The translations under genes were made by a program, and so were the position numbers. Below are positions 1 through 64,000 of a DNA stretch of 64,000 nucleotides, in pieces; the stretch's first letter is position 1, and the number at the start of each line of letters is the position of its first letter. Location of the stretch: positions 46,937 through 110,936 of the forward strand of contig NZ_JAEULM010000036.1 of NCBI RefSeq assembly GCF_016793825.1. The letters run 5' to 3'. Under the pieces are notes generated by a model. It saw only the letters and a list, made by a program, of their open reading frames with translations. It made no database searches and was not told the origin of the DNA. This stretch comes from Sphingopyxis sp. (GTDB taxonomy: Bacteria > Pseudomonadota > Alphaproteobacteria > Sphingomonadales > Sphingomonadaceae).

Positions 1-2
1 CG

Positions 3-272
3 ATCGACGCGACGATGCGCGACAAGGTCATTCCATTGCTTCAGGAATATTTCTTCGAGGATTGGGCGCGCGTCGCCGCTGTGCTGGGTGAACGCCCCGG
101 CCGGGGCGGCGCCTTTTTGGATTGCCGCAAGCTGCGCGACCCGACGGGCGGCGAAGGCGAGGAACGCGAAAGCTGGAGCGTCCGGCGCGATTTTGCGCCC
201 GATGCCTATGACCAATTGATCGGCAAGGTTCCACTTTCAGCCAATGCCGCCTCCGAAGAGATCTCCGAGTGA
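3..272 (+). CDS. mcrB: McrB-like AAA+ GTPase subunit of a type IV restriction system, C-terminal fragment
   Basis: The open frame enters from outside the window, so only the last 89 or so residues are visible. They carry the McrB tail pattern: a stretch reading IPLLQEYFFEDW, then VAAVLGE and FLDCRKL. In this family the subunit is the GTP-driven motor that moves DNA to the McrC nuclease after binding modified cytosines. No GTPase motif is visible because the AAA+ core lies upstream of the window. The stop codon overlaps the GTG start of the next gene (GTGA), as expected for translational coupling with mcrC. The assignment rests mostly on this tail plus the McrC neighbour. Confidence 0.75.
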   Translation: MDATMRDKVIPLLQEYFFEDWARVAAVLGERPGRGGAFLDCRKLRDPTGGEGEERESWSVRRDFAPDAYDQLIGKVPLSANAASEEISE

Positions 273-1546
273 CGCATCGCACGGTCCACGAGTGGGGCCG
301 TGTCGCAGTGGGAGGCGACGGGTTCACGCGCGGCCAGGCCGATGCCCTCCTTGCCGCGGCACGAGCACACCCCTTCGGCGGCACCGATGGCACCGACATA
401 TTGTGCGACCATCATCGCCACCTGCGAGCGCGCCAGATGGTCGGCGTCATCGCAGCGCGTGGGGCCAGTCTCGAAATCCTGCCCAAGGTCGATCCGGCCA
501 CTCCTGACGATGTGCCATCGACCGTCCGCGGCCGGTTGATGCATATGCTCAATGTCGCGCTTGGGCTGGATATTTCGACAGGTGAGGCGGCGGCGATGTC
601 TCACCGCGCCGATAGCCTACTCGACCTCTTCATCACCTTGTTTGCCGATCGGCTGCTTGCCGAGGTGCGGCACGGGTTGCCAAGGCAATATCAGAGCTTC
701 GACGAAGATCTACGCGCACTGCGGGGGCGCTTGGACCCGGTACGACAGTTTACCGTCCACGCGGTTCGCCCCGATCGGCTCGCTTGCCGGTTCGACGCGT
801 TATCGGTCGACATACCGCTAATGCAGATCATGAAGGCATGCGTACTATTCGTATCGCGGCACACGCGATCGATGGCTACTCAGCGCAAGCTCGCCGAACT
901 TCGCTTCTTGCTCGACGAGGTGCGAACAGTCAGGCCGGGCGCGCTGCCATGGAAGCAGGTTCGCATCGACCGTTCGAGCCGGCGGTGGAACGCCTTGCTG
1001 GAACTCGCCCGGTTACTCCTTGGTCAGCGTTGGCAGGAGACCCATGCCGCGAGCCACGAACCTGAAGGCATTTCGCTGCTCTTTCCGATGAACGAACTGT
1101 TCGAGGCTTATGTGGCGGCCCAGCTCCGCCGGGCTCTCGCCGATAGCGGGCTGGATGTCGTGACGCAGGGCGGCCTCCGTTACTGCCTTGGTCCGTGGCG
1201 AGAAGGCGAGGATACGGTCGGGACCAGTTTTTCAACCCGGCCCGATATATTGGTACGACGCGGCAGCGAGGTTGAAATTATCCTCGATACCAAGTGGAAG
1301 AATCTGACCAACGGCGTCAGCCAGGCCGATGTCTATCAGATGATGGCCTATGCCCGGATCTATCGTTCTCCGCGTCTTGTTCTCCTCTACCCCGCAGTGC
1401 CGGGAGCGAATGGTCGAAAAGTTGAGATGCATGGTCTCGCAGATGGTCGCGAACGGTTGGAGATCGCGACCGTGGCGATCGAAGCCAGCGAGGCTGAATT
1501 GCGCGAGGAGCTGAGGCGCCTTGTAATTGCCCGCACGCCCGCCTGA
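269..1546 (+). CDS. mcrC: McrC, nuclease subunit of McrBC modified-cytosine restriction
   Basis: This 425-residue protein is the endonuclease partner of McrB and cuts DNA carrying modified cytosine. The N-terminal third has the McrC pattern of a beta-rich domain ending in ILPKVD. The C-terminal part has a PD-(D/E)XK core visible as RPDILVRR followed by ILDTKWK, at roughly residues 323-342. The start is GTG at 269, chosen because it overlaps the upstream stop by the GTGA arrangement and gives a full-length protein; no later start keeps the N-terminal domain. With the upstream fragment it forms a two-gene type IV restriction operon that opens the defence-rich island. Confidence 0.9.
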   Translation: MTHRTVHEWGRVAVGGDGFTRGQADALLAAARAHPFGGTDGTDILCDHHRHLRARQMVGVIAARGASLEILPKVDPATPDDVPSTVRGRLMHMLNVALGLDISTGEAAAMSHRADSLLDLFITLFADRLLAEVRHGLPRQYQSFDEDLRALRGRLDPVRQFTVHAVRPDRLACRFDALSVDIPLMQIMKACVLFVSRHTRSMATQRKLAELRFLLDEVRTVRPGALPWKQVRIDRSSRRWNALLELARLLLGQRWQETHAASHEPEGISLLFPMNELFEAYVAAQLRRALADSGLDVVTQGGLRYCLGPWREGEDTVGTSFSTRPDILVRRGSEVEIILDTKWKNLTNGVSQADVYQMMAYARIYRSPRLVLLYPAVPGANGRKVEMHGLADGRERLEIATVAIEASEAELREELRRLVIARTPA

Positions 1547-1609
1547 AGCCATTCCAGCCCCCCTTTAAAGATATCGTCAGCTATTCAGTCCAGACAGAGC
1601 TCGAAGCTG

Positions 1610-2122
1610 ATGGAAAAGACTATGCTGGGGCCTGACAACGCGATTTGGGATGATGGCGAGTGGGTGAGTTGGGCAGAGCTCGACTACCATTACGAGCAGC
1701 AGCTACTTCGCGAACAATATCCCCATGCCGACCCTTCGCTGATTCCAATCTTTGAGGATCTGCTCGATACCGCCGAGGAATATCATCGGCTGACCGGCCG
1801 GCATCTGCAAGTTTATGGCGACATAGGCGAACTCTACGGTGCCATCGCATACGGCATCCGGCTGCACAAAAATTACGCTAAGGGTTCAGACGGGCGGCTC
1901 GGGAATGATTTTGTCGAGGTGAAGACCATCACGCCCTTCAAGCAGAGCAACATCGTCACGCTCAACCTTCGGCGTAATTTCAGCAAGGTCCTAATCGTCA
2001 AGATCTCAGCCGATTTTGAAGTGTCCGCCCGGATGGTCGACCGCAAGGCGTTACCCAAAACCACCAGGGATCACATCCGACTCGATTGGAAACAGTTCGA
2101 TCCAGCACCAACCGATGCCTAG
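1610..2122 (+). CDS. unknown protein with a PD-(D/E)XK-like motif
   Basis: This 170-residue protein is soluble with no signal peptide, and I do not recognise a named family. Around residues 70-108 it has GDIGELYGA, then a Gly-rich turn, then NDFVEVKTI. That is the acidic / E-x-K arrangement typical of the restriction-endonuclease-like fold. A basic segment (LNLRRNFSKVLIVKI) follows. A nuclease or DNA-binding role is an inference from this motif and from its place between McrBC and a staphylococcal-nuclease-type protein. The gene sits 64 bases after mcrC and 10 bases before the next gene, so it may be cotranscribed with both. A second in-frame ATG lies at 1622. Confidence 0.6.
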   Translation: MEKTMLGPDNAIWDDGEWVSWAELDYHYEQQLLREQYPHADPSLIPIFEDLLDTAEEYHRLTGRHLQVYGDIGELYGAIAYGIRLHKNYAKGSDGRLGNDFVEVKTITPFKQSNIVTLNLRRNFSKVLIVKISADFEVSARMVDRKALPKTTRDHIRLDWKQFDPAPTDA

Positions 2123-2131
2123 GAATGCGCG

Positions 2132-2836
2132 ATGCTGACGGCACCGGAACAGCCTGATTTCGAAATGCTGCGTGTACCCGTCATCAAGGTAATCGACGGC
2201 GACGGATTTCTGACTCGCATCTATCATCCGGGGCGCGGCACTGCAGTCGAGGTCGCCATTCGACTAGGATTCGTCGATGCACCTGAAATGGATCAGCCAG
2301 GAGGTCCAGAAGCACAGGCATTTCTGCAGTCGATCATCGGCGGAAAATCGGTCGACCTCGCCATTCTTACGAAGATGGACACTGGCGGTATTGTCGACCG
2401 GCATGGCCGGATCGTTGCCGTTCCCTATCTTCCCGTCGCCCACCAGGATCCTCCCGCAACCAAACGTCCTTGGGATCTGCGCCTGCCGCGAAATGTGGAA
2501 CTCGAGATGGTGCTGAATGGATGGGCCTGGGTTCTGGAACGCTATGGTCCCGACGAACGATATATCGAAGCGCTGGAGGATGCCCAGCAATGTCGTCGCG
2601 GCATTTGGGCGCTCGACAGCAATGTCCACCCGTGGGAGCACAAGAAGCGGCGTTACCGCGTGTCCAAGGCTCGGCGCCAGGGCACAGACAATCAGCCGAG
2701 CTTGTTTGCAGGCTTGGAACCCCGCCGCGATTGCCCGACAGGCTGTGGCGGAAAGCTTCTGGACCGGAGCGGACGGTTCGGTCAATTCCACGGATGTTCC
2801 AATTTTCCGACGTGCCGATATTCCTGCAGCGGCTAG
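2132..2836 (+). CDS. thermonuclease-like (SNase) protein with C-terminal topoisomerase-type zinc ribbon
   Basis: Residues 15-165 form a staphylococcal-nuclease (TNase-like) domain. IDGDG at 21-25, R44, VDAPE with D49 and E52, and R93 in DRHGR match the calcium-binding acids and catalytic arginines of the family. Residues 201-232 form a C4 zinc ribbon like those at the C terminus of topoisomerase I (C201, C205, C222, C228, with GRFGQFHGC between), but the first pair is spaced C-x3-C rather than the usual C-x2-C. There is no signal peptide, so unlike secreted thermonucleases it is probably cytoplasmic. The start is ATG 2132 after a short AGGA. It follows the PD-(D/E)XK-like gene by 9 bases. Nucleic-acid cleavage is likely; the biological target is unknown. 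Confidence 0.8.
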   Translation: MLTAPEQPDFEMLRVPVIKVIDGDGFLTRIYHPGRGTAVEVAIRLGFVDAPEMDQPGGPEAQAFLQSIIGGKSVDLAILTKMDTGGIVDRHGRIVAVPYLPVAHQDPPATKRPWDLRLPRNVELEMVLNGWAWVLERYGPDERYIEALEDAQQCRRGIWALDSNVHPWEHKKRRYRVSKARRQGTDNQPSLFAGLEPRRDCPTGCGGKLLDRSGRFGQFHGCSNFPTCRYSCSG

Positions 2837-2855
2837 CGAATGCGCACACGCAACA

Positions 2856-2896
2856 TTGACAATTGGCATGAAAAGATCATATATACGCCAATTGTC
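2856..2896 (+). promoter_or_regulatory. promoter inside a palindromic operator of the Xre-RES toxin-antitoxin pair
   Basis: A TTGACA box lies at 2856-2861 and an ATATAT box at 2879-2884, 17 bases apart. Two 10-base inverted arms, GACAATTGGC (2858-2867) and GCCAATTGTC (2887-2896), sit over the -35 box and just after the -10 box. A strong AGGAGG ribosome site at 2899-2904 follows, then the antitoxin ATG at 2910. Such a layout fits repression by the antitoxin's own helix-turn-helix; that step is inferred. Confidence 0.7.
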
Positions 2897-2909
2897 GCAG
2901 GAGGCATTT

Positions 2910-3320
2910 ATGGAACTTGTCGCAATCAAGGCTGCGCCGCCGCCGCCCGCGCCGCACTTTTCGGACGCGGAGGTGCAGGCCATGCAGCGCGCCGTGATCC
3001 GCCTCTTCGATAATTGGGGCGTCACTGATGCCCAGGCTGCTCGCCTGCTCGGCGACATCGCCGTCCGCACCTATCAGCGTTGGAAGCAGGGTGAATATGG
3101 TCGATGGAATGTCGATCTGGCCGCGCGCCTGTCGAACCTGATCGGCATTCATAAGGCGCTCCGTCTGCTCTACACCGAGACGGAACGGGGCTATCGCTGG
3201 ATCAAAGCGCCCAACCGCGCCTTTGGCGAGCGCTCGGCGCTCGAGGTCATGCTCGGTGGGCAGTTGACCGATCTGATGCGGGTACGACGCTATCTCGACA
3301 GCTATCGCGGAGCTTGGTGA
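2910..3320 (+). CDS. Xre/MbcA/ParS-type antitoxin with DUF2384 toxin-binding domain
   Basis: This 136-residue protein is the antitoxin of a RES-Xre pair. A helix-turn-helix region reads TDAQAARLLGDIAVRTYQRW in its middle, and the C-terminal part (about 95-136: LSNLIGIHKALRLLY, then GGQLTDLMRVRRYLD) is the DUF2384-type domain that caps the RES toxin. The ATG at 2910 is chosen because an AGGAGG sits 5 bases upstream and the start lies just after the promoter. A longer in-frame reading from 2517 would run back through the nuclease gene and the promoter and is not credible. The toxin gene starts 7 bases after the stop. It probably represses its own operon through the palindrome at 2858-2896. Confidence 0.9.
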   Translation: MELVAIKAAPPPPAPHFSDAEVQAMQRAVIRLFDNWGVTDAQAARLLGDIAVRTYQRWKQGEYGRWNVDLAARLSNLIGIHKALRLLYTETERGYRWIKAPNRAFGERSALEVMLGGQLTDLMRVRRYLDSYRGAW

Positions 3321-3327
3321 TCCACCC

Positions 3328-4038
3328 ATGCCCGATGCACCGCTGGCTCCGATCGCGTGGCCGTCGGCCGTCCGCCTGATCGAGAGCAAATATCCGCCGA
3401 TCGACCTGTTCGAGGATCTCGCCGATCCCGAGGATTGGGAGCTGCTCGCCGCGGCAGAAGCAAAGACCAATCCGCGGATTGCCGAGACCATCGGCAATCT
3501 CGACCTCGTCCCGGTCGAACGCCGGGTGTCCGGGCCAGGGGCGAGCTATGTGATGGCGCCCTTCACCCATTGCTCTCCTGATCGGCCGGGGCGCTTCCAC
3601 GACGGCCATTTCGGCGCTTATTATGCCGCCAAGACGTTCGAGACGGCGATCGCCGAAGTGACATATCACCAGGCCCAGCGCTTGCTCGACACCCGAGACG
3701 AGCCAGGCTGGATCTCGGATATACGCGAGCTGGTGGGCGCCGTAAAAGCCAAGCTCGTGGATATCCGGGCGGAGGGCTTCGATGCCCTGCTCGCGCCTGA
3801 CGACTATGCGCCGTCGCAAGCCTTTGCCCGTCAGCACCGCGATGCCGGCAAGGATGGGGTGGTTTACCCTTCCGTCCGCAACCTCGGCGGCGAATGCATC
3901 GCGGCCTTCTGGCCGGATGTCGTCGAAAAGCCCGTGCAAGGGCGACATTTCCGTTACCATTGGGATGGCGCGCGCGTGGACATGATCCACGAACTTACTC
4001 TCGATGGGTCAGGTCAGGTTTTTCGCCTGAAAGTCTAG
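3328..4038 (+). CDS. RES-domain toxin
   Basis: This 236-residue protein is the toxin of the pair. RES toxins (MbcT, ParT and relatives) degrade or transfer ADP-ribose from NAD+. The signature residues are in place: R89 in RFHDGHFGAYYAA with Y98/Y99, E105 or E110 in FETAIAEV, and S182 in VVYPSVRN. The N-terminal segment of about 60 residues is of the length common in the stand-alone family. It is in one operon with the antitoxin, which is expected to neutralise it. The gene is intact, so the pair is probably active; whether it serves plasmid-like maintenance of the island or phage defence cannot be told from sequence. Confidence 0.88.
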   Translation: MPDAPLAPIAWPSAVRLIESKYPPIDLFEDLADPEDWELLAAAEAKTNPRIAETIGNLDLVPVERRVSGPGASYVMAPFTHCSPDRPGRFHDGHFGAYYAAKTFETAIAEVTYHQAQRLLDTRDEPGWISDIRELVGAVKAKLVDIRAEGFDALLAPDDYAPSQAFARQHRDAGKDGVVYPSVRNLGGECIAAFWPDVVEKPVQGRHFRYHWDGARVDMIHELTLDGSGQVFRLKV

Positions 4039-4073
4039 CGACAGAGCGACCTATAGCGCTCGCTGATGTAATC

Positions 4074-4301
4074 TCAGGTCTGAGCTGGCGGTATCCCCAG
4101 CGTGAGCGCAGCTACATCGCATCGAAGTGCCAGACACAGCCTGCATAGAATCGAGAACGATACATTGCGATCGGCCCTTTCGATTCCACCCACGTAAGAG
4201 CGGTCAATGCCCGCTAAAAGAGCGAGGTCTTCCTGAGACAAGCCGACCTCTTTTCGCCTGCGGCGGATACGCTTTCCCAACTCCTTGTTGAAATCTTCCA
4301 T
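4074..4301 (-). CDS. small XRE-family transcription regulator
   Basis: This 75-residue protein is almost entirely one Cro/C1-type helix-turn-helix: LGKRIRRRRKEVGLSQEDLA, then IDRSYVGGIERADRNVS. It is similar in size and sequence style to the stand-alone regulators of restriction and mobile elements (C-protein-like). The start is set at ATG 4301, where the domain begins; a reading from 4478 adds a 59-residue extension that looks noncoding. No clear ribosome site precedes 4301. It is convergent with the RES toxin gene (35 bases apart) and divergent from the membrane protein at 4410. Its target is unknown. Confidence 0.75.
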   Translation of the reverse strand: MEDFNKELGKRIRRRRKEVGLSQEDLALLAGIDRSYVGGIERADRNVSFSILCRLCLALRCDVAALTLGIPPAQT

Positions 4302-4409
4302 GCCAACGAAGTCGCGGAGTATGGGACTGTCAGTCCACGGACGATCGTCCGTATTTCTTAACCTCTGCCTGCTACACCGCCCTCGGATAACCATCAGAAG
4401 AGGTGATTT

Positions 4410-4823
4410 ATGGGGAAGCTCGGAAAGATTGCGCTGGGCACGACGGTTGTGTTTGTCGGTGGAATTTGGGCGTTGCAAGCGATTGGCAGCAATGTCGAAA
4501 GCACGTTTGCCGAAGAAGATGGTCGAAACCTTGCAGTTGCCGAAAACTCATCCAAGGTTGCCCAGCCCGCGACTGCCGCTCCGCCGATCGCGGACGCAGC
4601 GCCTCCATCGAAACCTGAGCCGGTGAGGATGGGCGATCTCGACGAAGCAGAGAAGGTAATTCGCCTCGCCATCAACCTTAGCGGAAACCTTTGTGCCAAG
4701 CCGATCGAGGTCCGCAAAGTCGGTGCCAATCTTTATGGCGTCCATTGCATCACGAACCGGGACGGCACGGGCCGCTCAAACTATCTGGTCAATTCGCGGA
4801 CGAACGAAGTCGATAAAATCTGA
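4410..4823 (+). CDS. membrane-anchored protein of unknown function
   Basis: This 137-residue protein has one N-terminal hydrophobic segment (about residues 6-26, ALGTTVVFVGGIWALQAI), which acts as an uncleaved anchor or signal. A low-complexity Ala/Pro/Ser linker (about 45-72) follows, then a small domain with two cysteines (C95 in SGNLCAKP and C112 in VHCITN) that could form a disulfide outside the cytoplasm. A ribosome site (AGAGGTG) precedes the ATG. I do not recognise the family; short proteins with this tail often appear as hypothetical lipoprotein-like proteins in sphingomonads. It is followed 2 bases later by a tiny membrane protein. Confidence 0.55.
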   Translation: MGKLGKIALGTTVVFVGGIWALQAIGSNVESTFAEEDGRNLAVAENSSKVAQPATAAPPIADAAPPSKPEPVRMGDLDEAEKVIRLAINLSGNLCAKPIEVRKVGANLYGVHCITNRDGTGRSNYLVNSRTNEVDKI

Positions 4824-4825
4824 CA

Positions 4826-4954
4826 ATGCTCGGCCTTATTCTCATCTTGATCCTCGCCGCGATCGTCAGTGGCGGCGCACGGAACGTCCTCGGCGGCCTG
4901 GTTACTCTGATCGGCGGAGTGATCCTGCTATTGGCGAGCTGCGCGCTCGTCTAG
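4826..4954 (+). CDS. tiny membrane protein (42 aa)
   Basis: ATG 4826 to TAG 4952-4954 encodes 42 residues. There are two hydrophobic stretches (LGLILILILAAIV, then LGGLVTLIGGVILLLASCAL) around a short polar turn (SGGARN), so it would form a small hairpin in the membrane. The start lies 2 bases after the preceding stop, suggesting coupling. Function is unknown, and real expression is not proven, but the regular hydrophobic pattern and its position argue for a gene. Confidence 0.5.
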   Translation: MLGLILILILAAIVSGGARNVLGGLVTLIGGVILLLASCALV

Positions 4955-5067
4955 CCAAGGGCGCTTATGACGGCATTCCAATCCAACGATCAGGCTTCGA
5001 AGGATTCGAGCAAGGGGAACGGAAGAAAGGGACGGAGTAGTGCCGTCCCTTTCCCGCACGCTCTCGA

Positions 5068-5544
5068 TCACGCTCCGGCATTCGGCGCCTCAGGCGGCCA
5101 TTTCGCAAATCCACTCTGCTTGAATTCGCGCCAGGCCGGGTTCTTGTCGTCAGCGAAGAGGTCGGGACGGATCGGGATAGAATCGCCTTCGATGTCGACA
5201 TCAAACGCCTGTTCCCACCGTCCTGGAAGATAGTGGTAGAAGTCGATCTCTTCACCGGAGACGTTGAAGCAGGCACGCCGCGAATTGTGCCAGCAGATCT
5301 CAACGGCTCGCCAACCGTCGCGCTCGATCGTCCCTTCGCCGACCATGGTCTTCGACTTCGCCATATAGGCCCGAAATCGGTTCGGGAGGATGGTGATGCG
5401 AAGCGGCGGAAGGTCGATCGTGATCCTGTGATCGGCACAGCCGGGATAATGGGCCGGTGAGATCTGGCCGTGGCGTTCGATCAGATCGTCGATCGCGGCC
5501 AGGATGCGGCGCGCACGCGCGAGCTTATGCTCATGATTGGTCAT
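5068..5544 (-). CDS. protein of unknown function
   Basis: This 158-residue soluble protein has a helical N terminus (HKLARARRILAAIDDLIERH), then a beta-rich part with several Trp and Tyr (GWRAVEICWHN, FYHYLPGRWEQAF). I do not recognise the family. The start is set at ATG 5544 because AAAGGAA lies 5 to 6 bases upstream; an earlier ATG at 5622 adds 26 residues with no ribosome site. A near-consensus promoter lies at 5652-5680, which leaves a leader of about 100 bases. It stands alone between the membrane pair at 4410-4954 and the recombinase cassette. Confidence 0.55.
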   Translation of the reverse strand: MTNHEHKLARARRILAAIDDLIERHGQISPAHYPGCADHRITIDLPPLRITILPNRFRAYMAKSKTMVGEGTIERDGWRAVEICWHNSRRACFNVSGEEIDFYHYLPGRWEQAFDVDIEGDSIPIRPDLFADDKNPAWREFKQSGFAKWPPEAPNAGA

Positions 5545-5651
5545 GAAAATTCCTTTGGGGTGGGGGGAGCATCGCGCCTGATCCGCCCCGCGGATCAAGA
5601 AACCAATGATGCAGAAGGTCATTGCCGGTCAAATCCGAAGCAACGGCGCAC

Positions 5652-5680
5652 AGTATAGCCAAATTTACGTCGAATGTCAA
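5652..5680 (-). promoter_or_regulatory. sigma70-type promoter for the gene at 5068-5544
   Basis: Read on the minus strand there is a perfect TTGACA (5675-5680) and TATACT (5652-5657) separated by exactly 17 bases. The first transcribed base should lie near 5645, about 100 bases before the chosen start codon. Confidence 0.7.
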
Positions 5681-6347
5681 GTGCTAATTGACGAACCTGC
5701 CCCTCGAACTGGGATTCTACACTTCTAATATAACACTGATTTTCTTATACCAAGATCCCGGTATTCTCCATGATTTTCAGTATCATGGAATCTAGCCCCA
5801 AATTTCTTAATCCTCCTCGCCAAAGATCTTAAAACCCATCCGCAGGACCAGCCCGAAGGGCTGCGAGTCCGGGGCGAAGCCCCAGGAAAACACGCGAAGC
5901 CCCTCCCGGCCCGCAGGGCCGGCCAAGCCTCCCCGCCCCTCCCCCTATCGATGCGAATCACCCCGCTTGCTGAAAGACCGATTCGCGGTGCGCCGAGCGC
6001 ACTGATGCCCCACGAGACCCACCAAGCCCCTAAAGCGACGCCTGTCGCGGCAGGACGCCTCGCGCCGGGGGCAGGCCTCGTTGGAATTTTTCGCACGTCG
6101 ATTGAAACAGTAATTACCGGATAGATGCTATTTTAGTGAAACATATGTGATGCTTTCTCTTATATAATTATTCCAGATAACTATCGCAATTATTTATTTA
6201 TCTCGAAAGTATCTGTAGTATCGTTTTCATTAATACTAACGATGTTAAGGTTAATTTCCCGCACAGCGACTAGATACTAATTTTCTATTGCGAATCAAAA
6301 ATTTCTGTTGATGCTAATGGCTCCTCGCAACTGAAAGGAGCTGAAAA
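5681..6347. other. gene-free 0.67 kb region: AT-rich flanks around a GC-rich hairpin block
   Basis: I see no credible gene. Bases 5681-5840 and 6090-6347 are markedly AT-rich, while 5845-6075 is very GC-rich and full of short inverted repeats (listed separately). In the right AT-rich part there is an inverted pair ATCGTT (6220-6225) and AACGAT (6238-6243), which could be an operator for the recombinase operon that starts at 6348. A reading frame on the minus strand across the GC-rich block (5725-6096) looks like translated repeat, not a protein. Confidence 0.6.
5851..5920. repeat. cluster of GNA-triloop mini-hairpins
   Basis: Three short perfect hairpins, each closed by a GNA triplet, occur within 70 bases: GCCC-GAA-GGGC (5851-5861), GGGGC-GAA-GCCCC (5871-5883) and GGCCC-GCA-GGGCC (5908-5920). 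The heptamer GCGAAGC, known as an unusually stable DNA mini-hairpin, is present at 5874-5880 and again at 5893-5899. Function is unknown; folded single-stranded DNA or RNA would expose these structures. Confidence 0.6.
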
Positions 6348-7019
6348 GTGAAGAAAGACATTTACCAGGAGTACCGGCCGTATAAGGGGCGGAAGCGGCA
6401 GGCCGAGCAATTCTATCTCGATCCCCACAAGCGGCCGCGTTCACGGGCTCGGATCTTGTCCGATCGGGATAACGACCGGGTGGAAACGCATATCCTGAGC
6501 CGCGGCGGAGCGCCGACAGCCTATCTGCTGAAGCATCGCCTCGCTCGCTATGCCGGCCTGCGCGTTAGTGAAATCCTCAACACCCATCTGTCCGATCTCG
6601 TCGAACCCGATGGCCGGGTATCGGACTATGTGACGGTGCGGCCGAAGGTCGGCAAACGCGGCAAGGGTCGCAAGGTCCCGATGCATCCGAGGCTCGCAGA
6701 GGCCATCCGCAAATTCCAGCTGAACCATCCGGACATGACGTACGTCGCATTTTCCCAGCAACACTACACGCCCAAACGGCAGACACTGTCATCGCTCACC
6801 ACCTGGTTCCATCTGCTTTACAAGCAGGTCGGGCTGGTCGGCTGTTCCAGCCATTCCGGTCGCCGGACCTTCATTACCGAGCTGGCCAAGGCGGCACCGC
6901 GCGTTGGCCTTTCCCTGCGCGACGTTCAGCTGATCGCGGGTCACGCACGCCTCGAATCCACTGAGGCCTATATCGAACCGAGTGCGAATCTCGGAAAGCT
7001 GGTGAGGGCGATCAAATGA
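6348..7019 (+). CDS. short tyrosine recombinase (integrase), first gene of the helicase cassette
   Basis: This 223-residue protein contains the catalytic core of the tyrosine recombinases: R72 (YAGLRVSEIL), a basic beta-hairpin around 100-111, H169 and R172 (HSGRRTF), H199 (AGHARL) and the nucleophile Y208 (EAYIEPS). It has only about 40 residues before the core, so the usual N-terminal arm-binding and SAM-like domains are short or missing. The start is GTG 6348 with AAAGGAG at 6334-6340. Its stop overlaps the helicase ATG by 4 bases, which is unusual for an integrase meant to act alone and ties it to the cassette 6348-11950. All catalytic residues are present, so activity is plausible. Confidence 0.88.
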   Translation: MKKDIYQEYRPYKGRKRQAEQFYLDPHKRPRSRARILSDRDNDRVETHILSRGGAPTAYLLKHRLARYAGLRVSEILNTHLSDLVEPDGRVSDYVTVRPKVGKRGKGRKVPMHPRLAEAIRKFQLNHPDMTYVAFSQQHYTPKRQTLSSLTTWFHLLYKQVGLVGCSSHSGRRTFITELAKAAPRVGLSLRDVQLIAGHARLESTEAYIEPSANLGKLVRAIK

Positions 7020-9589
7020 GCGGCGCCCCCAGCATTCCGCAGCTGCAGGCCGGCCCGTCCTTCGATCCGGTCTCGACCATCCTTGGCACGCTTTCCCCGA
7101 CCGTCGTCGAGACGGTCGAAGTGGAAACGCGTCTGCCCCGCCTTGCCGATTTGCCCGAGGCCTATCGCAGCGGCGCAGCGGCCATCGCCATGGCCTCCGT
7201 CCATCCGCGCGGCGGCAAGCTGTGGCACCATCAGGCGCTCGCGCTCGAGCTCGTCGATGCCGGCGAGAATGTTCTCGTCACCACCGCCACCGGTTCGGGG
7301 AAGTCGCTCGTCTTTCACTATCCCGTGCTCCGGGAAATGGTCGAAGGCGATGGGACCGCGATCATCCTCTATCCGCAGAAAGCGCTGGGCAGCGACCAAC
7401 TGGGCCGCTGGCGGCAGGAGCTTGCTGCCATGGACCTCGATCCGGCGCTCGTCGCCGAGATCAATGGTCAGGTGCCGATGTGCGAGCGCGGCGAGATTTT
7501 GAAGACGGCACGCATTCTGCTGATGACGCCGGATGTGGTCCACGCCTGGTTCCTCCGCCTCCGGGCGACCAGGGAAGTGCAGGACTGTCTGAAGCGCCTT
7601 CGCTTCCTTGTGATCGACGAGGCCCATCTGCTCGACGGTGTGTTCGGGAGCAATTGCGCCTATTTCTTCAGGCGGCTTCGGTTTGCCGCCATGCACGCAA
7701 AGGGAAATGGCGGCGGCACGCTGCAACTCATCGCGGCATCCGCGACCATCGGCGATCCGGTAGGGCATGTCGAAGCCCTGACCGGCTGCGGCTTCGCACA
7801 TGTTTCCGAAGACGATAATGGCGCGCCGACACAGCCGATGACCTTGATGCACATCGAAGGTGCAGATCGGGGCCGGGCCGCCGAAGATGGACTCGCAACC
7901 GCCATCGGTGAACTCATCCCCGAAATGGCGGGCGAGTCGCTGCTCGCCTTTGCCGACTCCAGGCAGGGCGTCGAGCGCATCAGCAAATTGACCGACGATG
8001 ATCGGGTACTCCCCTATCGCAACGGTTATGAGCGCGCCGATCTCGCGGCAATCGAAAGCGGTCTGAAGAACGGAAGTCTGGTAGCGGCAGCCTGTACGTC
8101 CGCCTTCGAAGTCGGCATCGACATCAATCGCTTCCGGATCGGCCTGAATCTGGGTGTCCCGCCCACGCGCCGGTCCCTGCGCCAGCGTGCGGGACGGATT
8201 GGACGTTCGAAGCCTGGCCTGTTCGCGGTAATCGCACCGCGCGCAGCGTTCACGAAGCTTGGCACCACCTTCGCGGAGGCGGTGACGGGATCCGTCGAAC
8301 CCAACCATCTGCATCTCGGCAATCGGATCATCCAGTATCAGCAGGCCTGCTGCCTTCGCGCTGAGCTGGACGATGATGAAGCCTTGATCGAGGAAGCGCT
8401 GCACCTTCTCGATTGGCCTGAGGGTTTTGCCGAAGCCGTTGGCTGGGCCGCACCCTCGGCTTTCCGTCCCCACGAAATTGAAGACGTCGCTCGGCTCAGG
8501 GGCGAATGCGCCCATTTCGACTTTCCGCTGCGCCAGATCGCCAACATCAGCTTCAAGCTGCGCATGGCGGATGACCCTAGTGTGACCCTCGGCGATATCT
8601 CGATCGAAAAGGCGATGCGCGAGGCCTATCCGGGAGCGACCTACCTTCATCTGCGTAGGTCCTACCGCGTGGTAGGCTGGCGCCGCTCGCCCTTCGAGCA
8701 TTCGATCCTGCTCAAGCCGGAAAAGGGCCGGATCACCACCACGCCGCTGATGATGTCCACCGTTTCCGCTTCGCTGAATGCGGAGCATATCTTCGATCAG
8801 CACAATCTGACAAGCGACCAGGGCGTTTTCGCCGAATGCCGGCTCAAGGTCTCGGAAGCCGTCTTCGGCTATGCCTACGGCGGAAAGAAGATGCTTTATT
8901 CCGAGCTGGCGCAGAAGAATGCCCATATGCGGCAGCAGCGCCGCGATTTCGAAACTACCGGGGTGCTGATCCGGATCGACGAACCGTGGTTCCGCGGTGC
9001 GGCACCGCGCGAAGTCAAGATCCGCAAGAGGGTCGCTGAAGCACTCAAAGCCATCCTGCTCAGCGACCAAGGCATCCCGGCGGGCGAGATCGATTATGCA
9101 CACGCCGGAATAAATGTCGTCGACTATGTTGGTCCCCAGAAACTCGACAGCGCCATTGTGATCTTCGACGATGTGCCGGGCGGCCTTAGGCTCACCCAGC
9201 CCCTGTTCGAAGATTTCGAAGCCATTCTCGACCGGCTCGATCGCGGTGCAGGTATGGCGGGCGAGGACAGCTTGCTCGAGCCGCCGATCATCGAAAGGCT
9301 GCGCGAGTGGTATGGCAGCCTGACGCCCTCCTTGGCGCCGGTGACGGGATCCAACACCGATCGCCTTTTTGCGCCCGGCAGCATCGTCGGGGTCTCGATC
9401 CACGGCGAACTACGGATGCGCAAGCTCCTCGGGCACCAGTTCGTCAATCTCGATGGCACCGACCGCCTGATGTATAATTATGAGGTCGAGGGCGGCACGG
9501 CCCTGGTTAGCGCTACGGCAATCCGCCCGGTCGGTAGCGATTGGCGATTCCTGCCTGACGCTGCCGCACCGCAGGGAGGGCTGCAATGA
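7016..9589 (+). CDS. DEAH-box superfamily 2 helicase, YprA/MrfA-like
   Basis: This 857-residue protein has an SF2 helicase core: ATGSGKS (91-97), DEAH (201-204), SAT in AASATIGDP (about 241) and RQRAGRIGRS (about 388-397). The C-terminal half resembles the DUF1998/MZB region of MrfA/YprA helicases, visible as IVIFDDVPGGLRL followed by an acidic helix. The four-cysteine zinc cluster that normally follows in that family is absent: this end reads LLEPPIIERLREW with no Cys. The start ATG overlaps the recombinase stop (ATGA), and the stop overlaps the next gene by 4 bases. ATP-driven DNA remodelling is likely; its use with recombinases is inferred only from the gene order. Confidence 0.85.
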   Translation: MSGAPSIPQLQAGPSFDPVSTILGTLSPTVVETVEVETRLPRLADLPEAYRSGAAAIAMASVHPRGGKLWHHQALALELVDAGENVLVTTATGSGKSLVFHYPVLREMVEGDGTAIILYPQKALGSDQLGRWRQELAAMDLDPALVAEINGQVPMCERGEILKTARILLMTPDVVHAWFLRLRATREVQDCLKRLRFLVIDEAHLLDGVFGSNCAYFFRRLRFAAMHAKGNGGGTLQLIAASATIGDPVGHVEALTGCGFAHVSEDDNGAPTQPMTLMHIEGADRGRAAEDGLATAIGELIPEMAGESLLAFADSRQGVERISKLTDDDRVLPYRNGYERADLAAIESGLKNGSLVAAACTSAFEVGIDINRFRIGLNLGVPPTRRSLRQRAGRIGRSKPGLFAVIAPRAAFTKLGTTFAEAVTGSVEPNHLHLGNRIIQYQQACCLRAELDDDEALIEEALHLLDWPEGFAEAVGWAAPSAFRPHEIEDVARLRGECAHFDFPLRQIANISFKLRMADDPSVTLGDISIEKAMREAYPGATYLHLRRSYRVVGWRRSPFEHSILLKPEKGRITTTPLMMSTVSASLNAEHIFDQHNLTSDQGVFAECRLKVSEAVFGYAYGGKKMLYSELAQKNAHMRQQRRDFETTGVLIRIDEPWFRGAAPREVKIRKRVAEALKAILLSDQGIPAGEIDYAHAGINVVDYVGPQKLDSAIVIFDDVPGGLRLTQPLFEDFEAILDRLDRGAGMAGEDSLLEPPIIERLREWYGSLTPSLAPVTGSNTDRLFAPGSIVGVSIHGELRMRKLLGHQFVNLDGTDRLMYNYEVEGGTALVSATAIRPVGSDWRFLPDAAAPQGGLQ

Positions 9590-10620
9590 ACGGGCCGCCT
9601 CTCTTTGACTTTCGCGACCATTTGCGAAATCGACCTTTCTTCTCTCAGGAAGTAACGGAACAGACCATTTTTGGCGCCGCCGTGTCCGCGCAGGGATTGG
9701 TTCTGTGTGCGCTCCATCCCGGTGAGTTTTCACCGACTCTGGTCGAACGCTATGCGACTATCGTCGTGGGCCCGGTCGAAAAGGATTGGCCGGCGATTGC
9801 GACCGAAATGGAGCGACTGGCGAAGGGGGTGGTTCCCGGTTCCGTTCGCATCTTCCTGCGCGTCGATAAAGACGTTGAGTGGAATCCGCGAGCCAATGCT
9901 CTCGTGACAAAGCTGGAGAGTGTGTTTCCCGGCGCCATCACCAAGTTGCCGTCGCAGCAAGTGGCAGCCTGGTTTAGCGTCGGACAGCGCGAGATCCGGT
10001 CCCCCAACCTCCCGGAAAAGGAGCGTTGGTGTTTCCCCCTGATCGATAGCGCCGTCGAGACGGCACTGTACGCGGAGCTCGAACGCCGTTGTCACCCGAA
10101 AAGTTCGGCCTCCGCACAGCCGGCCGACAAAGCCTTGGAGGATAGGACCAAACGGTCCAGCCTGTCCGTGGCTGCGGCTGCATATTCGAAGCCCTATCTA
10201 TCCATTGTCGCCCTAAAAGAGGAGGCCGACGGGCAAATCATTCTCGACAATGATCGTTGTGCGACCTTCGTCTACGAGGCGCGAGACGCGGCGGCGGGAG
10301 CGGAACTGTCGGCGAAGTTGCGGAACTGCCTGTCGGAGTTCGGGATCGAGAAGATCTATTTTCGTAGCGCGGCCGATCGCGGTTACTTCGCGGGACACGC
10401 GCTCTGCTACAAGTCCGAGGCCATCCTGCAGATGGTCCCCGGCCTGGAAGTCGAATCCGTGACGTCGCAGTCGATCGCGATCTGGCTGAGCCGCGATTGG
10501 CCGACCATTCCGGCACCGCAGAGCGGCTTCGACGTAAGGTGGCGTAACGCGCAGCAGCGTGCCATCGAGCTTGGCACTTTCGTTCTGTCCCCCCAGTTTG
10601 CACAGGGGCGGAGCGCGTGA
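9586..10620 (+). CDS. unknown protein built from two similar halves, helicase partner
   Basis: This 344-residue soluble protein belongs to no family I recognise. Its two halves look related. A segment ending KLESVFPGAITKLPSQQVAA then WFS (about residues 105-132) is echoed by KSEAILQMVPGLEVESVTSQ then SIAIWLS (about 275-302). Both come after a beta strand with a basic tail (SVRIFLRVDKD, and IEKIYFRSAADRG). A polar linker with KSSASAQPADKALEDRTKRS separates the halves. It overlaps the helicase by 4 bases upstream and the next small gene by 4 bases downstream, so it is an obligate member of the cassette. There are no nuclease, ATPase or membrane signatures. Confidence 0.6.
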   Translation: MNGPPLFDFRDHLRNRPFFSQEVTEQTIFGAAVSAQGLVLCALHPGEFSPTLVERYATIVVGPVEKDWPAIATEMERLAKGVVPGSVRIFLRVDKDVEWNPRANALVTKLESVFPGAITKLPSQQVAAWFSVGQREIRSPNLPEKERWCFPLIDSAVETALYAELERRCHPKSSASAQPADKALEDRTKRSSLSVAAAAYSKPYLSIVALKEEADGQIILDNDRCATFVYEARDAAAGAELSAKLRNCLSEFGIEKIYFRSAADRGYFAGHALCYKSEAILQMVPGLEVESVTSQSIAIWLSRDWPTIPAPQSGFDVRWRNAQQRAIELGTFVLSPQFAQGRSA

Positions 10621-10826
10621 TGTTCGAGCGCAAGGCACGGAATTATCCGCGAACGTCCGATATTCGGCGGCTCGTCCAGGCCACCCGCGAAAGCGGCGTG
10701 CTTGTTCGCGCCGTCGAAATCCGGGCCGACGGCACGATCCGCCTCATGCCCAATGCCGAACTTCGTTCCGCCGACGAAGAGGCCAAAGATGAATTCGACG
10801 CCTGGGAAAAGGCGGGACGTCTTTGA
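10617..10826 (+). CDS. small basic protein paired with an integrase, possible recombination accessory factor
   Basis: This 69-residue protein starts with GTG at 10617, overlapping the previous stop (GTGA). The pattern is RLVQATRESGV, then VRAVEIRADGTIRLMPNAE, then an acidic end with DEFDAWEKAGRL. Small proteins of this type commonly sit directly upstream of phage-type integrases in alphaproteobacteria. Their role is not established; an excisionase-like or DNA-binding role is an inference. Its stop overlaps a TTG in frame with the following integrase. Confidence 0.55.
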   Translation: MMFERKARNYPRTSDIRRLVQATRESGVLVRAVEIRADGTIRLMPNAELRSADEEAKDEFDAWEKAGRL

Positions 10827-10840
10827 TCCAGGGAGTTCAC

Positions 10841-11950
10841 ATGGTCAGGGCGGAGCGAAACGGAAAGCTGCCCGTCTGGTATATCTACGCATGGCGCGGC
10901 GGCCCCAGAATCGGCCGAGTTGAGTCGCGAACGCAGCCGCTGCTCACGCATCAGCAACTTGCTGCTCTCAAGGAGCATCTAGATCAACGCAATGCCGTGG
11001 ACCCGACGACGCTGCGATCGCTGATCCGCGAATGGCGCTCGCAAAATCCAGACCGCCCTTCCAGCCCCGAATGGGAGGCGCTGGCTGATGGTACCAAAAA
11101 GACGTGGGGACACGCGCTCGATCTCATCGAGGAAAAATGGGGTGAGGTTCCGCTCTCCCTTTGGTCCGATCCGCGGATGACGGCCAAGGTCGTCGCTTGG
11201 CGGGATAGCCGCGCCGACACGCCGCGCGGCGCCGACATCGGTGTCGGTACGCTTCGCGCCCTCCTCGAATTTGGGCGCCTACGCGGCCGCGTCACCTTCA
11301 ATGCCGCTGCGAACATTCCGACCCTGTATCGAAACGGACAGCGTGCCGCGATTATCTGGACAGACGAGGATATGGAGCGCTTTGCCGAGACCGCGAAACG
11401 GCTGGAGCGGCCGCATGTGATCGATGGCATGCGGTTGGCCGCGCTGACGGGACTGCGCCGCGCGGATCTCGTCACTCTCGAGTGGAGCCATGTCGGCGAC
11501 ACCGCCATTCGCAAGCTCGCGCTCAAATCCAGTCGCCGAAAGCGGCAATATGTCACCGTCCCGATCATAGCAGATCTCCGCACGCTCCTCGACGAGCTAC
11601 GCGATCGGCCGCGAAAAGACGGCGTCACCACCGTGCTGGTGAATAGTCATGGGGCGCCGTGGAGTGGGGATGGCTTTGGCGGCACTTTCAATCGGGTGCG
11701 GGATGAAGCCGATATCGTTCATATCGATGAGGACTCGAAGGAGCGGAAGCGCAAGCATCTCCACGATATTCGGGGAACCTTCTGCACGAAACTCCTCACC
11801 GTAGCCGCCCTATCCGATGAGGAGGCCGCCGGCATTATGGGCTGGTCTGTCGCGCAGGTGGCATCGATCCGGCGTATCTATGTGGATCAGAGCTCGCTGA
11901 TATCCTCAATAGCGGAGCGGATGGCAAATACGTCCAAGCGCGCACAATAG
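10841..11950 (+). CDS. phage-type tyrosine recombinase, last gene of the helicase cassette
   Basis: This protein is 369 residues from ATG 10841, which has GGGAG about 6 bases upstream; a TTG at 10823 would add 6 residues and overlap the previous stop. The catalytic set is R206 (LTGLRRADLV), H308 and R311 (HDIRGTF) and Y347 (RRIYVD). The second histidine position is W335 (MGWSVAQ), a substitution known in this subgroup of phage integrases. An N-terminal arm-binding and core-binding region occupies about residues 1-165. It closes the five-gene run 6348-11950, so the cassette is bracketed by two different tyrosine recombinases. The attachment site could not be identified. Confidence 0.87.
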   Translation: MVRAERNGKLPVWYIYAWRGGPRIGRVESRTQPLLTHQQLAALKEHLDQRNAVDPTTLRSLIREWRSQNPDRPSSPEWEALADGTKKTWGHALDLIEEKWGEVPLSLWSDPRMTAKVVAWRDSRADTPRGADIGVGTLRALLEFGRLRGRVTFNAAANIPTLYRNGQRAAIIWTDEDMERFAETAKRLERPHVIDGMRLAALTGLRRADLVTLEWSHVGDTAIRKLALKSSRRKRQYVTVPIIADLRTLLDELRDRPRKDGVTTVLVNSHGAPWSGDGFGGTFNRVRDEADIVHIDEDSKERKRKHLHDIRGTFCTKLLTVAALSDEEAAGIMGWSVAQVASIRRIYVDQSSLISSIAERMANTSKRAQ

Positions 11951-12083
11951 GCAGCTCTGCGCCTGATCTAAGCCGTTACTGAGGCTGAGGCCGATTCCCG
12001 AAAGCTGACTTCAGCGTCGTCCCATGACCGAGCGGCAAGCCAAGCCATATTGGCATTCCCCATGCCGTATCTATATTTAGCTG

Positions 12084-12896
12084 ATGGGCGAATCTAAACA
12101 GAAGAGCCGGAGACGCGACCAGATACTCGCCGGCGAATTGCGATGTATATATTGCATGAATCCTCCATCCACAGTCGAACATATGCCTCCCAAGGCTATT
12201 TTCCCGAGAAAGCACAGATTGAGCGGCATGGAATACGCTTCGTGCGAGCCGTGCAACCATAACAGTCGAGCTGCCGATACTGCAGCAGCGATCATGGCAC
12301 GAATCTCACCAACAAATTTCATCGACGCGTTAGAACTGCAGGAGGCTCGCCGCCTGCTGGCAACCATGACTTCGATTGCTCCGCAATTCGTCCGCGAACT
12401 GATGGACCCGAGCAAAGTCAGCCCAGTTTGGGAAAAGGGCCGCGATGCCGTTTTTGGACCGAAGCGACGTATCGAGCTTGATGGACCCGTTTCCCACGCG
12501 CTCCTGACGGCTTTCGCCGCCAAGATCGGCATGGCGCTATACCGGGAGCACATTGGTCAGCCACTACCCAAAGCTGGGGTCGTGTTCACACAGCACTACC
12601 TGAATTCCGGCCTCGTTAGAGGCGAGGCAAAAGCCCTTGTCTCGATGATGCCGGATTCTGGGGAATTGAAGCAGGGTCGAAAGAGTTCGGGCCGACTATT
12701 CAATTACCGGTTCAACACCGACGAACGAACGATCGTAGCGGCACTGGTGGCCTTCAACGACAATTTCTTTGTTCGAGTGTTTGCAACCCACGACGAGAGA
12801 CTGAAATCGACCCTTGGCGATTTTCACGAGCGCCTGCCTGTTCCAGTAGGAGGGCTGCCTGCGCTAGCTAGCATTTGGAATCCCCGGCGAGAATAG
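12084..12896 (+). CDS. HNH-like endonuclease
   Basis: This 270-residue protein has an N-terminal zinc-finger/HNH-type motif: C21 and C24 (CIYC), H33 (VEHMPPKAIF), then C54 and C57 with N58-H59 (CEPCNHNSR). The remaining 200 residues are a mixed domain I do not recognise, ending ASIWNPRRE. HNH proteins of this layout are found in defence islands and phages as DNA nucleases; the target here is unknown. The ATG is preceded by an AT-rich TATATTTAGCTG and no clear ribosome site, so the message may be leaderless. It converges with the SIR2 gene (70 bases apart). Confidence 0.7.
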   Translation: MGESKQKSRRRDQILAGELRCIYCMNPPSTVEHMPPKAIFPRKHRLSGMEYASCEPCNHNSRAADTAAAIMARISPTNFIDALELQEARRLLATMTSIAPQFVRELMDPSKVSPVWEKGRDAVFGPKRRIELDGPVSHALLTAFAAKIGMALYREHIGQPLPKAGVVFTQHYLNSGLVRGEAKALVSMMPDSGELKQGRKSSGRLFNYRFNTDERTIVAALVAFNDNFFVRVFATHDERLKSTLGDFHERLPVPVGGLPALASIWNPRRE

Positions 12897-12965
12897 TGCG
12901 CTCATAATTTTTTCCGTGTCGTTGGACGGCAGTGGCCTTCGCGCTCATGCTTCCTCCGTCGCGGG

Positions 12966-15044
12966 TTAGCGCATTACTTCCCGCAGGCGATCGAGGCGTG
13001 CCTGCGCATCGGCTGCGGCATTGCTGTCTGCATCTGCTTCATAAGCGGCGACGACGCGCTCCATTGCCCGGACGGCTTCGCGGATCGGCGTTTCCTTGAG
13101 GGGGCCTTTGCGCTTGAGCTTGGCCAATATCTCATAGTCCGATGCAAGGTTTTTCAACATGCCCGCGAAGTTAGCGTTGGGCTGATTGTGCCACGCATGC
13201 TCTACGAGGCTGGTGTGAATGTCGATCGCGTCGGTAATGTCCCCGCGCATGCGGCGCCTAGCCAGTCGTCCGGCATCGGGATCTGTGGTGAGCGTGTCAT
13301 CAGTATGTGTCGCGAGCGCCTGCGCAAGTCCGTCCCGGGCTTCGACGTATTTTTCTCCGAGTGCACCCGGCTGCTTCAACGCCGCCTGATAAGCCTTGAT
13401 CACGCCGCGATCGGCGGTACCCGGTTTGGTGAGGGCCCATAACTCCTGCTTCGCCCGGGCCTCATAGAAATTGAGCAGTGCCTTGCCCGATTGAGAGGAT
13501 TGGGGAATACGCGGCCGCGCCGCGCCGATCACCGCGATGATTTCCTTGAGTCCCTCGATTGTTTCATCGGACGACTGGGCCATGATTTCGAGCCGGTCAA
13601 ACAAGGCTTCGATCAAGAATTCGGCGTAGCGGACACGATGCTCCACCCTACCGTGCCTGTGGAGATGTTCAAATTCCTTGATCGCTTGATCGATAAGTGA
13701 AGTATTGTCGGCAGGATTCTCGTCGAAAGTGTCCTGAAGACTTTGGGCATATAGAAATCGCGCGCGTAGATCGGTTTCCTTGGTCGGCGCCAGCAACTCG
13801 GCCGCCTTCTTGAAATCGCCTACGCTTCGCGCCTGCAGGGCGGCGGCGATAGCAAGGCCTTTATTGTGGCGATTCTTTCCCGCGTGATCGATCCTCTCTC
13901 GATAGTCGTTGATCAATTCGTCGATTTCGTGATCGCCCCGAAGGGGAAGCCGGTCGCGCTGCTCGACGAGGGCCGCAATCGGATCGGCGACCCACGCAGG
14001 CTGGCCTTCGCCGAGTTCGCGCATCAGGCCTTGGAAGAACTTGTCGGCGTCCTGATCGGGAACGAAGAATTTATTCTCGCCGGTCTGGAGTAATGCCTGC
14101 GCACGCGGGGAAAACTCACGATAGCTCTTCTCATAGGCCACCCAATAGACGACCATGCGTGGGATCGTCCGTGCGGCGTATTGAAGGAGGTTCATGACTC
14201 CTTCCTCGCCGCCCGCATAGCCGACGACGACGAGCACGGTCGCGTGCTTGAGGAGGCTCATCATTACGGTTTGCAAGTTGCGGTCGTCGCCGGTCTCGGT
14301 CAGCGCCGTCGGACTGTTCCGCAAATCGTAGGTATGCATTGAGCCGTGTAGATGGACGACCTGCGGCCAAGCTGGGGTAGGGGAGATACGAGTCAGCGAC
14401 TCGAGGCCATCTGCGACAACGGGAGTAATTCCGGTCCGAACAATCCCCTCGAGCGCTAACTGATCGAAATTAGTTGTCAGTACGGTGTGTACATAGCGTT
14501 GCTGGACGAGGGTGCCGAGACACGCATGCGCCCAGTTCATCCCGTGCTCGCGCTCTTCGATGATCCGCGATATGATTTCGCGCTGTTGGTTCGGGCTTTT
14601 GAGATGTTCCGCAAATAAATAGGTGTACAGCGCCGCCCAGTCACCTTGGCCGCTGGCAAGCTCGAAGCGGGAAGGGATGATCCCGCGCCCGATCAGAAAT
14701 TTTAGCGCCTTGCCAGAATCGCTGAATTCGCTCGCGGGAGCCTGTCCCACCGAATATCGCCGGGCGAGGACGCAAATGCATCGCTCGGCAACGCTCGATG
14801 CTAAGGGAATCTTCGCGCTTGCCGAACAGCCGGCGCCGAGCAGAAATATCGCACGACCCCGCCGGCCGGAAAGCTCGCCTACGTCGAGAAGCGGCCTCTC
14901 TTCCCTGGAGGTCTTGGGCGGCTCTATATCGCGTGCGAGGCGCAAGTCACGCGCGAGTTGCTTAACGGTGCGAGCCTTCAGTCCGGGGCGATTATCATCG
15001 CTGGTGCCGACACTATCCCAATCCATATCAAAAACCGCCCCCAT
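12966..15044 (-). CDS. SIR2-domain protein with repeat-like C-terminal half, probable anti-phage NADase
   Basis: This 692-residue protein has an N-terminal SIR2-like domain (about 60-350): GAGCSASAKIP (70-80) for NAD binding, TTNFDQL with N192 and D194, and HLHG with H233 as the catalytic His. The rest (about 370-692) is alpha-helical with Ala-rich pairs of helices of the TPR type (for example AAALQARSVGDFKKAAELL). SIR2-TPR proteins are known in anti-phage systems that deplete NAD+ after sensing phage; that function is inferred here. The start is ATG 15044, with a second ATG at 15026 as an alternative. It is transcribed alone, away from the RiPP cluster, through an AT-rich gap. Confidence 0.8.
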   Translation of the reverse strand: MGAVFDMDWDSVGTSDDNRPGLKARTVKQLARDLRLARDIEPPKTSREERPLLDVGELSGRRGRAIFLLGAGCSASAKIPLASSVAERCICVLARRYSVGQAPASEFSDSGKALKFLIGRGIIPSRFELASGQGDWAALYTYLFAEHLKSPNQQREIISRIIEEREHGMNWAHACLGTLVQQRYVHTVLTTNFDQLALEGIVRTGITPVVADGLESLTRISPTPAWPQVVHLHGSMHTYDLRNSPTALTETGDDRNLQTVMMSLLKHATVLVVVGYAGGEEGVMNLLQYAARTIPRMVVYWVAYEKSYREFSPRAQALLQTGENKFFVPDQDADKFFQGLMRELGEGQPAWVADPIAALVEQRDRLPLRGDHEIDELINDYRERIDHAGKNRHNKGLAIAAALQARSVGDFKKAAELLAPTKETDLRARFLYAQSLQDTFDENPADNTSLIDQAIKEFEHLHRHGRVEHRVRYAEFLIEALFDRLEIMAQSSDETIEGLKEIIAVIGAARPRIPQSSQSGKALLNFYEARAKQELWALTKPGTADRGVIKAYQAALKQPGALGEKYVEARDGLAQALATHTDDTLTTDPDAGRLARRRMRGDITDAIDIHTSLVEHAWHNQPNANFAGMLKNLASDYEILAKLKRKGPLKETPIREAVRAMERVVAAYEADADSNAAADAQARLDRLREVMR

Positions 15045-15329
15045 ATTCGACGCGTTGATGCGTTCTTCATATGCTGAAATTCGCTAGCAATTTGACGTAT
15101 TTCATCAGGGCGTGTCAATCTGTGCGGTGTGATGCCTGCATTTAAAGATAAATCTTATTTTATATATTAGATAGTTTTTTATTTACTCATAGATACGAGG
15201 TGAATCGGCATATTGATTTCAAATTATTTTTAATATATGCATGATATTCGCGCTAAATATATATTTCTCGATTTTTCGTGCGCCCGCTAATTTTCATGAT
15301 ATGCTACCGGGCAGCTTAGGAGATTCGTC
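15045..15329. other. AT-rich divergent intergenic region before the RiPP cluster
   Basis: About 285 bases separate the SIR2 gene from the precursor gene. Bases 15131-15290 are strongly AT-rich compared with both neighbours (long runs of A/T such as TTTTTTATTTAC). A TATGCT box at 15300-15305 could be a -10 element for the precursor, but I found no convincing -35. Such AT-rich gaps are typical of recently acquired DNA and of nucleoid-silenced promoters; no gene is seen here. Confidence 0.5.
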
Positions 15330-15482
15330 ATGCAAGTTCGCACCAATGCTAATCGTCCACTCGACGTTCGAGGCGAGGCCCTCGGAAGCGCCGTGCTGGC
15401 GCGGCTGATCGAAGAAGTCCGAAACGAGGAGAAGGGCGTCGCCCGTAGCTACGACCGGACGCACAACCGGCACAATCGCTGA
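15330..15482 (+). CDS. RiPP precursor peptide with three aromatic-x-Arg triads (cyclophane/triceptide type)
   Basis: ATG 15330 to TGA 15480-15482 gives 50 residues, with AGGAGA at 15318-15323 as ribosome site. Residues 1-39 form a polar leader with a helical segment (GSAVLARLIEEVRNEEKG). The last ten residues are Y41-D-R43, T44, H45-N-R47, H48-N-R50: three triads of the form aromatic-(Asp/Asn)-Arg in a row. Radical SAM triceptide synthases join an aromatic or His ring to the beta carbon of the third residue of such triads, so three crosslinks at Y41-R43, H45-R47 and H48-R50 are predicted. The radical SAM gene starts 13 bases later. This resembles what I recall as the YhhA-type precursors, though I cannot confirm the match. 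Confidence 0.8.
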   Translation: MQVRTNANRPLDVRGEALGSAVLARLIEEVRNEEKGVARSYDRTHNRHNR

Positions 15483-15495
15483 CAAGCGTTTTTCG

Positions 15496-16620
15496 ATGAC
15501 GGTAATCGATACCGTTCTGTTGAAGGTGGCAAGCAGGTGCAATCTTAATTGCACCTATTGCTACGTATTCAATATGGGCGACACTGGCTGGGAGCGGCAG
15601 CCCAAGCGCCTAGGCGACGCGGTAGCCGCGCGAATCGTCGAGCAGCTTGGCGACCTGTATCGGTATCAAGGGCGGCCCTTCAGCATCGTCTTGCACGGCG
15701 GCGAGCCCCTCATGCTCGGTCGCGATCGGCTTGAGGCTCTTTTCTCGGCCCTACATGAAGAAATACCGGCGTGTGGCCTGCACCTGCAGACTAATGGGAC
15801 GCTGCTCGACGACAGGATTCTCGACCTGTGCGCGCGTTTTGGGGTCGGAATCTCGATCAGTCTCGACGGCCCTGAAGCGGTGACCGATCGCTTCCGCATC
15901 GATCACAAGGGAAAGGGGTCTTTCCAGCGCGTTCACAAAGCGGTTGAGCATATCCGGCGACATCCGAAGGCGAGTCAGCTCTTCTCCGGCATGCTGGCGG
16001 TCGTCGATCCCGAAACGAACGCGCGCGAAATCTATGATTTCTTCAAGGGTACGGGCACGCCGAGCGTCGATTTCCTTTACCGCGACGGTAATCACGACCA
16101 GTTGCCCTTCGGCAAAGCCTCTTTCGAATCCACCGAATATGGCCGATGGATGTGCGACTTGATCGACGCTTATCTCACCGACCCGACGCCGCCCCGGATC
16201 CGAGTCGTCGACGACATGATCAAGCTCCTACTCGGCGGCGCGGCGCGGAAAGAAGGCGTAGGCCTGTCGGATTATGGCATCATGGTGATCGACACCGACG
16301 GCACGATTTCAAAGAATGATACGCTCAAGAGTACGACGAATGCGGGCGACGTCTTCTCGGAAAACTGGTCGGTCGTGCGCGACCGGCTGGTCGATGTTGT
16401 GCGGTCGAGGGAGTTCCGCGACTATCATGAAAGCCAGCGCCCGATATCTTCGGTCTGTAGGACATGCGCTGATCTTGCGGTCTGCGGTGGAGGCATGCCG
16501 ACGCATCGCTTCAGCGCCAAGCGCGGCCTCGACAATCCGTCAGTCTTTTGTTCTGATCAAAAAATGGTCGTCGCACGCCTTCGCCAATGGTTGAAGCCTC
16601 ACGAGGGGAAGGCGGCATGA
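15496..16620 (+). CDS. radical SAM/SPASM peptide maturase (cyclophane-forming)
   Basis: This 374-residue enzyme is predicted to install carbon-carbon crosslinks in the precursor. The SAM cluster motif is C15-x3-C19-x2-C22 (CNLNCTYC), followed by GGEP at 67-70. The C-terminal SPASM region has C320, C323, C329 and C351 (SVCRTC, then AVCGGGMPTHR, then FCSD), ready to bind auxiliary iron-sulfur clusters. The layout is close to the FxsB/XyeB/GrrM-type triceptide synthases. There is no separate RiPP-recognition gene nearby. The stop overlaps the next ATG by 4 bases, so the cluster is one transcript. No peptidase or exporter follows. Confidence 0.88.
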   Translation: MTVIDTVLLKVASRCNLNCTYCYVFNMGDTGWERQPKRLGDAVAARIVEQLGDLYRYQGRPFSIVLHGGEPLMLGRDRLEALFSALHEEIPACGLHLQTNGTLLDDRILDLCARFGVGISISLDGPEAVTDRFRIDHKGKGSFQRVHKAVEHIRRHPKASQLFSGMLAVVDPETNAREIYDFFKGTGTPSVDFLYRDGNHDQLPFGKASFESTEYGRWMCDLIDAYLTDPTPPRIRVVDDMIKLLLGGAARKEGVGLSDYGIMVIDTDGTISKNDTLKSTTNAGDVFSENWSVVRDRLVDVVRSREFRDYHESQRPISSVCRTCADLAVCGGGMPTHRFSAKRGLDNPSVFCSDQKMVVARLRQWLKPHEGKAA

Positions 16621-17198
16621 TTAGCCTCTCAGCCCCGGATTTCGTCGAAAGCGCGCCCTTTCGGCATTGCGGATGGGATGGGTTCTTTCCTGCCGCCGAA
16701 GCTGATGCGGTGCTAGACTGGCTGGAAGCCGACGCGCCATGGCGCCTCCGGATCGAGAGCTTCTACGAGCAGCATGAGTTCAGCTTGCTCAATGCGCCGC
16801 CGCCGGCCGAGTTGGAAACGCTCGTGTCGAGGGATACGGTATCGCAACTCGCGGGTCACCTCGAACAGTTGTTCGAACTTGATCGCTGTCTCGTCTTGGT
16901 AGACGTGTCGGCGCACCGGCTGACCGCTGGCCAGACTATCCGCGTACACAATGATTATCTGGGCCCGGAGGAAACGCATCGGCTGCTCATCCAGTTCAAT
17001 CGCGGCTGGTCGATCGACAATGGGGGCCTGCTGATGCTGTTTGGGAGCGACGCGGCAGACGATGTTCGCAGTGCGCTGCTGCCAATGCACGGTAGTGCAT
17101 TCGCCTTTGAAATCTCATCGCAATCATTTCACGCAGTCTCGACGATCAAAAGCGGCGAGCGCTACACACTCGTGTACACGTTTCGAACCCATGACTGA
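16617..17198 (+). CDS. 2OG-Fe(II) oxygenase acting on the RiPP
   Basis: This 193-residue protein carries the iron triad H111-x-D113 (VHND) and H172 (SFHAV), with R182 (GERYTLVYTF) as the 2-oxoglutarate salt-bridge residue. The fold matches small prolyl-hydroxylase-like enzymes found beside cyclophane RiPP maturases. The start is ATG 16617, not the longer reading from 16587, because it overlaps the maturase stop (ATGA) and has a GAGGGGAAGG ribosome site. It probably hydroxylates the crosslinked peptide. The stop lies inside the next gene (8-base overlap). Confidence 0.82.
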   Translation: MISLSAPDFVESAPFRHCGWDGFFPAAEADAVLDWLEADAPWRLRIESFYEQHEFSLLNAPPPAELETLVSRDTVSQLAGHLEQLFELDRCLVLVDVSAHRLTAGQTIRVHNDYLGPEETHRLLIQFNRGWSIDNGGLLMLFGSDAADDVRSALLPMHGSAFAFEISSQSFHAVSTIKSGERYTLVYTFRTHD

Positions 17199-17922
17199 CC
17201 TCGCAGTGATTGCGGCGCCTTGGGCGCTGCACGTCCAAGGAGAGGCCGCTGAGGCGCGCAAGCTGGATCGCCTCGAAACGATGCCCGATAATGTGCCGAC
17301 CGAGGCCGCGCGCATTTTTCGGCAGTTGAACCTTGAGCTGACTCCCCGCACCGCGGCCGATAATGTGGCACTCGCGAGGGCTGGATCGCTCATTTCCCGG
17401 ATTCCCGATTTGTGGAACGTCGTGGCCATGCGCGTCAATCGCGTGGCGATCCTGCACTGCGCGGACCAATGTTATGATGTCAGCCATAGCGATCCGGCTT
17501 GGCCGGGCCTCATCTGCGTGTCGATGCCGCCTTCGACACCAGTGGGGGACCTTCGGCTAGCGGAAGGCATCATTCATGAGGCGATGCATCACCATCTCTC
17601 GGCGGTCGAGGCGACAACTAGCCTCGTTGCGTCAAACCGGGCGGCCTATTCGCCTTGGAAGATGAGCGAGCGACCGGCGAGCGGTGTGCTTCACGGCACG
17701 TATGTTTTTGGCTGCATAGCCCATGCACTTGGACGGTTGATCAATGAGGGCCTCCTCGATGCGTCCCAGTCGCTTCACGCGAAAAACCGGATTTCTGAAA
17801 TAGGAAAAGAGTTAGAATTCATCGACCATGAAATCCTTCTTGCCGCCTTGACCGAGAAGGGTCGGCATGTCCATGCGCTGGCGATCGGCGCGGTACGATC
17901 GGTAAGATTTGAGAGCAAATGA
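17191..17922 (+). CDS. HExxH-motif peptide-modifying protein
   Basis: This 243-residue protein has HEAMH at 129-133 inside the helix AEGIIHEAMHHHLS, then a conserved-looking YSPWKMSERPASGVLHG. HExxH proteins in FxsB-type RiPP loci were first taken for proteases and are now described as 2-oxoglutarate-dependent peptide beta-hydroxylases; this assignment follows from context and motif. The start is ATG 17191, which overlaps the oxygenase gene by 8 bases. It is the last intact gene of the cluster, so the pathway would combine crosslinking with two hydroxylation steps. A metalloprotease role that removes the leader cannot be excluded. Confidence 0.75.
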   Translation: MTDLAVIAAPWALHVQGEAAEARKLDRLETMPDNVPTEAARIFRQLNLELTPRTAADNVALARAGSLISRIPDLWNVVAMRVNRVAILHCADQCYDVSHSDPAWPGLICVSMPPSTPVGDLRLAEGIIHEAMHHHLSAVEATTSLVASNRAAYSPWKMSERPASGVLHGTYVFGCIAHALGRLINEGLLDASQSLHAKNRISEIGKELEFIDHEILLAALTEKGRHVHALAIGAVRSVRFESK

Positions 17923-18018
17923 ACGACGCCGGACGCCCCCGATTTTCCAACCGGTCGTGGTTGGGCTGAACGCGCAGGGATTGATTGGAAACGAATTTTG
18001 TTCTCACCCTTCCCGGCG

Positions 18019-18748
18019 ATGTTTGAGGAACTGACGGCGGCGGATCTCGAGCGCCTTCGCGGAACGACCGAAGGATGGTATGTTGAGTATAAGCGGGAGA
18101 TTCCCCAAGCTTCTTCCATAGCCAAGTCAATCTCGGCGCTCGCCAATACCTATGGGGGCTGGCTTTTTCTCGGTATCGAAGAACTTGCGAAGGACAATGC
18201 CGTAGCTGGGGCATTTCCGGGCGTTCCCTGCGCGAACGCCGATGCCGCCCTGCAGCGCATCAGGCAGGCGGTTGCGGATCATATGAATCCTGCCGCATCA
18301 TTTCGATGCGCGCGCGATCGAAGGCGCCGACGGCGCGAGCTTCGGATCTGATCGCGTCGTAATCGCAATACGCGTGCCTCAGAGCCTCTCGGCCCCGCAT
18401 GTACATCGCTCGGGGCAAATCTACAGGCGCGTCGCCGACGGCTCCGAGCCGCGACCGGAGAACGACCGCTATCTCCTCGATCAACTTTTCCGTCGTGGAG
18501 ACGAGCTACGGCGCGAATTCGCCGAGTGGGTCGACCGCGATCCAGAATTCTCCAAGAGCGAAGAAAACATCCCCTTTCTCAGGTTGATGATGATCTGCGA
18601 TCCATGGCGTGAGGAAACGGCCATCAGCGGCTCACATTGCTTGGCCTCAACCCCATTGACCAGCGCTACAGATCGCGGCAAAGGCAGTGCCTTCGATTGC
18701 TCCTGTAAAAAACATTGTAAAAAATGGACCAAAAGAACAGCTAAGTGA
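18019..18748 (+). pseudogene. AlbA_2 (Schlafen-type) domain protein, frameshifted and truncated
   Basis: Frame 1 from ATG 18019 reads an AlbA_2 domain (EGWYVEYKREIPQASSIAKS, then NTYGGWLFLGIEE). It falls into noise near 18297 and stops at 18351. The continuation (FDARAIEGADG, VVIAIRVPQSLSAPHVHR, GQIYRRVADGSEPRPENDRY) is in the next frame, so a single shift lies close to 18297-18300. After about 18610 the family pattern ends in unrelated sequence that runs to 18748, just before tRNA-Gly. AlbA_2 proteins bind DNA or nucleic acids; this copy is broken. A programmed frameshift is unlikely because no slippery heptamer is seen. Confidence 0.75.
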
Positions 18749-18755
18749 TTGAAAT

Positions 18756-18829
18756 GCGGGTGTAGCTCAATGGTAGAGCAGAAGCTTCCCAAGCTTACGA
18801 CGAGGGTTCGATTCCCTTCACCCGCTCCA
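18756..18829 (+). tRNA. tRNA-Gly (anticodon CCC)
   Basis: A 74-base tRNA with encoded CCA. The acceptor stem GCGGGTG pairs with CACCCGC, the D arm is GCTC/GAGC, the anticodon loop is TTCCCAA giving CCC, and the T arm has GGTTCGATTCC. Position 27-43 appears to be a G-A mismatch. It marks the border between the accessory island (left) and the core block (right); the orientation is opposite to the usual 3'-end integration side. Confidence 0.92.
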
Positions 18830-18846
18830 GCGTTACGACAAGTGCC

Positions 18847-19647
18847 TCAGGCTTGCCGAACCGGTATGTCCCCTGCGCGCTTCACCTGCACGTCCTGGCT
18901 GACGAATTCTATCTCGCGGTAGGCGGTGAGGAAGGCGATGTCGGCGGCGTCGCGGCCGACGCAGATTCGGGCGGCCTCGGTCGGGCACGTCATTCCCGTC
19001 GCATCGACCATGTGCCAGTCGCCGTCCAGATAGATTTCGGCGACGGCGTGAAAATCCTGGGGATCGACGCCGAGCGCATACACGCTCGCCATGCGCGCGG
19101 GGATATGCGCGGCGCGGGCGAGCGCGATCATCACATGCGCATAGTCGCGGCACACCCCTCGCCGCTCGACGAAGCTGTCGAGCGCGCCAGTCTCTGAATT
19201 GCTGGATCCCGAGGCATAGGTGAACCGGCTCTCGATCCAGTCGCGCATCCGGGCGATCTTCGCGCCGCCTTCATGCTCGCCGAAACGACGCTCGACGAAC
19301 GCATGGAACTTGTTCGACGGACAGTATCGCGATTCATTGAGATAGGGGACGACCGCGGCGGGCAATCGGTGGAGCGGCACGGCGTCGAGACCACGGACGT
19401 CGATCCGCGGGCGGTCAATGTCCACCAGCGCGCGATATGCGGCGCGCAGTTCGCCTGCGCTGCGCAGCCACACCGGCTCGCAAATGCCGTCGCTCGCGGG
19501 GATGCGCGCCAGATATTCGGGCCGGCCGAGGTCGAGCGCGGCCCGCAGAATGCGCTGGCCGTGCCCGTCGGCCGCCTCGATCTGCAGCATCACATCGACG
19601 GGTTCGGGCAGGCGATAATTAAGGGAAGCGGAAATTTCGAGTTTCAT
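18847..19647 (-). CDS. transglutaminase-like cysteine protease family protein
   Basis: This 266-residue protein has the papain-like transglutaminase core: C166 in RRGVCRDYAHV, H200 in DFHAVAEIYLDG and D215 in VDATG. An N-terminal beta domain (about 1-130) precedes it. There is no signal peptide, so it is likely cytoplasmic. Relatives in proteobacteria cleave or crosslink peptides or cofactor precursors; the substrate here is unknown. It is divergent from the MFS gene at 19708 and is the first core gene right of the island. Confidence 0.85.
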   Translation of the reverse strand: MKLEISASLNYRLPEPVDVMLQIEAADGHGQRILRAALDLGRPEYLARIPASDGICEPVWLRSAGELRAAYRALVDIDRPRIDVRGLDAVPLHRLPAAVVPYLNESRYCPSNKFHAFVERRFGEHEGGAKIARMRDWIESRFTYASGSSNSETGALDSFVERRGVCRDYAHVMIALARAAHIPARMASVYALGVDPQDFHAVAEIYLDGDWHMVDATGMTCPTEAARICVGRDAADIAFLTAYREIEFVSQDVQVKRAGDIPVRQA

Positions 19648-19707
19648 CTATCGGCAACGCACGAGGGAGGGATCGGTGGCGCTAGAGACAGCGAAGGCAA
19701 AGAACAA

Positions 19708-20946
19708 GTGACGCCGGGTCGGACCATACCCTTTATCGTCATCACCATCTTCATCGACGCGATCGGATTCGGGATCATCATGCCCGTCCTGCCGCAACTG
19801 GTGATGGAGGTCGGCAAGCTCGACCTGCCACATGCGATCGAGATCGGCGCATGGATCGGGCTGGTCATGGCGGTGGCGACGTTTCTGGCCTCGCCGGTGC
19901 TGGGCAACCTGTCCGATCGATTCGGGCGGCGGCGCGTGCTGCTGCTTTCGCTCGGCGGGCTTGCCACCGACTATACGCTGCTCGCCATCGTCGGCACCCT
20001 GCCCTGGCTGTTCGTCGCGCGTGCGATTTCGGGGGTATTCGGCGGCAGCTACGCCGCGGCACAGGCGGCGATCGCCGACGTGACCCGGCCCGAGCAGCGC
20101 GCCCGCAACTTTGGCTTTGTCGGCGCAGCGTTCGGGGTCGGCTTCGTCGTCGGCCCCGCGATCGGCGGCTTTCTGGGCGAGATGAGCCCGCGCGCGCCCT
20201 TTGTCGCGGCGGCGATCCTTGCCGCCGCGAACATGCTCTATGGATTGATCATCTTTCCCGAAACACTGTCTCCCGACCGCCGCCGTTCGTTCGACTGGCG
20301 CCGCGCCAATCCGCTGGGCGCGCTGCGGACGATGCGCAGCCTGCCGGGCATGGGCGGTATCGCGGTGGTGTTCGTGCTGTGGCAGATCGCCAGCCTCGTC
20401 TATCCGATGACGTGGAGCTTTTATTGCATCGCGCAGCTTGGCTGGTCGCCGGGGATGATCGGCGCGAGCCTCGCCGCGGTCGGCGTCGCGATTGCCACCG
20501 GTCAAGCGTTCGTCGTCGGCCCCGCGGTCGCCCGGTTCGGCGAACGCGATGCCGCGACGCTGGGGATCTGCGTCGCGGTCGCCGTCTATATCGGCTATGC
20601 CTTTACCACGACAACCTGGGGCGCCTTCCTGTTGCTGATCCCGGTCGCACTGCAGGCGCCGGTCCAGCCGTCGCTGATGGCGATGATGTCGCGCCGCGCA
20701 ACGCCCGAGACGCAGGGCGAGGTGCAGGGGATTTCGGCGATGGCCATGGGGCTGGGCCAGCTCGTCGCGCCGGTGCTGCTCACCGGGACGATGGCCTGGT
20801 TCACCGCCGACAAGGCGCCGGTGCATTTTCCGGGTGCCGCATTCATCGTCGCCGCGATTTTCGGCCTGCTTGCCATCGCCATGCTGCGCCGCCTGCCACC
20901 CGCGACGCGGGTCGCGGATCAGATGCCGCCGTCGGTCACCGCGTAA
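19708..20946 (+). CDS. MFS efflux transporter, TetA/TCR-like
   Basis: This protein is 412 residues from GTG 19708, which is in frame with the first membrane helix and preceded by GAAGG. Twelve hydrophobic segments are visible. The signature LGNLSDRFGRRRVLLLSLGG between helices 2 and 3 is the class A motif of the TetA-like drug/H+ antiporters, and helix 5 has GPAIGGFLGE. A longer frame from 19273 runs antisense through the transglutaminase gene and is not used. Drug or metabolite export is likely; the substrate is unknown. Its 3' end overlaps the convergent CinA-like gene by 28 bases. Confidence 0.85.
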   Translation: MTPGRTIPFIVITIFIDAIGFGIIMPVLPQLVMEVGKLDLPHAIEIGAWIGLVMAVATFLASPVLGNLSDRFGRRRVLLLSLGGLATDYTLLAIVGTLPWLFVARAISGVFGGSYAAAQAAIADVTRPEQRARNFGFVGAAFGVGFVVGPAIGGFLGEMSPRAPFVAAAILAAANMLYGLIIFPETLSPDRRRSFDWRRANPLGALRTMRSLPGMGGIAVVFVLWQIASLVYPMTWSFYCIAQLGWSPGMIGASLAAVGVAIATGQAFVVGPAVARFGERDAATLGICVAVAVYIGYAFTTTTWGAFLLLIPVALQAPVQPSLMAMMSRRATPETQGEVQGISAMAMGLGQLVAPVLLTGTMAWFTADKAPVHFPGAAFIVAAIFGLLAIAMLRRLPPATRVADQMPPSVTA

Positions 20947-21680
20947 CCGGCCGCCTCGAACCCCGCGGTCAGCATCCCGACGCAGGCGCCGACCGCATCT
21001 CCGTCGGTCGAGCGGATGACGAAGTTCGCGCCGACTTTCCCCTCCCGGAAAAAGGGATAGGAGCCGATCGCAACGCCCGGATGCTCCTTTTCGCCGAGGC
21101 GGAGCAGGTCGGCGATCTCGCTTTCGGGGGCCCAGGCGCCAATCGTATGCGCGATCAGCGGCGCCCCGCCCTCCAGCTCGCCGGTCAGCGCATCGAGCAT
21201 TCCCGCCGTGATGTGCGGGACGCCGGCCATGATGAAGAGATTGCCGATACGAATGCCGGGCGCGCCCGACATCCGGTTCGGGATCAGGTCCGCCCCGTCG
21301 GGGACGCGCGCCATGCGCAGCCGCGTCTCGGTCAGTTCGCCGCCGCGCCCCGTATAATAGCTCTCGAGGATCGCGCGCGCGCCAGGGTGGATGACGACCC
21401 CGACGCCCAGCGCCTTCGCAACCGCATCGACGGTAATATCGTCATGGGTCGGGCCGATGCCGCCGGTGGTGAAAACATAGTCGTAACGGGCGCGGATCGC
21501 GTTCAGCGCATCGACGATCTCCCCCTCGACATCGGGGACGATGCGCACTTCGCGCAGGCGAATCCCCTGAACGTCGAGCCAGGTCGCGATCTGCGATACA
21601 TTCTTGTCCTGCGTGCGGCCCGACAGGATTTCGTCGCCAATCACCAGCACGGCGGCGGTCCAGATGCGTTCGTCGCTCAT
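20919..21680 (-). CDS. molybdopterin-binding domain protein, CinA N-terminal type
   Basis: This 253-residue protein holds the MoCF_biosynth/CinA-N fold: VLVIGDEILSGRTQDKN, then FTTGGIGPTHDDIT at about 75, then PGIRIGNLFIMAGVP. It has no C-terminal PncC deamidase domain, unlike full CinA. Stand-alone versions are annotated as competence/damage-inducible or molybdopterin-binding proteins of unclear substrate; a pyrophosphatase role on ADP-ribose or NMN-linked compounds is possible. The start is ATG 21680 (MSDERIW); the longer reading from 21728 adds 16 residues with no ribosome site. Confidence 0.82.
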   Translation of the reverse strand: MSDERIWTAAVLVIGDEILSGRTQDKNVSQIATWLDVQGIRLREVRIVPDVEGEIVDALNAIRARYDYVFTTGGIGPTHDDITVDAVAKALGVGVVIHPGARAILESYYTGRGGELTETRLRMARVPDGADLIPNRMSGAPGIRIGNLFIMAGVPHITAGMLDALTGELEGGAPLIAHTIGAWAPESEIADLLRLGEKEHPGVAIGSYPFFREGKVGANFVIRSTDGDAVGACVGMLTAGFEAAGYAVTDGGI

Positions 21681-21783
21681 CCTCTTGCCATAACCGCAGG
21701 CGGTGACAAAACAAGCCCGCTGGAACAACAGATTTGTTTCCTATATGTTCTTTCCCGAATCGCAGAGCCAAGGGAGACCGACG

Positions 21784-22413
21784 ATGGCCGACGACCTGAT
21801 TTTCTATACCAATCCCATGTCGCGCGGACAGATCGTCCGCTGGATGCTCGAAGAGGTCGGCGCACCCTACACAACCCATATCCTGGGATATGGGACATCG
21901 ATGAAGGAGGCAGCCTATCTGGCAATCAATCCTATGGGCAAAGTCCCGGCGATCGTCCACGACGGCAAGATCGTCACCGAATGCGCCGCAATCTGCGCCT
22001 ATCTGGCCGATGCCTTCCCGGCGGCGAGGCTTGCGCCCGCGGCGGCCGACCGGGCCGACTATTATCGCTGGATGTTCTTTGCCGCGGGGCCGGTCGAGCA
22101 GGCGATCACCGCCAAGCATTTCGGAATCGATCCCGATGCCGACCAGCAACGCTCGGCCGGGTTCGGAACGCTCGATCATGCGCTCGACGCGCTCGAAAGT
22201 GCGGTTGCGGGCAAAGCCTTTGTCGCGAGTGATCGCTTCACCGCGGCCGACGTCTATGTCGGCAGCCAGATCGACTGGGGGCTGCAGTTCGGGACGATCC
22301 CCTCGCGGCCAGCGTTCGAAGCCTATGCCGCCGGCCTGCGCGAGCGCGCCGGCTACAAGGCGGCAAAGGCAATCGACAATGCCCTGATCGCCGAGATGCA
22401 GGCGGCGCAGTGA
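21784..22413 (+). CDS. glutathione S-transferase family protein
   Basis: This 209-residue protein has an N-terminal thioredoxin-like domain (LIFYTNPMSRGQIVRWMLEE, with S at the catalytic Ser/Cys region, and NPMGKVPAIV for the cis-Pro loop, then TECAAICAYLADAF). A helical C-terminal domain follows (ADYYRWMFFAAGP). It conjugates or reduces small electrophiles with glutathione. The start is ATG 21784, preceded by AGGGAGACC; a longer frame from 21703 reads through the promoter of the divergent CinA-like gene. Confidence 0.87.
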   Translation: MADDLIFYTNPMSRGQIVRWMLEEVGAPYTTHILGYGTSMKEAAYLAINPMGKVPAIVHDGKIVTECAAICAYLADAFPAARLAPAAADRADYYRWMFFAAGPVEQAITAKHFGIDPDADQQRSAGFGTLDHALDALESAVAGKAFVASDRFTAADVYVGSQIDWGLQFGTIPSRPAFEAYAAGLRERAGYKAAKAIDNALIAEMQAAQ

Positions 22414-22548
22414 TGGCGAGGATCGCAGCGCCTGTGCCCTGACGATTCCGGCTTCAACCGCTGAAGCCCGACGATGATCCCCGGTTCAGGCCATTGTCCC
22501 GCAGTGGCAGACCGTGCGGCATCTGAGCGCCATCATCATTCCATGCCC

Positions 22549-23442
22549 CTAAGGCAGCGCCTGCAGCAAGCCGGCCGCAAGCGGCGCGAGGCGTCGGATT
22601 CCGGGGTCTTGCGTCTCCGCCGCGCCGACGTAGACGGCGGTGGCGAAAGCGGTGGCGTTATGCACGGCCGCAAGGCCGGCATCGCTTTCATACGCATCCT
22701 TCCAGCGCGGGCCGGCATCGGGGTGGAGCGTCTTGAACCATGCCGCCCAGGCTGCGTCATCAATGTCGGCGCGCTTCGCGAGAAACAGCACCGGGCGCGC
22801 GAGACGTTGCGGCTCGCCGTGATGATAATAGGGCGAAGCCGCCGGGGCGACCTGCGCCGCGATCGCGCCGAGCAGCAGGTCGGCATCGGCGCGCGCCAGC
22901 CGCGAATTGAGCGCGAGCTGGAGCGCAAGGTCCGATCCATGCGCAACACCGTGTCGCCACCCTTCGCCGGGTATGAAACCGCGATAATCGGTCACGCCGC
23001 GCAAATAGGCGGCGCCCGTTTCGGCCAGGGCGTGAAGTTCGGCTTCGCTGAGATAGGGCTCGATCCGATCGGCCCGCGCAACCTCCGAAAGCGCGAGCAC
23101 CGCAAAGGGGCGACGGAAGCCATCGGCATCTTCGGGACCCGCAGCCATGCTGGTCAGCGACGTCAGCGCCTGTCGCATCTGCGCCGCCGTCAAATGGCGT
23201 CCACGCAGGCCTTCGGACCAGAGCGTGAAGGCAAAGCCGTCGCGCACCGCCGGATCGGGGTCGCCAAGACAGGTCGCAAGCGCTTCGAGGCCAGTGTCGC
23301 CCGCCTTCGCAAAGAAAGTGGCTGCATAAGCCTTGAGATCATTGTCCGCCGGGCGGGCAACGGCGCAGCGCGGCCCATCTTCCCAGGCCATCGCCGGGAC
23401 GACCAGCAGCGCGGCAACAGCCATCATCGCGACCCGCAGCAT
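22549..23442 (-). CDS. exported DUF2785 family protein
   Basis: This protein is 297 residues from ATG 23442, the start 7 to 8 bases after GGAGGG; in-frame ATGs at 23448 and 23457 are alternatives. A signal peptide MLRVAMMAVAALLVVPAMA ends near residue 19. The body matches DUF2785: GFIPGEGWRHGVAHGSDLAL, then KTLHPDAGPRW, with helical Ala-rich repeats. Function of the family is unknown. It lies convergent to the GST gene and downstream of the Bax-inhibitor gene, from which a strong terminator separates it. Confidence 0.75.
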   Translation of the reverse strand: MLRVAMMAVAALLVVPAMAWEDGPRCAVARPADNDLKAYAATFFAKAGDTGLEALATCLGDPDPAVRDGFAFTLWSEGLRGRHLTAAQMRQALTSLTSMAAGPEDADGFRRPFAVLALSEVARADRIEPYLSEAELHALAETGAAYLRGVTDYRGFIPGEGWRHGVAHGSDLALQLALNSRLARADADLLLGAIAAQVAPAASPYYHHGEPQRLARPVLFLAKRADIDDAAWAAWFKTLHPDAGPRWKDAYESDAGLAAVHNATAFATAVYVGAAETQDPGIRRLAPLAAGLLQALP

Positions 23443-23463
23443 CGACATCCCTCCCATCCTTGA

Positions 23464-23497
23464 AGAAAAAAGGCCTGGCGGATCGCTCCGCCGGGCC
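23464..23497 (-). terminator. intrinsic terminator after the Bax-inhibitor-1 gene
   Basis: Read on the minus strand, an 11-base stem (23487-23497 with 23472-23482, one mismatch) and a GCGA loop are followed by TTTTTTC at 23465-23471. Confidence 0.85.
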
Positions 23498-23524
23498 CTC
23501 TTGTCTTGCGTCTTGTCCGTCCGC

Positions 23525-24256
23525 TCAGTCGCGGCTGCCCAACAGATTGAGCAGGAAGGTGAACATGTTGACGAAGTCGAGATAGAGCGTCAGCGCGCCC
23601 ATCACCACCGACTTGCCGACAAAGTCGGTCCCGCGGACGTAGAAATACATGCTCTTGATCTTCTGCGTGTCATAGGCGGTCAGGCCCGCGAAGAGCAGGA
23701 CGCCGATCGCGCTGATCGCCAGGCCCATCGCGCCCGACTTGAAGAGGAAAGCGTTGAGCAGCATCGCGACCAGCAGGCCGACCACGCCCATGATCAGGAA
23801 GGTGCCGAAACCCGACAAGTCCCTCTTGGTCGTGTAGCCATAGAGGCTGAGGCCGAGGAAGGCCGCCGCGGTCGCGAAAAAGGTCTGCGCAATCGAGGTC
23901 TGGGTGAAGGCGAGGAAGATCGTGGACATCGACAGGCCCATCACCGCGGCATAGGCCCAGAAGAGCATCTGCGCGGCAGTCGTCGACAGCTTGTTGATCC
24001 CGAAGCTCAGCACCATGACGAACGCCAGCGGCGCCAGCGCGACAACCCACATCAGCGGGCTGCCGATCATCGAGGCGGTGAAACCCGAATTATAGGCGAG
24101 CATCGCGACGATGCCGGTCAGCAGCACGCCCGAACCCATATAGTTGTAAACAGACAGCATGTACGACCGCAGGCCGGCATCGACGGCCTGATCCATCGCG
24201 CTCGCGCTGCCAGGGAAGCCGGACGCCGCCATATTGGGGTCGTTCCAATTAGCCAT
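23525..24256 (-). CDS. Bax inhibitor-1 / YccA family membrane protein
   Basis: This 243-residue protein has seven hydrophobic segments starting at about residue 32 (YMLSVYNYMGSGVLLTGIVA). It has the family ending of a conserved aspartate-rich last helix region (GLTAYDTQKIK, then LTLYLDFVNMFTFLLNLLG). Bacterial members act as pH-gated calcium leak channels or modulate membrane proteases; which applies here is unknown. The start is ATG 24256, 7 bases after GGAGA; an ATG at 24262 is the alternative. It is a single-gene unit closed by the terminator at 23464. Confidence 0.9.
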   Translation of the reverse strand: MANWNDPNMAASGFPGSASAMDQAVDAGLRSYMLSVYNYMGSGVLLTGIVAMLAYNSGFTASMIGSPLMWVVALAPLAFVMVLSFGINKLSTTAAQMLFWAYAAVMGLSMSTIFLAFTQTSIAQTFFATAAAFLGLSLYGYTTKRDLSGFGTFLIMGVVGLLVAMLLNAFLFKSGAMGLAISAIGVLLFAGLTAYDTQKIKSMYFYVRGTDFVGKSVVMGALTLYLDFVNMFTFLLNLLGSRD

Positions 24257-24415
24257 TGTCATTCTCCATCACCGGCCGGACGATCCGGCCATGCACGCAA
24301 TATCGGGATTTTTGCCCTCTCTTTCAAGCGAAACCGGACAAGGTGCTGTCCGGCGCCCCGCGTCTGGCCGCTTTGGGTTCGCGCGGCGCCGCAAACCGCC
24401 TATGCCGGGTCGGCC

Positions 24416-25024
24416 ATGTCCACGCATCGCCTGTTCGTCGCCCTGCGCCCGCCCCGCCCGATCCGCGAACGCCTGTTGTCCGCGATGCAGGGCATTTCGG
24501 GCGCGCGCTGGCAGACCGATGACCAACTCCACCTGACGTTGCGCTTCATCGGTGAAGTCGATCATCACCGCGCGGAAGACATCGCCGCCGTGCTCGGCGG
24601 CCTCCACGCGGCCGCGATCACCGCGCGCATCGCCGGGGTCGGCCTGTTCGATCGGCAGGCGCGACCACATATGGTCTGGGCAGGGGTCGATCCACATGCG
24701 CCGCTGACGGCCCTGCAACGCAAGGTCGATCATCTGCTCGGCCGGGTCGGTATCGCGCCCGAGACGCGGAGTTTCCTGCCGCATATCACGCTCGCGCGGC
24801 TCAATCGCGGATCCGGTCCGGTCGCGGCATTCCTCGCGCTGAACGGCGATCTCGCCAGCCCGCCCTTCGCCTTCGACCATGTCATGCTGTATGAAAGCGA
24901 GATGGGCCACGGCGGATCGCGCTATCATCCGGTCGCCCGCTATCCTCTTGCAGCGGCGACGAGCGCGGCGGCGACCGCATCGACATCGTCCCATGTCACG
25001 GCAAAGCCCTCGTCGGCGCCATAA
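24416..25024 (+). CDS. thpR: RNA 2',3'-cyclic phosphodiesterase (2H phosphoesterase)
   Basis: This 202-residue protein carries both H-x-T motifs of the 2H superfamily: HLTLRFIGE at about residue 39 and HITLARL at about 123. It opens 2',3'-cyclic RNA ends to 2'-phosphates and is related to tRNA-ligase-type enzymes. The domain normally ends near residue 178 (YHPVARYPL). Here the frame runs on for 24 residues (AAATSAAATAS...) that are encoded antisense to the C terminus of the phosphatase gene, giving an 85-base overlap of the two coding regions. The start is ATG 24416 (MSTHRLFVALRPP); the long frame from 23333 is antisense to other genes. Confidence 0.87.
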   Translation: MSTHRLFVALRPPRPIRERLLSAMQGISGARWQTDDQLHLTLRFIGEVDHHRAEDIAAVLGGLHAAAITARIAGVGLFDRQARPHMVWAGVDPHAPLTALQRKVDHLLGRVGIAPETRSFLPHITLARLNRGSGPVAAFLALNGDLASPPFAFDHVMLYESEMGHGGSRYHPVARYPLAAATSAAATASTSSHVTAKPSSAP

Positions 25025-25422
25025 TAGGGGTCGGCAACGCTCTCCCCCGCACGGCCCGGAACCATGTCGAGCATCAGCGTGACCTCCGCCGTCGCGTCGG
25101 CGGGGCGGAGCGCCAGCGCATCCGCCAGATTCGTCCCGTCGGCCGCGAGGATCAGGTCGAAGCGGTAGAAATCATCCCGAACGAGCAGCCGGGCACGAAG
25201 ATCCGAAATATCGGCCCCACGGCGACGCGCCTCGGCCTGCGCGCGACGATCGGGCGCATGGCCGACATGCCAGTCGCCGGTACCCGCCGAATCGATCGTC
25301 GCATCGATCCCCGCGCGGCGAAAGGCGGCGCGAGCGGCACCTTCGGCAAGCGGCGAGCGGCAGATATTGCCGAGGCAGAGAAACAGGATGGCGGGAGGTC
25401 GTTTCTGTCTATCGTTGCGCAT
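24940..25422 (-). CDS. low-molecular-weight protein-tyrosine phosphatase
   Basis: This 160-residue protein has the P loop CLGNICRSPLAEG (C-x5-R) at about residues 16-28 and the general acid D in VADPYYG near the C terminus. It dephosphorylates phosphotyrosine, often on tyrosine kinases of exopolysaccharide export, though no such gene is near. The start is ATG 25422 (MRNDRQKRPP); the frame from 25467 adds 15 residues. Its 3' end overlaps the convergent thpR gene by 85 bases. Confidence 0.9.
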   Translation of the reverse strand: MRNDRQKRPPAILFLCLGNICRSPLAEGAARAAFRRAGIDATIDSAGTGDWHVGHAPDRRAQAEARRRGADISDLRARLLVRDDFYRFDLILAADGTNLADALALRPADATAEVTLMLDMVPGRAGESVADPYYGADEGFAVTWDDVDAVAAALVAAARG

Positions 25423-25529
25423 ATGTCCCAGCTTTCCCGCAAAGTTGAACCGACTTTCAACTTGCACCTGCTCCCGGCTCTGCTAGCCATGCTCGATACA
25501 AGATAACGGGTCAGGGAGAGGGTTGCCAG

Positions 25530-27128
25530 ATGGCGGTGAGCGCAAGCGATGAAATGGCGGCGTCCGATCGGCAACCGCTGCCCGTGACCCGCGCCAGCGG
25601 CTATAGCTGGTACGTGCTGTTCGTCCTTGTCGTGGTCTATATCCTCAATTTCATCGACCGGCAGATCCTCAGCATCCTTGCGGTCGACATCAAGGCCGAC
25701 CTGGGGCTGACCGATGCCGACATGGGCTTCCTCGGCGGCGCCGCCTTTGCCGTTTTCTATGCGCTGTTCGGCATTCCGCTGGGCCGTCTTGCCGACAACT
25801 GGAACCGGGTGAGATTGTTGTCGATCGGGCTGACCCTGTGGTCGGCGATGACCGCGATGTCAGGCCTCGCCTATAATCAGCTCACCCTGACGCTCGCCCG
25901 GATGGGTGTCGGCGTCGGCGAGGCGACCGCAAGCCCGACCGCCTATTCGCTGATCTCCGACTATTTTCCGAAGCGGCAGAAGGCGACGGCGCTCGCGATC
26001 TATTCGTCGGGCCTCTATCTTGGCGGCGGCGTATCGCTGTTCATCGGAGCGCTGATCGTCAAGGCGTGGGACACGGCCTATCCCGCCGGCGGCCCGATGG
26101 GGCTGGTCGGCTGGCAAGCCGCATTCCTTGCCGTCGGTGTGCCCGGCCTGCTCCTCGCCCTGTGGGTCGCAACCCTGCGCGAGCCGGTGCGCGGCGCCAT
26201 GGACGGCGTGGTCAGCCCGAGTTCGCCCGCCCCGTTTCGCCAGTTCGGCAAGGATCTGTCGATGATCGTGCCGCCGCTGACCCTTTATAGCGCCTGGACG
26301 CGCGGCCCGGCGGCGCTGGCGATCAACATCGGTTTCGCCGTCGCCGTTACCGCGTTTGCGTGGCTGATGATCGCCCTTACCGGCAATTATCCGCAATGGT
26401 CGGCCGTGGCGCTTGGCTATTATGCGGTGTTTTCCTGGGCCAGCACGCTTCGCGCGCATGATCCCGCGACCTTCCGGCTGATCTGGGGGACGCCGGCCTT
26501 CATCTGCACGACACTGGGCTATGGGCTGGTCAGTCTGGCGGCCTATGCGCTTGGTTTCTGGTCGGCGCCCTATGCCGAAACGGTGCTGGGCCTGCCCAAG
26601 CAGGAACTGGCGTTCATCCTGGGCGCCAATGGCGCGGTCAGCGGCTTCATCGGCGTGATCATCGGCGGCCGGGCGGCCGATGCCCTCCGCGTAAGAAACC
26701 CGTCGGGCCGCATCCTGATGATCATCTTTGGCGTGGTCGCGCCGATCGTTCCGATCTGGATCGGCTACACCACCGAGAATGCGACGCTGTTCTATGTGAT
26801 GAACTTTCTTGCCGGCATGTTCGGCGCCGCCGCGCTGGGTGCCGCGGCGGCCACCACGCAGGATCTGGTGCTGCCGCGGATGCGCGGGACGGCGACCGCG
26901 GCCTTCTTCCTCGGAACGACGCTCGTCGGCTTGTCGTTCGGGCCCTATATGGTCGGACAGATTTCCGACCTGACGGGAACGGTGGTCAACGGCCAGCCGG
27001 TCGGCAATCTGCGCACCGGCATCCTGTCGCTGATCGCGGTCGCGCCGATTGCGCTTGGCCTGCTGATCTATGCCTATCGCGCCTTGCCAACGGCCGAAGC
27101 GACAATCGCCGAGCGCGCGGGTGAGTAG
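25530..27128 (+). CDS. MFS transporter, spinster-like
   Basis: This 532-residue protein has about twelve membrane segments. The N terminus YILNFIDRQILSILAVDIKA and the loop GRLADNWNRVRLLSIGL match the spinster/aromatic-acid-type MFS group that is expanded in sphingomonads. The larger central region contains two additional hydrophobic stretches (about 250-320), so this copy is longer than the typical 430-residue member. GAGAGGG precedes ATG 25530. The substrate is unknown. It is divergent from the phosphatase and ends before a palindromic repeat. Confidence 0.85.
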   Translation: MAVSASDEMAASDRQPLPVTRASGYSWYVLFVLVVVYILNFIDRQILSILAVDIKADLGLTDADMGFLGGAAFAVFYALFGIPLGRLADNWNRVRLLSIGLTLWSAMTAMSGLAYNQLTLTLARMGVGVGEATASPTAYSLISDYFPKRQKATALAIYSSGLYLGGGVSLFIGALIVKAWDTAYPAGGPMGLVGWQAAFLAVGVPGLLLALWVATLREPVRGAMDGVVSPSSPAPFRQFGKDLSMIVPPLTLYSAWTRGPAALAINIGFAVAVTAFAWLMIALTGNYPQWSAVALGYYAVFSWASTLRAHDPATFRLIWGTPAFICTTLGYGLVSLAAYALGFWSAPYAETVLGLPKQELAFILGANGAVSGFIGVIIGGRAADALRVRNPSGRILMIIFGVVAPIVPIWIGYTTENATLFYVMNFLAGMFGAAALGAAAATTQDLVLPRMRGTATAAFFLGTTLVGLSFGPYMVGQISDLTGTVVNGQPVGNLRTGILSLIAVAPIALGLLIYAYRALPTAEATIAERAGE

Positions 27129-27164
27129 AGCCTGATCGGGTTGAACTGAAAGCCCGGCCCCTCC

Positions 27165-27242
27165 CGTCATCCCGGCAAACGCCAGGATCTTTCAGATGCG
27201 CAAGGGCGAGACGACGAGATCCCGGTCTGCGCCGGGATGACG
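27165..27242. repeat. REP-like palindromic element
   Basis: CGTCATCCCGGC (27165-27176) and GCCGGGATGACG (27231-27242) are perfect 12-base inverted arms with internal pieces that repeat the GGATC core (ccaggatc, gagatccc). The GTCATCCCGGC motif is a repeated intergenic palindrome common in sphingomonads and other alphaproteobacteria. It lies between a convergent gene pair. Confidence 0.7.
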
Positions 27243-27278
27243 ATTCGCCGGAGCGCGATCCGCTCTACGGTCCGGGCC

Positions 27279-27848
27279 CTAGCTCCCGCTTGCCGTGATC
27301 ACGCCGCAGGCGATGCGCGCGCCGCTGTTGCCGCTGGGATCGGTCTTGAGATCGTCGGCCTGCGCATGGATGACGAAGGCGGCGCCGTCGGTATCGAGCA
27401 AGCCGCCCTCGCCCGCAAGCCGCGTGCCGACGAGTTTCAGCGTCGCACGGCCGATCGCCCCCGGTTCGACCACCAGATTGGGCAAATCGCCATGGTGCGC
27501 ACCCAACGGATTGTCCCGGCCATGCTGCGCACCGGTCGGGTTCCAGTGCGGACCCGCGCTCGCGAAATCGGACGGCGTGCATTGCCCGACCGCATGGACG
27601 TGCATGCCATAGGTGCCGGGCGCGAAACCGCGCGCGACGAGTTCGATGCGCAAACCGTCGCTGTCGCGATAGAAGTCCGCGCGCCCCCGGTCGGCGCCGC
27701 GCGCATCGTAGAGTTGCGCTGAGGCATCCGCGGCGGGAAGCTTCTTGGTCGCGCCACCACCCATGCTGGCACAGCCGGCGAGCGCCAGCGCCGCGGTAGC
27801 GGTAAGACCCATGGCGATCAGGGGACGGACGTGCGAGGGGATGGACAT
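27279..27848 (-). CDS. sodC: Cu/Zn superoxide dismutase, probable lipoprotein
   Basis: This 189-residue protein starts at ATG 27848, placed 7 to 8 bases after GGAGA; the 61-residue longer reading is not credible. The signal segment ends in the lipobox LALAGC (about residues 21-26), suggesting an anchored periplasmic or outer-membrane form. Metal ligands are visible: GMHVHAVGQC (copper His pair), GPHWNPTGAQHG and HHGDLPNL (bridge and zinc ligands), VIHAQADDLKT and GARIACGVI for the closing disulfide. It dismutates superoxide in the envelope. The last 16 residues are normal for the family. Confidence 0.93.
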   Translation of the reverse strand: MSIPSHVRPLIAMGLTATAALALAGCASMGGGATKKLPAADASAQLYDARGADRGRADFYRDSDGLRIELVARGFAPGTYGMHVHAVGQCTPSDFASAGPHWNPTGAQHGRDNPLGAHHGDLPNLVVEPGAIGRATLKLVGTRLAGEGGLLDTDGAAFVIHAQADDLKTDPSGNSGARIACGVITASGS

Positions 27849-28061
27849 CGATCTTTTCTCCGGTTGGTTCGGTTTCATAACGCGACGAGCGCCGATTGCG
27901 ATCCGCCTCACGATGCCCTCAATCTGCCGGGTTTCCAAGCGGTGTCTGCGTTGGGCCGATGGATAGGCCCTGAGGACGCCTGTCGCGCCGCGGTCGAAAA
28001 GAGAGGCGCGCGGATCACCTTCGGCGGACAAAGGCGGATGAGCAAAGCAACGCCCGGCGCC

Positions 28062-28099
28062 AAAAAAGAGAAAGGGCCGCGAATCGCTTCGCGGCCCTT
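28062..28099 (-). terminator. strong intrinsic terminator of the tonB-exbBD operon
   Basis: A perfect 12-base stem, AAGGGCCGCGAA / TTCGCGGCCCTT (28072-28083 and 28088-28099), with a four-base loop. On the minus strand it is followed by a T-rich run (TTTCTCTTTTTTG), so it ends the operon transcribed from 30760. Confidence 0.92.
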
Positions 28100-28126
28100 C
28101 CTTTGAGCGAAACCCCTGATCAGCGA

Positions 28127-28552
28127 TCAGAAGACACGCGCATATTGTTCGTTACCGACAAAGCCGAGCTTGCCGACGCCGCTCCGCTTGACCACCGCCA
28201 TCACGCGGTCGACAACGATGTAGCGGGCGTAAGGATCGGGCTGCACCTGCAATTCGGGTTCGACGGGCAGAGCCTTGGTCTGTTCCAGATATTGCGAAAG
28301 CTGCGCCAGATCGATCGGCGTGCCGTTCCAGGTGATCACGCCCCGGGGGTCGATCATCACCTTGTTCTTTTCCGGATCGACGTTGTTCTTCGCGTCGGTC
28401 GGAATCGGCAGGTCGATCTTCACCGCGTGGGTCTGGACCGGGAGGGTGATGATGAACATGATGAGGAGCACGAGCATGACGTCGATCAGCGGCGTCGTGT
28501 TCATTTCCATCATCGGTTCATTGTCGTCCCGATCGCCAACGGCCATGGACAT
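28127..28552 (-). CDS. exbD: ExbD/TolR family protein (second ExbD of the operon)
   Basis: This 141-residue protein has one N-terminal membrane helix (MNTTPLIDVMLVLLIMFIIT) with the conserved aspartate D24 in TPLIDVMLV, which carries protons for the TonB motor. The periplasmic domain (about 45-141) has the usual ExbD pattern, ending GKLGFVGNEQYARVF. It lies 35 bases after exbD1 and is last in the operon. Two different exbD genes per operon are common in sphingomonads. ATG 28552 is followed by a second ATG two codons on. Confidence 0.9.
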   Translation of the reverse strand: MSMAVGDRDDNEPMMEMNTTPLIDVMLVLLIMFIITLPVQTHAVKIDLPIPTDAKNNVDPEKNKVMIDPRGVITWNGTPIDLAQLSQYLEQTKALPVEPELQVQPDPYARYIVVDRVMAVVKRSGVGKLGFVGNEQYARVF

Positions 28553-28587
28553 AGGATTATTCCTTCATTCCTAAGTGGACCGACGCC

Positions 28588-29106
28588 TTAGAGGCGGCCC
28601 AGCGTACCCGAGCCAGCAGCCGGTTCGGAAATGAACCCGATCTTCTGGAAACCGGCATATTGCATCGTATAGATCACACCGCCGATGCACTGGTACGGCG
28701 TGTTGACGTCGCCGCGAATATGCACTTCGGGGAAGTTTTCTTCAGTGATGTTCTGAACACCGCCGATATCCGCGATAAGCTGTTCGAGCTTCTTCTGCCC
28801 CTTTTCGAGCAGTTGACGCGAATCGACCGGGGTCTGGCCCCAATAGACTTCGCAGCCCGTGCTTTCCGGATTAGGCTCACCATCGCCGTCCGTATCCGAC
28901 GAGCGGACCGAGAGAAGCACGTTTTCAGGCTTCGTCGTCGTCGGCTCGAAGACCACGTCGGGCAGCTTGAGCGTCACCGTCTTCAGCACCACGGGAACCG
29001 TGATGAGGAAGATGATAAGCAACACAAGCATGATGTCCACGAGCGGGGTCGTGTTGATGTCGGACATCGGGGCGTCTTCGCCCTTGTTGCCTGAACTCAT
29101 CGCCAT
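28588..29106 (-). CDS. exbD: ExbD/TolR family protein (first ExbD of the operon)
   Basis: This 172-residue protein has a membrane helix with the proton-carrying aspartate in INTTPLVDIMLVLLIIFLIT. Its periplasmic domain is longer than in the second copy, because of an acidic insert (SVRSSDTDGDGEPNPESTGC, about 70-90). Cysteines in STGCEVYWG and PYQCIGG could pair. Together with exbB it powers TonB-dependent uptake. It starts 120 bases after exbB, with no terminator seen between. Confidence 0.9.
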   Translation of the reverse strand: MAMSSGNKGEDAPMSDINTTPLVDIMLVLLIIFLITVPVVLKTVTLKLPDVVFEPTTTKPENVLLSVRSSDTDGDGEPNPESTGCEVYWGQTPVDSRQLLEKGQKKLEQLIADIGGVQNITEENFPEVHIRGDVNTPYQCIGGVIYTMQYAGFQKIGFISEPAAGSGTLGRL

Positions 29107-29226
29107 AGGATTAGCATCCTGTCACAAAATTACTGTCATGGCCGGGACGGAACGCCTGAATGGCGACCCGCCCCGTCCAGCGGCTCCGCGCGTCGCCGTC
29201 GGCGACAGTCACGGAGCCCGAAGACC

Positions 29227-30039
29227 TCAGGCCTTCTTCGGCGCTGCGGCCGGAGCAGCCGCCTTGGCTGCAGCCGCTGCCGGCTTCACCTGACCACCCG
29301 ACATGATCGAACCGAGAACGTCGTTCGAGAAGGTCGACAGGCGGCGTGCGATCGTCTTGTTGCGGCTCTGCAGCCAGTTGAACGCGAGCACCGCGGGAAC
29401 CGCCACGATCAGACCGATGGCGGTCATGATGAGCGCTTCACCGACCGGACCGGCGACGGTGTCGATCGAGGCCTGACCCGACGCACCGATCTTCACCAGA
29501 GCGCGAAGAATACCGATAACGGTACCGAACAGACCAACGAACGGCGCGGTCGAACCGACGGTCGCGAGGAACGCGAGGCCCGAGTTCAGCTTCGAGTTGA
29601 TGTGGTTCTGCGAACGCTCGAGCGTGCCGTGCATCCAGTCATGGGCTTCGACGGGATCGGTCAGCTTGTTATGCTCTTCGTTGGCGCGCAGGCCGTCTTC
29701 GACGACCTGACGATAGGCGCTGTTCTTTTCCAGCTTCGACATGCCGTCGGCGAGGGTCGGGGCGCGCCAGAAGTTGGCATCGACCGCCTTGCCCTGGCTG
29801 ATCACCTTGTTCTGTTCGAACAGCTTGGTGAACAGGATGTAGAGCGTGCCGATGAACATGATCAGCAGGACGAGGAACGTGATCTGCGACACGATGCCGC
29901 CTTCGCACAGTGCGGGAACTAGACCGTAAGGATTCTGGCCCTCTTCCTTCACGCACATCGATGCGGGCATCAGGCTGAGGCCGGCCTCGTGGGCGGCCGC
30001 CGGCGCCGCAGCGGCGGCATTTGCAATCAGATTAAACAT
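29227..30039 (-). CDS. exbB: MotA/TolQ/ExbB proton channel protein
   Basis: This 270-residue protein has an N-terminal leader-like segment, a first membrane helix (GIVSQITFLVLLIMFIGTLY, about 48-67), a cytoplasmic helical region, then two more helices. These include the channel signature FLATVGSTAPFVGLFGTVIG and ALIMTAIGLIVAVPAVLAFN. An Ala/Lys-rich tail (KPAAAAAKAAAPAAAPKKA) ends the protein. It forms the pentameric stator with ExbD and TonB. Overall size is typical for ExbB proteins in alphaproteobacteria. Confidence 0.93.
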   Translation of the reverse strand: MFNLIANAAAAAPAAAHEAGLSLMPASMCVKEEGQNPYGLVPALCEGGIVSQITFLVLLIMFIGTLYILFTKLFEQNKVISQGKAVDANFWRAPTLADGMSKLEKNSAYRQVVEDGLRANEEHNKLTDPVEAHDWMHGTLERSQNHINSKLNSGLAFLATVGSTAPFVGLFGTVIGILRALVKIGASGQASIDTVAGPVGEALIMTAIGLIVAVPAVLAFNWLQSRNKTIARRLSTFSNDVLGSIMSGGQVKPAAAAAKAAAPAAAPKKA

Positions 30040-30106
30040 TTCGGTTATTCCCTCTCAGAAAACGAAAAGATCAAAAAACTCATGTGGTTCGTGGAGACCC
30101 GGCGCC

Positions 30107-30760
30107 TTAGCGCGGGATCTGCCAGCGAATGCGGTTGCTGTACGTGCCACCCGTCGGATTGCCCGCGCGGTCCTTGCCCGGATTGAACCGGCCACGACGC
30201 TGGATGAGCTTGCACGTCTCGGCATCGAGATCGGCGTGCCCGCTCGACGAGGTCACTTCGCACGAGGTGATGCGGCCATCGGCCCCATAGGCGACGCGGA
30301 AACCCGTCGTGCCTTCCCGTTCCTCGCGCATGGCGCGCGCCGGATAGTCGTCGTTCGTTGCCCAGCGGCCCGGATTGCCCTTCGGCGTGCCGGCCTGGCT
30401 GAGATCCTGAACCGGCGCGGCGGGAGCTGCGGGCGGGACATAGACCGGCGGCGGAGGCGCCGGCGGCGGTTCGCGCACCGACTGAATCTGCGGCGCGGCG
30501 ACCGGCGGCGGGAACGGCGACGGCGGAGTCACGACCGGCGGCGGCGGCGGCAGCTTGTTATCCGGCGGCGGCGGCGGCGGCGGTTCCTCCGGCGGCGGCG
30601 GCTCTTCCACGTCCACCACGTCCAGTTTCTCGGCCAGTTTCTTGACGATGCTGATATTCAGGCCGTTCACCAGGCCGTAACCCAGAACTGCCGTTAACAG
30701 ACCAACCAAGACAACTGCCACTACCCTGTTTTTAGGGTCGACATTATCACCATAAGCCAT
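30107..30760 (-). CDS. tonB: TonB energy-transducing protein
   Basis: This 217-residue protein has a short cytoplasmic start, one membrane helix (VVAVVLVGLLTAVLGYGL, about 13-30) and a long Pro-rich spacer (about 48-135, mostly PPPPEE and PPPPP blocks). The TonB C-terminal domain follows (YPARAMREEREGTTGFRVAY, ending RGRFNPGKDRAGNPTGG). It links the ExbBD motor to outer-membrane receptors. It is the first gene of a minus-strand operon tonB-exbB-exbD-exbD closed by the terminator at 28062. AAGGAG lies 12 or more bases upstream of the ATG, which is rather far. Confidence 0.93.
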   Translation of the reverse strand: MAYGDNVDPKNRVVAVVLVGLLTAVLGYGLVNGLNISIVKKLAEKLDVVDVEEPPPPEEPPPPPPPDNKLPPPPPVVTPPSPFPPPVAAPQIQSVREPPPAPPPPVYVPPAAPAAPVQDLSQAGTPKGNPGRWATNDDYPARAMREEREGTTGFRVAYGADGRITSCEVTSSSGHADLDAETCKLIQRRGRFNPGKDRAGNPTGGTYSNRIRWQIPR

Positions 30761-31028
30761 TCAGGGACGACGCTCCTTGCTAGATCATCCTGACACCAAA
30801 TCCACACCGACGGGTTCGGTTGCCAAATGCCCGGATGATTTCCGATGCGTTTCACAGACCCGGCGGCGTCGCAGCCGGCTTTATTATGGTCTTGCCGGAC
30901 GCTTCGTCGCCCGTCCTATCGCGGTGGCGGCAAGTTCGCAAACCCTTTATCAGCGGTTAATGTCCGCTTCCCCATGAAGGGGTTTTGGCCCCGTTCGGGT
31001 GCTTTGAACAATAGAAGGTGGTTCGACA

Positions 31029-31913
31029 ATGCGCGCCCTCCCGCCAGCTCTGGCCATCGGCCTTGCTATGCTAACATTCGGTTTTTCAAGCGTTTCTGCC
31101 ATGCAGACAGCGACGCCGGTGACAACGGCCTCGCCCTATAGCTATGCCGATATCGCCGATTTGGCGACAATCGCGCCGATGGCGATTCAAGGGCGAATCT
31201 ATAAGGTAGTACCCCTGAAGCCGGAGCAGGCGGCCGGTCTGAAAGCGGGTCAGGCGCGACTCTATGTCGAAGCCGACGTGGTCGGGCTGATTCGCGGCAG
31301 CGGCCCGCTGGCGGCGCGCATCAACTATCTCGTCGACCTTCCGCTGGACGCGAAGGGCAAGCCGCCGAAGCTCAAAAAGAAGCAGCCGGTTCTGATCTTC
31401 GCGCGGCCGGTCGCGGGGGCGACCGCCGGAACGAACAGCACCGCGAGCGTTCGCCTCGTCGCGCCCGATGCGCAATTGCCCTGGGACCCGGCGACCGAGG
31501 CGAAGCTGCGCGCGATCCTGACCGAGCTTGTCAGGCCCGGCGCACCCCCGGCGATCACCGGAATCGCGAACGGCTTTCACGTCCCCGGCACCTTGCCCGG
31601 CGAGGGAGAGACGCAATTGTTCCTCGACACCAGAACCGGCGAGCCCGTGTCGCTCACCATTTTGACGGCCGCCGACGGGACGCGCCGCTGGGCCGCGGCG
31701 TTCGGCGAAATCGTCGACGGGTCGGCCGCGGTTCCGGCGCGCGACACGCTGGCCTGGTATCGCCTCGCCTGCGGCCTGCCGCGCACCCTGCCCCTCGCCA
31801 AGCTCGGCGGCACGGCACCCGAGGATCGCCGGAAGGCGGCGTCGGATTATGGCGTCGTGCTGGGTGCGCTTGGCGACTGTACGCGGACGCGGACGCCGCC
31901 CACGGGGAACTGA
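31029..31913 (+). CDS. secreted protein of unknown function
   Basis: This 294-residue protein has a signal peptide (MRALPPALAIGLAMLTFGFS, cleaved near residue 26 after VSA). The mature part has a beta-rich start (IADLATIAPMAIQGRIYKVV), a basic turn (PPKLKKKQ) and Ala-rich helices. I do not recognise a family beyond similarity in style to hypothetical sphingomonad periplasmic proteins. AGAAGG precedes the ATG. It is divergent from tonB, 268 bases apart, and is upstream of homoserine dehydrogenase on the same strand with a 128-base gap. Confidence 0.65.
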   Translation: MRALPPALAIGLAMLTFGFSSVSAMQTATPVTTASPYSYADIADLATIAPMAIQGRIYKVVPLKPEQAAGLKAGQARLYVEADVVGLIRGSGPLAARINYLVDLPLDAKGKPPKLKKKQPVLIFARPVAGATAGTNSTASVRLVAPDAQLPWDPATEAKLRAILTELVRPGAPPAITGIANGFHVPGTLPGEGETQLFLDTRTGEPVSLTILTAADGTRRWAAAFGEIVDGSAAVPARDTLAWYRLACGLPRTLPLAKLGGTAPEDRRKAASDYGVVLGALGDCTRTRTPPTGN

Positions 31914-32041
31914 GGCACGCGCCCCGCGTCCCTCGGCGAAAAGCCGGCGGGCGGACCTTTTCCTTGCCTCGACGGGAAAAGCCGATAGGGGCGCTGGCAC
32001 TCTGCGGGCAATTGCCCGCGCCCGTAACATGGAGTGCCTCG

Positions 32042-33373
32042 ATGTCGCCTTCTCCCGCGCCTGCCGCCCCTCGCCCGCCGCTCCGCGTCGCGCTTGCGGG
32101 CATTGGCGTCGTCGGCGGCGGGGTCGTCCGGCTGCTCGAGGCGAATCGCGACCTGATCGCGCGCCGCGCGGGACGGGCGATCGAGATCGTGGCGCTGTCG
32201 GCGCGCGACCGGCACAAGGATCGCGGCGTCGACCTGTCGTCCTATCGCTGGGAGGATGACCTCGGCGCGCTCGTCGCCGCCGACGACGTCGATGTCGTCG
32301 TCGAGATGATCGGCGGCGCCGACGGCATGGCCCTGACCCTCGCCCGGCAGGCGCTGAGCGCCGGCAAGGCGCTCGTCACCGCGAACAAGGCAATGATCGC
32401 GCATCACGGGCTGGATCTCGCGCGGCTGGCCGAGGCGAAAGACACGCCGCTCAAATATGAAGCGGCGGTCGCCGGAGGTATCCCGGTCATCAAGGCGATC
32501 CGCGAAGGCGCGTCGGCGAACCAGATCGCGCGCGTCTATGGCATCCTCAACGGCACGTGCAATTATATCCTGACGCAGATGGAGCGGAACGGCGCGAGCT
32601 TCGCCGACGCCCTCGCCGCAGCGCAGGCCGAAGGCTATGCCGAGGCCGATCCGACCTTCGACGTCGACGGGATCGACGCCGCGCACAAGCTGTCGATCCT
32701 CGCCGCGCTCTGCTTCGGCACCCGGCTCGACATCGACGCGGTGACTGCCGACGGCATTCGCGGGCTGATCGCCGCCGACATTCGCGAGGCCGAAGCGCTG
32801 GGCCACCGGGTTCGCCTGATCGGCATGGCCGAGCGCGATGGCGCCCAGGCCAACGGCGCGCTCTACCAGCATGTCCAGCCGTGCCTGGTGCCCGCCGACC
32901 ATCCGCTCGCCTATGTGCCCGGCGCGCTCAACGCCGTCGTCGCCGAGGGCAATTTCGTCGGGCGGCTCTTCTTCGAAGGCGCGGGCGCGGGCGCGGGGCC
33001 GACGGCATCGGCGATCGTCGCCGACATCATCGACATCGCGCGCGACGAATATGGCCCCGCCTTCGCGATGCCAGTCGAGAGGCTCGACGCGGCACCGATC
33101 GCCGATGCGGGCGCGCGCGTCGGCAAACATTATGTCCGCCTGATCGTCGAGGACCGCATCGGCGTGCTGGCCGAAATCGCCGCGGCGATGCGCGACGCGG
33201 GCGTTTCGATCGAAAGCTTCATCCAGCGCGGCACCGACGAGGAAGATGGCGTGGTCATTGCGTTGGTCACCCACGAAGGCCCGACCAGTGCGATTCATGC
33301 GGCGCTCGCCGCGCTCGCCGCATCGGACCATGTCGTCGGCACCCCGATGCACATGCCCATCCTAACGCTTTGA
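32042..33373 (+). CDS. hom: homoserine dehydrogenase with ACT domain
   Basis: This 443-residue enzyme reduces aspartate semialdehyde to homoserine on the way to Thr and Met. An NAD(P)-binding fold begins with VALAGIGVVGGGVVRLL. The catalytic part carries GILNGTCNYILTQME and DVDGIDAAHKLSILA with the conserved Lys and Asp, and an ACT domain (about 360-443, KHYVRLIVEDRIGVLAEIAA) fits feedback control by threonine. The start is ATG 32042, with GGAG about 10 bases upstream; an in-frame ATG at 31964 would add 26 residues. In many relatives glpX follows hom directly; here two unknown genes intervene. Confidence 0.95.
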   Translation: MSPSPAPAAPRPPLRVALAGIGVVGGGVVRLLEANRDLIARRAGRAIEIVALSARDRHKDRGVDLSSYRWEDDLGALVAADDVDVVVEMIGGADGMALTLARQALSAGKALVTANKAMIAHHGLDLARLAEAKDTPLKYEAAVAGGIPVIKAIREGASANQIARVYGILNGTCNYILTQMERNGASFADALAAAQAEGYAEADPTFDVDGIDAAHKLSILAALCFGTRLDIDAVTADGIRGLIAADIREAEALGHRVRLIGMAERDGAQANGALYQHVQPCLVPADHPLAYVPGALNAVVAEGNFVGRLFFEGAGAGAGPTASAIVADIIDIARDEYGPAFAMPVERLDAAPIADAGARVGKHYVRLIVEDRIGVLAEIAAAMRDAGVSIESFIQRGTDEEDGVVIALVTHEGPTSAIHAALAALAASDHVVGTPMHMPILTL

Positions 33374-33455
33374 AACGAGCCGCCGCGGCTCGCGCTGCAC
33401 GCTTGTAATCACGCCGTCCTTTGGTACCCGTTGCACCGGGGAACAGGGGAGCGTC

Positions 33456-34289
33456 ATGGATATCGACATCAGGGGCGGCCTGGCCGAAGCGCGGGCGTTG
33501 GCGGGCGAACACAAGGGCGCGCTTGCCGCCTATACGGTGCTGGGCGTCGTCATTCCCTACCTGCTGCTGTCGAGCGAACCGATCTTCGACCTGCGCACCG
33601 TGATGTCGATGATCGTGTCGCCCTACAGCGCCCATGTCAGCGGTTCGATCGCGGGGCCGCTCTATCTGCTGGGGATCGTTTCGGTGGTCGCGGCGGGCGC
33701 GATGCTGGCGGCGTGGAACGCGATCCTGGCCGAGATTCGCGAAGGCTTCGTGTCGGAGATCATGTACGGCATGGTCGCGGGGACGGCTTTCCTGGCCGCC
33801 AACATCCTGATCTATGTCGGCACCGGCCTGCTTGCCGTCCTGCCGATCACCGCGACGATCGGTATCGCCGAATGGAATAGCCTGGGCGGCGGCGCGGTCA
33901 GCGCAGCCTATCGTCTGCTGCTGTCGCTTGCCGGGACCTGGATCGGTGCGCGGCTTTGCCTGACCGGCGCGATCATGGGCGCGTCGGGCAAGCTCGAACC
34001 CTTTTCGGCCTTCGCCGAATCGTGGCGGCGTACCCACGAAGCCCAATGGCGGCTCTTTGCCTTCTATTTCCTCTATGGCCTGCTGATCGGCGCGGCGCTG
34101 GGCGGCCTCGCTCTGCTGCACGGCGCCGTCATCTGGAACAATGCGCAGGCGCCCGGCACCCTGCTAGAAACGGCGATGAGTTTTGGCTGGGTGCTGCTGT
34201 TCGCGGCCTATTTCATCGGGCAAATCCTGTTCGCCGCCGGATTCCTGCGCGCTTCGCGTCCCCGCGCCGCGTCCGAGGTGTTCGCCTAG
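33456..34289 (+). CDS. multi-pass membrane protein of unknown function
   Basis: This 277-residue protein has about six hydrophobic segments (for example LAAYTVLGVVIPYLLL, PLYLLGIVSVVAAGAMLAAW, FLAANILIYVGTGLLAVLPI). No enzyme motif is seen. It lies after hom on the same strand (82 bases) and its stop overlaps the stop of the convergent gene 34286-34783 by four bases (CTAG). Function is unknown. Confidence 0.7.
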   Translation: MDIDIRGGLAEARALAGEHKGALAAYTVLGVVIPYLLLSSEPIFDLRTVMSMIVSPYSAHVSGSIAGPLYLLGIVSVVAAGAMLAAWNAILAEIREGFVSEIMYGMVAGTAFLAANILIYVGTGLLAVLPITATIGIAEWNSLGGGAVSAAYRLLLSLAGTWIGARLCLTGAIMGASGKLEPFSAFAESWRRTHEAQWRLFAFYFLYGLLIGAALGGLALLHGAVIWNNAQAPGTLLETAMSFGWVLLFAAYFIGQILFAAGFLRASRPRAASEVFA

Positions 34290-34783
34290 GGCGGGGTCTC
34301 TGCCGGAGGGGGCGTCTCTGCCGGAGGCGTCGGATTGCCGGCGTCCGGATCGGTCGCGCGCTTCGCCATTTCATAGAGCGCGTTATATTCGGGGCCGGGC
34401 GCATAGCGACCGCCCAAGGACATCCAGTTATACGGCAGCTTGTCGAGGCTCATCGCCTTTGCCTCGGCGCGCGGCAGCTTCGGTGGCGCCTCACGGCCCT
34501 CGCGGGCGATCGCGCGCAATTCAGGCGACAAGCGGTGGCGTTCGGTATCGCTGCCACAGACATCGATCGAACCGTCATCCGCGGGTTTGCAGCGTTTGAC
34601 GGGGTCGGTCATCTCCCTGCTCTTTTCGACCGCGGTGTCGGCTGCCGACTTTGCCGGCTTCGGCACCGGCGGGCCGATCATTTGCGCGCCGCCCGGGGCC
34701 GTCGTCATCGCAACGACGCAAATTGCCGCAAAAGCGGCAGCGAATCGGGCGATGTATTCTCGACAAGCGACGCAGGCGACCAT
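34286..34783 (-). CDS. exported protein of unknown function
   Basis: This 165-residue protein starts at ATG 34783. A hydrophobic N-terminal segment (YIARFAAAFAAICVVAMTTA, about 10-29) then PGGAQM suggests a signal peptide. The mature part has two Cys (VKRCKPADDGSIDVCGSDT), a KLPYNWMSLGGRYAPGPEYN motif and a Pro-rich end. A much longer frame up to 35959 runs antisense to glpX and is not used. No family recognised. Confidence 0.6.
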   Translation of the reverse strand: MVACVACREYIARFAAAFAAICVVAMTTAPGGAQMIGPPVPKPAKSAADTAVEKSREMTDPVKRCKPADDGSIDVCGSDTERHRLSPELRAIAREGREAPPKLPRAEAKAMSLDKLPYNWMSLGGRYAPGPEYNALYEMAKRATDPDAGNPTPPAETPPPAETPP

Positions 34784-34837
34784 ATGGCGCCCATCATGCC
34801 CAGGGGGCGACACAAGTAAAGACGGAGAGTCAGGGCG

Positions 34838-35812
34838 ATGACGAACATGAGCGACAGCAACCTCGATCGGGTCCTCGTGCTCGAAATGGTGCGCGTCACC
34901 GAAGCGGCGGCGATCGCCGCCGCCAAGCTGATCGGACGCGGCGACGAGAAAGCCGCCGACGCCGCCGCCGTCGAGGCGATGCGTACCGCGTTCAACACGC
35001 TCTACATGGACGGCACCATCGTCATCGGCGAAGGCGAACGTGACGAGGCGCCAATGCTCTTCATCGGCGAAAAGGTCGGCAATGCGCCGGGCAAGGGTCC
35101 GAAGATCGACATCGCGGTCGATCCGCTGGAAGGCACGACGATCACGGCCAAGGCCGGCCCCAACGCGCTGGCCGTGCTGGCGATCGCCGAGGAGGGCTGC
35201 CTGCTCAACGCCCCCGATGTCTATATGGACAAGCTTGCGGTCGGCGCCGGCTATTCGCCGAATATCGTCAATTTCGACAACAGCGTGCGCGAGAATGTCG
35301 AGGCGGTCGCCCGCGAAAAGGGCTGCGCGCCCGAAGACATCATCGTGTGCGTTCTCGACCGCCCGCGCCACGAAGCGATCATCGCCGAACTGCGCGCCAT
35401 CGGCTGCGGCGTCGCGCTGATCCCCGACGGCGACGTGGCCGGGGTGATCGCGACGACCAACCCCGACACCAATGTCGACATCTATATGGGATCGGGCGGC
35501 GCCCCCGAAGGTGTGCTCGCCGCCGCCGCGCTGCGCTGTGTCGGCGGCCAGTTCAAGGGTCGCCTGCTGTTCCGCAACGACGACGAGCGACTGCGCGCCA
35601 AGAAGTGGGGCATCGAAAATCTCGACCGCGTCTATGACCTCGAAGACCTTGCCAAGGGCGACGTGATCTTTGCCGCGACCGGCGTCACCGACGGGTCGCT
35701 GCTGCGCGGCGTCAAGCGCCGCCGCGACGGCGTGATGACGACCGAGACGGTCGTGATGCGTGCCTCCTCGGGCACGGTGCGCTGGGTGAAGGGCGAACAC
35801 CGGAGCGCTTGA
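34838..35812 (+). CDS. glpX: class II fructose-1,6-bisphosphatase
   Basis: This 324-residue GlpX-type protein hydrolyses fructose 1,6-bisphosphate in gluconeogenesis. Visible family features are VIGEGERDEAPMLFIGE, DIAVDPLEGTT (metal site), VCVLDRPRHEAII and DIYMGSGGAPEGVLAAAALR. The start is ATG 34838 after GGAGAG; an ATG three codons later is possible. It is downstream of hom, as in many alphaproteobacteria, and followed by a GC-rich hairpin. Confidence 0.95.
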   Translation: MTNMSDSNLDRVLVLEMVRVTEAAAIAAAKLIGRGDEKAADAAAVEAMRTAFNTLYMDGTIVIGEGERDEAPMLFIGEKVGNAPGKGPKIDIAVDPLEGTTITAKAGPNALAVLAIAEEGCLLNAPDVYMDKLAVGAGYSPNIVNFDNSVRENVEAVAREKGCAPEDIIVCVLDRPRHEAIIAELRAIGCGVALIPDGDVAGVIATTNPDTNVDIYMGSGGAPEGVLAAAALRCVGGQFKGRLLFRNDDERLRAKKWGIENLDRVYDLEDLAKGDVIFAATGVTDGSLLRGVKRRRDGVMTTETVVMRASSGTVRWVKGEHRSA

Positions 35813-35915
35813 ATCCGGGTCCGCGGATCGGCTTGCCCAACGAGCCGCGGACCGAAGTCGCGCAGAGCCGCGTAAAGCGGAGCCGCGCCAAGGCGACGTC
35901 GGTTCCCCAAAACGG

Positions 35916-35947
35916 GGACAGCCGCCTCCTGCCGGAAGCGGCTGTCC
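35916..35947 (+). terminator. possible terminator hairpin after glpX
   Basis: GGACAGCCGC (35916-35925) and GCGGCTGTCC (35938-35947) form a perfect 10-base stem around a 12-base loop. The T run expected of an intrinsic terminator is weak (GATTCTCTCC), so this is a hairpin of uncertain function between convergent genes. Confidence 0.45.
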
Positions 35948-35998
35948 GATTCTCTCCACGGAGAGAGGGCGGCAGGACGGGCAAGCCCGCCCTGCGCC

Positions 35999-36877
35999 TT
36001 ACATGCCGTCGACAGCCTTGCTGACGAGGATGTTCACCGCGACACGGCGGTTCTGCGCCTTGCCCTCGGGCGTGGTGTTGTCCGCCGCCGGGTCGGCCTC
36101 TGCCATGCCGGTGGGAGTCAGCATACGATAGGGTTTCCAGCCACACGCCTGTTGCAGATGGTTCACCACGCGGCTGGCGCGTTTTTCGCTCAGCGTCTGA
36201 TTGAACTCCTGGCTGCCGGTCGAGTCGGTGTAGCCGACGACGAGCAGCAGCGCATTGTCGGTGCCATTGGCCTGGTTCGCCACGGCGCAGAGTTCGGCCT
36301 TCGCCTGTTCGGACAGGACCGCCTTGCCGGTGTCGAAGTTCACGCTGGTCGTCGCCTTGACATTATACTGGTCGATGTCGCCGACGCGGCCGCGCAGCGC
36401 CTCTGTCGCCGCCGTCTGTTCGGCAAAGCGCTGGTCGGTGCCGGTGCGGATCATGTTCGCGGTGCGCAGGTCCTTGCTCTTGAGCGCAACCTGCCCCGCC
36501 GCCAGACCGCCGCTCCACTGCAGCGTGTCCACCGTCACGGGCAGACCGTTCAGCAACGAATCCGCAGCCAGCTTGCTGCTGCCCAGACCCAGGAAGCCGC
36601 CGCCGGCCTTGACGCGCGTTTCGGGGATCAGCGCGATCGTGGTGGTGTTCCCGTCGGCGGTCGTGACGTGCATCCGACCCTCGGTCCGCGCCGAGATGAT
36701 GCCTTCGATCTTCGGTCCCTTCGTCATCTCCGATGCCGGGGGAATGGTGCCGTAGACGGTCGCCATGACGTCGCCGCCCGACGCATCCTGTTCCTGCGCG
36801 GCGAGCGCGCCCGTCGCGGCTCCGGCGAGCATCGCCGCCATCAAAAACAGTCTCGAACTCCTGGAAACGGCACCCAT
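35999..36877 (-). CDS. OmpA-family outer membrane protein
   Basis: This 292-residue protein has a signal peptide (MGAVSRSSRLFLMAAMLAGA, to about residue 27). A beta-rich N-terminal part (about 30-160) that is not a standard OmpA barrel follows, then an OmpA/MotB peptidoglycan-binding domain (about 175-292): VNFDTGKAVLSEQAKAEL, VVGYTDSTGSQEFNQTLSEK, NRRVAVNILV. It links the outer membrane to peptidoglycan. AAGGAG precedes ATG 36877. Upstream, between it and the flavodoxin gene, lie 267 bases that include an inverted repeat. Confidence 0.88.
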   Translation of the reverse strand: MGAVSRSSRLFLMAAMLAGAATGALAAQEQDASGGDVMATVYGTIPPASEMTKGPKIEGIISARTEGRMHVTTADGNTTTIALIPETRVKAGGGFLGLGSSKLAADSLLNGLPVTVDTLQWSGGLAAGQVALKSKDLRTANMIRTGTDQRFAEQTAATEALRGRVGDIDQYNVKATTSVNFDTGKAVLSEQAKAELCAVANQANGTDNALLLVVGYTDSTGSQEFNQTLSEKRASRVVNHLQQACGWKPYRMLTPTGMAEADPAADNTTPEGKAQNRRVAVNILVSKAVDGM

Positions 36878-37098
36878 ATGCTACTCCTTCGATTGGATCA
36901 GCAGGGTCCACCTGTTTCGTGACCCCTTCTGGCACAAGGATACTCGCGGCAATGTCGAAAGTTGCGCGGGTCGTCGGCGGAATTGCACGGCAAGCCGATA
37001 AAGCTATGGCGAAGAACCGTTATTTTTTCCGCCGCTGCCGATGGCAGAGCGGGCGATGGGGCGTGCGCGGGGACGGCGCTTGCCCCAAGGCACGGGAA

Positions 37099-37122
37099 AC
37101 TGTATTGTATAAATAATACAGT
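37099..37122. promoter_or_regulatory. 8-base inverted repeat upstream of the OmpA-family gene
   Basis: ACTGTATT (37099-37106) and AATACAGT (37115-37122) form perfect arms with an AT spacer (GTATAAAT). It lies about 220 bases upstream of the ompA-family start and 23 bases beyond the stop of the flavodoxin gene. It may be a regulator site or part of a promoter; I cannot tell which. Confidence 0.4.
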
Positions 37123-37144
37123 GTGAGAACCGATGCCGCCCAGC

Positions 37145-37630
37145 TCAGAAAATCCCCGATGCCAGCCCTTCCGCAAGCGCGGCACCAAGGTCGCGGGCTT
37201 CGGCGAGGCGGGCCGCCGGGATCGTCTTGGACGCGCAGATCGCCTCGGGCGTCTGGGCGGCGGTGTTGACGATCACCGGATCGGCGACGCGCTTCAGCCG
37301 CCAGCCGGTGGCGATGCGGTCGAGCTGGCGCTGGGCATTCGCGCCGTCGGAGCCCGCGCAGATGATCGTCGCATAGGGGCGCCCTTCCAGCCTGCCGAGA
37401 CAGGGGTAGTAGCAGCGATCGAACATCTCCTTCATCGCGCCGGAAAGCGCGGCGAGATTTTCGGGGCCGACAAAGAGATAGCCAGCGGCGGCGTGCAGGT
37501 CGGCGGGCGTCACCGCATCGGCGGCGATCAGGCGCGCCGTGGCGGCGCCCCGGGCCGCGGCGTCGGCAAGCGCCTCGCTGCCGCCGGTGCGGCTATGCCA
37601 GGCGATCAGCAGGTGCGGCGCGTCGGTCAT
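37145..37630 (-). CDS. flavodoxin-fold reductase (NADPH-dependent FMN reductase type)
   Basis: This 161-residue protein starts at ATG 37630, which is where the fold begins; the longer frame from 37786 is not credible. The phosphate-binding loop is LLIAWHSRTGGSEALADAAA, followed by YLFVGPENLAALSGAMKEMF, a standard flavodoxin element for FMN. A cysteine pair in CYYPCLG is seen. Activity is likely NAD(P)H-dependent FMN or quinone reduction; partner unknown. Confidence 0.78.
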   Translation of the reverse strand: MTDAPHLLIAWHSRTGGSEALADAAARGAATARLIAADAVTPADLHAAAGYLFVGPENLAALSGAMKEMFDRCYYPCLGRLEGRPYATIICAGSDGANAQRQLDRIATGWRLKRVADPVIVNTAAQTPEAICASKTIPAARLAEARDLGAALAEGLASGIF

Positions 37631-37692
37631 GCCGCGATGCTTGCCAAGCCTGCGCGTGCGGCGCAAGCTGTCCCCAAAACGAGGGGGAGACC

Positions 37693-39657
37693 ATGATCCG
37701 CCGACTGACAACCCTGCTGCTCGCGAGCTGCCTGCCGCTTGCCGCCATCGCCCAGGACGATGCGAGCGACGCCACCCGCACCGCACAGGCCGAAATCGCC
37801 AAGCGCCTGCCGCTGGACGATCCGCGCGATGAGGCCAATGTGCTGCGCGGCAAGCTGGCCGAAATCCCCGGCGGCGTCATCACCGACAAGGACGGCAAGA
37901 CGGTGTGGGACCGCCGGCCGTATGAATTTCTATCGAACGCCAAGGCCCCCGATACGGTGAACCCGTCGCTGTGGCGGCAGGCGCGGCTCGATGCCGTCCA
38001 CGGGCTGTTCGAGGTGGTGCCGGGCAAGATCTGGCAGATTCGCGGCTATGACATCTCGGTGATGACGATCATCCGCGGCAAGACCGGATGGATCGTCGTC
38101 GACCCGTTGCTGTCCGAAGAAACGGCGGCGGCGGGGTGGAAGCTGTTCGCCGACACGGTCGAGGCGAAGGACAAGGTGCTGCCGATCAGGGCCGTGATCT
38201 TCAGCCACAGCCACAGCGACCATTTTGGCGGCGTCGGCGGCATCGTCACACCCGAGCAGGTGAAGGCGCAGAAGATCCGCATCATCGCGCCCCATGGCTT
38301 TTCGGAAGAAGCGACGTCGGAGAATGTTCTGGCGGGCACCGCGATGGGACGCCGCGCCTTGTACATGTTCGGATCGATCCTGCCCCCCGGCGAGCGCGGG
38401 CAGGTCGATACCGGGCTGGGCCCGAAACTCTCCTCCGGAACGATCGGCTATATGGAGCCGACCGAGACGGTGAGCGAGAAGGGCGGGACGCTGACGATCG
38501 ACGGGCTGGCGTTCGAGTTCCTCGATGCCGGCAGCACCGAGGCGCCGTCGGAGTTCGTCTTTTACATTCCCGCCTACAAGGCGCTGCATACGACCGAGGT
38601 CGTGACGCATACGCTGCACAATGTGCTGACGCTGCGTGGAGCGCAGGTGCGCGATGCGCTGCACTGGTCGAAGGTCATCGACGCGATGCTGCTTAAATGG
38701 GGCGGCAAGGCCGAGGTTGCGATGGCGTCGCACCACTGGCCGACGTGGGGGGTCGGGGAGGTCGGCACCCTGTTGGGCAACCAGCGCGACGCCTATCGCT
38801 ATGTCCACGACCGGACGCTCTTTCTCGCCAACCGGGGCGCGACCCTGCACGAGCTGGCCGATCAGACCGCCGAAGCGCCGGTGCAAGGCAAGGATTTCGG
38901 AACGCGCGGCTATTACGGAACCCTCAATCACGACATGAAGGCGACCTATCAGCGCTATTTCGGCTGGTGGGACGGCAATCCCGCGAACTTCAATCCGTTG
39001 CCGCCCGAACAGTCGGCATCCAAATATGTCGCACTGGCTGGCGGCGCCGACAAGCTGCTGGCCGCGGGCCGGGATGCGATCAAGGCCGGCGATTATCGCT
39101 GGGCGGCGGAGCTTCTGAACAAGCTGGTTTTTGCCGAACCGGGCAACGGGGATGCGCGCGCGGCGCTGGCCTCGGCCTATGACCAGATGGGCTATCAGGC
39201 CGAATCGGGGGCATGGCGGAACTATTATCTTGCCGCAGCAGCAAGCCTGCGCGGCAATGCGGTCGAAAGCACCTCGGGCAACGGCCAGAGCCGCAGCTTC
39301 GTGAGCGCGATTCCCACCAGCGTCTTCTTCGACGCGCTGGCGACGCGCTTTGATGCGGCAAAGGGATCGGCGCTCAACGGCGTCTTCCAGTTCGTCCTGC
39401 CCGACAGCAGGGAAAGCGTCGCGGTGGTCGTTCGCGGCGGGGTCGAATTCCCGCGTTACGGCATCACCGACCCCGCGCCGACCGCGACGCTCACCATCGA
39501 TCGCAAGACGCTGGACGACGTGATGCTGGGGCAAGCGCAGTTCCCGGCGCTGATGCAGTCGGGCGCGATCCGGATCGATGGCGACAGGATGGCGTTCCTG
39601 TCCTGGTTCGCGCTGCATCCGCCGGCCGATCCGCGCTTTAATATTGTTGTCCCCTAA
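37693..39657 (+). CDS. alkyl/aryl sulfatase with metallo-beta-lactamase domain (SdsA-like)
   Basis: This 654-residue exported enzyme has a signal peptide (LTTLLLASCLPLAAIAQDD). The metallo-beta-lactamase domain carries the binuclear zinc motif HSHSDH at residues 172-177, then GFSEEATSENV. An alkyl-sulfatase dimerisation part (YRWAAELLNKLVFAEPGNGD) and an SCP2-like C-terminal domain (about 530-654, TLTIDRKTLDDVMLGQAQ) complete the usual SdsA1 architecture. It should hydrolyse alkyl sulfates such as SDS in the periplasm. GGGGAG precedes the start. Confidence 0.92.
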   Translation: MIRRLTTLLLASCLPLAAIAQDDASDATRTAQAEIAKRLPLDDPRDEANVLRGKLAEIPGGVITDKDGKTVWDRRPYEFLSNAKAPDTVNPSLWRQARLDAVHGLFEVVPGKIWQIRGYDISVMTIIRGKTGWIVVDPLLSEETAAAGWKLFADTVEAKDKVLPIRAVIFSHSHSDHFGGVGGIVTPEQVKAQKIRIIAPHGFSEEATSENVLAGTAMGRRALYMFGSILPPGERGQVDTGLGPKLSSGTIGYMEPTETVSEKGGTLTIDGLAFEFLDAGSTEAPSEFVFYIPAYKALHTTEVVTHTLHNVLTLRGAQVRDALHWSKVIDAMLLKWGGKAEVAMASHHWPTWGVGEVGTLLGNQRDAYRYVHDRTLFLANRGATLHELADQTAEAPVQGKDFGTRGYYGTLNHDMKATYQRYFGWWDGNPANFNPLPPEQSASKYVALAGGADKLLAAGRDAIKAGDYRWAAELLNKLVFAEPGNGDARAALASAYDQMGYQAESGAWRNYYLAAAASLRGNAVESTSGNGQSRSFVSAIPTSVFFDALATRFDAAKGSALNGVFQFVLPDSRESVAVVVRGGVEFPRYGITDPAPTATLTIDRKTLDDVMLGQAQFPALMQSGAIRIDGDRMAFLSWFALHPPADPRFNIVVP

Positions 39658-39682
39658 GGGCTTGAACGACTAACGGAGGATC

Positions 39683-40210
39683 ATGACCGAAACGCCGCCC
39701 GCCCCCACCGACCCCTTTGCGCACGACGTACTCAATGCGGCCGAGGGGCTCGATCCGGTGAATCCCGCTTATGGCCACGTCATCCGGATCGCGACAGCGC
39801 TGAACCTGATCCCGATCGCGATCGCCGCGAGCGTCGCCGACCGGCTGATCATGCCGCGGATCGAGGGGCCTTACGGGCTGGTCACGACCGCGGCCTGGCT
39901 GATCGCGCTGATCGCGATCGCCGTCCTGCCCACGCGGCGCGTCGCCCGCTGGGGCTTCAAGATCGGCGAGGGGCAGCTTCGCGTCGCGCGCGGCTGGCTG
40001 TTCCGCACCGACACGATCGTGCCGTTCGTTCGCGTCCAGCACATCGACGTCGGGCAAGGGCCGGTCGAGCGGCTGTTCGGCCTGTCGCACCTGGTCGTCC
40101 ACACCTCTGGCACCCACAACAGCACCGTGACGCTGCCCGGCCTGCATGCGGATCTGGCCGCCGCCATGCGCGAGACGATCCGCCGTCATATCCAGACCGA
40201 TTTCGCGTGA
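39683..40210 (+). CDS. bacterial PH-domain membrane protein (YdbS-like)
   Basis: This 175-residue protein has two hydrophobic segments (IPIAIAASVADRLI and WLIALIAIAVLP) then a bPH_2 (DUF304) domain (WGFKIGEGQLRVARGWLFRT, VPFVRVQHIDVGQGPVER). YdbS-like proteins are paired with YdbT-like partners in one operon, as here, with an overlapping GTGA. The role of the pair is unclear; in Firmicutes related proteins affect amylovoran or antibiotic sensitivity. The ATG follows GGAGG. Confidence 0.8.
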   Translation: MTETPPAPTDPFAHDVLNAAEGLDPVNPAYGHVIRIATALNLIPIAIAASVADRLIMPRIEGPYGLVTTAAWLIALIAIAVLPTRRVARWGFKIGEGQLRVARGWLFRTDTIVPFVRVQHIDVGQGPVERLFGLSHLVVHTSGTHNSTVTLPGLHADLAAAMRETIRRHIQTDFA

Positions 40211-41709
40211 GCGAAGACGCCGTCCCCGGAACCGGATGGCAGCGTCTGCATCCCGCGACGCTGGCGTTTGCGATCGTCCGGCTTGGCCCACGGACGCTCA
40301 ACTTCCTGCCCGCGCTCGCCGCAATCGGGATCGCCGGGAAATGGGTCTATGTCGCCCCGGCGCTTCTGCTTTTCCTGCTGGTCTCGCTCGTCATCGCCTG
40401 GCTGCACTGGCTGCGCTTCCGCTTTGCGGTCGGCGCCGACGAAATCGTGATCGAAAGCGGCGTGCTGTCGCGTCAACACCGCACCATCCCCTTCGACCGC
40501 ATTCAGGACGTCAGCGTCGAGCAGGGCCTGGTCGCACGTGCGCTCGGCATCGCCAAGGTGGGTTTCGAAACCGGCGCGGGCGGCGGCAAGGAGAATGACG
40601 CGCATCTCGACGCGATCGGGCTCGACGCGGCGCAGGCGCTGCGGACGACGATCCGCGCGCATCGCAGCGAACCGCTGTCCGCCGCCGCGAACGTTCCTGA
40701 AGCCGCGTCTGCTCCGTCCGGCGAGGACCGGCTGCTGTTCGCAATGGGGCCGCGACGGCTGCTGATCGCGGGGCTGTTCAACTTCTCGCTCGCCGCGCTG
40801 GCGGTGGTCGGCGCCGGCATGCAGTTCTTCGACGGCTTGTTGCCGTTCGATTTCAACATCTTCAATCCGATGGACTGGATCGATGTCGCCGAAGGCTATG
40901 GCCTCGACACCTGGCTGGTGGCGCATCGATGGGTCGCGGGGATCGGAGCGGCGATCTCTCTCCTCTTCATCGGCTTCGCAAGCGGCATCGCGACGATGGT
41001 ATTCGCCAACTGGAATTTCCGCCTGACGCGCGAGCCACGCGCGCTTCGCCGGACCCGCGGCCTCACGACGCGCACCGACGTCGCCGTGCCGGTAAAGCGC
41101 ATCCAGGCGGCCATCCTCGTCACCGGCTGGTTTCGCAAGCGGTTCGGCTGGCACGAACTCCGCCTGCAAAGCCTCGCGACCGACGGCGAGAAGGAAAAGG
41201 ACCATCAGGTCGTCCCCTTCGGCCGGCTGGACGAGATCGATCCCGTGCTGGACGAGATCGCGATCCGCCGCCCCGATGCCGGCATCCCCTGGCAGCACAG
41301 CCATCGCATCGTCGCGCTTGGCGGTTTCGTCGGCGCGACGTGCGCCGCGCTCGGCGGCAGTACCGCAATCGCCTTTGGGCAGCCGATCGGCTGGCTCGCG
41401 GTCATCGCGGCCGCCCTGATCGGGTTGTTCGCGATGATCGGTTCGCGCTTTCATCACTGGAGCGACCTTGGCGACATGGTCGCCATCCGCCGCGGCTTCT
41501 GGAAACCCAAGACGACCTTGCTCCCGCATGCGTCGGTGCAAAGCATCGACCTCAAGACCGATTTCATCCTCCGTCCGTTCGGCCTCGCGACTCTGATCTT
41601 CGGCGTGCCCGGCGGCAGCAGCCTTGCGAGCCATGAGATCCCGGCCATTCCGGTCGATATCGCCCGCGACCTGCGCGCGCGCATTCTGGCTGGCGGCGCG
41701 TGCGCATGA
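40207..41709 (+). CDS. bacterial PH-domain membrane protein (YdbT-like)
   Basis: This 500-residue protein starts at GTG 40207, which overlaps the preceding stop. It has tandem bPH_2 domains, each preceded by a hydrophobic pair. Domain 1 is near 70-115 (FAVGADEIVIESGVLSRQHR), domain 2 near 275-330 (NFRLTREPRALRRTRGL, RKRFGWHELRLQSLATDG) and domain 3 near 420-485 (MVAIRRGFWKPKTTLLPHAS). The operon is PH1-PH2-recJ, with the recJ start overlapping the stop (ATGA). Function unknown. Confidence 0.78.
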   Translation: MSEDAVPGTGWQRLHPATLAFAIVRLGPRTLNFLPALAAIGIAGKWVYVAPALLLFLLVSLVIAWLHWLRFRFAVGADEIVIESGVLSRQHRTIPFDRIQDVSVEQGLVARALGIAKVGFETGAGGGKENDAHLDAIGLDAAQALRTTIRAHRSEPLSAAANVPEAASAPSGEDRLLFAMGPRRLLIAGLFNFSLAALAVVGAGMQFFDGLLPFDFNIFNPMDWIDVAEGYGLDTWLVAHRWVAGIGAAISLLFIGFASGIATMVFANWNFRLTREPRALRRTRGLTTRTDVAVPVKRIQAAILVTGWFRKRFGWHELRLQSLATDGEKEKDHQVVPFGRLDEIDPVLDEIAIRRPDAGIPWQHSHRIVALGGFVGATCAALGGSTAIAFGQPIGWLAVIAAALIGLFAMIGSRFHHWSDLGDMVAIRRGFWKPKTTLLPHASVQSIDLKTDFILRPFGLATLIFGVPGGSSLASHEIPAIPVDIARDLRARILAGGACA

Positions 41710-43472
41710 ACGAGGACTCCGCCACCGCCGCGCTTGGCATCACACGCTCGATTCTCGGCCAGCCCTGGCACTGGCGCCGCACGAGCGCGGAGACGCTGGC
41801 GCCCGACGATCTCGTCACCCAGCTCCTGCTCGCGCGCGGGGTGGCGCGCGACGACATCGAACGCCAGCGGGTGCCGACGCTGCGCGGTTTCATGCCCGAC
41901 CCGTCGCTGTTCCGCGACATGGAAGCCGCCGCCGCGCGGCTTGCCGATGCGGTCGAGGCACGCGAAGCCGTGACGATCTTTGGCGATTATGACGTCGATG
42001 GCGCGACGTCGGCGGCGCTGCTCGTCCGCCTGCTCCGCGCGCTCGACGTTCCCGTCGGCGCCTATATCCCCGACCGGCTTATGGAAGGCTATGGTCCATC
42101 GGGCGCGGCGCTGGTGAGGATCGGCGAGGCGGGATCGAAGCTGGTCGTCACGGTCGATTGCGGCGCGCAGGCGTTCGACGCGATCGCCGAAGCCAATGCC
42201 GCGGGGGTCGAGGTGATCATCGTCGATCACCACCAATGCGGGACCACCCTGCCCGATGCCCTGGCCGTCGTGAATCCAAACCGGCTGGACGAAGACCCCG
42301 ATGCGGCGCTGCACGGCAATCTCGCCGCGGTCGGCGTTGCCTTCCTGCTCGGCGCGGCGCTGCTCCGCACGCTGCGCACACGCGGGTTTTTCGGCGGTCG
42401 TGCGGAGCCGTCGCTGATCGACCTGCTCGATCTTGTCGCGCTGGGTACCGTCGCCGACGTCGCGCGGCTGACGGGCTTCAACCGCGCGCTGGTCACACAG
42501 GGGCTGAAAGTGATGGCGCGGCGCGGCAACATCGGCATGGCGGCGCTGATGGACGCGGCACGGCTGACCAAGCCGCCCACCGCGAGCGACATGGGCTTTG
42601 CCCTCGGCCCGCGGATCAACGCCGGCGGACGCGTCGGCAAGTCCGACCTTGGCGTGCGGCTGCTCACGACGAACGATCCGCAGGAGGCCGCCGACATCGC
42701 GGTCGAGCTCAACCGGCTGAACGAGGAACGGCGCGCGATCGAAGCGGCGGTGCTCGATCAGGCGATGGAAGCGAGTATCGCCTGCGCCAATGCGCCGGTT
42801 GCGATCGTATCCGGACAGGGCTGGCATCCGGGCGTGATCGGAATCGTCGCCGGGCGCCTGAAAGAGAAACTGCATCGCCCGGCGATCGTCATCGCGGTCG
42901 ACGAGACCGGCATCGGCAAGGGTTCGGGGCGTTCGATCAGCGGCGTCGATCTGGGCGCCGCGATCCTCGCCGCGAAGGAAACGGGGCTGCTGGTCGCGGG
43001 CGGCGGCCATGCGATGGCGGCCGGGCTGACGGTCCATGCCGACAGGATCGACGCACTCGGCGCCTTTCTCAACGACCGCCTCGCCGCCGACGTCGAACGC
43101 GCGAGCGGCGACAAGTCGCTGCTGATCGACGCGGTCCTGGCGCCGCGGGGCATCAGCCCGCTGTGGTGCGACGCGATCGAGAGCGCGGGCCCCTATGGCG
43201 CCGGCTGGCCCGCGCCGCGCGTCGCGACGGGCCCGGTCCGCATCGTCGAATCGGGCATCGTCGGGACCGACCATCTGCGCCTGATCGTCGCAGGAGAGGA
43301 TGGCGGCCGGTTCAAGGCGATCGCGTTCCGCAATGCCGAAACCGAACTGGGGCAGACGCTGCTCCATGCCCGCGGGCGCAAGCTGTGGCTCGCCGGCCGA
43401 GCCAAGCGCGACGATTGGGGAAGCCGACCCGCCGCCGAGCTGCATCTGGAAGACGCGGCCTGGGCGGATTGA
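41706..43472 (+). CDS. recJ: single-stranded-DNA-specific exonuclease RecJ
   Basis: This 588-residue DHH-family exonuclease degrades single-stranded DNA 5' to 3' in recombination and repair. Motifs are FGDYDVDGATSAALL (DHH motif I, about residues 95-110), VDHHQC (DHH), then the DHHA1 part with VSGQGWHPGVIGIVAGRLKE and SGRSISGVDL. The start ATG overlaps the upstream stop by 4 bases. A GTG at 41700 in frame would add two residues. It is the last gene of the PH-PH-recJ operon and is followed by tRNA-Glu. Confidence 0.95.
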   Translation: MNEDSATAALGITRSILGQPWHWRRTSAETLAPDDLVTQLLLARGVARDDIERQRVPTLRGFMPDPSLFRDMEAAAARLADAVEAREAVTIFGDYDVDGATSAALLVRLLRALDVPVGAYIPDRLMEGYGPSGAALVRIGEAGSKLVVTVDCGAQAFDAIAEANAAGVEVIIVDHHQCGTTLPDALAVVNPNRLDEDPDAALHGNLAAVGVAFLLGAALLRTLRTRGFFGGRAEPSLIDLLDLVALGTVADVARLTGFNRALVTQGLKVMARRGNIGMAALMDAARLTKPPTASDMGFALGPRINAGGRVGKSDLGVRLLTTNDPQEAADIAVELNRLNEERRAIEAAVLDQAMEASIACANAPVAIVSGQGWHPGVIGIVAGRLKEKLHRPAIVIAVDETGIGKGSGRSISGVDLGAAILAAKETGLLVAGGGHAMAAGLTVHADRIDALGAFLNDRLAADVERASGDKSLLIDAVLAPRGISPLWCDAIESAGPYGAGWPAPRVATGPVRIVESGIVGTDHLRLIVAGEDGGRFKAIAFRNAETELGQTLLHARGRKLWLAGRAKRDDWGSRPAAELHLEDAAWAD

Positions 43473-43597
43473 GAACCGGCAAGCACGGGTCGAAGGTCCG
43501 TTGATTCCGCTGCGGCGCAATATTTTTGCGCGGGCCGACGTCGCTGCGCTTGACCCTATGGACAGCCGAGTCTAAGGCGCCGCTTCACCGATCAGAC

Positions 43598-43673
43598 GGC
43601 CCCTTCGTCTAGCGGTCTAGGACGTCGCCCTTTCACGGCGAAAACACGGGTTCGAGTCCCGTAGGGGTCACCA
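43598..43673 (+). tRNA. tRNA-Glu (anticodon TTC)
   Basis: A 76-base tRNA with encoded CCA. The acceptor stem GGCCCCT pairs with AGGGGTC, the D arm is intact, the anticodon stem TCGCC/GGCGA encloses CTTTCAC giving TTC, and the T arm is CGGGTTCGAGTCCCG. Sequence right after it has no gene for about 550 bases. Confidence 0.93.
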
Positions 43674-44141
43674 GTCAAGCGGTTTATCGCGTTGATTTTA
43701 CTCGATAAGTTGAAATTGCCCTAGAACTGATACCACAAGCGTTCCCACATTCTCCGTGGGGCGTGATGGCATATCCCGGAACGCAACAGGACAGAATCGC
43801 TCCCGCTCCGAGGATTTTTTCGAACGGTGGTGCGCTTGGGTGCGCGATGTCATCTGTCTGCTGGGCTTGAGATCGCCCCGTCCCGCAATATCGGTGTTCC
43901 CGCGTTCCCGAGCACACCGACGCCATAACTCGCTGGCGGTAGTCATTTGCGCGCTTCGGCCGGGCAGAGTCCGTCGGGTCAAGATGAGCGTGCAGCCCGG
44001 CGGGCCAAGGCGGCTGTTCCATCGAGAAAGAGAAGCAGTATCGCCGCTAACAGGGCGGTGTCTGAAAATGCCTTCGCATCGACGGCAATCGAGGCATCAA
44101 TGACGGCCCTCGACGGGCCGTCGAACCGGAAGCGTAGAAAT
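43674..44141. other. gene-free 0.47 kb after tRNA-Glu
   Basis: No reading frame here has an identifiable family or a good ribosome site. The sequence is less GC-rich than the neighbours, with short AT patches (GATTTTACTCGATAAG). It could be a scar left by an element that used the tRNA gene, but I found no repeat of the tRNA end that would prove it. Confidence 0.45.
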
Positions 44142-44155
44142 TTGATCCAGCGCAA
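44142..44155 (+). promoter_or_regulatory. FNR/FixK-like operator of the NO-reductase operon
   Basis: TTGAT-CCAG-CGCAA matches 8 of the 10 defined positions of the TTGATnnnnATCAA site. Centred near 44148, an activator there would place the start of transcription near 44190, and TACTAC at 44181-44186 could be the -10. The distance fits class II activation. The first start codon is at 44223. Activation by an FNR/FixK/Dnr-type regulator under low oxygen or NO is inferred. Confidence 0.6.
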
Positions 44156-44222
44156 ATTCATTGCCGGAGACCTTGCTACCTACTACGACGGAGGGGCGAG
44201 GCCAACTCACGGAGGATGAACG

Positions 44223-44369
44223 ATGTTCTGTCCGGAATGCGGCGAAGTGATCGGATTGGGACCGCTCGACCTGCGGCGGACCCGCCATACTTGCAATGAC
44301 GGCATTGCTAAAATCATCGGGCGATGGCTGCGTACCTGCCTTCGCCGCGCTAAACCCCGGAAGGATTGA
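44223..44369 (+). CDS. small Cys-rich (zinc-ribbon-like) protein, 48 aa
   Basis: ATG 44223 to TGA 44367-44369, with a very good GGAGG (44211-44215) 7 bases before. The 48 residues contain C3 and C6 (CPEC), H22-x-C24 and C39 (TCL), then a basic end (RRAKPRKD), which together suggest a small metal-binding protein. The next gene starts two bases later, so it looks cotranslated. No family is recognised. Confidence 0.55.
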   Translation: MFCPECGEVIGLGPLDLRRTRHTCNDGIAKIIGRWLRTCLRRAKPRKD

Positions 44370-44371
44370 GC

Positions 44372-44710
44372 ATGGCGCTGCATCATTGCGGACCCGGCGA
44401 AGTGGCGCGCCTTGGCGTGATCGATGATTTGGCGACGGTGACGGCGGCGCTCGCCCGCACACCGTCCTTCGAGGCGATCCAACTGGTGGTGCGCGCCGGA
44501 CAGTCGATCGCGCGACACCATGTCGCCGGGTCGATGACGCTATATTGCATCGCCGGGCATATGCGGCTGGGCGGCGATGCGCCCGCCGAGTTGCGGGCCG
44601 GGGACTGGCTGTTCCTCTACCCCGGAACGCCGCACTCGGTCGAGACGGTCGCCGACACGTCGCTGCTGCTGACGATCCTGTTCGACGAAGGCGGCGGAGT
44701 CGCCGACTGA
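44372..44710 (+). CDS. cupin-domain protein
   Basis: This 112-residue single cupin has LVVRAGQSIARHHVAGS (motif 1 with H-H), then ELRAGDWLFLYPGTPHSVET (motif 2 with H). The start is ATG 44372 after GGAAGG, which overlaps the end of the preceding gene region; a TTG at 44366 would add two residues. In front of the NO reductase, small cupins have been seen in nitrosative-stress loci, but the role here is not known. It may bind a metal for sensing or scavenging. Confidence 0.75.
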   Translation: MALHHCGPGEVARLGVIDDLATVTAALARTPSFEAIQLVVRAGQSIARHHVAGSMTLYCIAGHMRLGGDAPAELRAGDWLFLYPGTPHSVETVADTSLLLTILFDEGGGVAD

Positions 44711-44741
44711 CAGGGATTTCTTGAAACGACAGGGGGTTCTC

Positions 44742-46994
44742 ATGGGCGCATATCGCAAACTCTGGTGGACGTTGATCGCGGTCCTGACGGTGACCTTCGC
44801 GATTCTCGGCATTTCGGGGGTCGAGGTTTATCGCAATGCGCCGCCGATCCCGGCCAAGGTCGTCAGCGCCTCGGGCGAGGTGCTGATGACCCGCGAGGAC
44901 ATCATGGCGGGGCAGGCCGCATGGCAGAGCACGGGCGGGATGCAGCTCGGGTCGATCTGGGGGCACGGCGCCTATCAGGCCCCCGACTGGTCGGCTGACT
45001 GGCTGCACCGCGAACTGACCGCTTGGCTGAGCCTTGCCGCCGAAGAGACATATGGCAAGCCGTTCGACGACCTCGCCATCGAGCAGAAGGCGGCGCTCAC
45101 CTATCGGTTGAAGCAGGAATATCGGCACAACAGCCTCGACCCTGCAACCGAGGCAGTGATGGTGTCGGATCGGCGCGCGCGTGCGATCGCTCAGACCGCC
45201 GATCATTATGACCGCTTGTATGGCAGCGACCCGGCGCTGCGCGCGACGCGCGACAATTACGCGATGAAGGACGCGACGCTGCCGAGCGCGGAGAAGCGGC
45301 AGAAGCTGACCGATTTCTTCTTCTGGACCGCGTGGGCCGCGTCGACCGAGCGGCCGGGGACGGTTGCCACTTATACCAACAACTGGCCGCCCGAACCGCT
45401 GATCGGCAACCAGCCGACGCCCGAGAATATCCTGTGGTCGCTCGCCTGCGTCGTCATCCTGATCGCGGGCGTCGGGTCGCTGATCTGGGGCTGGGCGTTC
45501 CTGCGCCGCCACGACGACACGCCGCTCGTCGCCGCCGACAAGGATCCGCTAACGCTCGCGGCGCTGACCCCGTCGCAGCGAGCGCTCGGCAAATATCTGT
45601 TCGTGGTGCTCGCGCTGTTCGTCTTTCAGGTGTTCATCGGCGGCTTCACCGCGCATTACACGATCGAGGGGCAAAGCTTTTACGGCATCGATGTTTCGCA
45701 GTGGTTTCCTTATGCGCTGACCCGCACCTGGCATGTGCAGAGCGCGGTGCTGTGGATCGCCACCGCTTTCCTCGCTGCCGGGCTGTTTCTTGCGCCGGTG
45801 ATCCACGGCGGCGATCCCAAGCATCAGAAGCTGGGGGTCGATCTGTTGTTCTGGGCGCTCGTCCTTGTCGTGGTCGGATCGTTCGGCGGCAACTACCTGT
45901 CGATCGCGCAGGAAATGCCGGACGGGCTCGGATTCTGGCTCGGGCATCAGGGCTATGAATTTCTCGACCTCGGTCGCGTCTGGCAGTTCGCGCTGTTCGC
46001 CGGGCTGCTCGTCTGGCTGGTGCTGATGCTGCGCTGCATGATGCCGGCGCTGCGGCGCGAGAAGGGGGGAGACCGGAGCCTGCTCCTGCTGCTCACCGTC
46101 TCGACCGTCGCGATCGGGCTCTTCTACGGCTCGGGCCTCTTCTATGGCGAGCGCACCCATATCACGATCATGGAATATTGGCGCTGGTGGGTTGTCCACC
46201 TGTGGGTCGAAGGCATTTTCGAGGTGTTCGCGACGACAGCGATTGCTTTTGTCTTTGTGTCGATGGGGCTGGTGTCGAAGCGGATCGCGACCGCGGCCTG
46301 CCTTGCCTCGGCCTCGCTGTTCATGGTCGGCGGGGTTCCGGGCACCTTCCACCACCTTTATTTCTCGGGGACGACGACCCCGGTGATGGCGGTCGGCGCC
46401 GCGTTCAGCGCGCTGGAAGTCGTGCCGCTGATCGTGCTGGGATATGAGGCGTGGGAGCATTGGAGCCTGCGCGACCGCGCGCCATGGATGCGCCCGCTGC
46501 GCTGGCCGCTTATGTGCTTCGTCGCGGTCGCTTTCTGGAACATGCTAGGCGCCGGGGTCTTTGGCTTTATGATCAACACCCCGGTTGCGCTCTTCTATCT
46601 CCAGGGGCTGAACACCACCGCGGTCCATGCCCATGCGGCGCTGTTCGGGGTCTATGGTTTCCTCGCGCTCGGCTTCACGCTGCTGGTGCTGCGCTATATC
46701 CGGCCCGAGATCGGGTTCAGCGAGCGGCTGATGCGCCTCAGCTTCTGGGGGCTCAACGCGGGGCTGGTGCTGATGATCTTCACCAGCCTGCTGCCAGTCG
46801 GCCTGTTCCAGTTCGAGGCGAGCGTGACCACCGGCATGTGGTATGCGCGCAGCGACGAGTTCCTTCAGCAAGACTTCCTAGAAACTTTACGCTGGGTCCG
46901 CACCTTCGGCGACGTGGTGTTCATCGTCGGCGCGGTCGCGGTCGCATGGCAGGTTGTAATCCTCGGCCTGTGGCGCAAGGGTGCGCGAGGGTGA
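44742..46994 (+). CDS. norZ: quinol-dependent nitric oxide reductase (qNOR)
   Basis: This 750-residue protein is the single-subunit NO reductase: an N-terminal cytochrome-c-like extension without haem motif, then 12 to 14 membrane helices. The haem/copper-like site helices carry WRWWVVHLWVEGIFEVFA and FHHLYFSGTT. It reduces NO to N2O with quinol in the inner membrane. ATG 44742 has AGGGGG 5 bases upstream; a TTG at 44721 could add 7 residues. It is in an operon after the zinc-ribbon and cupin genes and before nnrS, under the FNR-like site at 44142. Confidence 0.94.
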   Translation: MGAYRKLWWTLIAVLTVTFAILGISGVEVYRNAPPIPAKVVSASGEVLMTREDIMAGQAAWQSTGGMQLGSIWGHGAYQAPDWSADWLHRELTAWLSLAAEETYGKPFDDLAIEQKAALTYRLKQEYRHNSLDPATEAVMVSDRRARAIAQTADHYDRLYGSDPALRATRDNYAMKDATLPSAEKRQKLTDFFFWTAWAASTERPGTVATYTNNWPPEPLIGNQPTPENILWSLACVVILIAGVGSLIWGWAFLRRHDDTPLVAADKDPLTLAALTPSQRALGKYLFVVLALFVFQVFIGGFTAHYTIEGQSFYGIDVSQWFPYALTRTWHVQSAVLWIATAFLAAGLFLAPVIHGGDPKHQKLGVDLLFWALVLVVVGSFGGNYLSIAQEMPDGLGFWLGHQGYEFLDLGRVWQFALFAGLLVWLVLMLRCMMPALRREKGGDRSLLLLLTVSTVAIGLFYGSGLFYGERTHITIMEYWRWWVVHLWVEGIFEVFATTAIAFVFVSMGLVSKRIATAACLASASLFMVGGVPGTFHHLYFSGTTTPVMAVGAAFSALEVVPLIVLGYEAWEHWSLRDRAPWMRPLRWPLMCFVAVAFWNMLGAGVFGFMINTPVALFYLQGLNTTAVHAHAALFGVYGFLALGFTLLVLRYIRPEIGFSERLMRLSFWGLNAGLVLMIFTSLLPVGLFQFEASVTTGMWYARSDEFLQQDFLETLRWVRTFGDVVFIVGAVAVAWQVVILGLWRKGARG

Positions 46995-46996
46995 CG

Positions 46997-48202
46997 ATGG
47001 GCCGACATACGGCCGGGGGCACCAGCGGTTCGGGGACCGTGGGGGAATCGCCGCTCTGGCTGCGCGGCGGCTATCGACTGCTCTTCGCTTGCGGCGCATT
47101 ATGGGCGGCGCTCGTCGTGGTCCTGTGGGTCGGCGCGTTCGCCGATCGTTGGACGATGCCGACTGCGATGGCGCCGCTCGCTTGGCACCAGCATGAGATG
47201 CTGTTCGGCTATCTGGGCGCGATCATCGGCGGCTTCGTCAGCGCCGCCATGCCCAACTGGACGGGGCGCCCGACGGTGACCGGGTGGCGCGTCGCCGCGG
47301 TGGTCGGCCTATGGCTGGCGGCGCGGCTGGCGATCCTGTTTTCGGCGACGGTGCCGCCGCTGCTCGGCGCGGCGCTCGACAGCCTTTATCTGCTCATCCT
47401 CCTCGCCTATGCGGCGCGCGAGATTTTCGCGTCGGGCAATCATAACAAGCCGATCTTGCTTATCCTCTTTCTGTTCGCCGCCGCTTCCGCAGTCGACCAT
47501 GCCGCGATGATGGGCGCGCTTGCCGACCCGATGCTCGGGATGCGCCTGGGCTTCGCGCTGATCCTGCTGCTGATCGCGCTCATCGGCGGTCGCATCACCC
47601 CCGCTTTTACGCGTAATTGGCTGGTACGGCAGGGTGCCGCAGAAGGCCTACCGACCATGCCGAACCATTTCGACATGGTCGTGATCGGATCGACCGCGCT
47701 CGCGCTCGCGGCGTGGGTCGTCGGTCCCGAAAGCCCGATCGCGGCGGGGTTGTTGATCGCGGCGGGTGCCCTTCAGGTGGTCCGCCTCGCGCGCTGGGCG
47801 GGATTGAAGGCGCTCGGCGATCCGATCGTCTTTGTCCTCCATCTTTCCTATGCTTGGTTGCCGGTCGGGCTCATCCTGCTGGGGGGCGCGATGCTGTCTC
47901 CGTTCCTGCCCGTGTCGAGCGCCGTTCACGCGCTCGGCGCCGGGGCGATGGGGGCGATGACGCTGGCGGTGATGACGCGCGCGACGCGGGGGCACACCGG
48001 GCGCCCCCTGAAGGCTGACCGCGCGACCATCTTCATCTATATTCTGGCTCATTCGGGCGCGCTGCTGCGCGTGATCGCGCCGTTGCTGCCGTTCGATTAT
48101 TTGGCGGTCATCGCGCTCGCCGGCGCGCTTTGGGCGGCGGCTTTCCTGCTGTTCCTGATCGCCTATGTCCCGATGGCGGTGCGGCGGGCTCCCGCAGTTT
48201 GA
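46997..48202 (+). CDS. nnrS: NnrS family haem/copper membrane protein for NO tolerance
   Basis: This protein is 401 residues from ATG 46997, with GAGGG close upstream. Twelve or so hydrophobic segments are visible, with the family features WHQHEMLFGYLGAIIGGF and a late RATRGHTGRPL. NnrS protects against NO by dealing with iron-nitrosyl damage to metal cofactors; the biochemistry is incompletely known. It starts 2 bases after the norZ stop. The longer frame from 46451 is antisense-overlapping with norZ and is not used. Confidence 0.9.
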   Translation: MGRHTAGGTSGSGTVGESPLWLRGGYRLLFACGALWAALVVVLWVGAFADRWTMPTAMAPLAWHQHEMLFGYLGAIIGGFVSAAMPNWTGRPTVTGWRVAAVVGLWLAARLAILFSATVPPLLGAALDSLYLLILLAYAAREIFASGNHNKPILLILFLFAAASAVDHAAMMGALADPMLGMRLGFALILLLIALIGGRITPAFTRNWLVRQGAAEGLPTMPNHFDMVVIGSTALALAAWVVGPESPIAAGLLIAAGALQVVRLARWAGLKALGDPIVFVLHLSYAWLPVGLILLGGAMLSPFLPVSSAVHALGAGAMGAMTLAVMTRATRGHTGRPLKADRATIFIYILAHSGALLRVIAPLLPFDYLAVIALAGALWAAAFLLFLIAYVPMAVRRAPAV

Positions 48203-48213
48203 GCGGAGCGCAT

Positions 48214-48605
48214 ATGGGGCCATCATCCGTTCCCACCATTGTCGCAGTCGATTATGGCGGATCGGACACCGATTGTGAATCCTGCGCTGTCCGTAACCAG
48301 GCCATCTGTTCGAGCCTCAATTTGCTCTAGGAAGAGGACGACGCAACGGACGCGAACATATCCCCGACATATTGAGGCTGACGATCGAAACGACGAGTCG
48401 CCGGCTCACTTGGATGCGCGCCAAAGGTCTGCTCGACTTGCCGTCGCGCCGTGAGGTCGCGATCAATGGCCGCCCGGCGATGGAAGCTATCGCGGGCCGA
48501 GCATCAGTTTATGGCAGAAAACCTTGGATATGGGCCTGTTGCGGGCTGCCGGACCGGACACTGGGACAAATTGCCCCAGTGTCCCTGCTGGACGTTGCTC
48601 GTTGA
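48214..48605 (+). pseudogene. fnr/fixK-type regulator, broken into two pieces
   Basis: Frame 1 from ATG 48214 reads 38 residues that contain the FNR iron-sulfur cysteine pattern C-x2-C-x7-C (CESCAVRNQAIC), then stops at 48330. In another frame, from about 48363, the sequence reads DILRLTIETTSRRLTWMRAK, GLLDLPSRREVAING, AMEAIAG, which is the Crp/FNR C-terminal HTH helix and tail. The sensor/dimerisation middle (about 150 residues) is missing, and the reading frames do not match. This is a decayed FNR, not a small gene. It sits between the NO operon and the cbb3 oxidase genes that an FNR would normally control. Confidence 0.78.
48556..48584. terminator. hairpin between the fnr remnant and ccoN
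   Basis: GGACACTGGG (48556-48565) and CCCAGTGTCC (48575-48584) form a perfect 10-base stem with a 9-base loop. No T run follows, so termination is uncertain; it could also serve as an operator or leader structure of ccoN. Confidence 0.5.
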
Positions 48606-48637
48606 TCTAGGCATTGTTCAAGACCGCTGGTGCGGTG

Positions 48638-50350
48638 ATGGACGATCATGAGCGCGAGCGAGGGAGCGACGCAGAACAGGGATTCGCGACGATGGACGAT
48701 CTGGTTTTAAAAGCAGGTGGCTGGCTAGGACTCGCCTTGGTGGCGCTGGTCTTTGCGGCGCTGGCCGTCGACACGCCCTTTGCGGTTCATATGATTATCA
48801 TCGCGATCACCTGTATGATCGCGCTGTGGTTCCGCGTCTCACGCGCCGATTATGCGGGGATGGCGCGCGGATTGCTGAAGATGCCTGCCGACCAGGGAGC
48901 CTACGACGACGACCCGGTGCGCTGGGGCGTAATCGCGACCATATTCTGGGGCGTCGCGGGACTGGCGGTCGGCCTCTATATCGCGTTGCAACTCGCCTTT
49001 CCGGCGCTCAATCTCGAGATTGAATATACCAGCTTCGGACGGCTGCGCCCGCTCCACACGTCGGCGGTTGTCTTTGCCTTTGGCGGCAATGCGCTGATCG
49101 CGACGAGCTTCTATGTCGTGCAGCGCACTTGCCGCGCGCGGCTCGCCTTTCCCGGCGCCGCCCGCTTCGTCTTCTGGGGTTATCAGCTCTTCCTGGTTCT
49201 CGCCGCCACCGGATATCTGATGGGGGTCACTGGCGCGCGCGAATATGCCGAGCCCGAATGGTATGTCGATCTGTGGCTGACGATCGTCTGGATCGTCTAT
49301 TTCGTCGTCTTCGTCGGCACGATCGTCAAGCGCCGCGAGCCGCATATCTATGTCGCCAACTGGTTCTATCTGAGTTTCATCGTCACCATCGCGATGCTCC
49401 ACATCGTCAACAATCTGGCGGTGCCGGCGACGATCTTCGGGTCGAAGAGCTATTCGGCCTTCGCCGGGGTGCAGGATGCGCTGACGCAATGGTGGTACGG
49501 GCATAATGCGGTCGCTTTCTTCCTGACCGTGCCCTTCCTCGCGATGATGTATTATTTCGTGCCCAAGCAGGCGGAACGGCCGATCTACAGCTATCGCCTG
49601 TCGATCCTCCACTTCTGGTCGCTGATCTTCCTCTACATCTGGGCCGGACCACACCATCTCCATTATACTGCGCTGCCCGACTGGGCGCAGACGCTGGGCA
49701 TGGTATTTTCGGTCGTGCTGTGGATGCCGAGCTGGGGCGGCATGATCAACGGCCTGATGACGCTGAACGGCGCGTGGGACAAGATCCGCACCGACCCGAT
49801 CATCCGCATGATGGTCGTCGCGCTCGCCTTCTATGGCATGGCGACCTTCGAGGGGCCGATGCTGTCGGTGAAGGCGTTCAACAGCCTCAGCCACTATACC
49901 GAATGGACGATCGCGCACGTCCACGCCGGGGCGCTCGGCTGGAACGGGATGATCACCTTCGCCGCGGTCTATTATCTGGTGCCGCGCCTGTGGGGACGCC
50001 CACGCCTCTATTCGCTGCGCATGGTCAACTGGCACTTCTGGCTCGCGACGCTGGGGATCGTCTTCTACGCCGCCTCGATGTGGGTCGCGGGCATCATGCA
50101 GGGGCTGATGTGGCGCGAATATGGCGCCGACGGCTACCTCGTCTACAGCTTTGCCGAAACCGTCGCGGCGATGCACCCGATGTATCTGATTCGCGCCGCG
50201 GGCGGGGCGATGTATCTCGCTGGCTTCCTGCTGCTCGTGTTCAACGTCTGGGCGACGCTCGCGGGCCGGGTCCGCGAGGAAAAGCCCATGACCGAAACGC
50301 CCCACAACGCCGCCGCGGATCGCCCGCTGGCGCCCGTTCCTGCCGAATAA
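48638..50350 (+). CDS. ccoN: cbb3-type cytochrome c oxidase subunit I
   Basis: This 570-residue catalytic subunit of the high-affinity terminal oxidase has about 12 membrane helices. Haem-copper ligand His regions are visible in [49 protein letters not shown] and [18 protein letters not shown]. It reduces O2 to water at very low oxygen. Starts: ATG 48638 (chosen) or ATG 48692, which has AGGGA 8 bases upstream; neither has a strong ribosome site. It is the first gene of the cco block that runs to 56606. No convincing FNR site lies directly upstream. Confidence 0.95.
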
Positions 50351-50363
50351 GGAGCCAAGGCAA

Positions 50364-51140
50364 ATGGCTACCCAACCCGCCGAAAAGCGCTTCAGCCACA
50401 AGAAGCTCGAACGCAATGTCAGCCTGCTCGGCTTCTTTTCGCTGATCGCCGTCGCGATCGGCGGCATCGTCGAGATTGCGCCGCTGTTCTGGATCGACAA
50501 CACGATCGAGAAGGTCGACGGGATGCGGCCCTATACGCCGCTCGAGCTGGCGGGGCGCAACATTTACATGCGCGAAGGCTGCTACACCTGCCACAGCCAG
50601 ATGATCCGCCCGTTCCGCGACGAGGTCGAACGCTATGGTCATTACAGCCTGGCGGCCGAGAGCATGTACGACCATCCGTTCCAGTGGGGATCGAAGCGGA
50701 CTGGGCCGGACCTTGCCCGCGTCGGCGGTCGCTATTCGGATGAATGGCACAAGGCGCATCTGATCGATCCGCGCAGCGTCGTGCCCGAATCAATCATGCC
50801 CGGCTACGCCTTCCTCGCCGATCGCGATCTCGAGGCGGGCGACATGACGCGCGACCTGACCGCGCTCTCGCGCGTCGGCGTTCCCTATACCAAACAGGAT
50901 ATCGGCAAGGCGAACGACGACATCCGCGCGCAGGCCGATCCCGATGCGGGCGCGGGCGATCTCGTCACGCGCTATCCCAAGGCGCAGGTGCGCGATTTCG
51001 ACGGCGACCCCGCCCGCGTGACCGAAATGGACGCGTTGATCGCCTATCTCCAGATGCTCGGCACGCTTGTCGATGTCGAGAAGGCGGCGCCGCAGGAGCA
51101 GGCGCATGTGCCCGCCGTCGCATCGGGGGCGTCGCGATGA
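50364..51140 (+). CDS. ccoO: cbb3-type oxidase monohaem cytochrome c subunit
   Basis: This 258-residue protein has one N-terminal membrane helix ([20 protein letters not shown], about 19-38), the haem motif CYTCH at about 73, and a Met-containing loop (SIMPGYAF). It passes electrons to CcoN. Its start lies 14 bases after the ccoN stop, with AAGGAG upstream. The C terminus has a Pro/Ala-rich tail. Confidence 0.95.
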
Positions 51141-51301
51141 CTTATGACGAGGTGCGGCATTTCGCCGACAGCTGGGGGCTGATCGTCATGGTGGCGATGT
51201 TCCTCCTCTTCATCGCCTGGCCCTTTCGCAAGGGCGCGCGCCATCATCACGACGAAGCGGCGAACATGATCTTCAAGGACGACGACAATGGCCGATCATA
51301 A
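51137..51301 (+). CDS. ccoQ: cbb3-type oxidase small subunit CcoQ
   Basis: This 54-residue protein has one membrane helix ([18 protein letters not shown]) and a basic/acidic tail. The start ATG overlaps the ccoO stop (ATGA), and the stop overlaps the ccoP start region by 14 bases. It stabilises the oxidase complex in relatives. Confidence 0.9.
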
Positions 51302-52208
51302 GCGCATCGACGAAGTGACCGGTACGAGCACGTCCGGCCACGAATGGGACGGCATCGAGGAACTCGACACGCCGATGCCGCGCTGGTGGCTGTGGTCGCT
51401 CTATGCGACGATCGTCTGGGGCATCGCCTATGTCATCCTCTACCCCGCCTGGCCGATGGTCCATGGCGCGACCGAGGGGGTGCTCGGCTGGACCAGCCGC
51501 GGCCAGCTCGAAGCAGAGATGCGGGCCGACGCGGCGCGCCGCGCACCGGTGATGAATGCGATCGCCGCAACGCCGATTGCCGATTTGCCCGCGAAGCCCG
51601 AGCTGATGCAGGCGGCGGTGCAGGGCGGGGCGGCCGCCTTTCGCGTCCATTGCGTCCAGTGCCACGGCGCGGGCGGCGCGGGGGTGAAGACGCTCTATCC
51701 GAGCCTGACCGACGACGACTGGCTGTGGGGCGGCGACCTTGCCACCATCGACTATACGATCACCCACGGCATCCGGAATCCCGATCACAAGGAAACGCGT
51801 ACCAGCCTGATGCCCGCCTTCGGTCGCGACGGCATCCTGAACGCGGCGCAGATTTCCGATGTCGTCAGCTTCGTCCGCACGATCAGCCGGCAGGAAAAGC
51901 CGGGCGCCTCGTCGGCCCGCGGCGCGACGCTGTTCGCGGACAATTGCGCGGTCTGTCACGGCGCGGGTGGCGAAGGCGGGCGGCAGGTCGGTGCGGCGAA
52001 GCTGACCGACGCGGTCTGGCTCTATGGCGGCGACCGCGCCAGCCTGACCGCGACGATCACCCAGCCGCGCAACGGCGTCATGCCGCGCTGGGGCGAGCGG
52101 CTCGACCCGGTGACGATCAAGATGCTCGCCGCCTATGTCTATTCGCTCGGTGGCGGCGAAAAGCCCGCTCCCGCGCCCGAAGGGCCGAAAGCCGATGGCA
52201 AGCCCTGA
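51288..52208 (+). CDS. ccoP: cbb3-type oxidase dihaem cytochrome c subunit
   Basis: This 306-residue protein has one membrane helix (WWLWSLYATIVWGIAYVILY, about 33-52), then two haem-binding sites, CVQCH (about 123) and CAVCH (about 222), each with a following Met-rich loop (SLMPAFG and GVMPRWG). It is the entry point for electrons from cytochrome c. It overlaps ccoQ by 14 bases and the ccoG start by 14 bases. Confidence 0.95.
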   Translation: MADHKRIDEVTGTSTSGHEWDGIEELDTPMPRWWLWSLYATIVWGIAYVILYPAWPMVHGATEGVLGWTSRGQLEAEMRADAARRAPVMNAIAATPIADLPAKPELMQAAVQGGAAAFRVHCVQCHGAGGAGVKTLYPSLTDDDWLWGGDLATIDYTITHGIRNPDHKETRTSLMPAFGRDGILNAAQISDVVSFVRTISRQEKPGASSARGATLFADNCAVCHGAGGEGGRQVGAAKLTDAVWLYGGDRASLTATITQPRNGVMPRWGERLDPVTIKMLAAYVYSLGGGEKPAPAPEGPKADGKP

Positions 52209-53646
52209 AGACCTGACCCACCCCGCGCTCTACGAGGCGCGGAAGGGCGTTTACCCGAAAGCGGTGAACGGCTTCTTCCGCCGCTTCAAATGGGCGATCA
52301 TGGCGGTGACGCTGGCGATCTATTACGGCACGCCGTGGATTCGCTGGGATCGCGGTCCCTATGCGCCCGATCAGGCGGTGCTCGTCGACCTCGCGAACCG
52401 GCGCTTCTACATGTTCCAGATCGAAATCTGGCCGCATGAATTCTATTATGTCGCGGGCCTGCTGATCATGGCGGGGATCGGCCTGTTCCTCGTCACCAGC
52501 GCGGTGGGGCGCGCCTGGTGCGGCTATGCCTGTCCGCAGACGGTGTGGACCGACCTGTTCCAGCACGTCGACCGGCTGGTCGACGGCGACCGCAACGCAC
52601 AGATCCGGCTGGGGAACGGACCCTGGACCTTCGAGAAGGTCGCAAAACGCGGGCTCAAATATCTGATCTACCTTGTCATCGCCTTCTGGACCGGCGGCGC
52701 GTGGATCATGTATTTCGCCGACGCACCGACGCTGACGCAGGATTTCTGGACCGGGCAGGCGGCGCCGGTAGCCTATGGCACCGTCGCCGTGCTGACCGCG
52801 ACGACCTTCATCCTCGGCGGCTTCATGCGCGAGCAGGTGTGCATCTATATGTGCCCCTGGCCGCGCATCCAGACCGCGATGATGGACGAAAAATCGCTGC
52901 TCGTGACCTATAAGGACTGGCGCGGCGAACCGCGCGGCAGCGTCAAGAAGGCGATGGCCCACCCCGGCGCCTTCGGCGACTGCATCGACTGCAACCAGTG
53001 CGTCGCGGTGTGCCCGACGGGGATCGACATCCGGCAGGGGCCGCAGATCGGCTGCATCACCTGCGCGCTGTGCATCGACGCCTGCGACAGCGTGATGGCG
53101 CAGGTCGGGCGGCCGCGCGGGCTGATCGACTATTGCACCCTCGACGACGCCGCGACCGAAATGGCGGGCGGGGTCGCGCCGCCGATCCGCAAGACGCTCT
53201 TCCGCCCGCGCACCCTGTTCTATTTCGGCCTGTGGGGTGCGATCGGGCTGGCGATGCTCTTCACCCTCGGCCAGCGCACCCGGCTCGACCTGGCCGTCCA
53301 GCACGAGCGCAGCCCGCTTTACGTCCAGTTGTCCGACGGCGCGATCCGCAACAATTACACGCTGAAGCTGCGCAATATGGAGCTTCGCCCGCGTCGGGTC
53401 GAAATCAGCGTCAGCGGCCTGCCCGAGGCGCGATTGTGGATCGACGGCGGATCGCGCGAAACGGCGCGGCAGAGCCTGCACATGCCGCTGGCGCCTGACA
53501 GCGTGACGAGCGCGCGGCTGTTCGTCGTCGCCCCCGGCGCGGGACCGGCGCGGCAGGATTTCACCATCGCGGTGCGCGCGCTCGACGACGATCCGCGCGG
53601 CGACCGCGAGACCATCCAGTTCGACCGGCCGGGGACCGAACCATGA
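52195..53646 (+). CDS. ccoG: cytochrome c oxidase accessory protein CcoG (FixG)
   Basis: This 483-residue membrane ferredoxin has four to five membrane helices. The ferredoxin clusters are CGYACPQTVWTDLFQ (about 109), then CNQCVAVCPTG (about 266) and CITCALCIDAC, spaced for [4Fe-4S]. It is needed for copper delivery to the cbb3 oxidase, probably as a Cu2+ reductase. The start is ATG 52195, inside the end of ccoP; the longer frame from 52135 is not used. The stop overlaps the ccoH start (ATGA). Confidence 0.94.
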   Translation: MASPEDLTHPALYEARKGVYPKAVNGFFRRFKWAIMAVTLAIYYGTPWIRWDRGPYAPDQAVLVDLANRRFYMFQIEIWPHEFYYVAGLLIMAGIGLFLVTSAVGRAWCGYACPQTVWTDLFQHVDRLVDGDRNAQIRLGNGPWTFEKVAKRGLKYLIYLVIAFWTGGAWIMYFADAPTLTQDFWTGQAAPVAYGTVAVLTATTFILGGFMREQVCIYMCPWPRIQTAMMDEKSLLVTYKDWRGEPRGSVKKAMAHPGAFGDCIDCNQCVAVCPTGIDIRQGPQIGCITCALCIDACDSVMAQVGRPRGLIDYCTLDDAATEMAGGVAPPIRKTLFRPRTLFYFGLWGAIGLAMLFTLGQRTRLDLAVQHERSPLYVQLSDGAIRNNYTLKLRNMELRPRRVEISVSGLPEARLWIDGGSRETARQSLHMPLAPDSVTSARLFVVAPGAGPARQDFTIAVRALDDDPRGDRETIQFDRPGTEP

Positions 53647-54113
53647 CCGACAAGCGCGAGCGCAAAGCCTTCACCGGACGCCATGCGGCGATGATCCTCG
53701 TCGCCTTCTTCGGCACCGTCATCGGCGTCAACATGGTGATGGCGAGCTTCGCGCTGTCGACCTTCGGCGGCACCGTCGTCGACAACAGCTATGTCGCGAG
53801 CCAGCATTACAACGAATGGCTCGCGCGCGCCGACGCGCAGGACCGGCTCGGCTGGGACAAGAGCGTCACGGTCAACGAGGAGCGCCATGTCCGGCTGATC
53901 GTTCGCAAGGACGGTGCCCCCGTGGAGGGGCTGCGCATCGTCGCGACGCTTCGCCACCCGCTCGGCCGCGCGCCCGCGCGCGCGATGCGCTTCGTCGCCG
54001 CGGCGGACGGCGCGCTGCGCTCGCTCGAAGCCTTGCCCGCCGGGCGCTGGCAGCTCGACCTGTCGGTGCATCGCGGCGCCGACGAGGCCCGCTACCGGAT
54101 CGACCTCAAATGA
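53643..54113 (+). CDS. ccoH: FixH/CcoH assembly protein
   Basis: This 156-residue protein has one N-terminal membrane helix (AMILVAFFGTVIGVNMVMAS, about 16-35) followed by SFALSTFGGTVVDNSYVASQ and a beta-rich domain, the usual FixH pattern. It helps assemble the oxidase. Its start ATG overlaps the ccoG stop and its stop overlaps the ccoI start. Confidence 0.92.
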   Translation: MTDKRERKAFTGRHAAMILVAFFGTVIGVNMVMASFALSTFGGTVVDNSYVASQHYNEWLARADAQDRLGWDKSVTVNEERHVRLIVRKDGAPVEGLRIVATLRHPLGRAPARAMRFVAAADGALRSLEALPAGRWQLDLSVHRGADEARYRIDLK

Positions 54114-56230
54114 CCCAGGCCGCTTCCCTGCTCGTCGAGCGCGATTTCGCGGTGCCCGACATCCGCTGCGCTGGCTGCATCGCCAAGCTGGAGCAGGGGC
54201 TGGTGCGCGACCGGCGGATCGCGGCGGCGCGTGTCAATTTCACCGAAAAGCGCGTGCATATTTCCTGCACCCCCGACGCCGAAACGCCCGAACTGATCGG
54301 CGCCTTTTCGCTGCTCGGGTTCGAGGCGCATCCGATCGGCGACGGTCCGGCCGAAGTCGATGGCGGCGCGTCCGACAGTCGCGCGTTGCTGCGCGCGGTC
54401 GCGGTCGCGGGTTTCGCGATGATGAACATCATGCTGTTGTCGGTGTCGGTCTGGTCGGGCGCGAGCGGCGCGACGCGCGACCTCTTCCACTGGTTGTCGG
54501 CGGCGATCGCGCTGCCGACCGTGGCCTATGCCGGGCGCAGCTTCTTTCGCTCGGCGTGGCGCGCGGTGCGCCACGGCCGCACCAACATGGACGTGCCGAT
54601 CAGCATCGGGGTGCTGATCGCGACCGCGCTCAGCCTCTATGAAACCGCGACGCACGGCCCGCACGCCTATTTCGATGGCGTGGTGATGCTGCTTTTCTTC
54701 CTGCTTTGCGGCCGCTGGCTCGACAGCGTGATGCGCGACCGCGCGCGCGGCGGGGTGACCGCGCTGCTCCGCAACATGGGCACCGGCGCGATGGTGGCGG
54801 GCGCCGACGAGACGAGCCGCTGGGTCGATGCCACCGCGCTTCAGCCCGGCATGGTCATGCTCGTCGCGGCGGGCGAGCGCTTGTCAGCGGACGGCGTCGT
54901 CGCGGGCGGCGCCAGCCGGATCGACCTGTCGCTGCTGACCGGCGAAAGCGCGCCGCAGGAGGTCTCGCTCGGCGACCCGGTTCACGCGGGAACGCTGAAC
55001 GTGGAGGCGCCGATCCGCGTCCGGGTGACCGCCGCGGGCGCCGACACCGCGATCGCCGATATTGCGCGCCTGATGGGCGAGGCGGCGCAGGGCAAGTCGC
55101 GCTATGTCCGCATCGCCGACCGTGCCGCGCGCTATTATGCGCCTGCCGTCCACACGCTCGCCCTGCTCGCTTTCGCGGGGTGGATGATCGTCGGCGCGGG
55201 CTGGCATCACAGCCTGCTGATCGCGGTCGCGGTGCTGATCATCACCTGCCCCTGCGCGCTCGGCCTCGCGGTGCCGGCGGCGCAGATCGTCGCAGCGGGC
55301 GCGCTGATGCGCGTCGGGGTGCTGGTGAAGGACGGGGCGGCGCTCGAACGGCTGGCCGAGGTCGACCGCGCGATGATCGACAAGACGGGAACGCTGACGC
55401 TGGGCCGCCCGGTCGCGACCAATCTGGACGGGGCGGACGCGACCGTCCGCGCCCTGCTGCTCGCGCTGGCACGCGCCAGCCGCCATCCGCTCAGCGAAGC
55501 GCTGACCCGCGACCTAACCGCGGCAGGCGTGACCCCGCTCGCGGTCGAGGCGATCCGCGAAACGCCCGGCTTCGGGGTCGAGGCACAGTGGGAAGGGCGC
55601 ATGGTGACGCTGGGCCGCCCCGCGCAGCCCACCGCCCACAGCACGCTCGCGACCCAACTCGCGATCAATGGCGCGCCGGCGATGACCGTCCGCTTCGCCG
55701 ACGCGCTGCGCCCCGATGCCGCCGACACGATCGCCGCGCTGGAGCAGGCGGGCGTTGCGCCAGGCATCCTGTCGGGCGACCGCGCCGCCGCCGTCGCGCC
55801 GGTCGCGCGCGTGCTCGGGCTGACCGCCCAGACCGGCATGAGCCCTCAGGACAAGCTCGCCGCCATCGCGCGGCAGGCGGCGGCGGGGCACAAGGTGCTG
55901 ATGATCGGCGACGGCCTCAACGACGGTCCCGCGCTCGCGGCGGGCCATGCCTCGATCGCGCCGGGTTCGGCGAGCGACGCGGGCAAGAATGCCGCCGACT
56001 GCATCTTCCTCGGTGACCGGTTGATGCCGGTCGCGCAGGCAATCCGCGTCGCGCGGCGGACACAGGCGATCGTGCGGCAGAATTTCGCGCTCGCGATCGG
56101 CTATAATATCGTCGCGGTGCCGCTTGCTTTCATGGGGCATGTGACGCCGCTGGTCGCGGCTATCGCCATGTCGGGATCGTCGCTGATCGTCGTCGGCAAC
56201 GCGCTGCGGTTGAAGGGGGCAGCGCGATGA
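54110..56230 (+). CDS. ccoI: copper-transporting P1B-ATPase CcoI (FixI)
   Basis: This 706-residue protein has an N-terminal heavy-metal domain with CAGC (about residue 21), six to eight membrane helices with CPC (ITCPCALGLAVP), the phosphorylation site DKTGTLTLG, the HP motif in SRHPLSEAL and GDGLNDGPAL. It pumps copper to the periplasm for oxidase assembly. The start is ATG 54110, overlapping the ccoH stop; the longer frame from 53816 is antisense-like extension and not used. The stop overlaps ccoS by 4 bases. Confidence 0.95.
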   Translation: MTQAASLLVERDFAVPDIRCAGCIAKLEQGLVRDRRIAAARVNFTEKRVHISCTPDAETPELIGAFSLLGFEAHPIGDGPAEVDGGASDSRALLRAVAVAGFAMMNIMLLSVSVWSGASGATRDLFHWLSAAIALPTVAYAGRSFFRSAWRAVRHGRTNMDVPISIGVLIATALSLYETATHGPHAYFDGVVMLLFFLLCGRWLDSVMRDRARGGVTALLRNMGTGAMVAGADETSRWVDATALQPGMVMLVAAGERLSADGVVAGGASRIDLSLLTGESAPQEVSLGDPVHAGTLNVEAPIRVRVTAAGADTAIADIARLMGEAAQGKSRYVRIADRAARYYAPAVHTLALLAFAGWMIVGAGWHHSLLIAVAVLIITCPCALGLAVPAAQIVAAGALMRVGVLVKDGAALERLAEVDRAMIDKTGTLTLGRPVATNLDGADATVRALLLALARASRHPLSEALTRDLTAAGVTPLAVEAIRETPGFGVEAQWEGRMVTLGRPAQPTAHSTLATQLAINGAPAMTVRFADALRPDAADTIAALEQAGVAPGILSGDRAAAVAPVARVLGLTAQTGMSPQDKLAAIARQAAAGHKVLMIGDGLNDGPALAAGHASIAPGSASDAGKNAADCIFLGDRLMPVAQAIRVARRTQAIVRQNFALAIGYNIVAVPLAFMGHVTPLVAAIAMSGSSLIVVGNALRLKGAAR

Positions 56231-56382
56231 ATGGCCTGCTCGTCCTGATCCCGGTCGCGCTTGGGCTCGGCCTCATCGGGCTCGCCGCCTTTTTCTGGTC
56301 GCTGCGGGGCGGGCAGTTCGACGATCTCGACGGTGCGGCGCTGCGCATCTTCGTCGAGGATGAGGAAGAGGACGCGCGATGA
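56227..56382 (+). CDS. ccoS: CcoS, oxidase maturation protein
   Basis: This 51-residue protein has one membrane helix (LVLIPVALGLGLIGLAAFFW) then SLRGGQFDDLDGAALRI and an acidic end. This is the CcoS signature. It is required for cofactor insertion in cbb3 oxidase. ATG overlaps the ccoI stop and its TGA overlaps the next ATG, so translation is coupled. Confidence 0.92.
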   Translation: MNGLLVLIPVALGLGLIGLAAFFWSLRGGQFDDLDGAALRIFVEDEEEDAR

Positions 56383-56606
56383 CCGCGCGCCATGTCGTCC
56401 TGATGCTGGGCGCGGCAGCGCTGATGCAGCCGCCCGTCGCGGTCGAGGCGCGCGTGCTGACACTCCGGGCATGCGGCGGCGCGGCGCATCGGATGCTGCT
56501 GCCGGGCGACCCTGCCGACCCTGCGGAGCGGCGCGACTGCGCCAAGGCGTGTCACGCGGTCACCGAGCGTCGCGGCAAATCGGTAGAGTCGAAGCGTTGT
56601 TGCTGA
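56379..56606 (+). CDS. small Cys-rich exported protein, last gene of the cco operon
   Basis: This 75-residue protein starts with an ATG that overlaps the ccoS stop (ATGA). A hydrophobic signal (HVVLMLGAAALMQPP) is followed by VEARV, then C32 (LRACGG), C54 (RDCAKACH with C58) and a terminal CC, giving five cysteines in a small mature part. I do not know the family. Its place at the end of the oxidase-assembly operon suggests a role in copper or haem handling, but this is inference. Confidence 0.6.
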   Translation: MTARHVVLMLGAAALMQPPVAVEARVLTLRACGGAAHRMLLPGDPADPAERRDCAKACHAVTERRGKSVESKRCC

Positions 56607-56632
56607 AAATCCGCCGCCGTTGATCCCGGTCA

Positions 56633-56725
56633 ATGTCGCAGCGCCCGGTCGCGCTCTATGTCCATATCCCTTTTTGCGAGAGCATCGTAACCCGTGTTTT
56701 CAGGCCACGGCGGTCCAAGACATGA
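56633..56725 (+). pseudogene. hemN: hemN (oxygen-independent coproporphyrinogen III oxidase), truncated after 18 codons
   Basis: ATG 56633 begins MSQRPVALYVHIPFCESI, the conserved HemN start up to the first radical SAM cysteine. The next residues should be CYYC, but the reading becomes VTRVFRPRRSKT and stops at 56725. The break is directly after 56686, so a mobile element joins here. The remaining 430 or so residues are not in the window. HemN is normally the last gene of this region in related species and makes haem precursors without oxygen. Confidence 0.75.
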
Positions 56726-56838
56726 GATTTTCCGACGTGGTTGACGGGATGATTGACCAGCCCCCCACCGCGTGGTCCGCGCGGATTGTCAGTGCACTAA
56801 CGCCGCCATCGCCAGGCTTGTCCCGTGCACGGCTCCGA

Positions 56839-57543
56839 TCAAGGTTGCCGATACCTCACCCTTATCGTGCACCGCACCGGCTGCTTGACCTTGGTGGCCC
56901 GCTGTAAGCAAGCGTCGATGGCATCTCGGTTCGCCTGTCGCATGTCGGCGGCGTCAACGATAGCCTGCCAGCCTTCGGGGTTCCCGGCCTGCATCAGCCG
57001 GGTTCCGGCGTCCCATAGGGTCGGCTCACGAACGGTGCGCGCGGCGATGCGTTCCGGCAGGTGCCAGCTTGTCGGTAGGATGCGCGCGACAAAGCCGGGA
57101 AGCGCGGACCACAGGAGGCACCCGGCAAGCAAGCCGCCGCCGACGTACCACCAGCGGAGTCGCTTTTGCTCGTAGATGGTGTTGGCCGTGCCGATAATCG
57201 TCCGCAGATCGCGGATGGCCTCGCCACGCTCCCGCTTCGCAGCCACAATCAAGACCTCGTCGTCGCGTCGCGCGCGCGCCGCCGCCGCCGTCATCCGCGC
57301 CTCGAAGTCCTCCGGAGTCATCTGCATGGCGGGCTGGCGCTCGATGGAGACAAGCCGGTTGGCCATCTCTCCCAGCGTCTTGCTGTAATCTGGAATGTCG
57401 ATCTCGGATTTCTCGGTGGCGAGATGTTCGACCGCACGGCGCATCATGGCCATTTCGCCTTCAAGGCGGGTAAAGGCTCGCGTCGCCGGATCAGGGTCCG
57501 GCTCGTCATAGGGCAGTCGGGGTAGCTGTCTGTCGTTGTTCAT
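56839..57543 (-). CDS. DUF6118-type mobile-element protein
   Basis: This 234-residue protein has a charged N-terminal helix part (FTRLEGEMAMMRRAVEHLAT), a stretch like PAMQMTPEDFEARMTAAAAR, a single membrane helix (WWYVGGGLLAGCLLWSALPG, about 131-150) and an Arg-rich C terminus with two Cys. This matches the DUF6118 group that sits beside relaxase genes in sphingomonad mobile elements. Function unknown; it may link the relaxosome to the membrane. It starts 9 bases after the relaxase stop on the same strand. Confidence 0.7.
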   Translation of the reverse strand: MNNDRQLPRLPYDEPDPDPATRAFTRLEGEMAMMRRAVEHLATEKSEIDIPDYSKTLGEMANRLVSIERQPAMQMTPEDFEARMTAAAARARRDDEVLIVAAKRERGEAIRDLRTIIGTANTIYEQKRLRWWYVGGGLLAGCLLWSALPGFVARILPTSWHLPERIAARTVREPTLWDAGTRLMQAGNPEGWQAIVDAADMRQANRDAIDACLQRATKVKQPVRCTIRVRYRQP

Positions 57544-57552
57544 GTCTTCCTC

Positions 57553-60498
57553 CTATCGGCTCATGCCAAGGTTGCGTCCGTGATCGAACGGCACCGAGTC
57601 CGCGAGATCGCGCGCCACGCTGCGGCCCATGGCCGCATCGATGCCCAATTCCCGAGTGCGTCCGCGCAGCAGCGATTCGACCTGCGCGTCGCGTTCGAGG
57701 CTCTTCGCCATGCCCGCCATTTCCTGCCCGACGCGCTTCGCGCCCCGGAAATCCCCGTCGCGACGCAAGTCGTCGTGCGCCTGCCGGAGCTGCTGCCAGC
57801 CCTCGACAAAGCGGTCGGCGCGTTGGAACGGATCGGCGCGCAGTTCTGCTTCCTTGTTCATCGCACGCACCGCGGCCTGACCTCGACCCTGTGCGGCCTC
57901 GTGGATCAGCTCTGGCTGGCGCTGGAAGGCGTTTCCTAGGTCAGTGGAGGATTGAGGCCGCATCGCGTCCAGTGCCTCTCCTGCGCGGTTCAGGGCGTCA
58001 TGCTGGTGGGGCAGCATCGGCAAGCCCCGATCGCGCATCCGGGCGATGTCATCGACCGCGCGGGCATAGCGTTCGACGGCGCGGCGTTGGCCGGTGGCAT
58101 AGGCTGGCTCGGCCTTCGCCTGCTCGCCCGTCCGTTCGGGCGGACGGAACCCCGCGAACATGCCTGGCTCGCGCTGCTGACCGGGTCGCGAGAGACGCAA
58201 GCCCTCGAAGATCCCGCGCGCCTTTTCCTTCCCGGTACGGACGATCTCTGCGACCCGTTCGCGAATGCCGATCCCGCGCCGCTCGGCGAAGTCGCGCGCC
58301 GGATCGGCCTTGGCATAGTCGCTCGCCATATCCTTGGTGCGTTCACGCGATAGGGTGCGGACAAGGCGGGCATCATCCTTGAAGTCGTCGCGGGCATAAT
58401 GAAGCGCCATACCCTCGCGGTGACGAGACAGGCTGACATAGGCGCCGTGGCTGTCCATGCCGGGGGTGGCGAGGACATGGCTGCGGTCCACGGTCATCCC
58501 CTGCGCCTTGTGGATCGTCGCCGCATAACCATGATCGACATGGGCATAATCTTTGGTGTCGAACGCGACGCTGCGCCCGTCATCGGTGCGGACGGTCATG
58601 CTCTGCTGGCTAACCCGCTCGACCGTCCCCAGCGTGCCGTTCTTCACCTCCAGGCTGCGCTCGTTGCGCAAGAACATGACACGGTCACCGGATGCAAAGG
58701 TGCGGTCGCCACGCTCAGCCTTCACCAATACGTCATCGCCGAGCTCGCCGCCCGTACGCATCCGGTCGCGCGCCGCCTCGTTGAGCTCGCGCACCTCGGC
58801 ATTGGTGTGGGTGAGGATGATGCGCGATTGATCGGGCGCGGCGATGCGCTCGCGATCCCACCGTTCAACAAGCGCGCCGCGCACCGCTTCGCGCGTGTCG
58901 GCCGCATGCACCATGCCGCGCTCGACATAGGCATGGATCGCCTCGCCGGTTCGACCGGTCGCAAGATGCCGGGTCGCATCCTGCTGCCAGCCTTCGTTCT
59001 GACGACGGACCTCGGTAATCTCGACGCCGCCATGCCGTTCGTAAACCCCGCGGAATGCCGCGCCCGCCTCGATCGCCTGCAATTGCTGCGGGTCGCCAAC
59101 CAGCACGACCTTGGCGCCGGCATCGGCGGCATGGGACAGCACCCGCTCCATCTGGCGCGTGCCGACCATGCCGGCCTCGTCGATGACGAGAACATCGCGC
59201 GGGCCGAGCATTTCGCGCCCCTGCGACCAGCCATGTTCCATGCTGGCGATCGTCCGCGACGCGATGCCCGAACCATTCTCCAACCCCTCCGCCGCGATGC
59301 CCGACAGCGCCGCCCCACGCACTTCGAAGCCGCTGTTCTCCCATGCTTCGCGCGCCACGCCCAGCATCGCGCTCTTGCCGGTCCCGGCGTAGCCGACGAC
59401 GACGCTCAAGTCCCTGCCATCGCTCGCATGGTCGAACGCCGCGCGCTGTTCGCCCGACAGGTCCAGCCCACGCGCCGCCGCCGCGCGAAGCGCGCCCTCC
59501 CGGTCGCTCTCGCTGACACGATGCCGCTCGCGCTCGGCCATCAACTCGCTGGCGCGCTGCAACCGCTGCTCGGTCTCGATCATCTCGCGCGACGTGAACC
59601 GATCTTCACCGCGCCCGTCCTTGCCGAGTTCGATCAAGTCGGGCGAACCGCGAACCGCGCTCATCGCCCGATCATATTGGTCCTTTCCGTCTGTGTGGCG
59701 ATGCACGAACATCGCCATGTCGCGCCGCGTGAACGTCGCCTGATGGTGCGTGATCGCGTCCAAGGCGATGCGCGGTTCCGCGATGATGCGTTCGCCGTTC
59801 CGCTGCGCGGTGGCGCGATGATCCTCGATACGCTCGGACTCAAGACCGCGCTCACCCATGCGCGTCGCTGCGGGGCCGATCTTGTCTTGTGGCTCAAGGT
59901 CGATGCCCTGTGCCTTCAAACTGCGATGATCGATGCGCGCTTCGATATCGAGTTCGGCAAGGCGCGTATTCACATGGTCGGCCCATCGCTCGCGCCATTG
60001 CTCGACCAGTTCGGTGCGGTTCCAGTCGCGGACCTTGGCGCCGAAACCGTCTTCGCCGACCTCGCGCATGGTGAGCATGACATGGGCGTGCGGCTTCGCC
60101 ATGCCGTCCGCACCGATGTCCCAATGCACATTCAAATCCGCGATCATCCCGCGATCGACGAACTCGGCTTGCACAAAATCACGGGCCAACTCGATGCCAT
60201 CGGCCTTGCTCATCTCGCGCGGGATGGCGAACTCCACTTCGCGGGCGAGTTGCGCGTCCTTGCGGACCTCCACCGCCTCGACTTCGTTCCAAAGTGTCAC
60301 GCGATCCAACAGGCGTTCGGGCGCGCCATCGGGCAGCATGATCTCGCTATGCTCGACCCCCGACTTGGCGCGGAAATCATGGTCGCGATCCAGCCGCTCG
60401 TCGTGCAGCCGCTCGCCCGCGCGATAGGCGGCAGCGGCGACGGCGCTGCGCCCGGCGGTGCGCCCGATGACTTTCGCGGAGAAGTGAAAGATTGCCAT
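57553..60498 (-). CDS. traA: conjugative relaxase-helicase, TraA/MobA-MobL (MOBQ) type
   Basis: This 981-residue protein has an N-terminal MOBQ relaxase domain (about 1-240): Y25 as the nicking tyrosine candidate, and the metal triad H125, H137, H139 in KPHAHVMLTMREV. A superfamily 1 helicase follows: GYAGTGKS (369-376), VIDEAGM with D440-E441, GDPQQLQAIEAG, then YAATIHKAQGMTVDR. The C-terminal part (about 760-981) is charged and helical. It nicks oriT and unwinds the transferred strand. It is divergent from the small TraC/D genes with the oriT between, as in Ti-type elements. Confidence 0.93.
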   Translation of the reverse strand: MAIFHFSAKVIGRTAGRSAVAAAAYRAGERLHDERLDRDHDFRAKSGVEHSEIMLPDGAPERLLDRVTLWNEVEAVEVRKDAQLAREVEFAIPREMSKADGIELARDFVQAEFVDRGMIADLNVHWDIGADGMAKPHAHVMLTMREVGEDGFGAKVRDWNRTELVEQWRERWADHVNTRLAELDIEARIDHRSLKAQGIDLEPQDKIGPAATRMGERGLESERIEDHRATAQRNGERIIAEPRIALDAITHHQATFTRRDMAMFVHRHTDGKDQYDRAMSAVRGSPDLIELGKDGRGEDRFTSREMIETEQRLQRASELMAERERHRVSESDREGALRAAAARGLDLSGEQRAAFDHASDGRDLSVVVGYAGTGKSAMLGVAREAWENSGFEVRGAALSGIAAEGLENGSGIASRTIASMEHGWSQGREMLGPRDVLVIDEAGMVGTRQMERVLSHAADAGAKVVLVGDPQQLQAIEAGAAFRGVYERHGGVEITEVRRQNEGWQQDATRHLATGRTGEAIHAYVERGMVHAADTREAVRGALVERWDRERIAAPDQSRIILTHTNAEVRELNEAARDRMRTGGELGDDVLVKAERGDRTFASGDRVMFLRNERSLEVKNGTLGTVERVSQQSMTVRTDDGRSVAFDTKDYAHVDHGYAATIHKAQGMTVDRSHVLATPGMDSHGAYVSLSRHREGMALHYARDDFKDDARLVRTLSRERTKDMASDYAKADPARDFAERRGIGIRERVAEIVRTGKEKARGIFEGLRLSRPGQQREPGMFAGFRPPERTGEQAKAEPAYATGQRRAVERYARAVDDIARMRDRGLPMLPHQHDALNRAGEALDAMRPQSSTDLGNAFQRQPELIHEAAQGRGQAAVRAMNKEAELRADPFQRADRFVEGWQQLRQAHDDLRRDGDFRGAKRVGQEMAGMAKSLERDAQVESLLRGRTRELGIDAAMGRSVARDLADSVPFDHGRNLGMSR

Positions 60499-60527
60499 GA
60501 CGGCAATCCATCTACGCCACTAAGCGG

Positions 60528-60557
60528 ACGTCGGCACGACGTATAAGCGCGCCCTCC
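60528..60557 (+). other. oriT: origin of transfer (oriT), RSF1010/MOBQ-like nic region
   Basis: A perfect inverted repeat ACGTCG (60528-60533), GCA, CGACGT (60537-60542) is followed at once by TAAGCGCGCCCTCC (60544-60557). The RSF1010 nic region is a hairpin then TAAGTGCGCCCTCC, so only the fifth base differs (C for T). Nicking is expected at about 60551/60552. It lies in the divergent gap between the relaxase and the TraC/D genes. The assignment comes from this match; the strand is inferred. Confidence 0.78.
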
Positions 60558-60671
60558 TCGAATAAATTCCGAGCAGGGACTAGGCGGTGTCAGACTGTCC
60601 CGGCGACTCTACTGCGCTAGAGGCGCGCTTCTTCTAACATGGCTGCATCGTCACTCAATGGAGACTTTACG

Positions 60672-60977
60672 ATGCGCAAACCCCGTGATTTTGATTCGGA
60701 ACTCAAGGCGCTTGCCGACAAGGCCAAGGCGATCAAGGAACGACGCACACGCCAGCTTGGCGAACTCGTCATTGCGACCGGCGCTGACGCGTTAGACGCT
60801 GAACTATTGGCCGGGGCGTTGCTCGATGCTGTCGCCACCAAGGACGCCGCGAAACGGGAGGGCTGGCGCAAGGCGGGCGCTGCGTTCTTTCGCGGCAAGC
60901 AACGTAAGCCTGCGCCGCGATCTGAACGCCAGCCGGAGAGCGCTCTGCCGCTCGAAGGCGTCGCGGCATCGCATTGA
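60672..60977 (+). CDS. conjugal transfer protein, TraC/TraD-type accessory protein
   Basis: This 101-residue protein starts at ATG 60672 (MRKPRDFDSELKALADKAKA). It has a charged coiled-coil-like helix then GELVIATGADALDAELLAGA, KREGWRKAGAAFFRGKQRKP, which matches the small TraC/TraD proteins beside TraA in Ti-type systems. It probably binds DNA near oriT to form the relaxosome. A longer frame from 60639 adds 11 residues. Confidence 0.75.
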   Translation: MRKPRDFDSELKALADKAKAIKERRTRQLGELVIATGADALDAELLAGALLDAVATKDAAKREGWRKAGAAFFRGKQRKPAPRSERQPESALPLEGVAASH

Positions 60978-61014
60978 AGCAAGTAAGGCAAGAACCGACA
61001 CGCGGGAATGGGTA

Positions 61015-61236
61015 ATGAAACGGCGCGAGCGAACGCGGCACCTGATCGAACTCGGCGGCCTCGTCGTCAAGGCGGGGCTGGTCGATCTGACCGACGATGA
61101 TCGCGCTGCCCTCTACGGCGCGTTCCTCGCGGTCGCGGGCAAACTGCAAGGCGACGAACGCGCCAACGCGCTGGCGTTATGGCAACGCAAGGGCAAGCGT
61201 GCGTTCGAGGCGGAACAGGAGGCGAGGAATAACTGA
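61015..61236 (+). CDS. conjugal transfer protein TraD-like
   Basis: This 73-residue protein starts at ATG 61015 (MKRRERTRHLIELGGLVVKA). The RERTRHLIELGGLVVKAGL motif is typical of TraD of Ti-type plasmids, a small helical relaxosome or coupling helper. It follows the previous gene with a 37-base gap; the annotated start is uncertain because an earlier frame is open. Confidence 0.75.
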   Translation: MKRRERTRHLIELGGLVVKAGLVDLTDDDRAALYGAFLAVAGKLQGDERANALALWQRKGKRAFEAEQEARNN

Positions 61237-61242
61237 CCCCGC

Positions 61243-62094
61243 CTATCGGCTCGGTTGCGGCGTTCGGTCCTTGTTGCGCTTGTCGGCGACATAGCTCTTG
61301 CCATTCTCGACGCGGGCTATGTCGAACAGCCCCGTCGCCTCGAACAGCGTCGTAAAATTCCTCACACCATAATTGCGAGGATCGATCGGAGCTTGCCGCC
61401 GTGCGGCAAGTCCAGCCGCTGACATCGCGGCCCAACCGTCCTCGCGGGCTGTGGCCTCGACGGCGCCGCGCAATATGGTGACAAGCTTGGTGTCTTGCGA
61501 CAGCGGCTTGCCCGCTGGCTTCGCGGCGGGTGCGGGTTTTGCCTTATCTTCCGCTTTGGTCTTGGCTTTGGGCTTTGTCGCGGGTTCCATCGGTGCGGCG
61601 GCTGCAAGCGGTTCGTCTAATGTGTCGAGATAGAGGAAGGCGGTGCAGGCGTTCACGAACGGCGCGGGCGTCTTGCGTTCGCCGAAACCATAGACCTCAT
61701 GTCCGTTGGCCTTGAGCTGCATCACCAACGGCGTGAAATCCGCATCGCTCGACGCGAGGCAGAAGGCGTCCAGTTCCTGCGTGTAGAGCAATTCCATGGC
61801 GTCGATCACCAGCGCAATGTCGGTGGCGTTCTTGCCGGTCGAATAGCTGAACTGCTGAATGGGCCGGATCGCAAAATCGTGCAGCTTGTCTTTCCAGTTT
61901 TTGAGGCCCGCGCTCGCCCAATCGCCATAGGCGCGCCGAATGTTGGCGGTGCCATATTTGGAAAGCTCCGCCAGCATGTCGGCAATCTTGCTATGCGGCA
62001 CATTGTCCGCGTCGATCAGCAATGCGATCCTGCGATCAGAGCCGTTCCGCGCGCGATCATCTATTTCCATTATTCCGTTTGCCCCCGTCGCCAT
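61243..62094 (-). CDS. NYN-domain (LabA-like) RNase with OST-HTH/LOTUS domain
   Basis: This 283-residue protein has an N-terminal NYN domain (ALLIDADNVP, then GKNATDIALVIDAMELLY and LASSDADFTPLVMQL) with the acidic residues of the PIN-like fold. The middle is a Lys/Ala/Pro-rich linker (PMEPATKPKAKTKAEDKAKP, about 175-205). The C-terminal region (about 210-283, LVTILRGAVEATAREDGWAA, GVRNFTTLFEATGLFDIARV) is a LOTUS/OST-HTH RNA-binding domain. RNA cleavage or binding is likely. ATG 62094 is chosen, but ATGs at 62136 and 62070 are open in frame and none has a clear ribosome site. It is last of a minus-strand group. Confidence 0.8.
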   Translation of the reverse strand: MATGANGIMEIDDRARNGSDRRIALLIDADNVPHSKIADMLAELSKYGTANIRRAYGDWASAGLKNWKDKLHDFAIRPIQQFSYSTGKNATDIALVIDAMELLYTQELDAFCLASSDADFTPLVMQLKANGHEVYGFGERKTPAPFVNACTAFLYLDTLDEPLAAAAPMEPATKPKAKTKAEDKAKPAPAAKPAGKPLSQDTKLVTILRGAVEATAREDGWAAMSAAGLAARRQAPIDPRNYGVRNFTTLFEATGLFDIARVENGKSYVADKRNKDRTPQPSR

Positions 62095-62145
62095 AATATT
62101 GCGGTCATCATTGCGCGGAAGCGAGATAAACGCCATCCGCAATAG

Positions 62146-62733
62146 CTAGGCGGCGGCTGGCTTCTGCAACGGCGCGGGCTTTGGTGTCGTGCAATCCGTC
62201 GGCTCCCATTCCTGCCGCATCCACGCCTCGTTCGATCTGCGGAAAAGGACGTGTGATCCGTGACAGTAATTGATGCCGACGCCCTCCCTCAAATCGATGG
62301 CGCATAGGCCTGCATCCCCTGCCAGCAGCCGCACGGCATCAAATGGTCTGAACCAGCCCTGCAACGCGCGTGATCGCTTTCCCGTCACGGAATCCGTTGC
62401 CATGATTATCTCGCGAAAGTGGGGGTCAGCGGCCTGACGTATCCGATCGATTGTTGGGCCGGGCTTTATATCGAAATACTGATATTCGGCGGGAGCGTTG
62501 GGATCGCATATCTCGCCTGCGAGGTGCGGCGGCTTGCTCGGCGGAGGCGGAAACTCGTCCAACAAATCGACTGTCAAAGCGTCGATCTCTTCCGGCTGTT
62601 CCGGTTGCTCATCCGGCGGCTGCGGAATCGAGCAACCGGGAATCGAGAGCGGCACCAACAGTGCAATGTGGGCCAGCGCCGACAACAGCAGGGGACCGGC
62701 CACTTTCATTCTGCCGTGCCGGTCGTCCGTCAT
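62146..62733 (-). CDS. membrane-anchored Pro-rich protein of unknown function
   Basis: This 195-residue protein has one N-terminal hydrophobic segment (VAGPLLLSALAHIALLVPLS, about 11-30), then PDEQPEQPEEIDALTVDLLD and a Pro-rich stretch. The C-terminal domain has four Cys (GLCAIDL, INYCHGS, DCTTP and one in GEICDPN), so it may be folded outside the cytoplasm. The layout recalls small TonB-like spacer proteins, but no family is recognised. It is separated from the following gene by about 10 bases and from the NYN gene by about 50. Confidence 0.55.
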   Translation of the reverse strand: MTDDRHGRMKVAGPLLLSALAHIALLVPLSIPGCSIPQPPDEQPEQPEEIDALTVDLLDEFPPPPSKPPHLAGEICDPNAPAEYQYFDIKPGPTIDRIRQAADPHFREIIMATDSVTGKRSRALQGWFRPFDAVRLLAGDAGLCAIDLREGVGINYCHGSHVLFRRSNEAWMRQEWEPTDCTTPKPAPLQKPAAA

Positions 62734-62743
62734 GGCTATGGCA

Positions 62744-63349
62744 TCAACTGCGCCGCCCTCGCGGGCGCGGATGGCCGGTTACGTCCCGCACACCGTCCAG
62801 CAGGGCGCGGAGCAGCGCATGAACCTGCGGGGCTGTCAGTCCATCGTCATCGGGTTCCGGCTCACCAAAGAGCCGCACTTGGTTCCATCGCCAATAGGGT
62901 GTGAGGACAACCGCCAGCCGCGCCATGTCGGGGCAGTCGTGCCCCAATCCGGTCGCATTCGCGTAGGCGAGCGATTTCGCGACACGCAGGCCGATATGAC
63001 GGGCGCACCAGTCATCAGCAAAACCCACGTCCAGCAAATGAGAGGACAAAGCGAGCTGGGCGGTGATCCCGGCCCGATACAGATAGCCGCGCCAATCCGC
63101 CCGTTCATGCTCGGCGGGAAAGAATCCCTCGGCGACATGATAGCGGCGGCGGCTCAAGGCTCGCCGCTCTTTAGTTCGGACGATCGCGGCCGGATCGTCG
63201 CCATAGTCCGCGTGAAGCGACGCCAGCCCCTCGCCCCAGGGCGACACGATCGCCGGAACCATAACCGGCGCTGCCGCCAGCCCCCGCAGCAGAGCGCGGC
63301 GCGACGCTCCGCCCCCCGAATCACTCAAGAAGGTACCGCGTGAAGTCAT
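62744..63349 (-). CDS. exported protein with Tat-type signal, unknown function
   Basis: This 201-residue protein starts at ATG 63349. The N terminus has SRRALLRGLAAAPVMVPAIV, a twin-arginine signal candidate (SRRALLR), then LASLHADYGDD. The body has a Cys pair (DWCARHIG and GHDCPDM) and Trp-rich WRWNQVRLFG. No family is recognised. It is the first gene of the minus-strand group, and its promoter region contains the two palindromes at 63403-63462. Confidence 0.5.
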   Translation of the reverse strand: MTSRGTFLSDSGGGASRRALLRGLAAAPVMVPAIVSPWGEGLASLHADYGDDPAAIVRTKERRALSRRRYHVAEGFFPAEHERADWRGYLYRAGITAQLALSSHLLDVGFADDWCARHIGLRVAKSLAYANATGLGHDCPDMARLAVVLTPYWRWNQVRLFGEPEPDDDGLTAPQVHALLRALLDGVRDVTGHPRPRGRRS

Positions 63350-63402
63350 GGGTCTGCCTTTCCTCTTCACTGTGCCGAGGCGCCTCAGGACGCTCAGGGG
63401 CA

Positions 63403-63462
63403 ATAAGCGGCACCGCTTATATCACTAAAGGCAGGGAATATTCAATAAGCGGTGCCGCTTAC
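63403..63462. promoter_or_regulatory. paired palindromic operators in a divergent promoter region
   Basis: Site 1 (63403-63420) reads ATAAGCGG-CA-CCGCTTAT, a perfect 8-base palindrome. Site 2 (63445-63462) reads ATAAGCGG-TG-CCGCTTAC, the same palindrome in opposite orientation with one end change. Centres are 42 bases apart, about four helical turns, so a dimer pair could sit on the same face. The ribbon-helix-helix protein starting at 63508 is the natural candidate. Confidence 0.7.
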
Positions 63463-63507
63463 TCAGCTTCTGATTGAACGGGCAGGATGCGCGGTTACGA
63501 CGCGACT

Positions 63508-63693
63508 ATGGGAAGGCCGCCGCTCAACGTGAAATCGACCAACGTCCGTTTGCCGGAAGGTCTGGGCGAACGGATTGACAAGCTCGTCGGGCGTCAACGC
63601 CGCGCAGCGTTTATCCGGGACGTGCTGGAGCGCGAAGTCGAGCGGCTGGAGAGCGAACAACGCAAGATAGAAGGCGGGCCGTTTGCACCCTGA
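63508..63693 (+). CDS. ribbon-helix-helix regulator
   Basis: This 61-residue protein starts at ATG 63508 (MGRPPLNVKSTNVRLPEGLG); an ATG at 63487 adds 7 residues and no strong ribosome site is seen for either. The beta strand NVKSTNVRLP, then ERIDKLVGRQRRAAFIRDVL and REVERLESEQ, matches the CopG/MetJ-type ribbon-helix-helix fold. It probably represses itself and the divergent genes through the palindromes at 63403-63462. Confidence 0.8.
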   Translation: MGRPPLNVKSTNVRLPEGLGERIDKLVGRQRRAAFIRDVLEREVERLESEQRKIEGGPFAP

Positions 63694-63865
63694 CGGAAAA
63701 CCCCCGAAACGGGGTTCTCGTGCCTCGGGCCAATCCAGCGGTGTTTTTCGTGCGTTGGGAGCGCTGGGACAGCGCGGCGAGATAGTGCAGGCCAGCCATC
63801 CACGAGATTGATTTGTTTTCCGGCCTATTCAATTTAGCCGGACGCCTTAAGCTGCTCGGATGCGG

Positions 63866-64000
63866 ATTCCGACGATGCCGCCCACCTATTCCGATCTGAT
63901 CGCGCCCACCATTCCGAGCTGATGCCGCCCGGGCGAGAGTGCCTGATCGATGGGCTGGTTTGTCACTGATTTCGGCTTCTGGTCAAGCGGCTGCTGGCAC
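63866..64000 (-). mobile_element. terminal repeats resembling an IS21-family end, incomplete
   Basis: ATTCCGA occurs three times with near-equal spacing at 63866, 63888 and 63911 (22 and 23 bases), within larger repeats of the form GATGCCGCCCACC / GATCGCGCCCACC. IS21-family elements have such multiple repeats inside their ends (GGAATnGGTGGGCG on the other strand). The transposase genes would lie beyond 64000. No gene in 63694-63865 is seen, only a CCCCGAAACGGGG hairpin at 63702-63714. Confidence 0.5.

Follow-up and report, generated by a model that had tools for sequence, protein, structure and literature searches.

A Yhh triceptide cluster with a fourth, HExxH oxygenase gene in Sphingopyxis sp. 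and the phage-defence-type genes adjoining its relatives

On contig NZ_JAEULM010000036.1 of Sphingopyxis sp., a short ORF is followed by three genes for putative peptide-modifying enzymes (positions 15330–17922), raising the question of which peptide family is encoded there and what its product might do. The locus was analysed within a stretch of 64,000 nucleotides, referred to here as the window. On sequence evidence it is a Yhh (YhhABC) triceptide cluster with a fourth gene, for a ChlH-like HExxH oxygenase. The literature passages covered deal with what Yhh triceptides are chemically, but not with what they are for.

The precursor and its modifying enzymes

The four ORFs proposed in the first-pass annotation were confirmed with the same boundaries, all being situated on the forward strand. 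A sequence resembling a ribosome binding site (AGGAG, 15318–15322, from sequence reading) lies seven nucleotides 5’ of the ATG of yhhA (15330–15482), which encodes a 50 aa precursor with the core YDR-T-HNR-HNR at its C-terminus (ending SYDRTHNRHNR). This is followed by yhhB (15496–16620; radical SAM cyclophane synthase, 374 aa), yhhC (16617–17198; 2OG-Fe(II) oxygenase, 193 aa) and an ORF for an HExxH alphaKG oxygenase of 243 aa (17191–17922), labelled yhhD for this analysis. These genes had been described as all overlapping, but yhhA and yhhB are 13 nt apart, with overlaps of 4 nt between yhhB and yhhC and 8 nt between yhhC and yhhD. The family YhhA/B/C, named earlier, proved correct using curated NCBIfam profiles, with matches well outside what chance would give and all three proteins scoring above equivalog cut-offs: YhhA passed NF041705 in the profile search that had been suggested as a check of the precursor (63 bits, cut-off 36), YhhB matched NF041707 (490.8 bits, cut-off 445) and YhhC matched NF041706 (243.4 bits, cut-off 150).

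There were 365 confirmed relatives, and the best 80 were kept for comparison. The 59 close ones, together with L007, L008 and L010, formed a census set of 62 loci, with the remaining 21, related non-Yhh radical SAM loci that are not taxon-matched, being used as controls. Co-occurrence of the four genes in other genomes, another check proposed earlier, was observed, with a YhhA-type precursor at 62 of 62 loci and the HExxH gene at 55; of the seven loci in which the latter is missing, four are cut by contig ends and three are from Neisseria. The core [YF][DN]R-x-[HYF][NH][RK]-HNR was present in all 69 precursor copies and at none of the 21 control loci. Conservation of the triads had been set beforehand as a test on which the reading could fail, and at least one precursor with triads was found at every one of the 62 homologous loci.

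The idea of an unusual product with two adjacent His triads was rejected, such triads being the norm of the family: positions 8–10 of the core are HNR in 69/69 copies and position 5 is H in 49/69. Nor is the product unusual in its chemistry, since Tyr-Arg and His-Arg cyclophanes have already been published. The Tyr-Arg and His-Arg crosslinks predicted for the window agree with the YhhB linkages C3(Tyr)-Cbeta(Arg) and C2(His)-Cbeta(Arg) given in the covered parts of PMC11002830. The described Yhh triceptides (Sugiyama 2022, via the covered parts of PMC11002830 and NCBIfam) have the same precursor, radical SAM protein, 2OG oxygenase and Tyr/His-x-Arg triads; they differ in that the NCBIfam models examined name A, B and C alone, without the fourth HExxH gene, and in that partner genes are not mentioned in PMC11002830 as far as covered.

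Among solved structures, the best relatives of YhhB and the HExxH protein are ChlB (9gm3; 208.9 bits in a PDB search with YhhB) and ChlH (8s5f), although radical SAM and alphaKG-HExxH parts are fused in ChlB/ChlH and encoded by separate genes in Yhh. In YhhB, cysteines C15, C19, C22, C321, C324 and C330 were kept in 59/59 alignment rows and C352 in 57/59. The textbook SPASM motif includes an upstream half, which is absent here, the auxiliary cysteines being C321, C324, C330 and C352. The earlier claim that all expected cysteines are present holds for C15, C19, C22 and the four auxiliary residues, and fails for the upstream half of the motif. Residues H111, D113, H172 and R182 of YhhC were invariant in 55 alignment rows, as were H129, E130, H133 and H168 of the HExxH protein in 52. 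The latter scored above the cut-off of TIGR04267 (71.1 bits, cut-off 40), and its AlphaFold model (pLDDT 87.1) matched ChlH with an E value of 7.6e-10 and a TMq of 0.67, at a low identity of 23% (alignment A3 for structure prediction using 41 of 51 listed relatives). This profile match, the ChlH-like predicted fold and the intact HExxH assign the protein to the alphaKG-HExxH peptide beta-hydroxylases, and the predicted fold backs the hydroxylating type suggested for it from the outset.

Genes adjoining Yhh clusters

A gene for a SIR2-domain protein of 692 aa (12966–15044, reverse strand) is divergent from yhhA; like the defence island and the link to Septu described below, it was absent from the first-pass annotation. 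The protein matched SIR2_2 (39.2 bits) and the PADLOC model Aga_SIR2 (91 bits), its motifs GAGCS, TTNFD and HLHGS were kept in four of four sequences, and the gene is placed likewise in L015, L017 and L031. A structure model from the four sequences was poor (pLDDT 68.2), with the C-terminal half predicted to be all-helical. The SIR2 domain and motifs are common to SIR2 defence proteins such as SPARSA (8in8), from which the protein differs in this predicted helical half and in the lack of an Argonaute partner, no Piwi domain being found among the island genes in a Pfam scan of ORFs other than small unnamed ones.

The cluster of the window is carried on an island, the right border of which is a tRNA-Gly (CCC) gene (18756–18829, forward strand). 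The first 40 nt of this gene (18756–18795) are repeated at 39/40 positions approximately 27.3 kb upstream, beyond the window. The island carries a tyrosine recombinase (10823–11950, forward; Phage_integrase, 41.7 bits), and a second was identified at 6348–7019 (forward; 55.1 bits). Type I RM and McrBC are also aboard, including an McrC-like gene (269–1546, forward; PF10117, 232.4 bits). A phage or prophage home was considered and not supported, as a search of 50,697 phage records gave nothing at E 1e-20; among viral contigs, one of 30 pattern matches was a relative, and a weak one (29% identity, residues 7–108).

Neighbouring genes were counted at 45 roomy loci, for which the flanks extend 2.5 kb or more downstream and 1 kb or more upstream. 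A PtuB/PtuA pair of Septu type, no further than 3 kb away, was found at 28, a HEAT protein at six, a Sel1-DUF2971 protein at three and a SIR2 protein at two (39/45 in total), L012 and L042 having been entered as PtuAB on partial genes (fragments in L012). None of the four was found at the remaining six, which include both roomy Neisseria loci and among which a known defence gene (AbiEii) was found nearby only at L021. Adjacency of Yhh to a defence-type gene recurs across several bacterial phyla, and the partner was found to be swapped within Nitrosomonas (HEAT in L032, PtuAB in L033, a MAG contig). In the YhhB tree, L068 and L070 (broken yhhB) were left out, four cut loci were uncounted, and L036, L045 and L056, with a short flank on one side, were entered as having no partner. 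By eye, the N-terminus of the L022 HEAT protein appears to be a signal or membrane segment, which sits uneasily with an intracellular role. Radical SAM matches came from 21 plasmid records, six of which were opened: in R. ruizarguesonis, Yhh is surrounded by nothing but conjugation and unnamed genes, a Fic gene lies near it in R. tumorigenes, and on plasmids it also adjoins other defence genes, namely short pAgo and CBASS.

The Yhh-linked Septu proteins matched PADLOC models (PtuA 416 bits in L062 and 479 in L008; PtuB 256 in L050 and 268 in L008), and PtuA matched PDB entries 8ee4 and 9vh1. Among the rows kept, the Walker A and B residues were intact in 32/32 PtuA sequences and the EHxRPK motif in 32/32 PtuB sequences; the second Septu copies of four loci were excluded, as were L012 and L042 in the case of PtuA. 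A PtuA ATPase with a PtuB HNH protein, motifs intact, places these relatives, and not the window, among Septu systems; in the genome of the window no match to PtuB model PDLC00339 was found at E 0.001. All 33 Yhh-linked PtuB in the tree fall within one group of 36, with two label changes against a mean of 18.4 after shuffling and 0/500 shuffles as low. Few genomes carry this group (scores over 280 bits came from 3/385 class genomes and 1/398 phylum genomes), and in G555, from the unselected class sample, the Yhh and PtuB families are adjacent. Septu also covers PtuAB where it serves as a retron effector, in Ec78 and Ec83. Known Septu stands alone or with a retron, whereas here one PtuB group is tied to a peptide cluster.

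A possible role in immunity

Because relatives often adjoin phage-defence-type genes, the Yhh peptide may serve bacterial immunity. We consider it somewhat probable that Yhh supplies the peptide of a modular anti-invader (conflict) system in which effectors can be exchanged; the linkage is observed, and the function is what we infer from it. Several observations count against such a module: PtuAB and Yhh are usually convergent rather than joined in a single operon, members of the PtuB group occur without Yhh (G401, G491 and G716), the SIR2 partner is known from four loci in all, and the HEAT partner (no PADLOC match) and Sel1 partner (one weak match, 25.7 bits) are not established defence proteins.

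Some of the same data would also suit an independent peptide pathway riding mobile defence islands, with SIR2 and PtuAB as mere bystanders. Other defence genes are present on the island of the window and beside plasmid clusters, the six roomy loci without any of the four partners fit this explanation, and so does the weak correlation of YhhB and PtuB distances (Spearman 0.205, compared to 0.472 for YhhB-PtuA and 0.764 for YhhB-YhhC, at 31 PtuAB loci, with L014 dropped and L012 and L042 lacking a usable PtuB). Against it, one PtuAB group, rare as its PtuB is, is found again and again in several phyla directly abutting the HExxH gene, which as a rule converges with the PtuB gene, their ends being at most 90 nt apart, and PtuA or PtuB profile matches were found at 0/21 non-Yhh radical SAM loci, although these are not taxon-matched. 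Chance company of this kind is regarded as unlikely.

Export and leader removal had been described earlier as not encoded near the cluster, and in agreement with this no dedicated exporter or protease family was seen repeatedly in flanks of the relatives (ORFs of at least 80 aa clustered with BLAST, families in at least three loci; single-locus neighbours mostly lack annotation). Among recurring flank families, a group in four loci appears by eye to be ABC ATPase-like. PQQ and mycofactocin are constant products, and an intracellular peptide that serves another enzyme in the manner of a cofactor, or by binding metal, would likewise suit a core that is near-invariant across phyla, was not seen with a recurring dedicated exporter or protease and, being His-rich, could bind metal; this is nevertheless improbable, as no enzyme that might use the peptide was seen to recur and nuclease- and ATPase-type proteins are the commonest neighbours. 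Some RiPPs are antibiotics. A secreted, bacteriocin-like triceptide, for which darobactin as a radical SAM product (PMC9055067, in the parts covered) offers a parallel, is the least probable explanation and very doubtful, given that the core scarcely diversifies and that the flank families in at least three loci were not seen to include an immunity gene or a dedicated exporter or protease.

Under the anti-invader module proposed here, YhhB would close three cyclophanes, one between Tyr C3 and Arg Cbeta and two between His C2 and Arg Cbeta (approximately −6 Da), after which YhhC and the HExxH enzyme would hydroxylate the peptide (+16 Da each). Relatives of the HExxH enzyme cut the peptide backbone, and by analogy it might do so as well. 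Given that the product appears to vary little and that no exporter or protease of its own was seen to recur beside it, the peptide probably stays inside the cell. There it would set the state of an effector, either restraining it or permitting it to act (control could run in either direction), until infection upsets the peptide. A retron gates PtuAB in Ec78, to which such gating by a peptide may be likened. The partner would be the SIR2 protein in the window and the PtuA/PtuB nuclease pair in the 28 roomy relatives.

The link between a peptide and a conflict system has printed precedent, Fxs peptide-processing systems having been linked to VMAP ternary conflict systems (Kaur 2020, PMC7159879, in the parts covered). 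Like Yhh, Fxs combines a small peptide, a SPASM radical SAM protein and an HExxH-type ‘metallopeptidase’ beside a conflict system; it differs in its precursor motif and in having its own partners, VMAP and AP-ATPase, and YhhB of the window fell below the cut-off of the FxsB model TIGR04269 (305.9 bits, cut-off 370). No report tying Yhh to Septu or SIR2 was present among the literature matches listed, from a search covering few subscription journals.

More tentatively, and with less than even confidence, the near-invariant hydroxylated multi-cyclophane may be an immune switch for PtuAB, SIR2 NADase-type, HEAT or Sel1-DUF2971 effectors, with infection disturbing either the production or the state of the peptide and thereby freeing the effector. 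The linkage of Yhh to effectors gives a concrete and testable function, that of a modified peptide working with phage-defence effectors. If this is correct, a natural-product family would be tied to immunity, defence would have a signal other than nucleotide, DNA or RNA, and one group of Septu systems may need to be studied jointly with its peptide genes.

Yhh genes of the window and their genomic setting

The four ORFs of the Yhh cluster (15330-17922) were found at exactly the coordinates of the first-pass annotation. YDR-T-HNR-HNR forms the C-terminal end of a 50-residue peptide with AGGAG located seven nt 5' of its ATG. Three of the four genes were identified as Yhh equivalogs with scores above the NCBIfam cut-offs, with the fourth named an alphaKG-HExxH type peptide hydroxylase; assignment of YhhB to FxsB was not obtained (score 305.9, cut-off 370). 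Seven cysteines of YhhB are kept across 59 aligned rows (six invariant, C352 in 57), as are H111/D113/H172/R182 of YhhC across 55 rows and H129/E130/H133/H168 of the HExxH protein across 52. An AlphaFold model of the latter (pLDDT 87.1) resembles ChlH, a solved alphaKG oxygenase (E 7.6e-10, TM 0.67). Given these profile identities, kept catalytic residues and the ChlH-like model, the cluster looks intact.

A review describes, in its part on YhhB, bonding of the Arg beta carbon to C3 of Tyr or C2 of His (PMC11002830). The substrate that ChlH hydroxylates is a peptide already bearing a cyclophane, with oxidative backbone cleavage also possible by PflC/PosC (PMC12636437). The initially predicted product with three crosslinks is in line with this published chemistry; its description as unusual did not hold, such a product being ordinary within the Yhh family.

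The 5' half of a tRNA-Gly gene (40 nt, 18756-18795) has a second copy, identical at 39 of 40 positions, further upstream in the contig at a distance of approximately 27.3 kb (G000:C8:38437-38476, G000 being the window's genome). The interval enclosed by the copies contains type I restriction genes and McrBC, SIR2 and Yhh, a helicase and two tyrosine recombinases. The G+C content of positions 1-19000 (0.53-0.65) is mostly below that of the rest. Based on this repeat, gene content and mostly lower G+C, the cluster appears to be carried as cargo by an integrative defence island. Islands borne on tRNA genes mostly bring the tRNA 3' end; as the boundary repeat is here the 5' half, this element seems to bring that half. 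Near the island end a Schlafen AlbA_2-type gene is apparently split into two ORFs (17998-18351, with a domain match, and 18374-18748, assigned by position alone).

Conservation of the precursor core

A collection of 84,980 species was scanned with a two-row YhhB alignment, giving 365 confirmed relatives; the 80 best were retained. The census comprised 62 loci (59 close, plus L007, L008 and L010; L denotes a locus with a YhhB-related radical SAM gene), with 21 other loci forming a related non-Yhh set. Conservation of the triads in homologous loci, on which the first-pass reading turned, was borne out: at least one triad-bearing precursor occurs in 62/62 loci (69 copies), by a profile search that favours seed-like copies and that triad-less copies could escape. 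No YhhA-type precursor was found in the 21 non-Yhh loci. The pattern [YF][DN]R-x-[HYF][NH][RK]-HNR fits all 69 copies; the terminal HNR and the R of position 3 never vary and Y at position 1 occurs in 67, with N-terminal parts being variable. yhhC was present in 57 loci and the HExxH gene in 55, as a single ORF with C in L057 and fused to B in L007; the seven loci lacking it are four contig ends and three Neisseria.

Yhh is rare in unselected samples, with YhhA above cut-off in 3/298 family genomes and YhhC in 3/385 class and 1/398 phylum genomes, the window's genome included each time. No dedicated exporter or protease was seen to recur in the 62 neighbourhoods; this, with a core constant across phyla, is not what would be expected of a bacteriocin.

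Two yhhA copies flank yhhB in seven loci (L008, L016, L025, L027, L030, L039, L067), the second reading YNRTYHRHNR in all seven, as if a pair of related products were made. Bacteroidota loci L073, L074, L075, L078, L081, L084 and L085, and also L077, carry two adjoining YhhB-like paralogues, often a third, and no YhhA-like precursor was found in them. A YhhB variant of ~700 aa (L007:4373-9275, L148:6791-11739, L149:6794-11747, L165:8721-13752) has a demonstrated HExxH domain in L007 and one inferred from length in the others. It is followed by GNAT and glycosyltransferase genes (the latter identified by eye in L007), with one further gene in between in L007, L148 and L149; its product may additionally receive acyl or sugar groups. 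Beside the fused variant lies an apparent RNA repair operon (L007:9856-13991, genome G157) with RtcR identified by PADLOC and genes that we take to be RtcA and RtcB. On two Rhizobium plasmids, the His-Xaa-Ser radical SAM genes hxsC/A (L164:16898-18618; L165:14834-17960, with hxsB) lie directly downstream of Yhh.

Septu as a recurrent neighbour

Clustering of 792 neighbouring ORFs gave two dominant families, an ATPase in 34/62 loci and an HNH protein in 32/62; the third-largest was found in only 7. Profile search placed PtuB in 33 loci. With PADLOC, the examined ATPases were named PtuA (479 bits, L008; 416, L062) and the HNH proteins PtuB (268, L008; 256, L050), these names being annotations rather than tests; by annotation, the pair is Septu PtuA/PtuB. 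Among 45 loci with enough flank, PtuAB lay within 3 kb in 28, HEAT was the partner in 6, Sel1-DUF2971 in 3, SIR2 in 2 and none of these in 6. PtuA or PtuB matches were found in 0/21 non-Yhh loci (28/45 vs 0/21, Fisher p ~4e-7, for loci that are not independent and controls that are not taxon-matched). The 34 Ptu loci, several being MAG contigs, span phyla including Nitrospirota, Pseudomonadota, Bacteroidota, Gemmatimonadota and Candidatus Binatota. Usually the HExxH gene and ptuB are convergent with ends at most 90 nt apart; exceptions have PtuAB on the same strand upstream (L012, L019) or downstream (L061, L042), or 1.1 kb away (L030).

A tree built from 57 PtuB rows joins the 33 Yhh-linked sequences, without exception, and three unlinked ones in one group (support 92/95), and the linkage label changes 2 times against a shuffle mean of 18.4 (0/500 shuffles as low). 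As the unlinked members (genomes G401, G491, G716) show, the group can also occur without Yhh nearby. PtuB of this group is itself rare (>280 bits in 3/385 class and 1/398 phylum genomes); one class-sample genome (G555) has both, adjacent and in the usual convergent layout. Distance correlation with YhhB over 31 loci was 0.764 for YhhC, 0.472 for PtuA and a weak 0.205 for PtuB, hence the history of the pair seems to mix co-inheritance with exchange.

In Hymenobacter (L035, L041, L057, L066), a second, different PtuAB pair lies ~2-4 kb upstream of yhhA and adjoins a Tle1-like phospholipase-domain gene (domain examined in L057); its PtuB falls outside the Yhh-linked group.

Partner exchange and proposed mode of action

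A quick YhhB tree with weak forks gave at least 12 changes of partner label, counting 'none' as a state, and 8 for PtuAB versus the rest. YhhB is almost identical in Nitrosomonas L032, whose partner is HEAT, and Nitrosomonas L033 (a MAG), whose partner is PtuAB. In the window the partner is a SIR2 gene (12966-15044, minus strand), which lies divergent to yhhA; the same arrangement occurs in L015, L017 and L031, giving an association of four loci. In six methanotroph loci and Nitrosomonas oligotropha, a HEAT-repeat protein (L018:12588-13961, L022:5017-6510 and five more loci) is encoded convergently to the HExxH gene; the HEAT match was made in L022, where a signal or membrane segment is apparent by eye.

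Six plasmid relatives were examined among 21 records with a related radical SAM. A short Argonaute pair lies directly upstream of yhhA on the US6-1 plasmid, an ATPase and PtuB of another model ~4 kb upstream on that of R. etli, CBASS and a SIR2 family protein on that of Rhizobium sp. L51/94, DUF2971 genes beyond yhhC (~2.5-4 kb downstream) on that of Vibrio and a Fic gene on that of R. tumorigenes. Around Yhh on the R. ruizarguesonis plasmid, a named defence gene was not found.

FxSxx-type peptides with a SPASM radical SAM protein and a zincin-like metallopeptidase have been linked to VMAP conflict systems (Kaur and others, PMC7159879). This is the nearest idea found in print to the link between Yhh and its partners; the Yhh loci have another precursor family and other partners. 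Across the Yhh family the enzymes and core are conserved and linkage to a partner is recurrent. Three cyclophanes would be formed on the precursor core and the cyclophane-bearing peptide hydroxylated, with the product acting intracellularly to gate the effector. Helical repeats or an all-helical half occur in three of the four partner types (the SIR2 protein, as a predicted half, HEAT and Sel1), and these helical parts might read the peptide.
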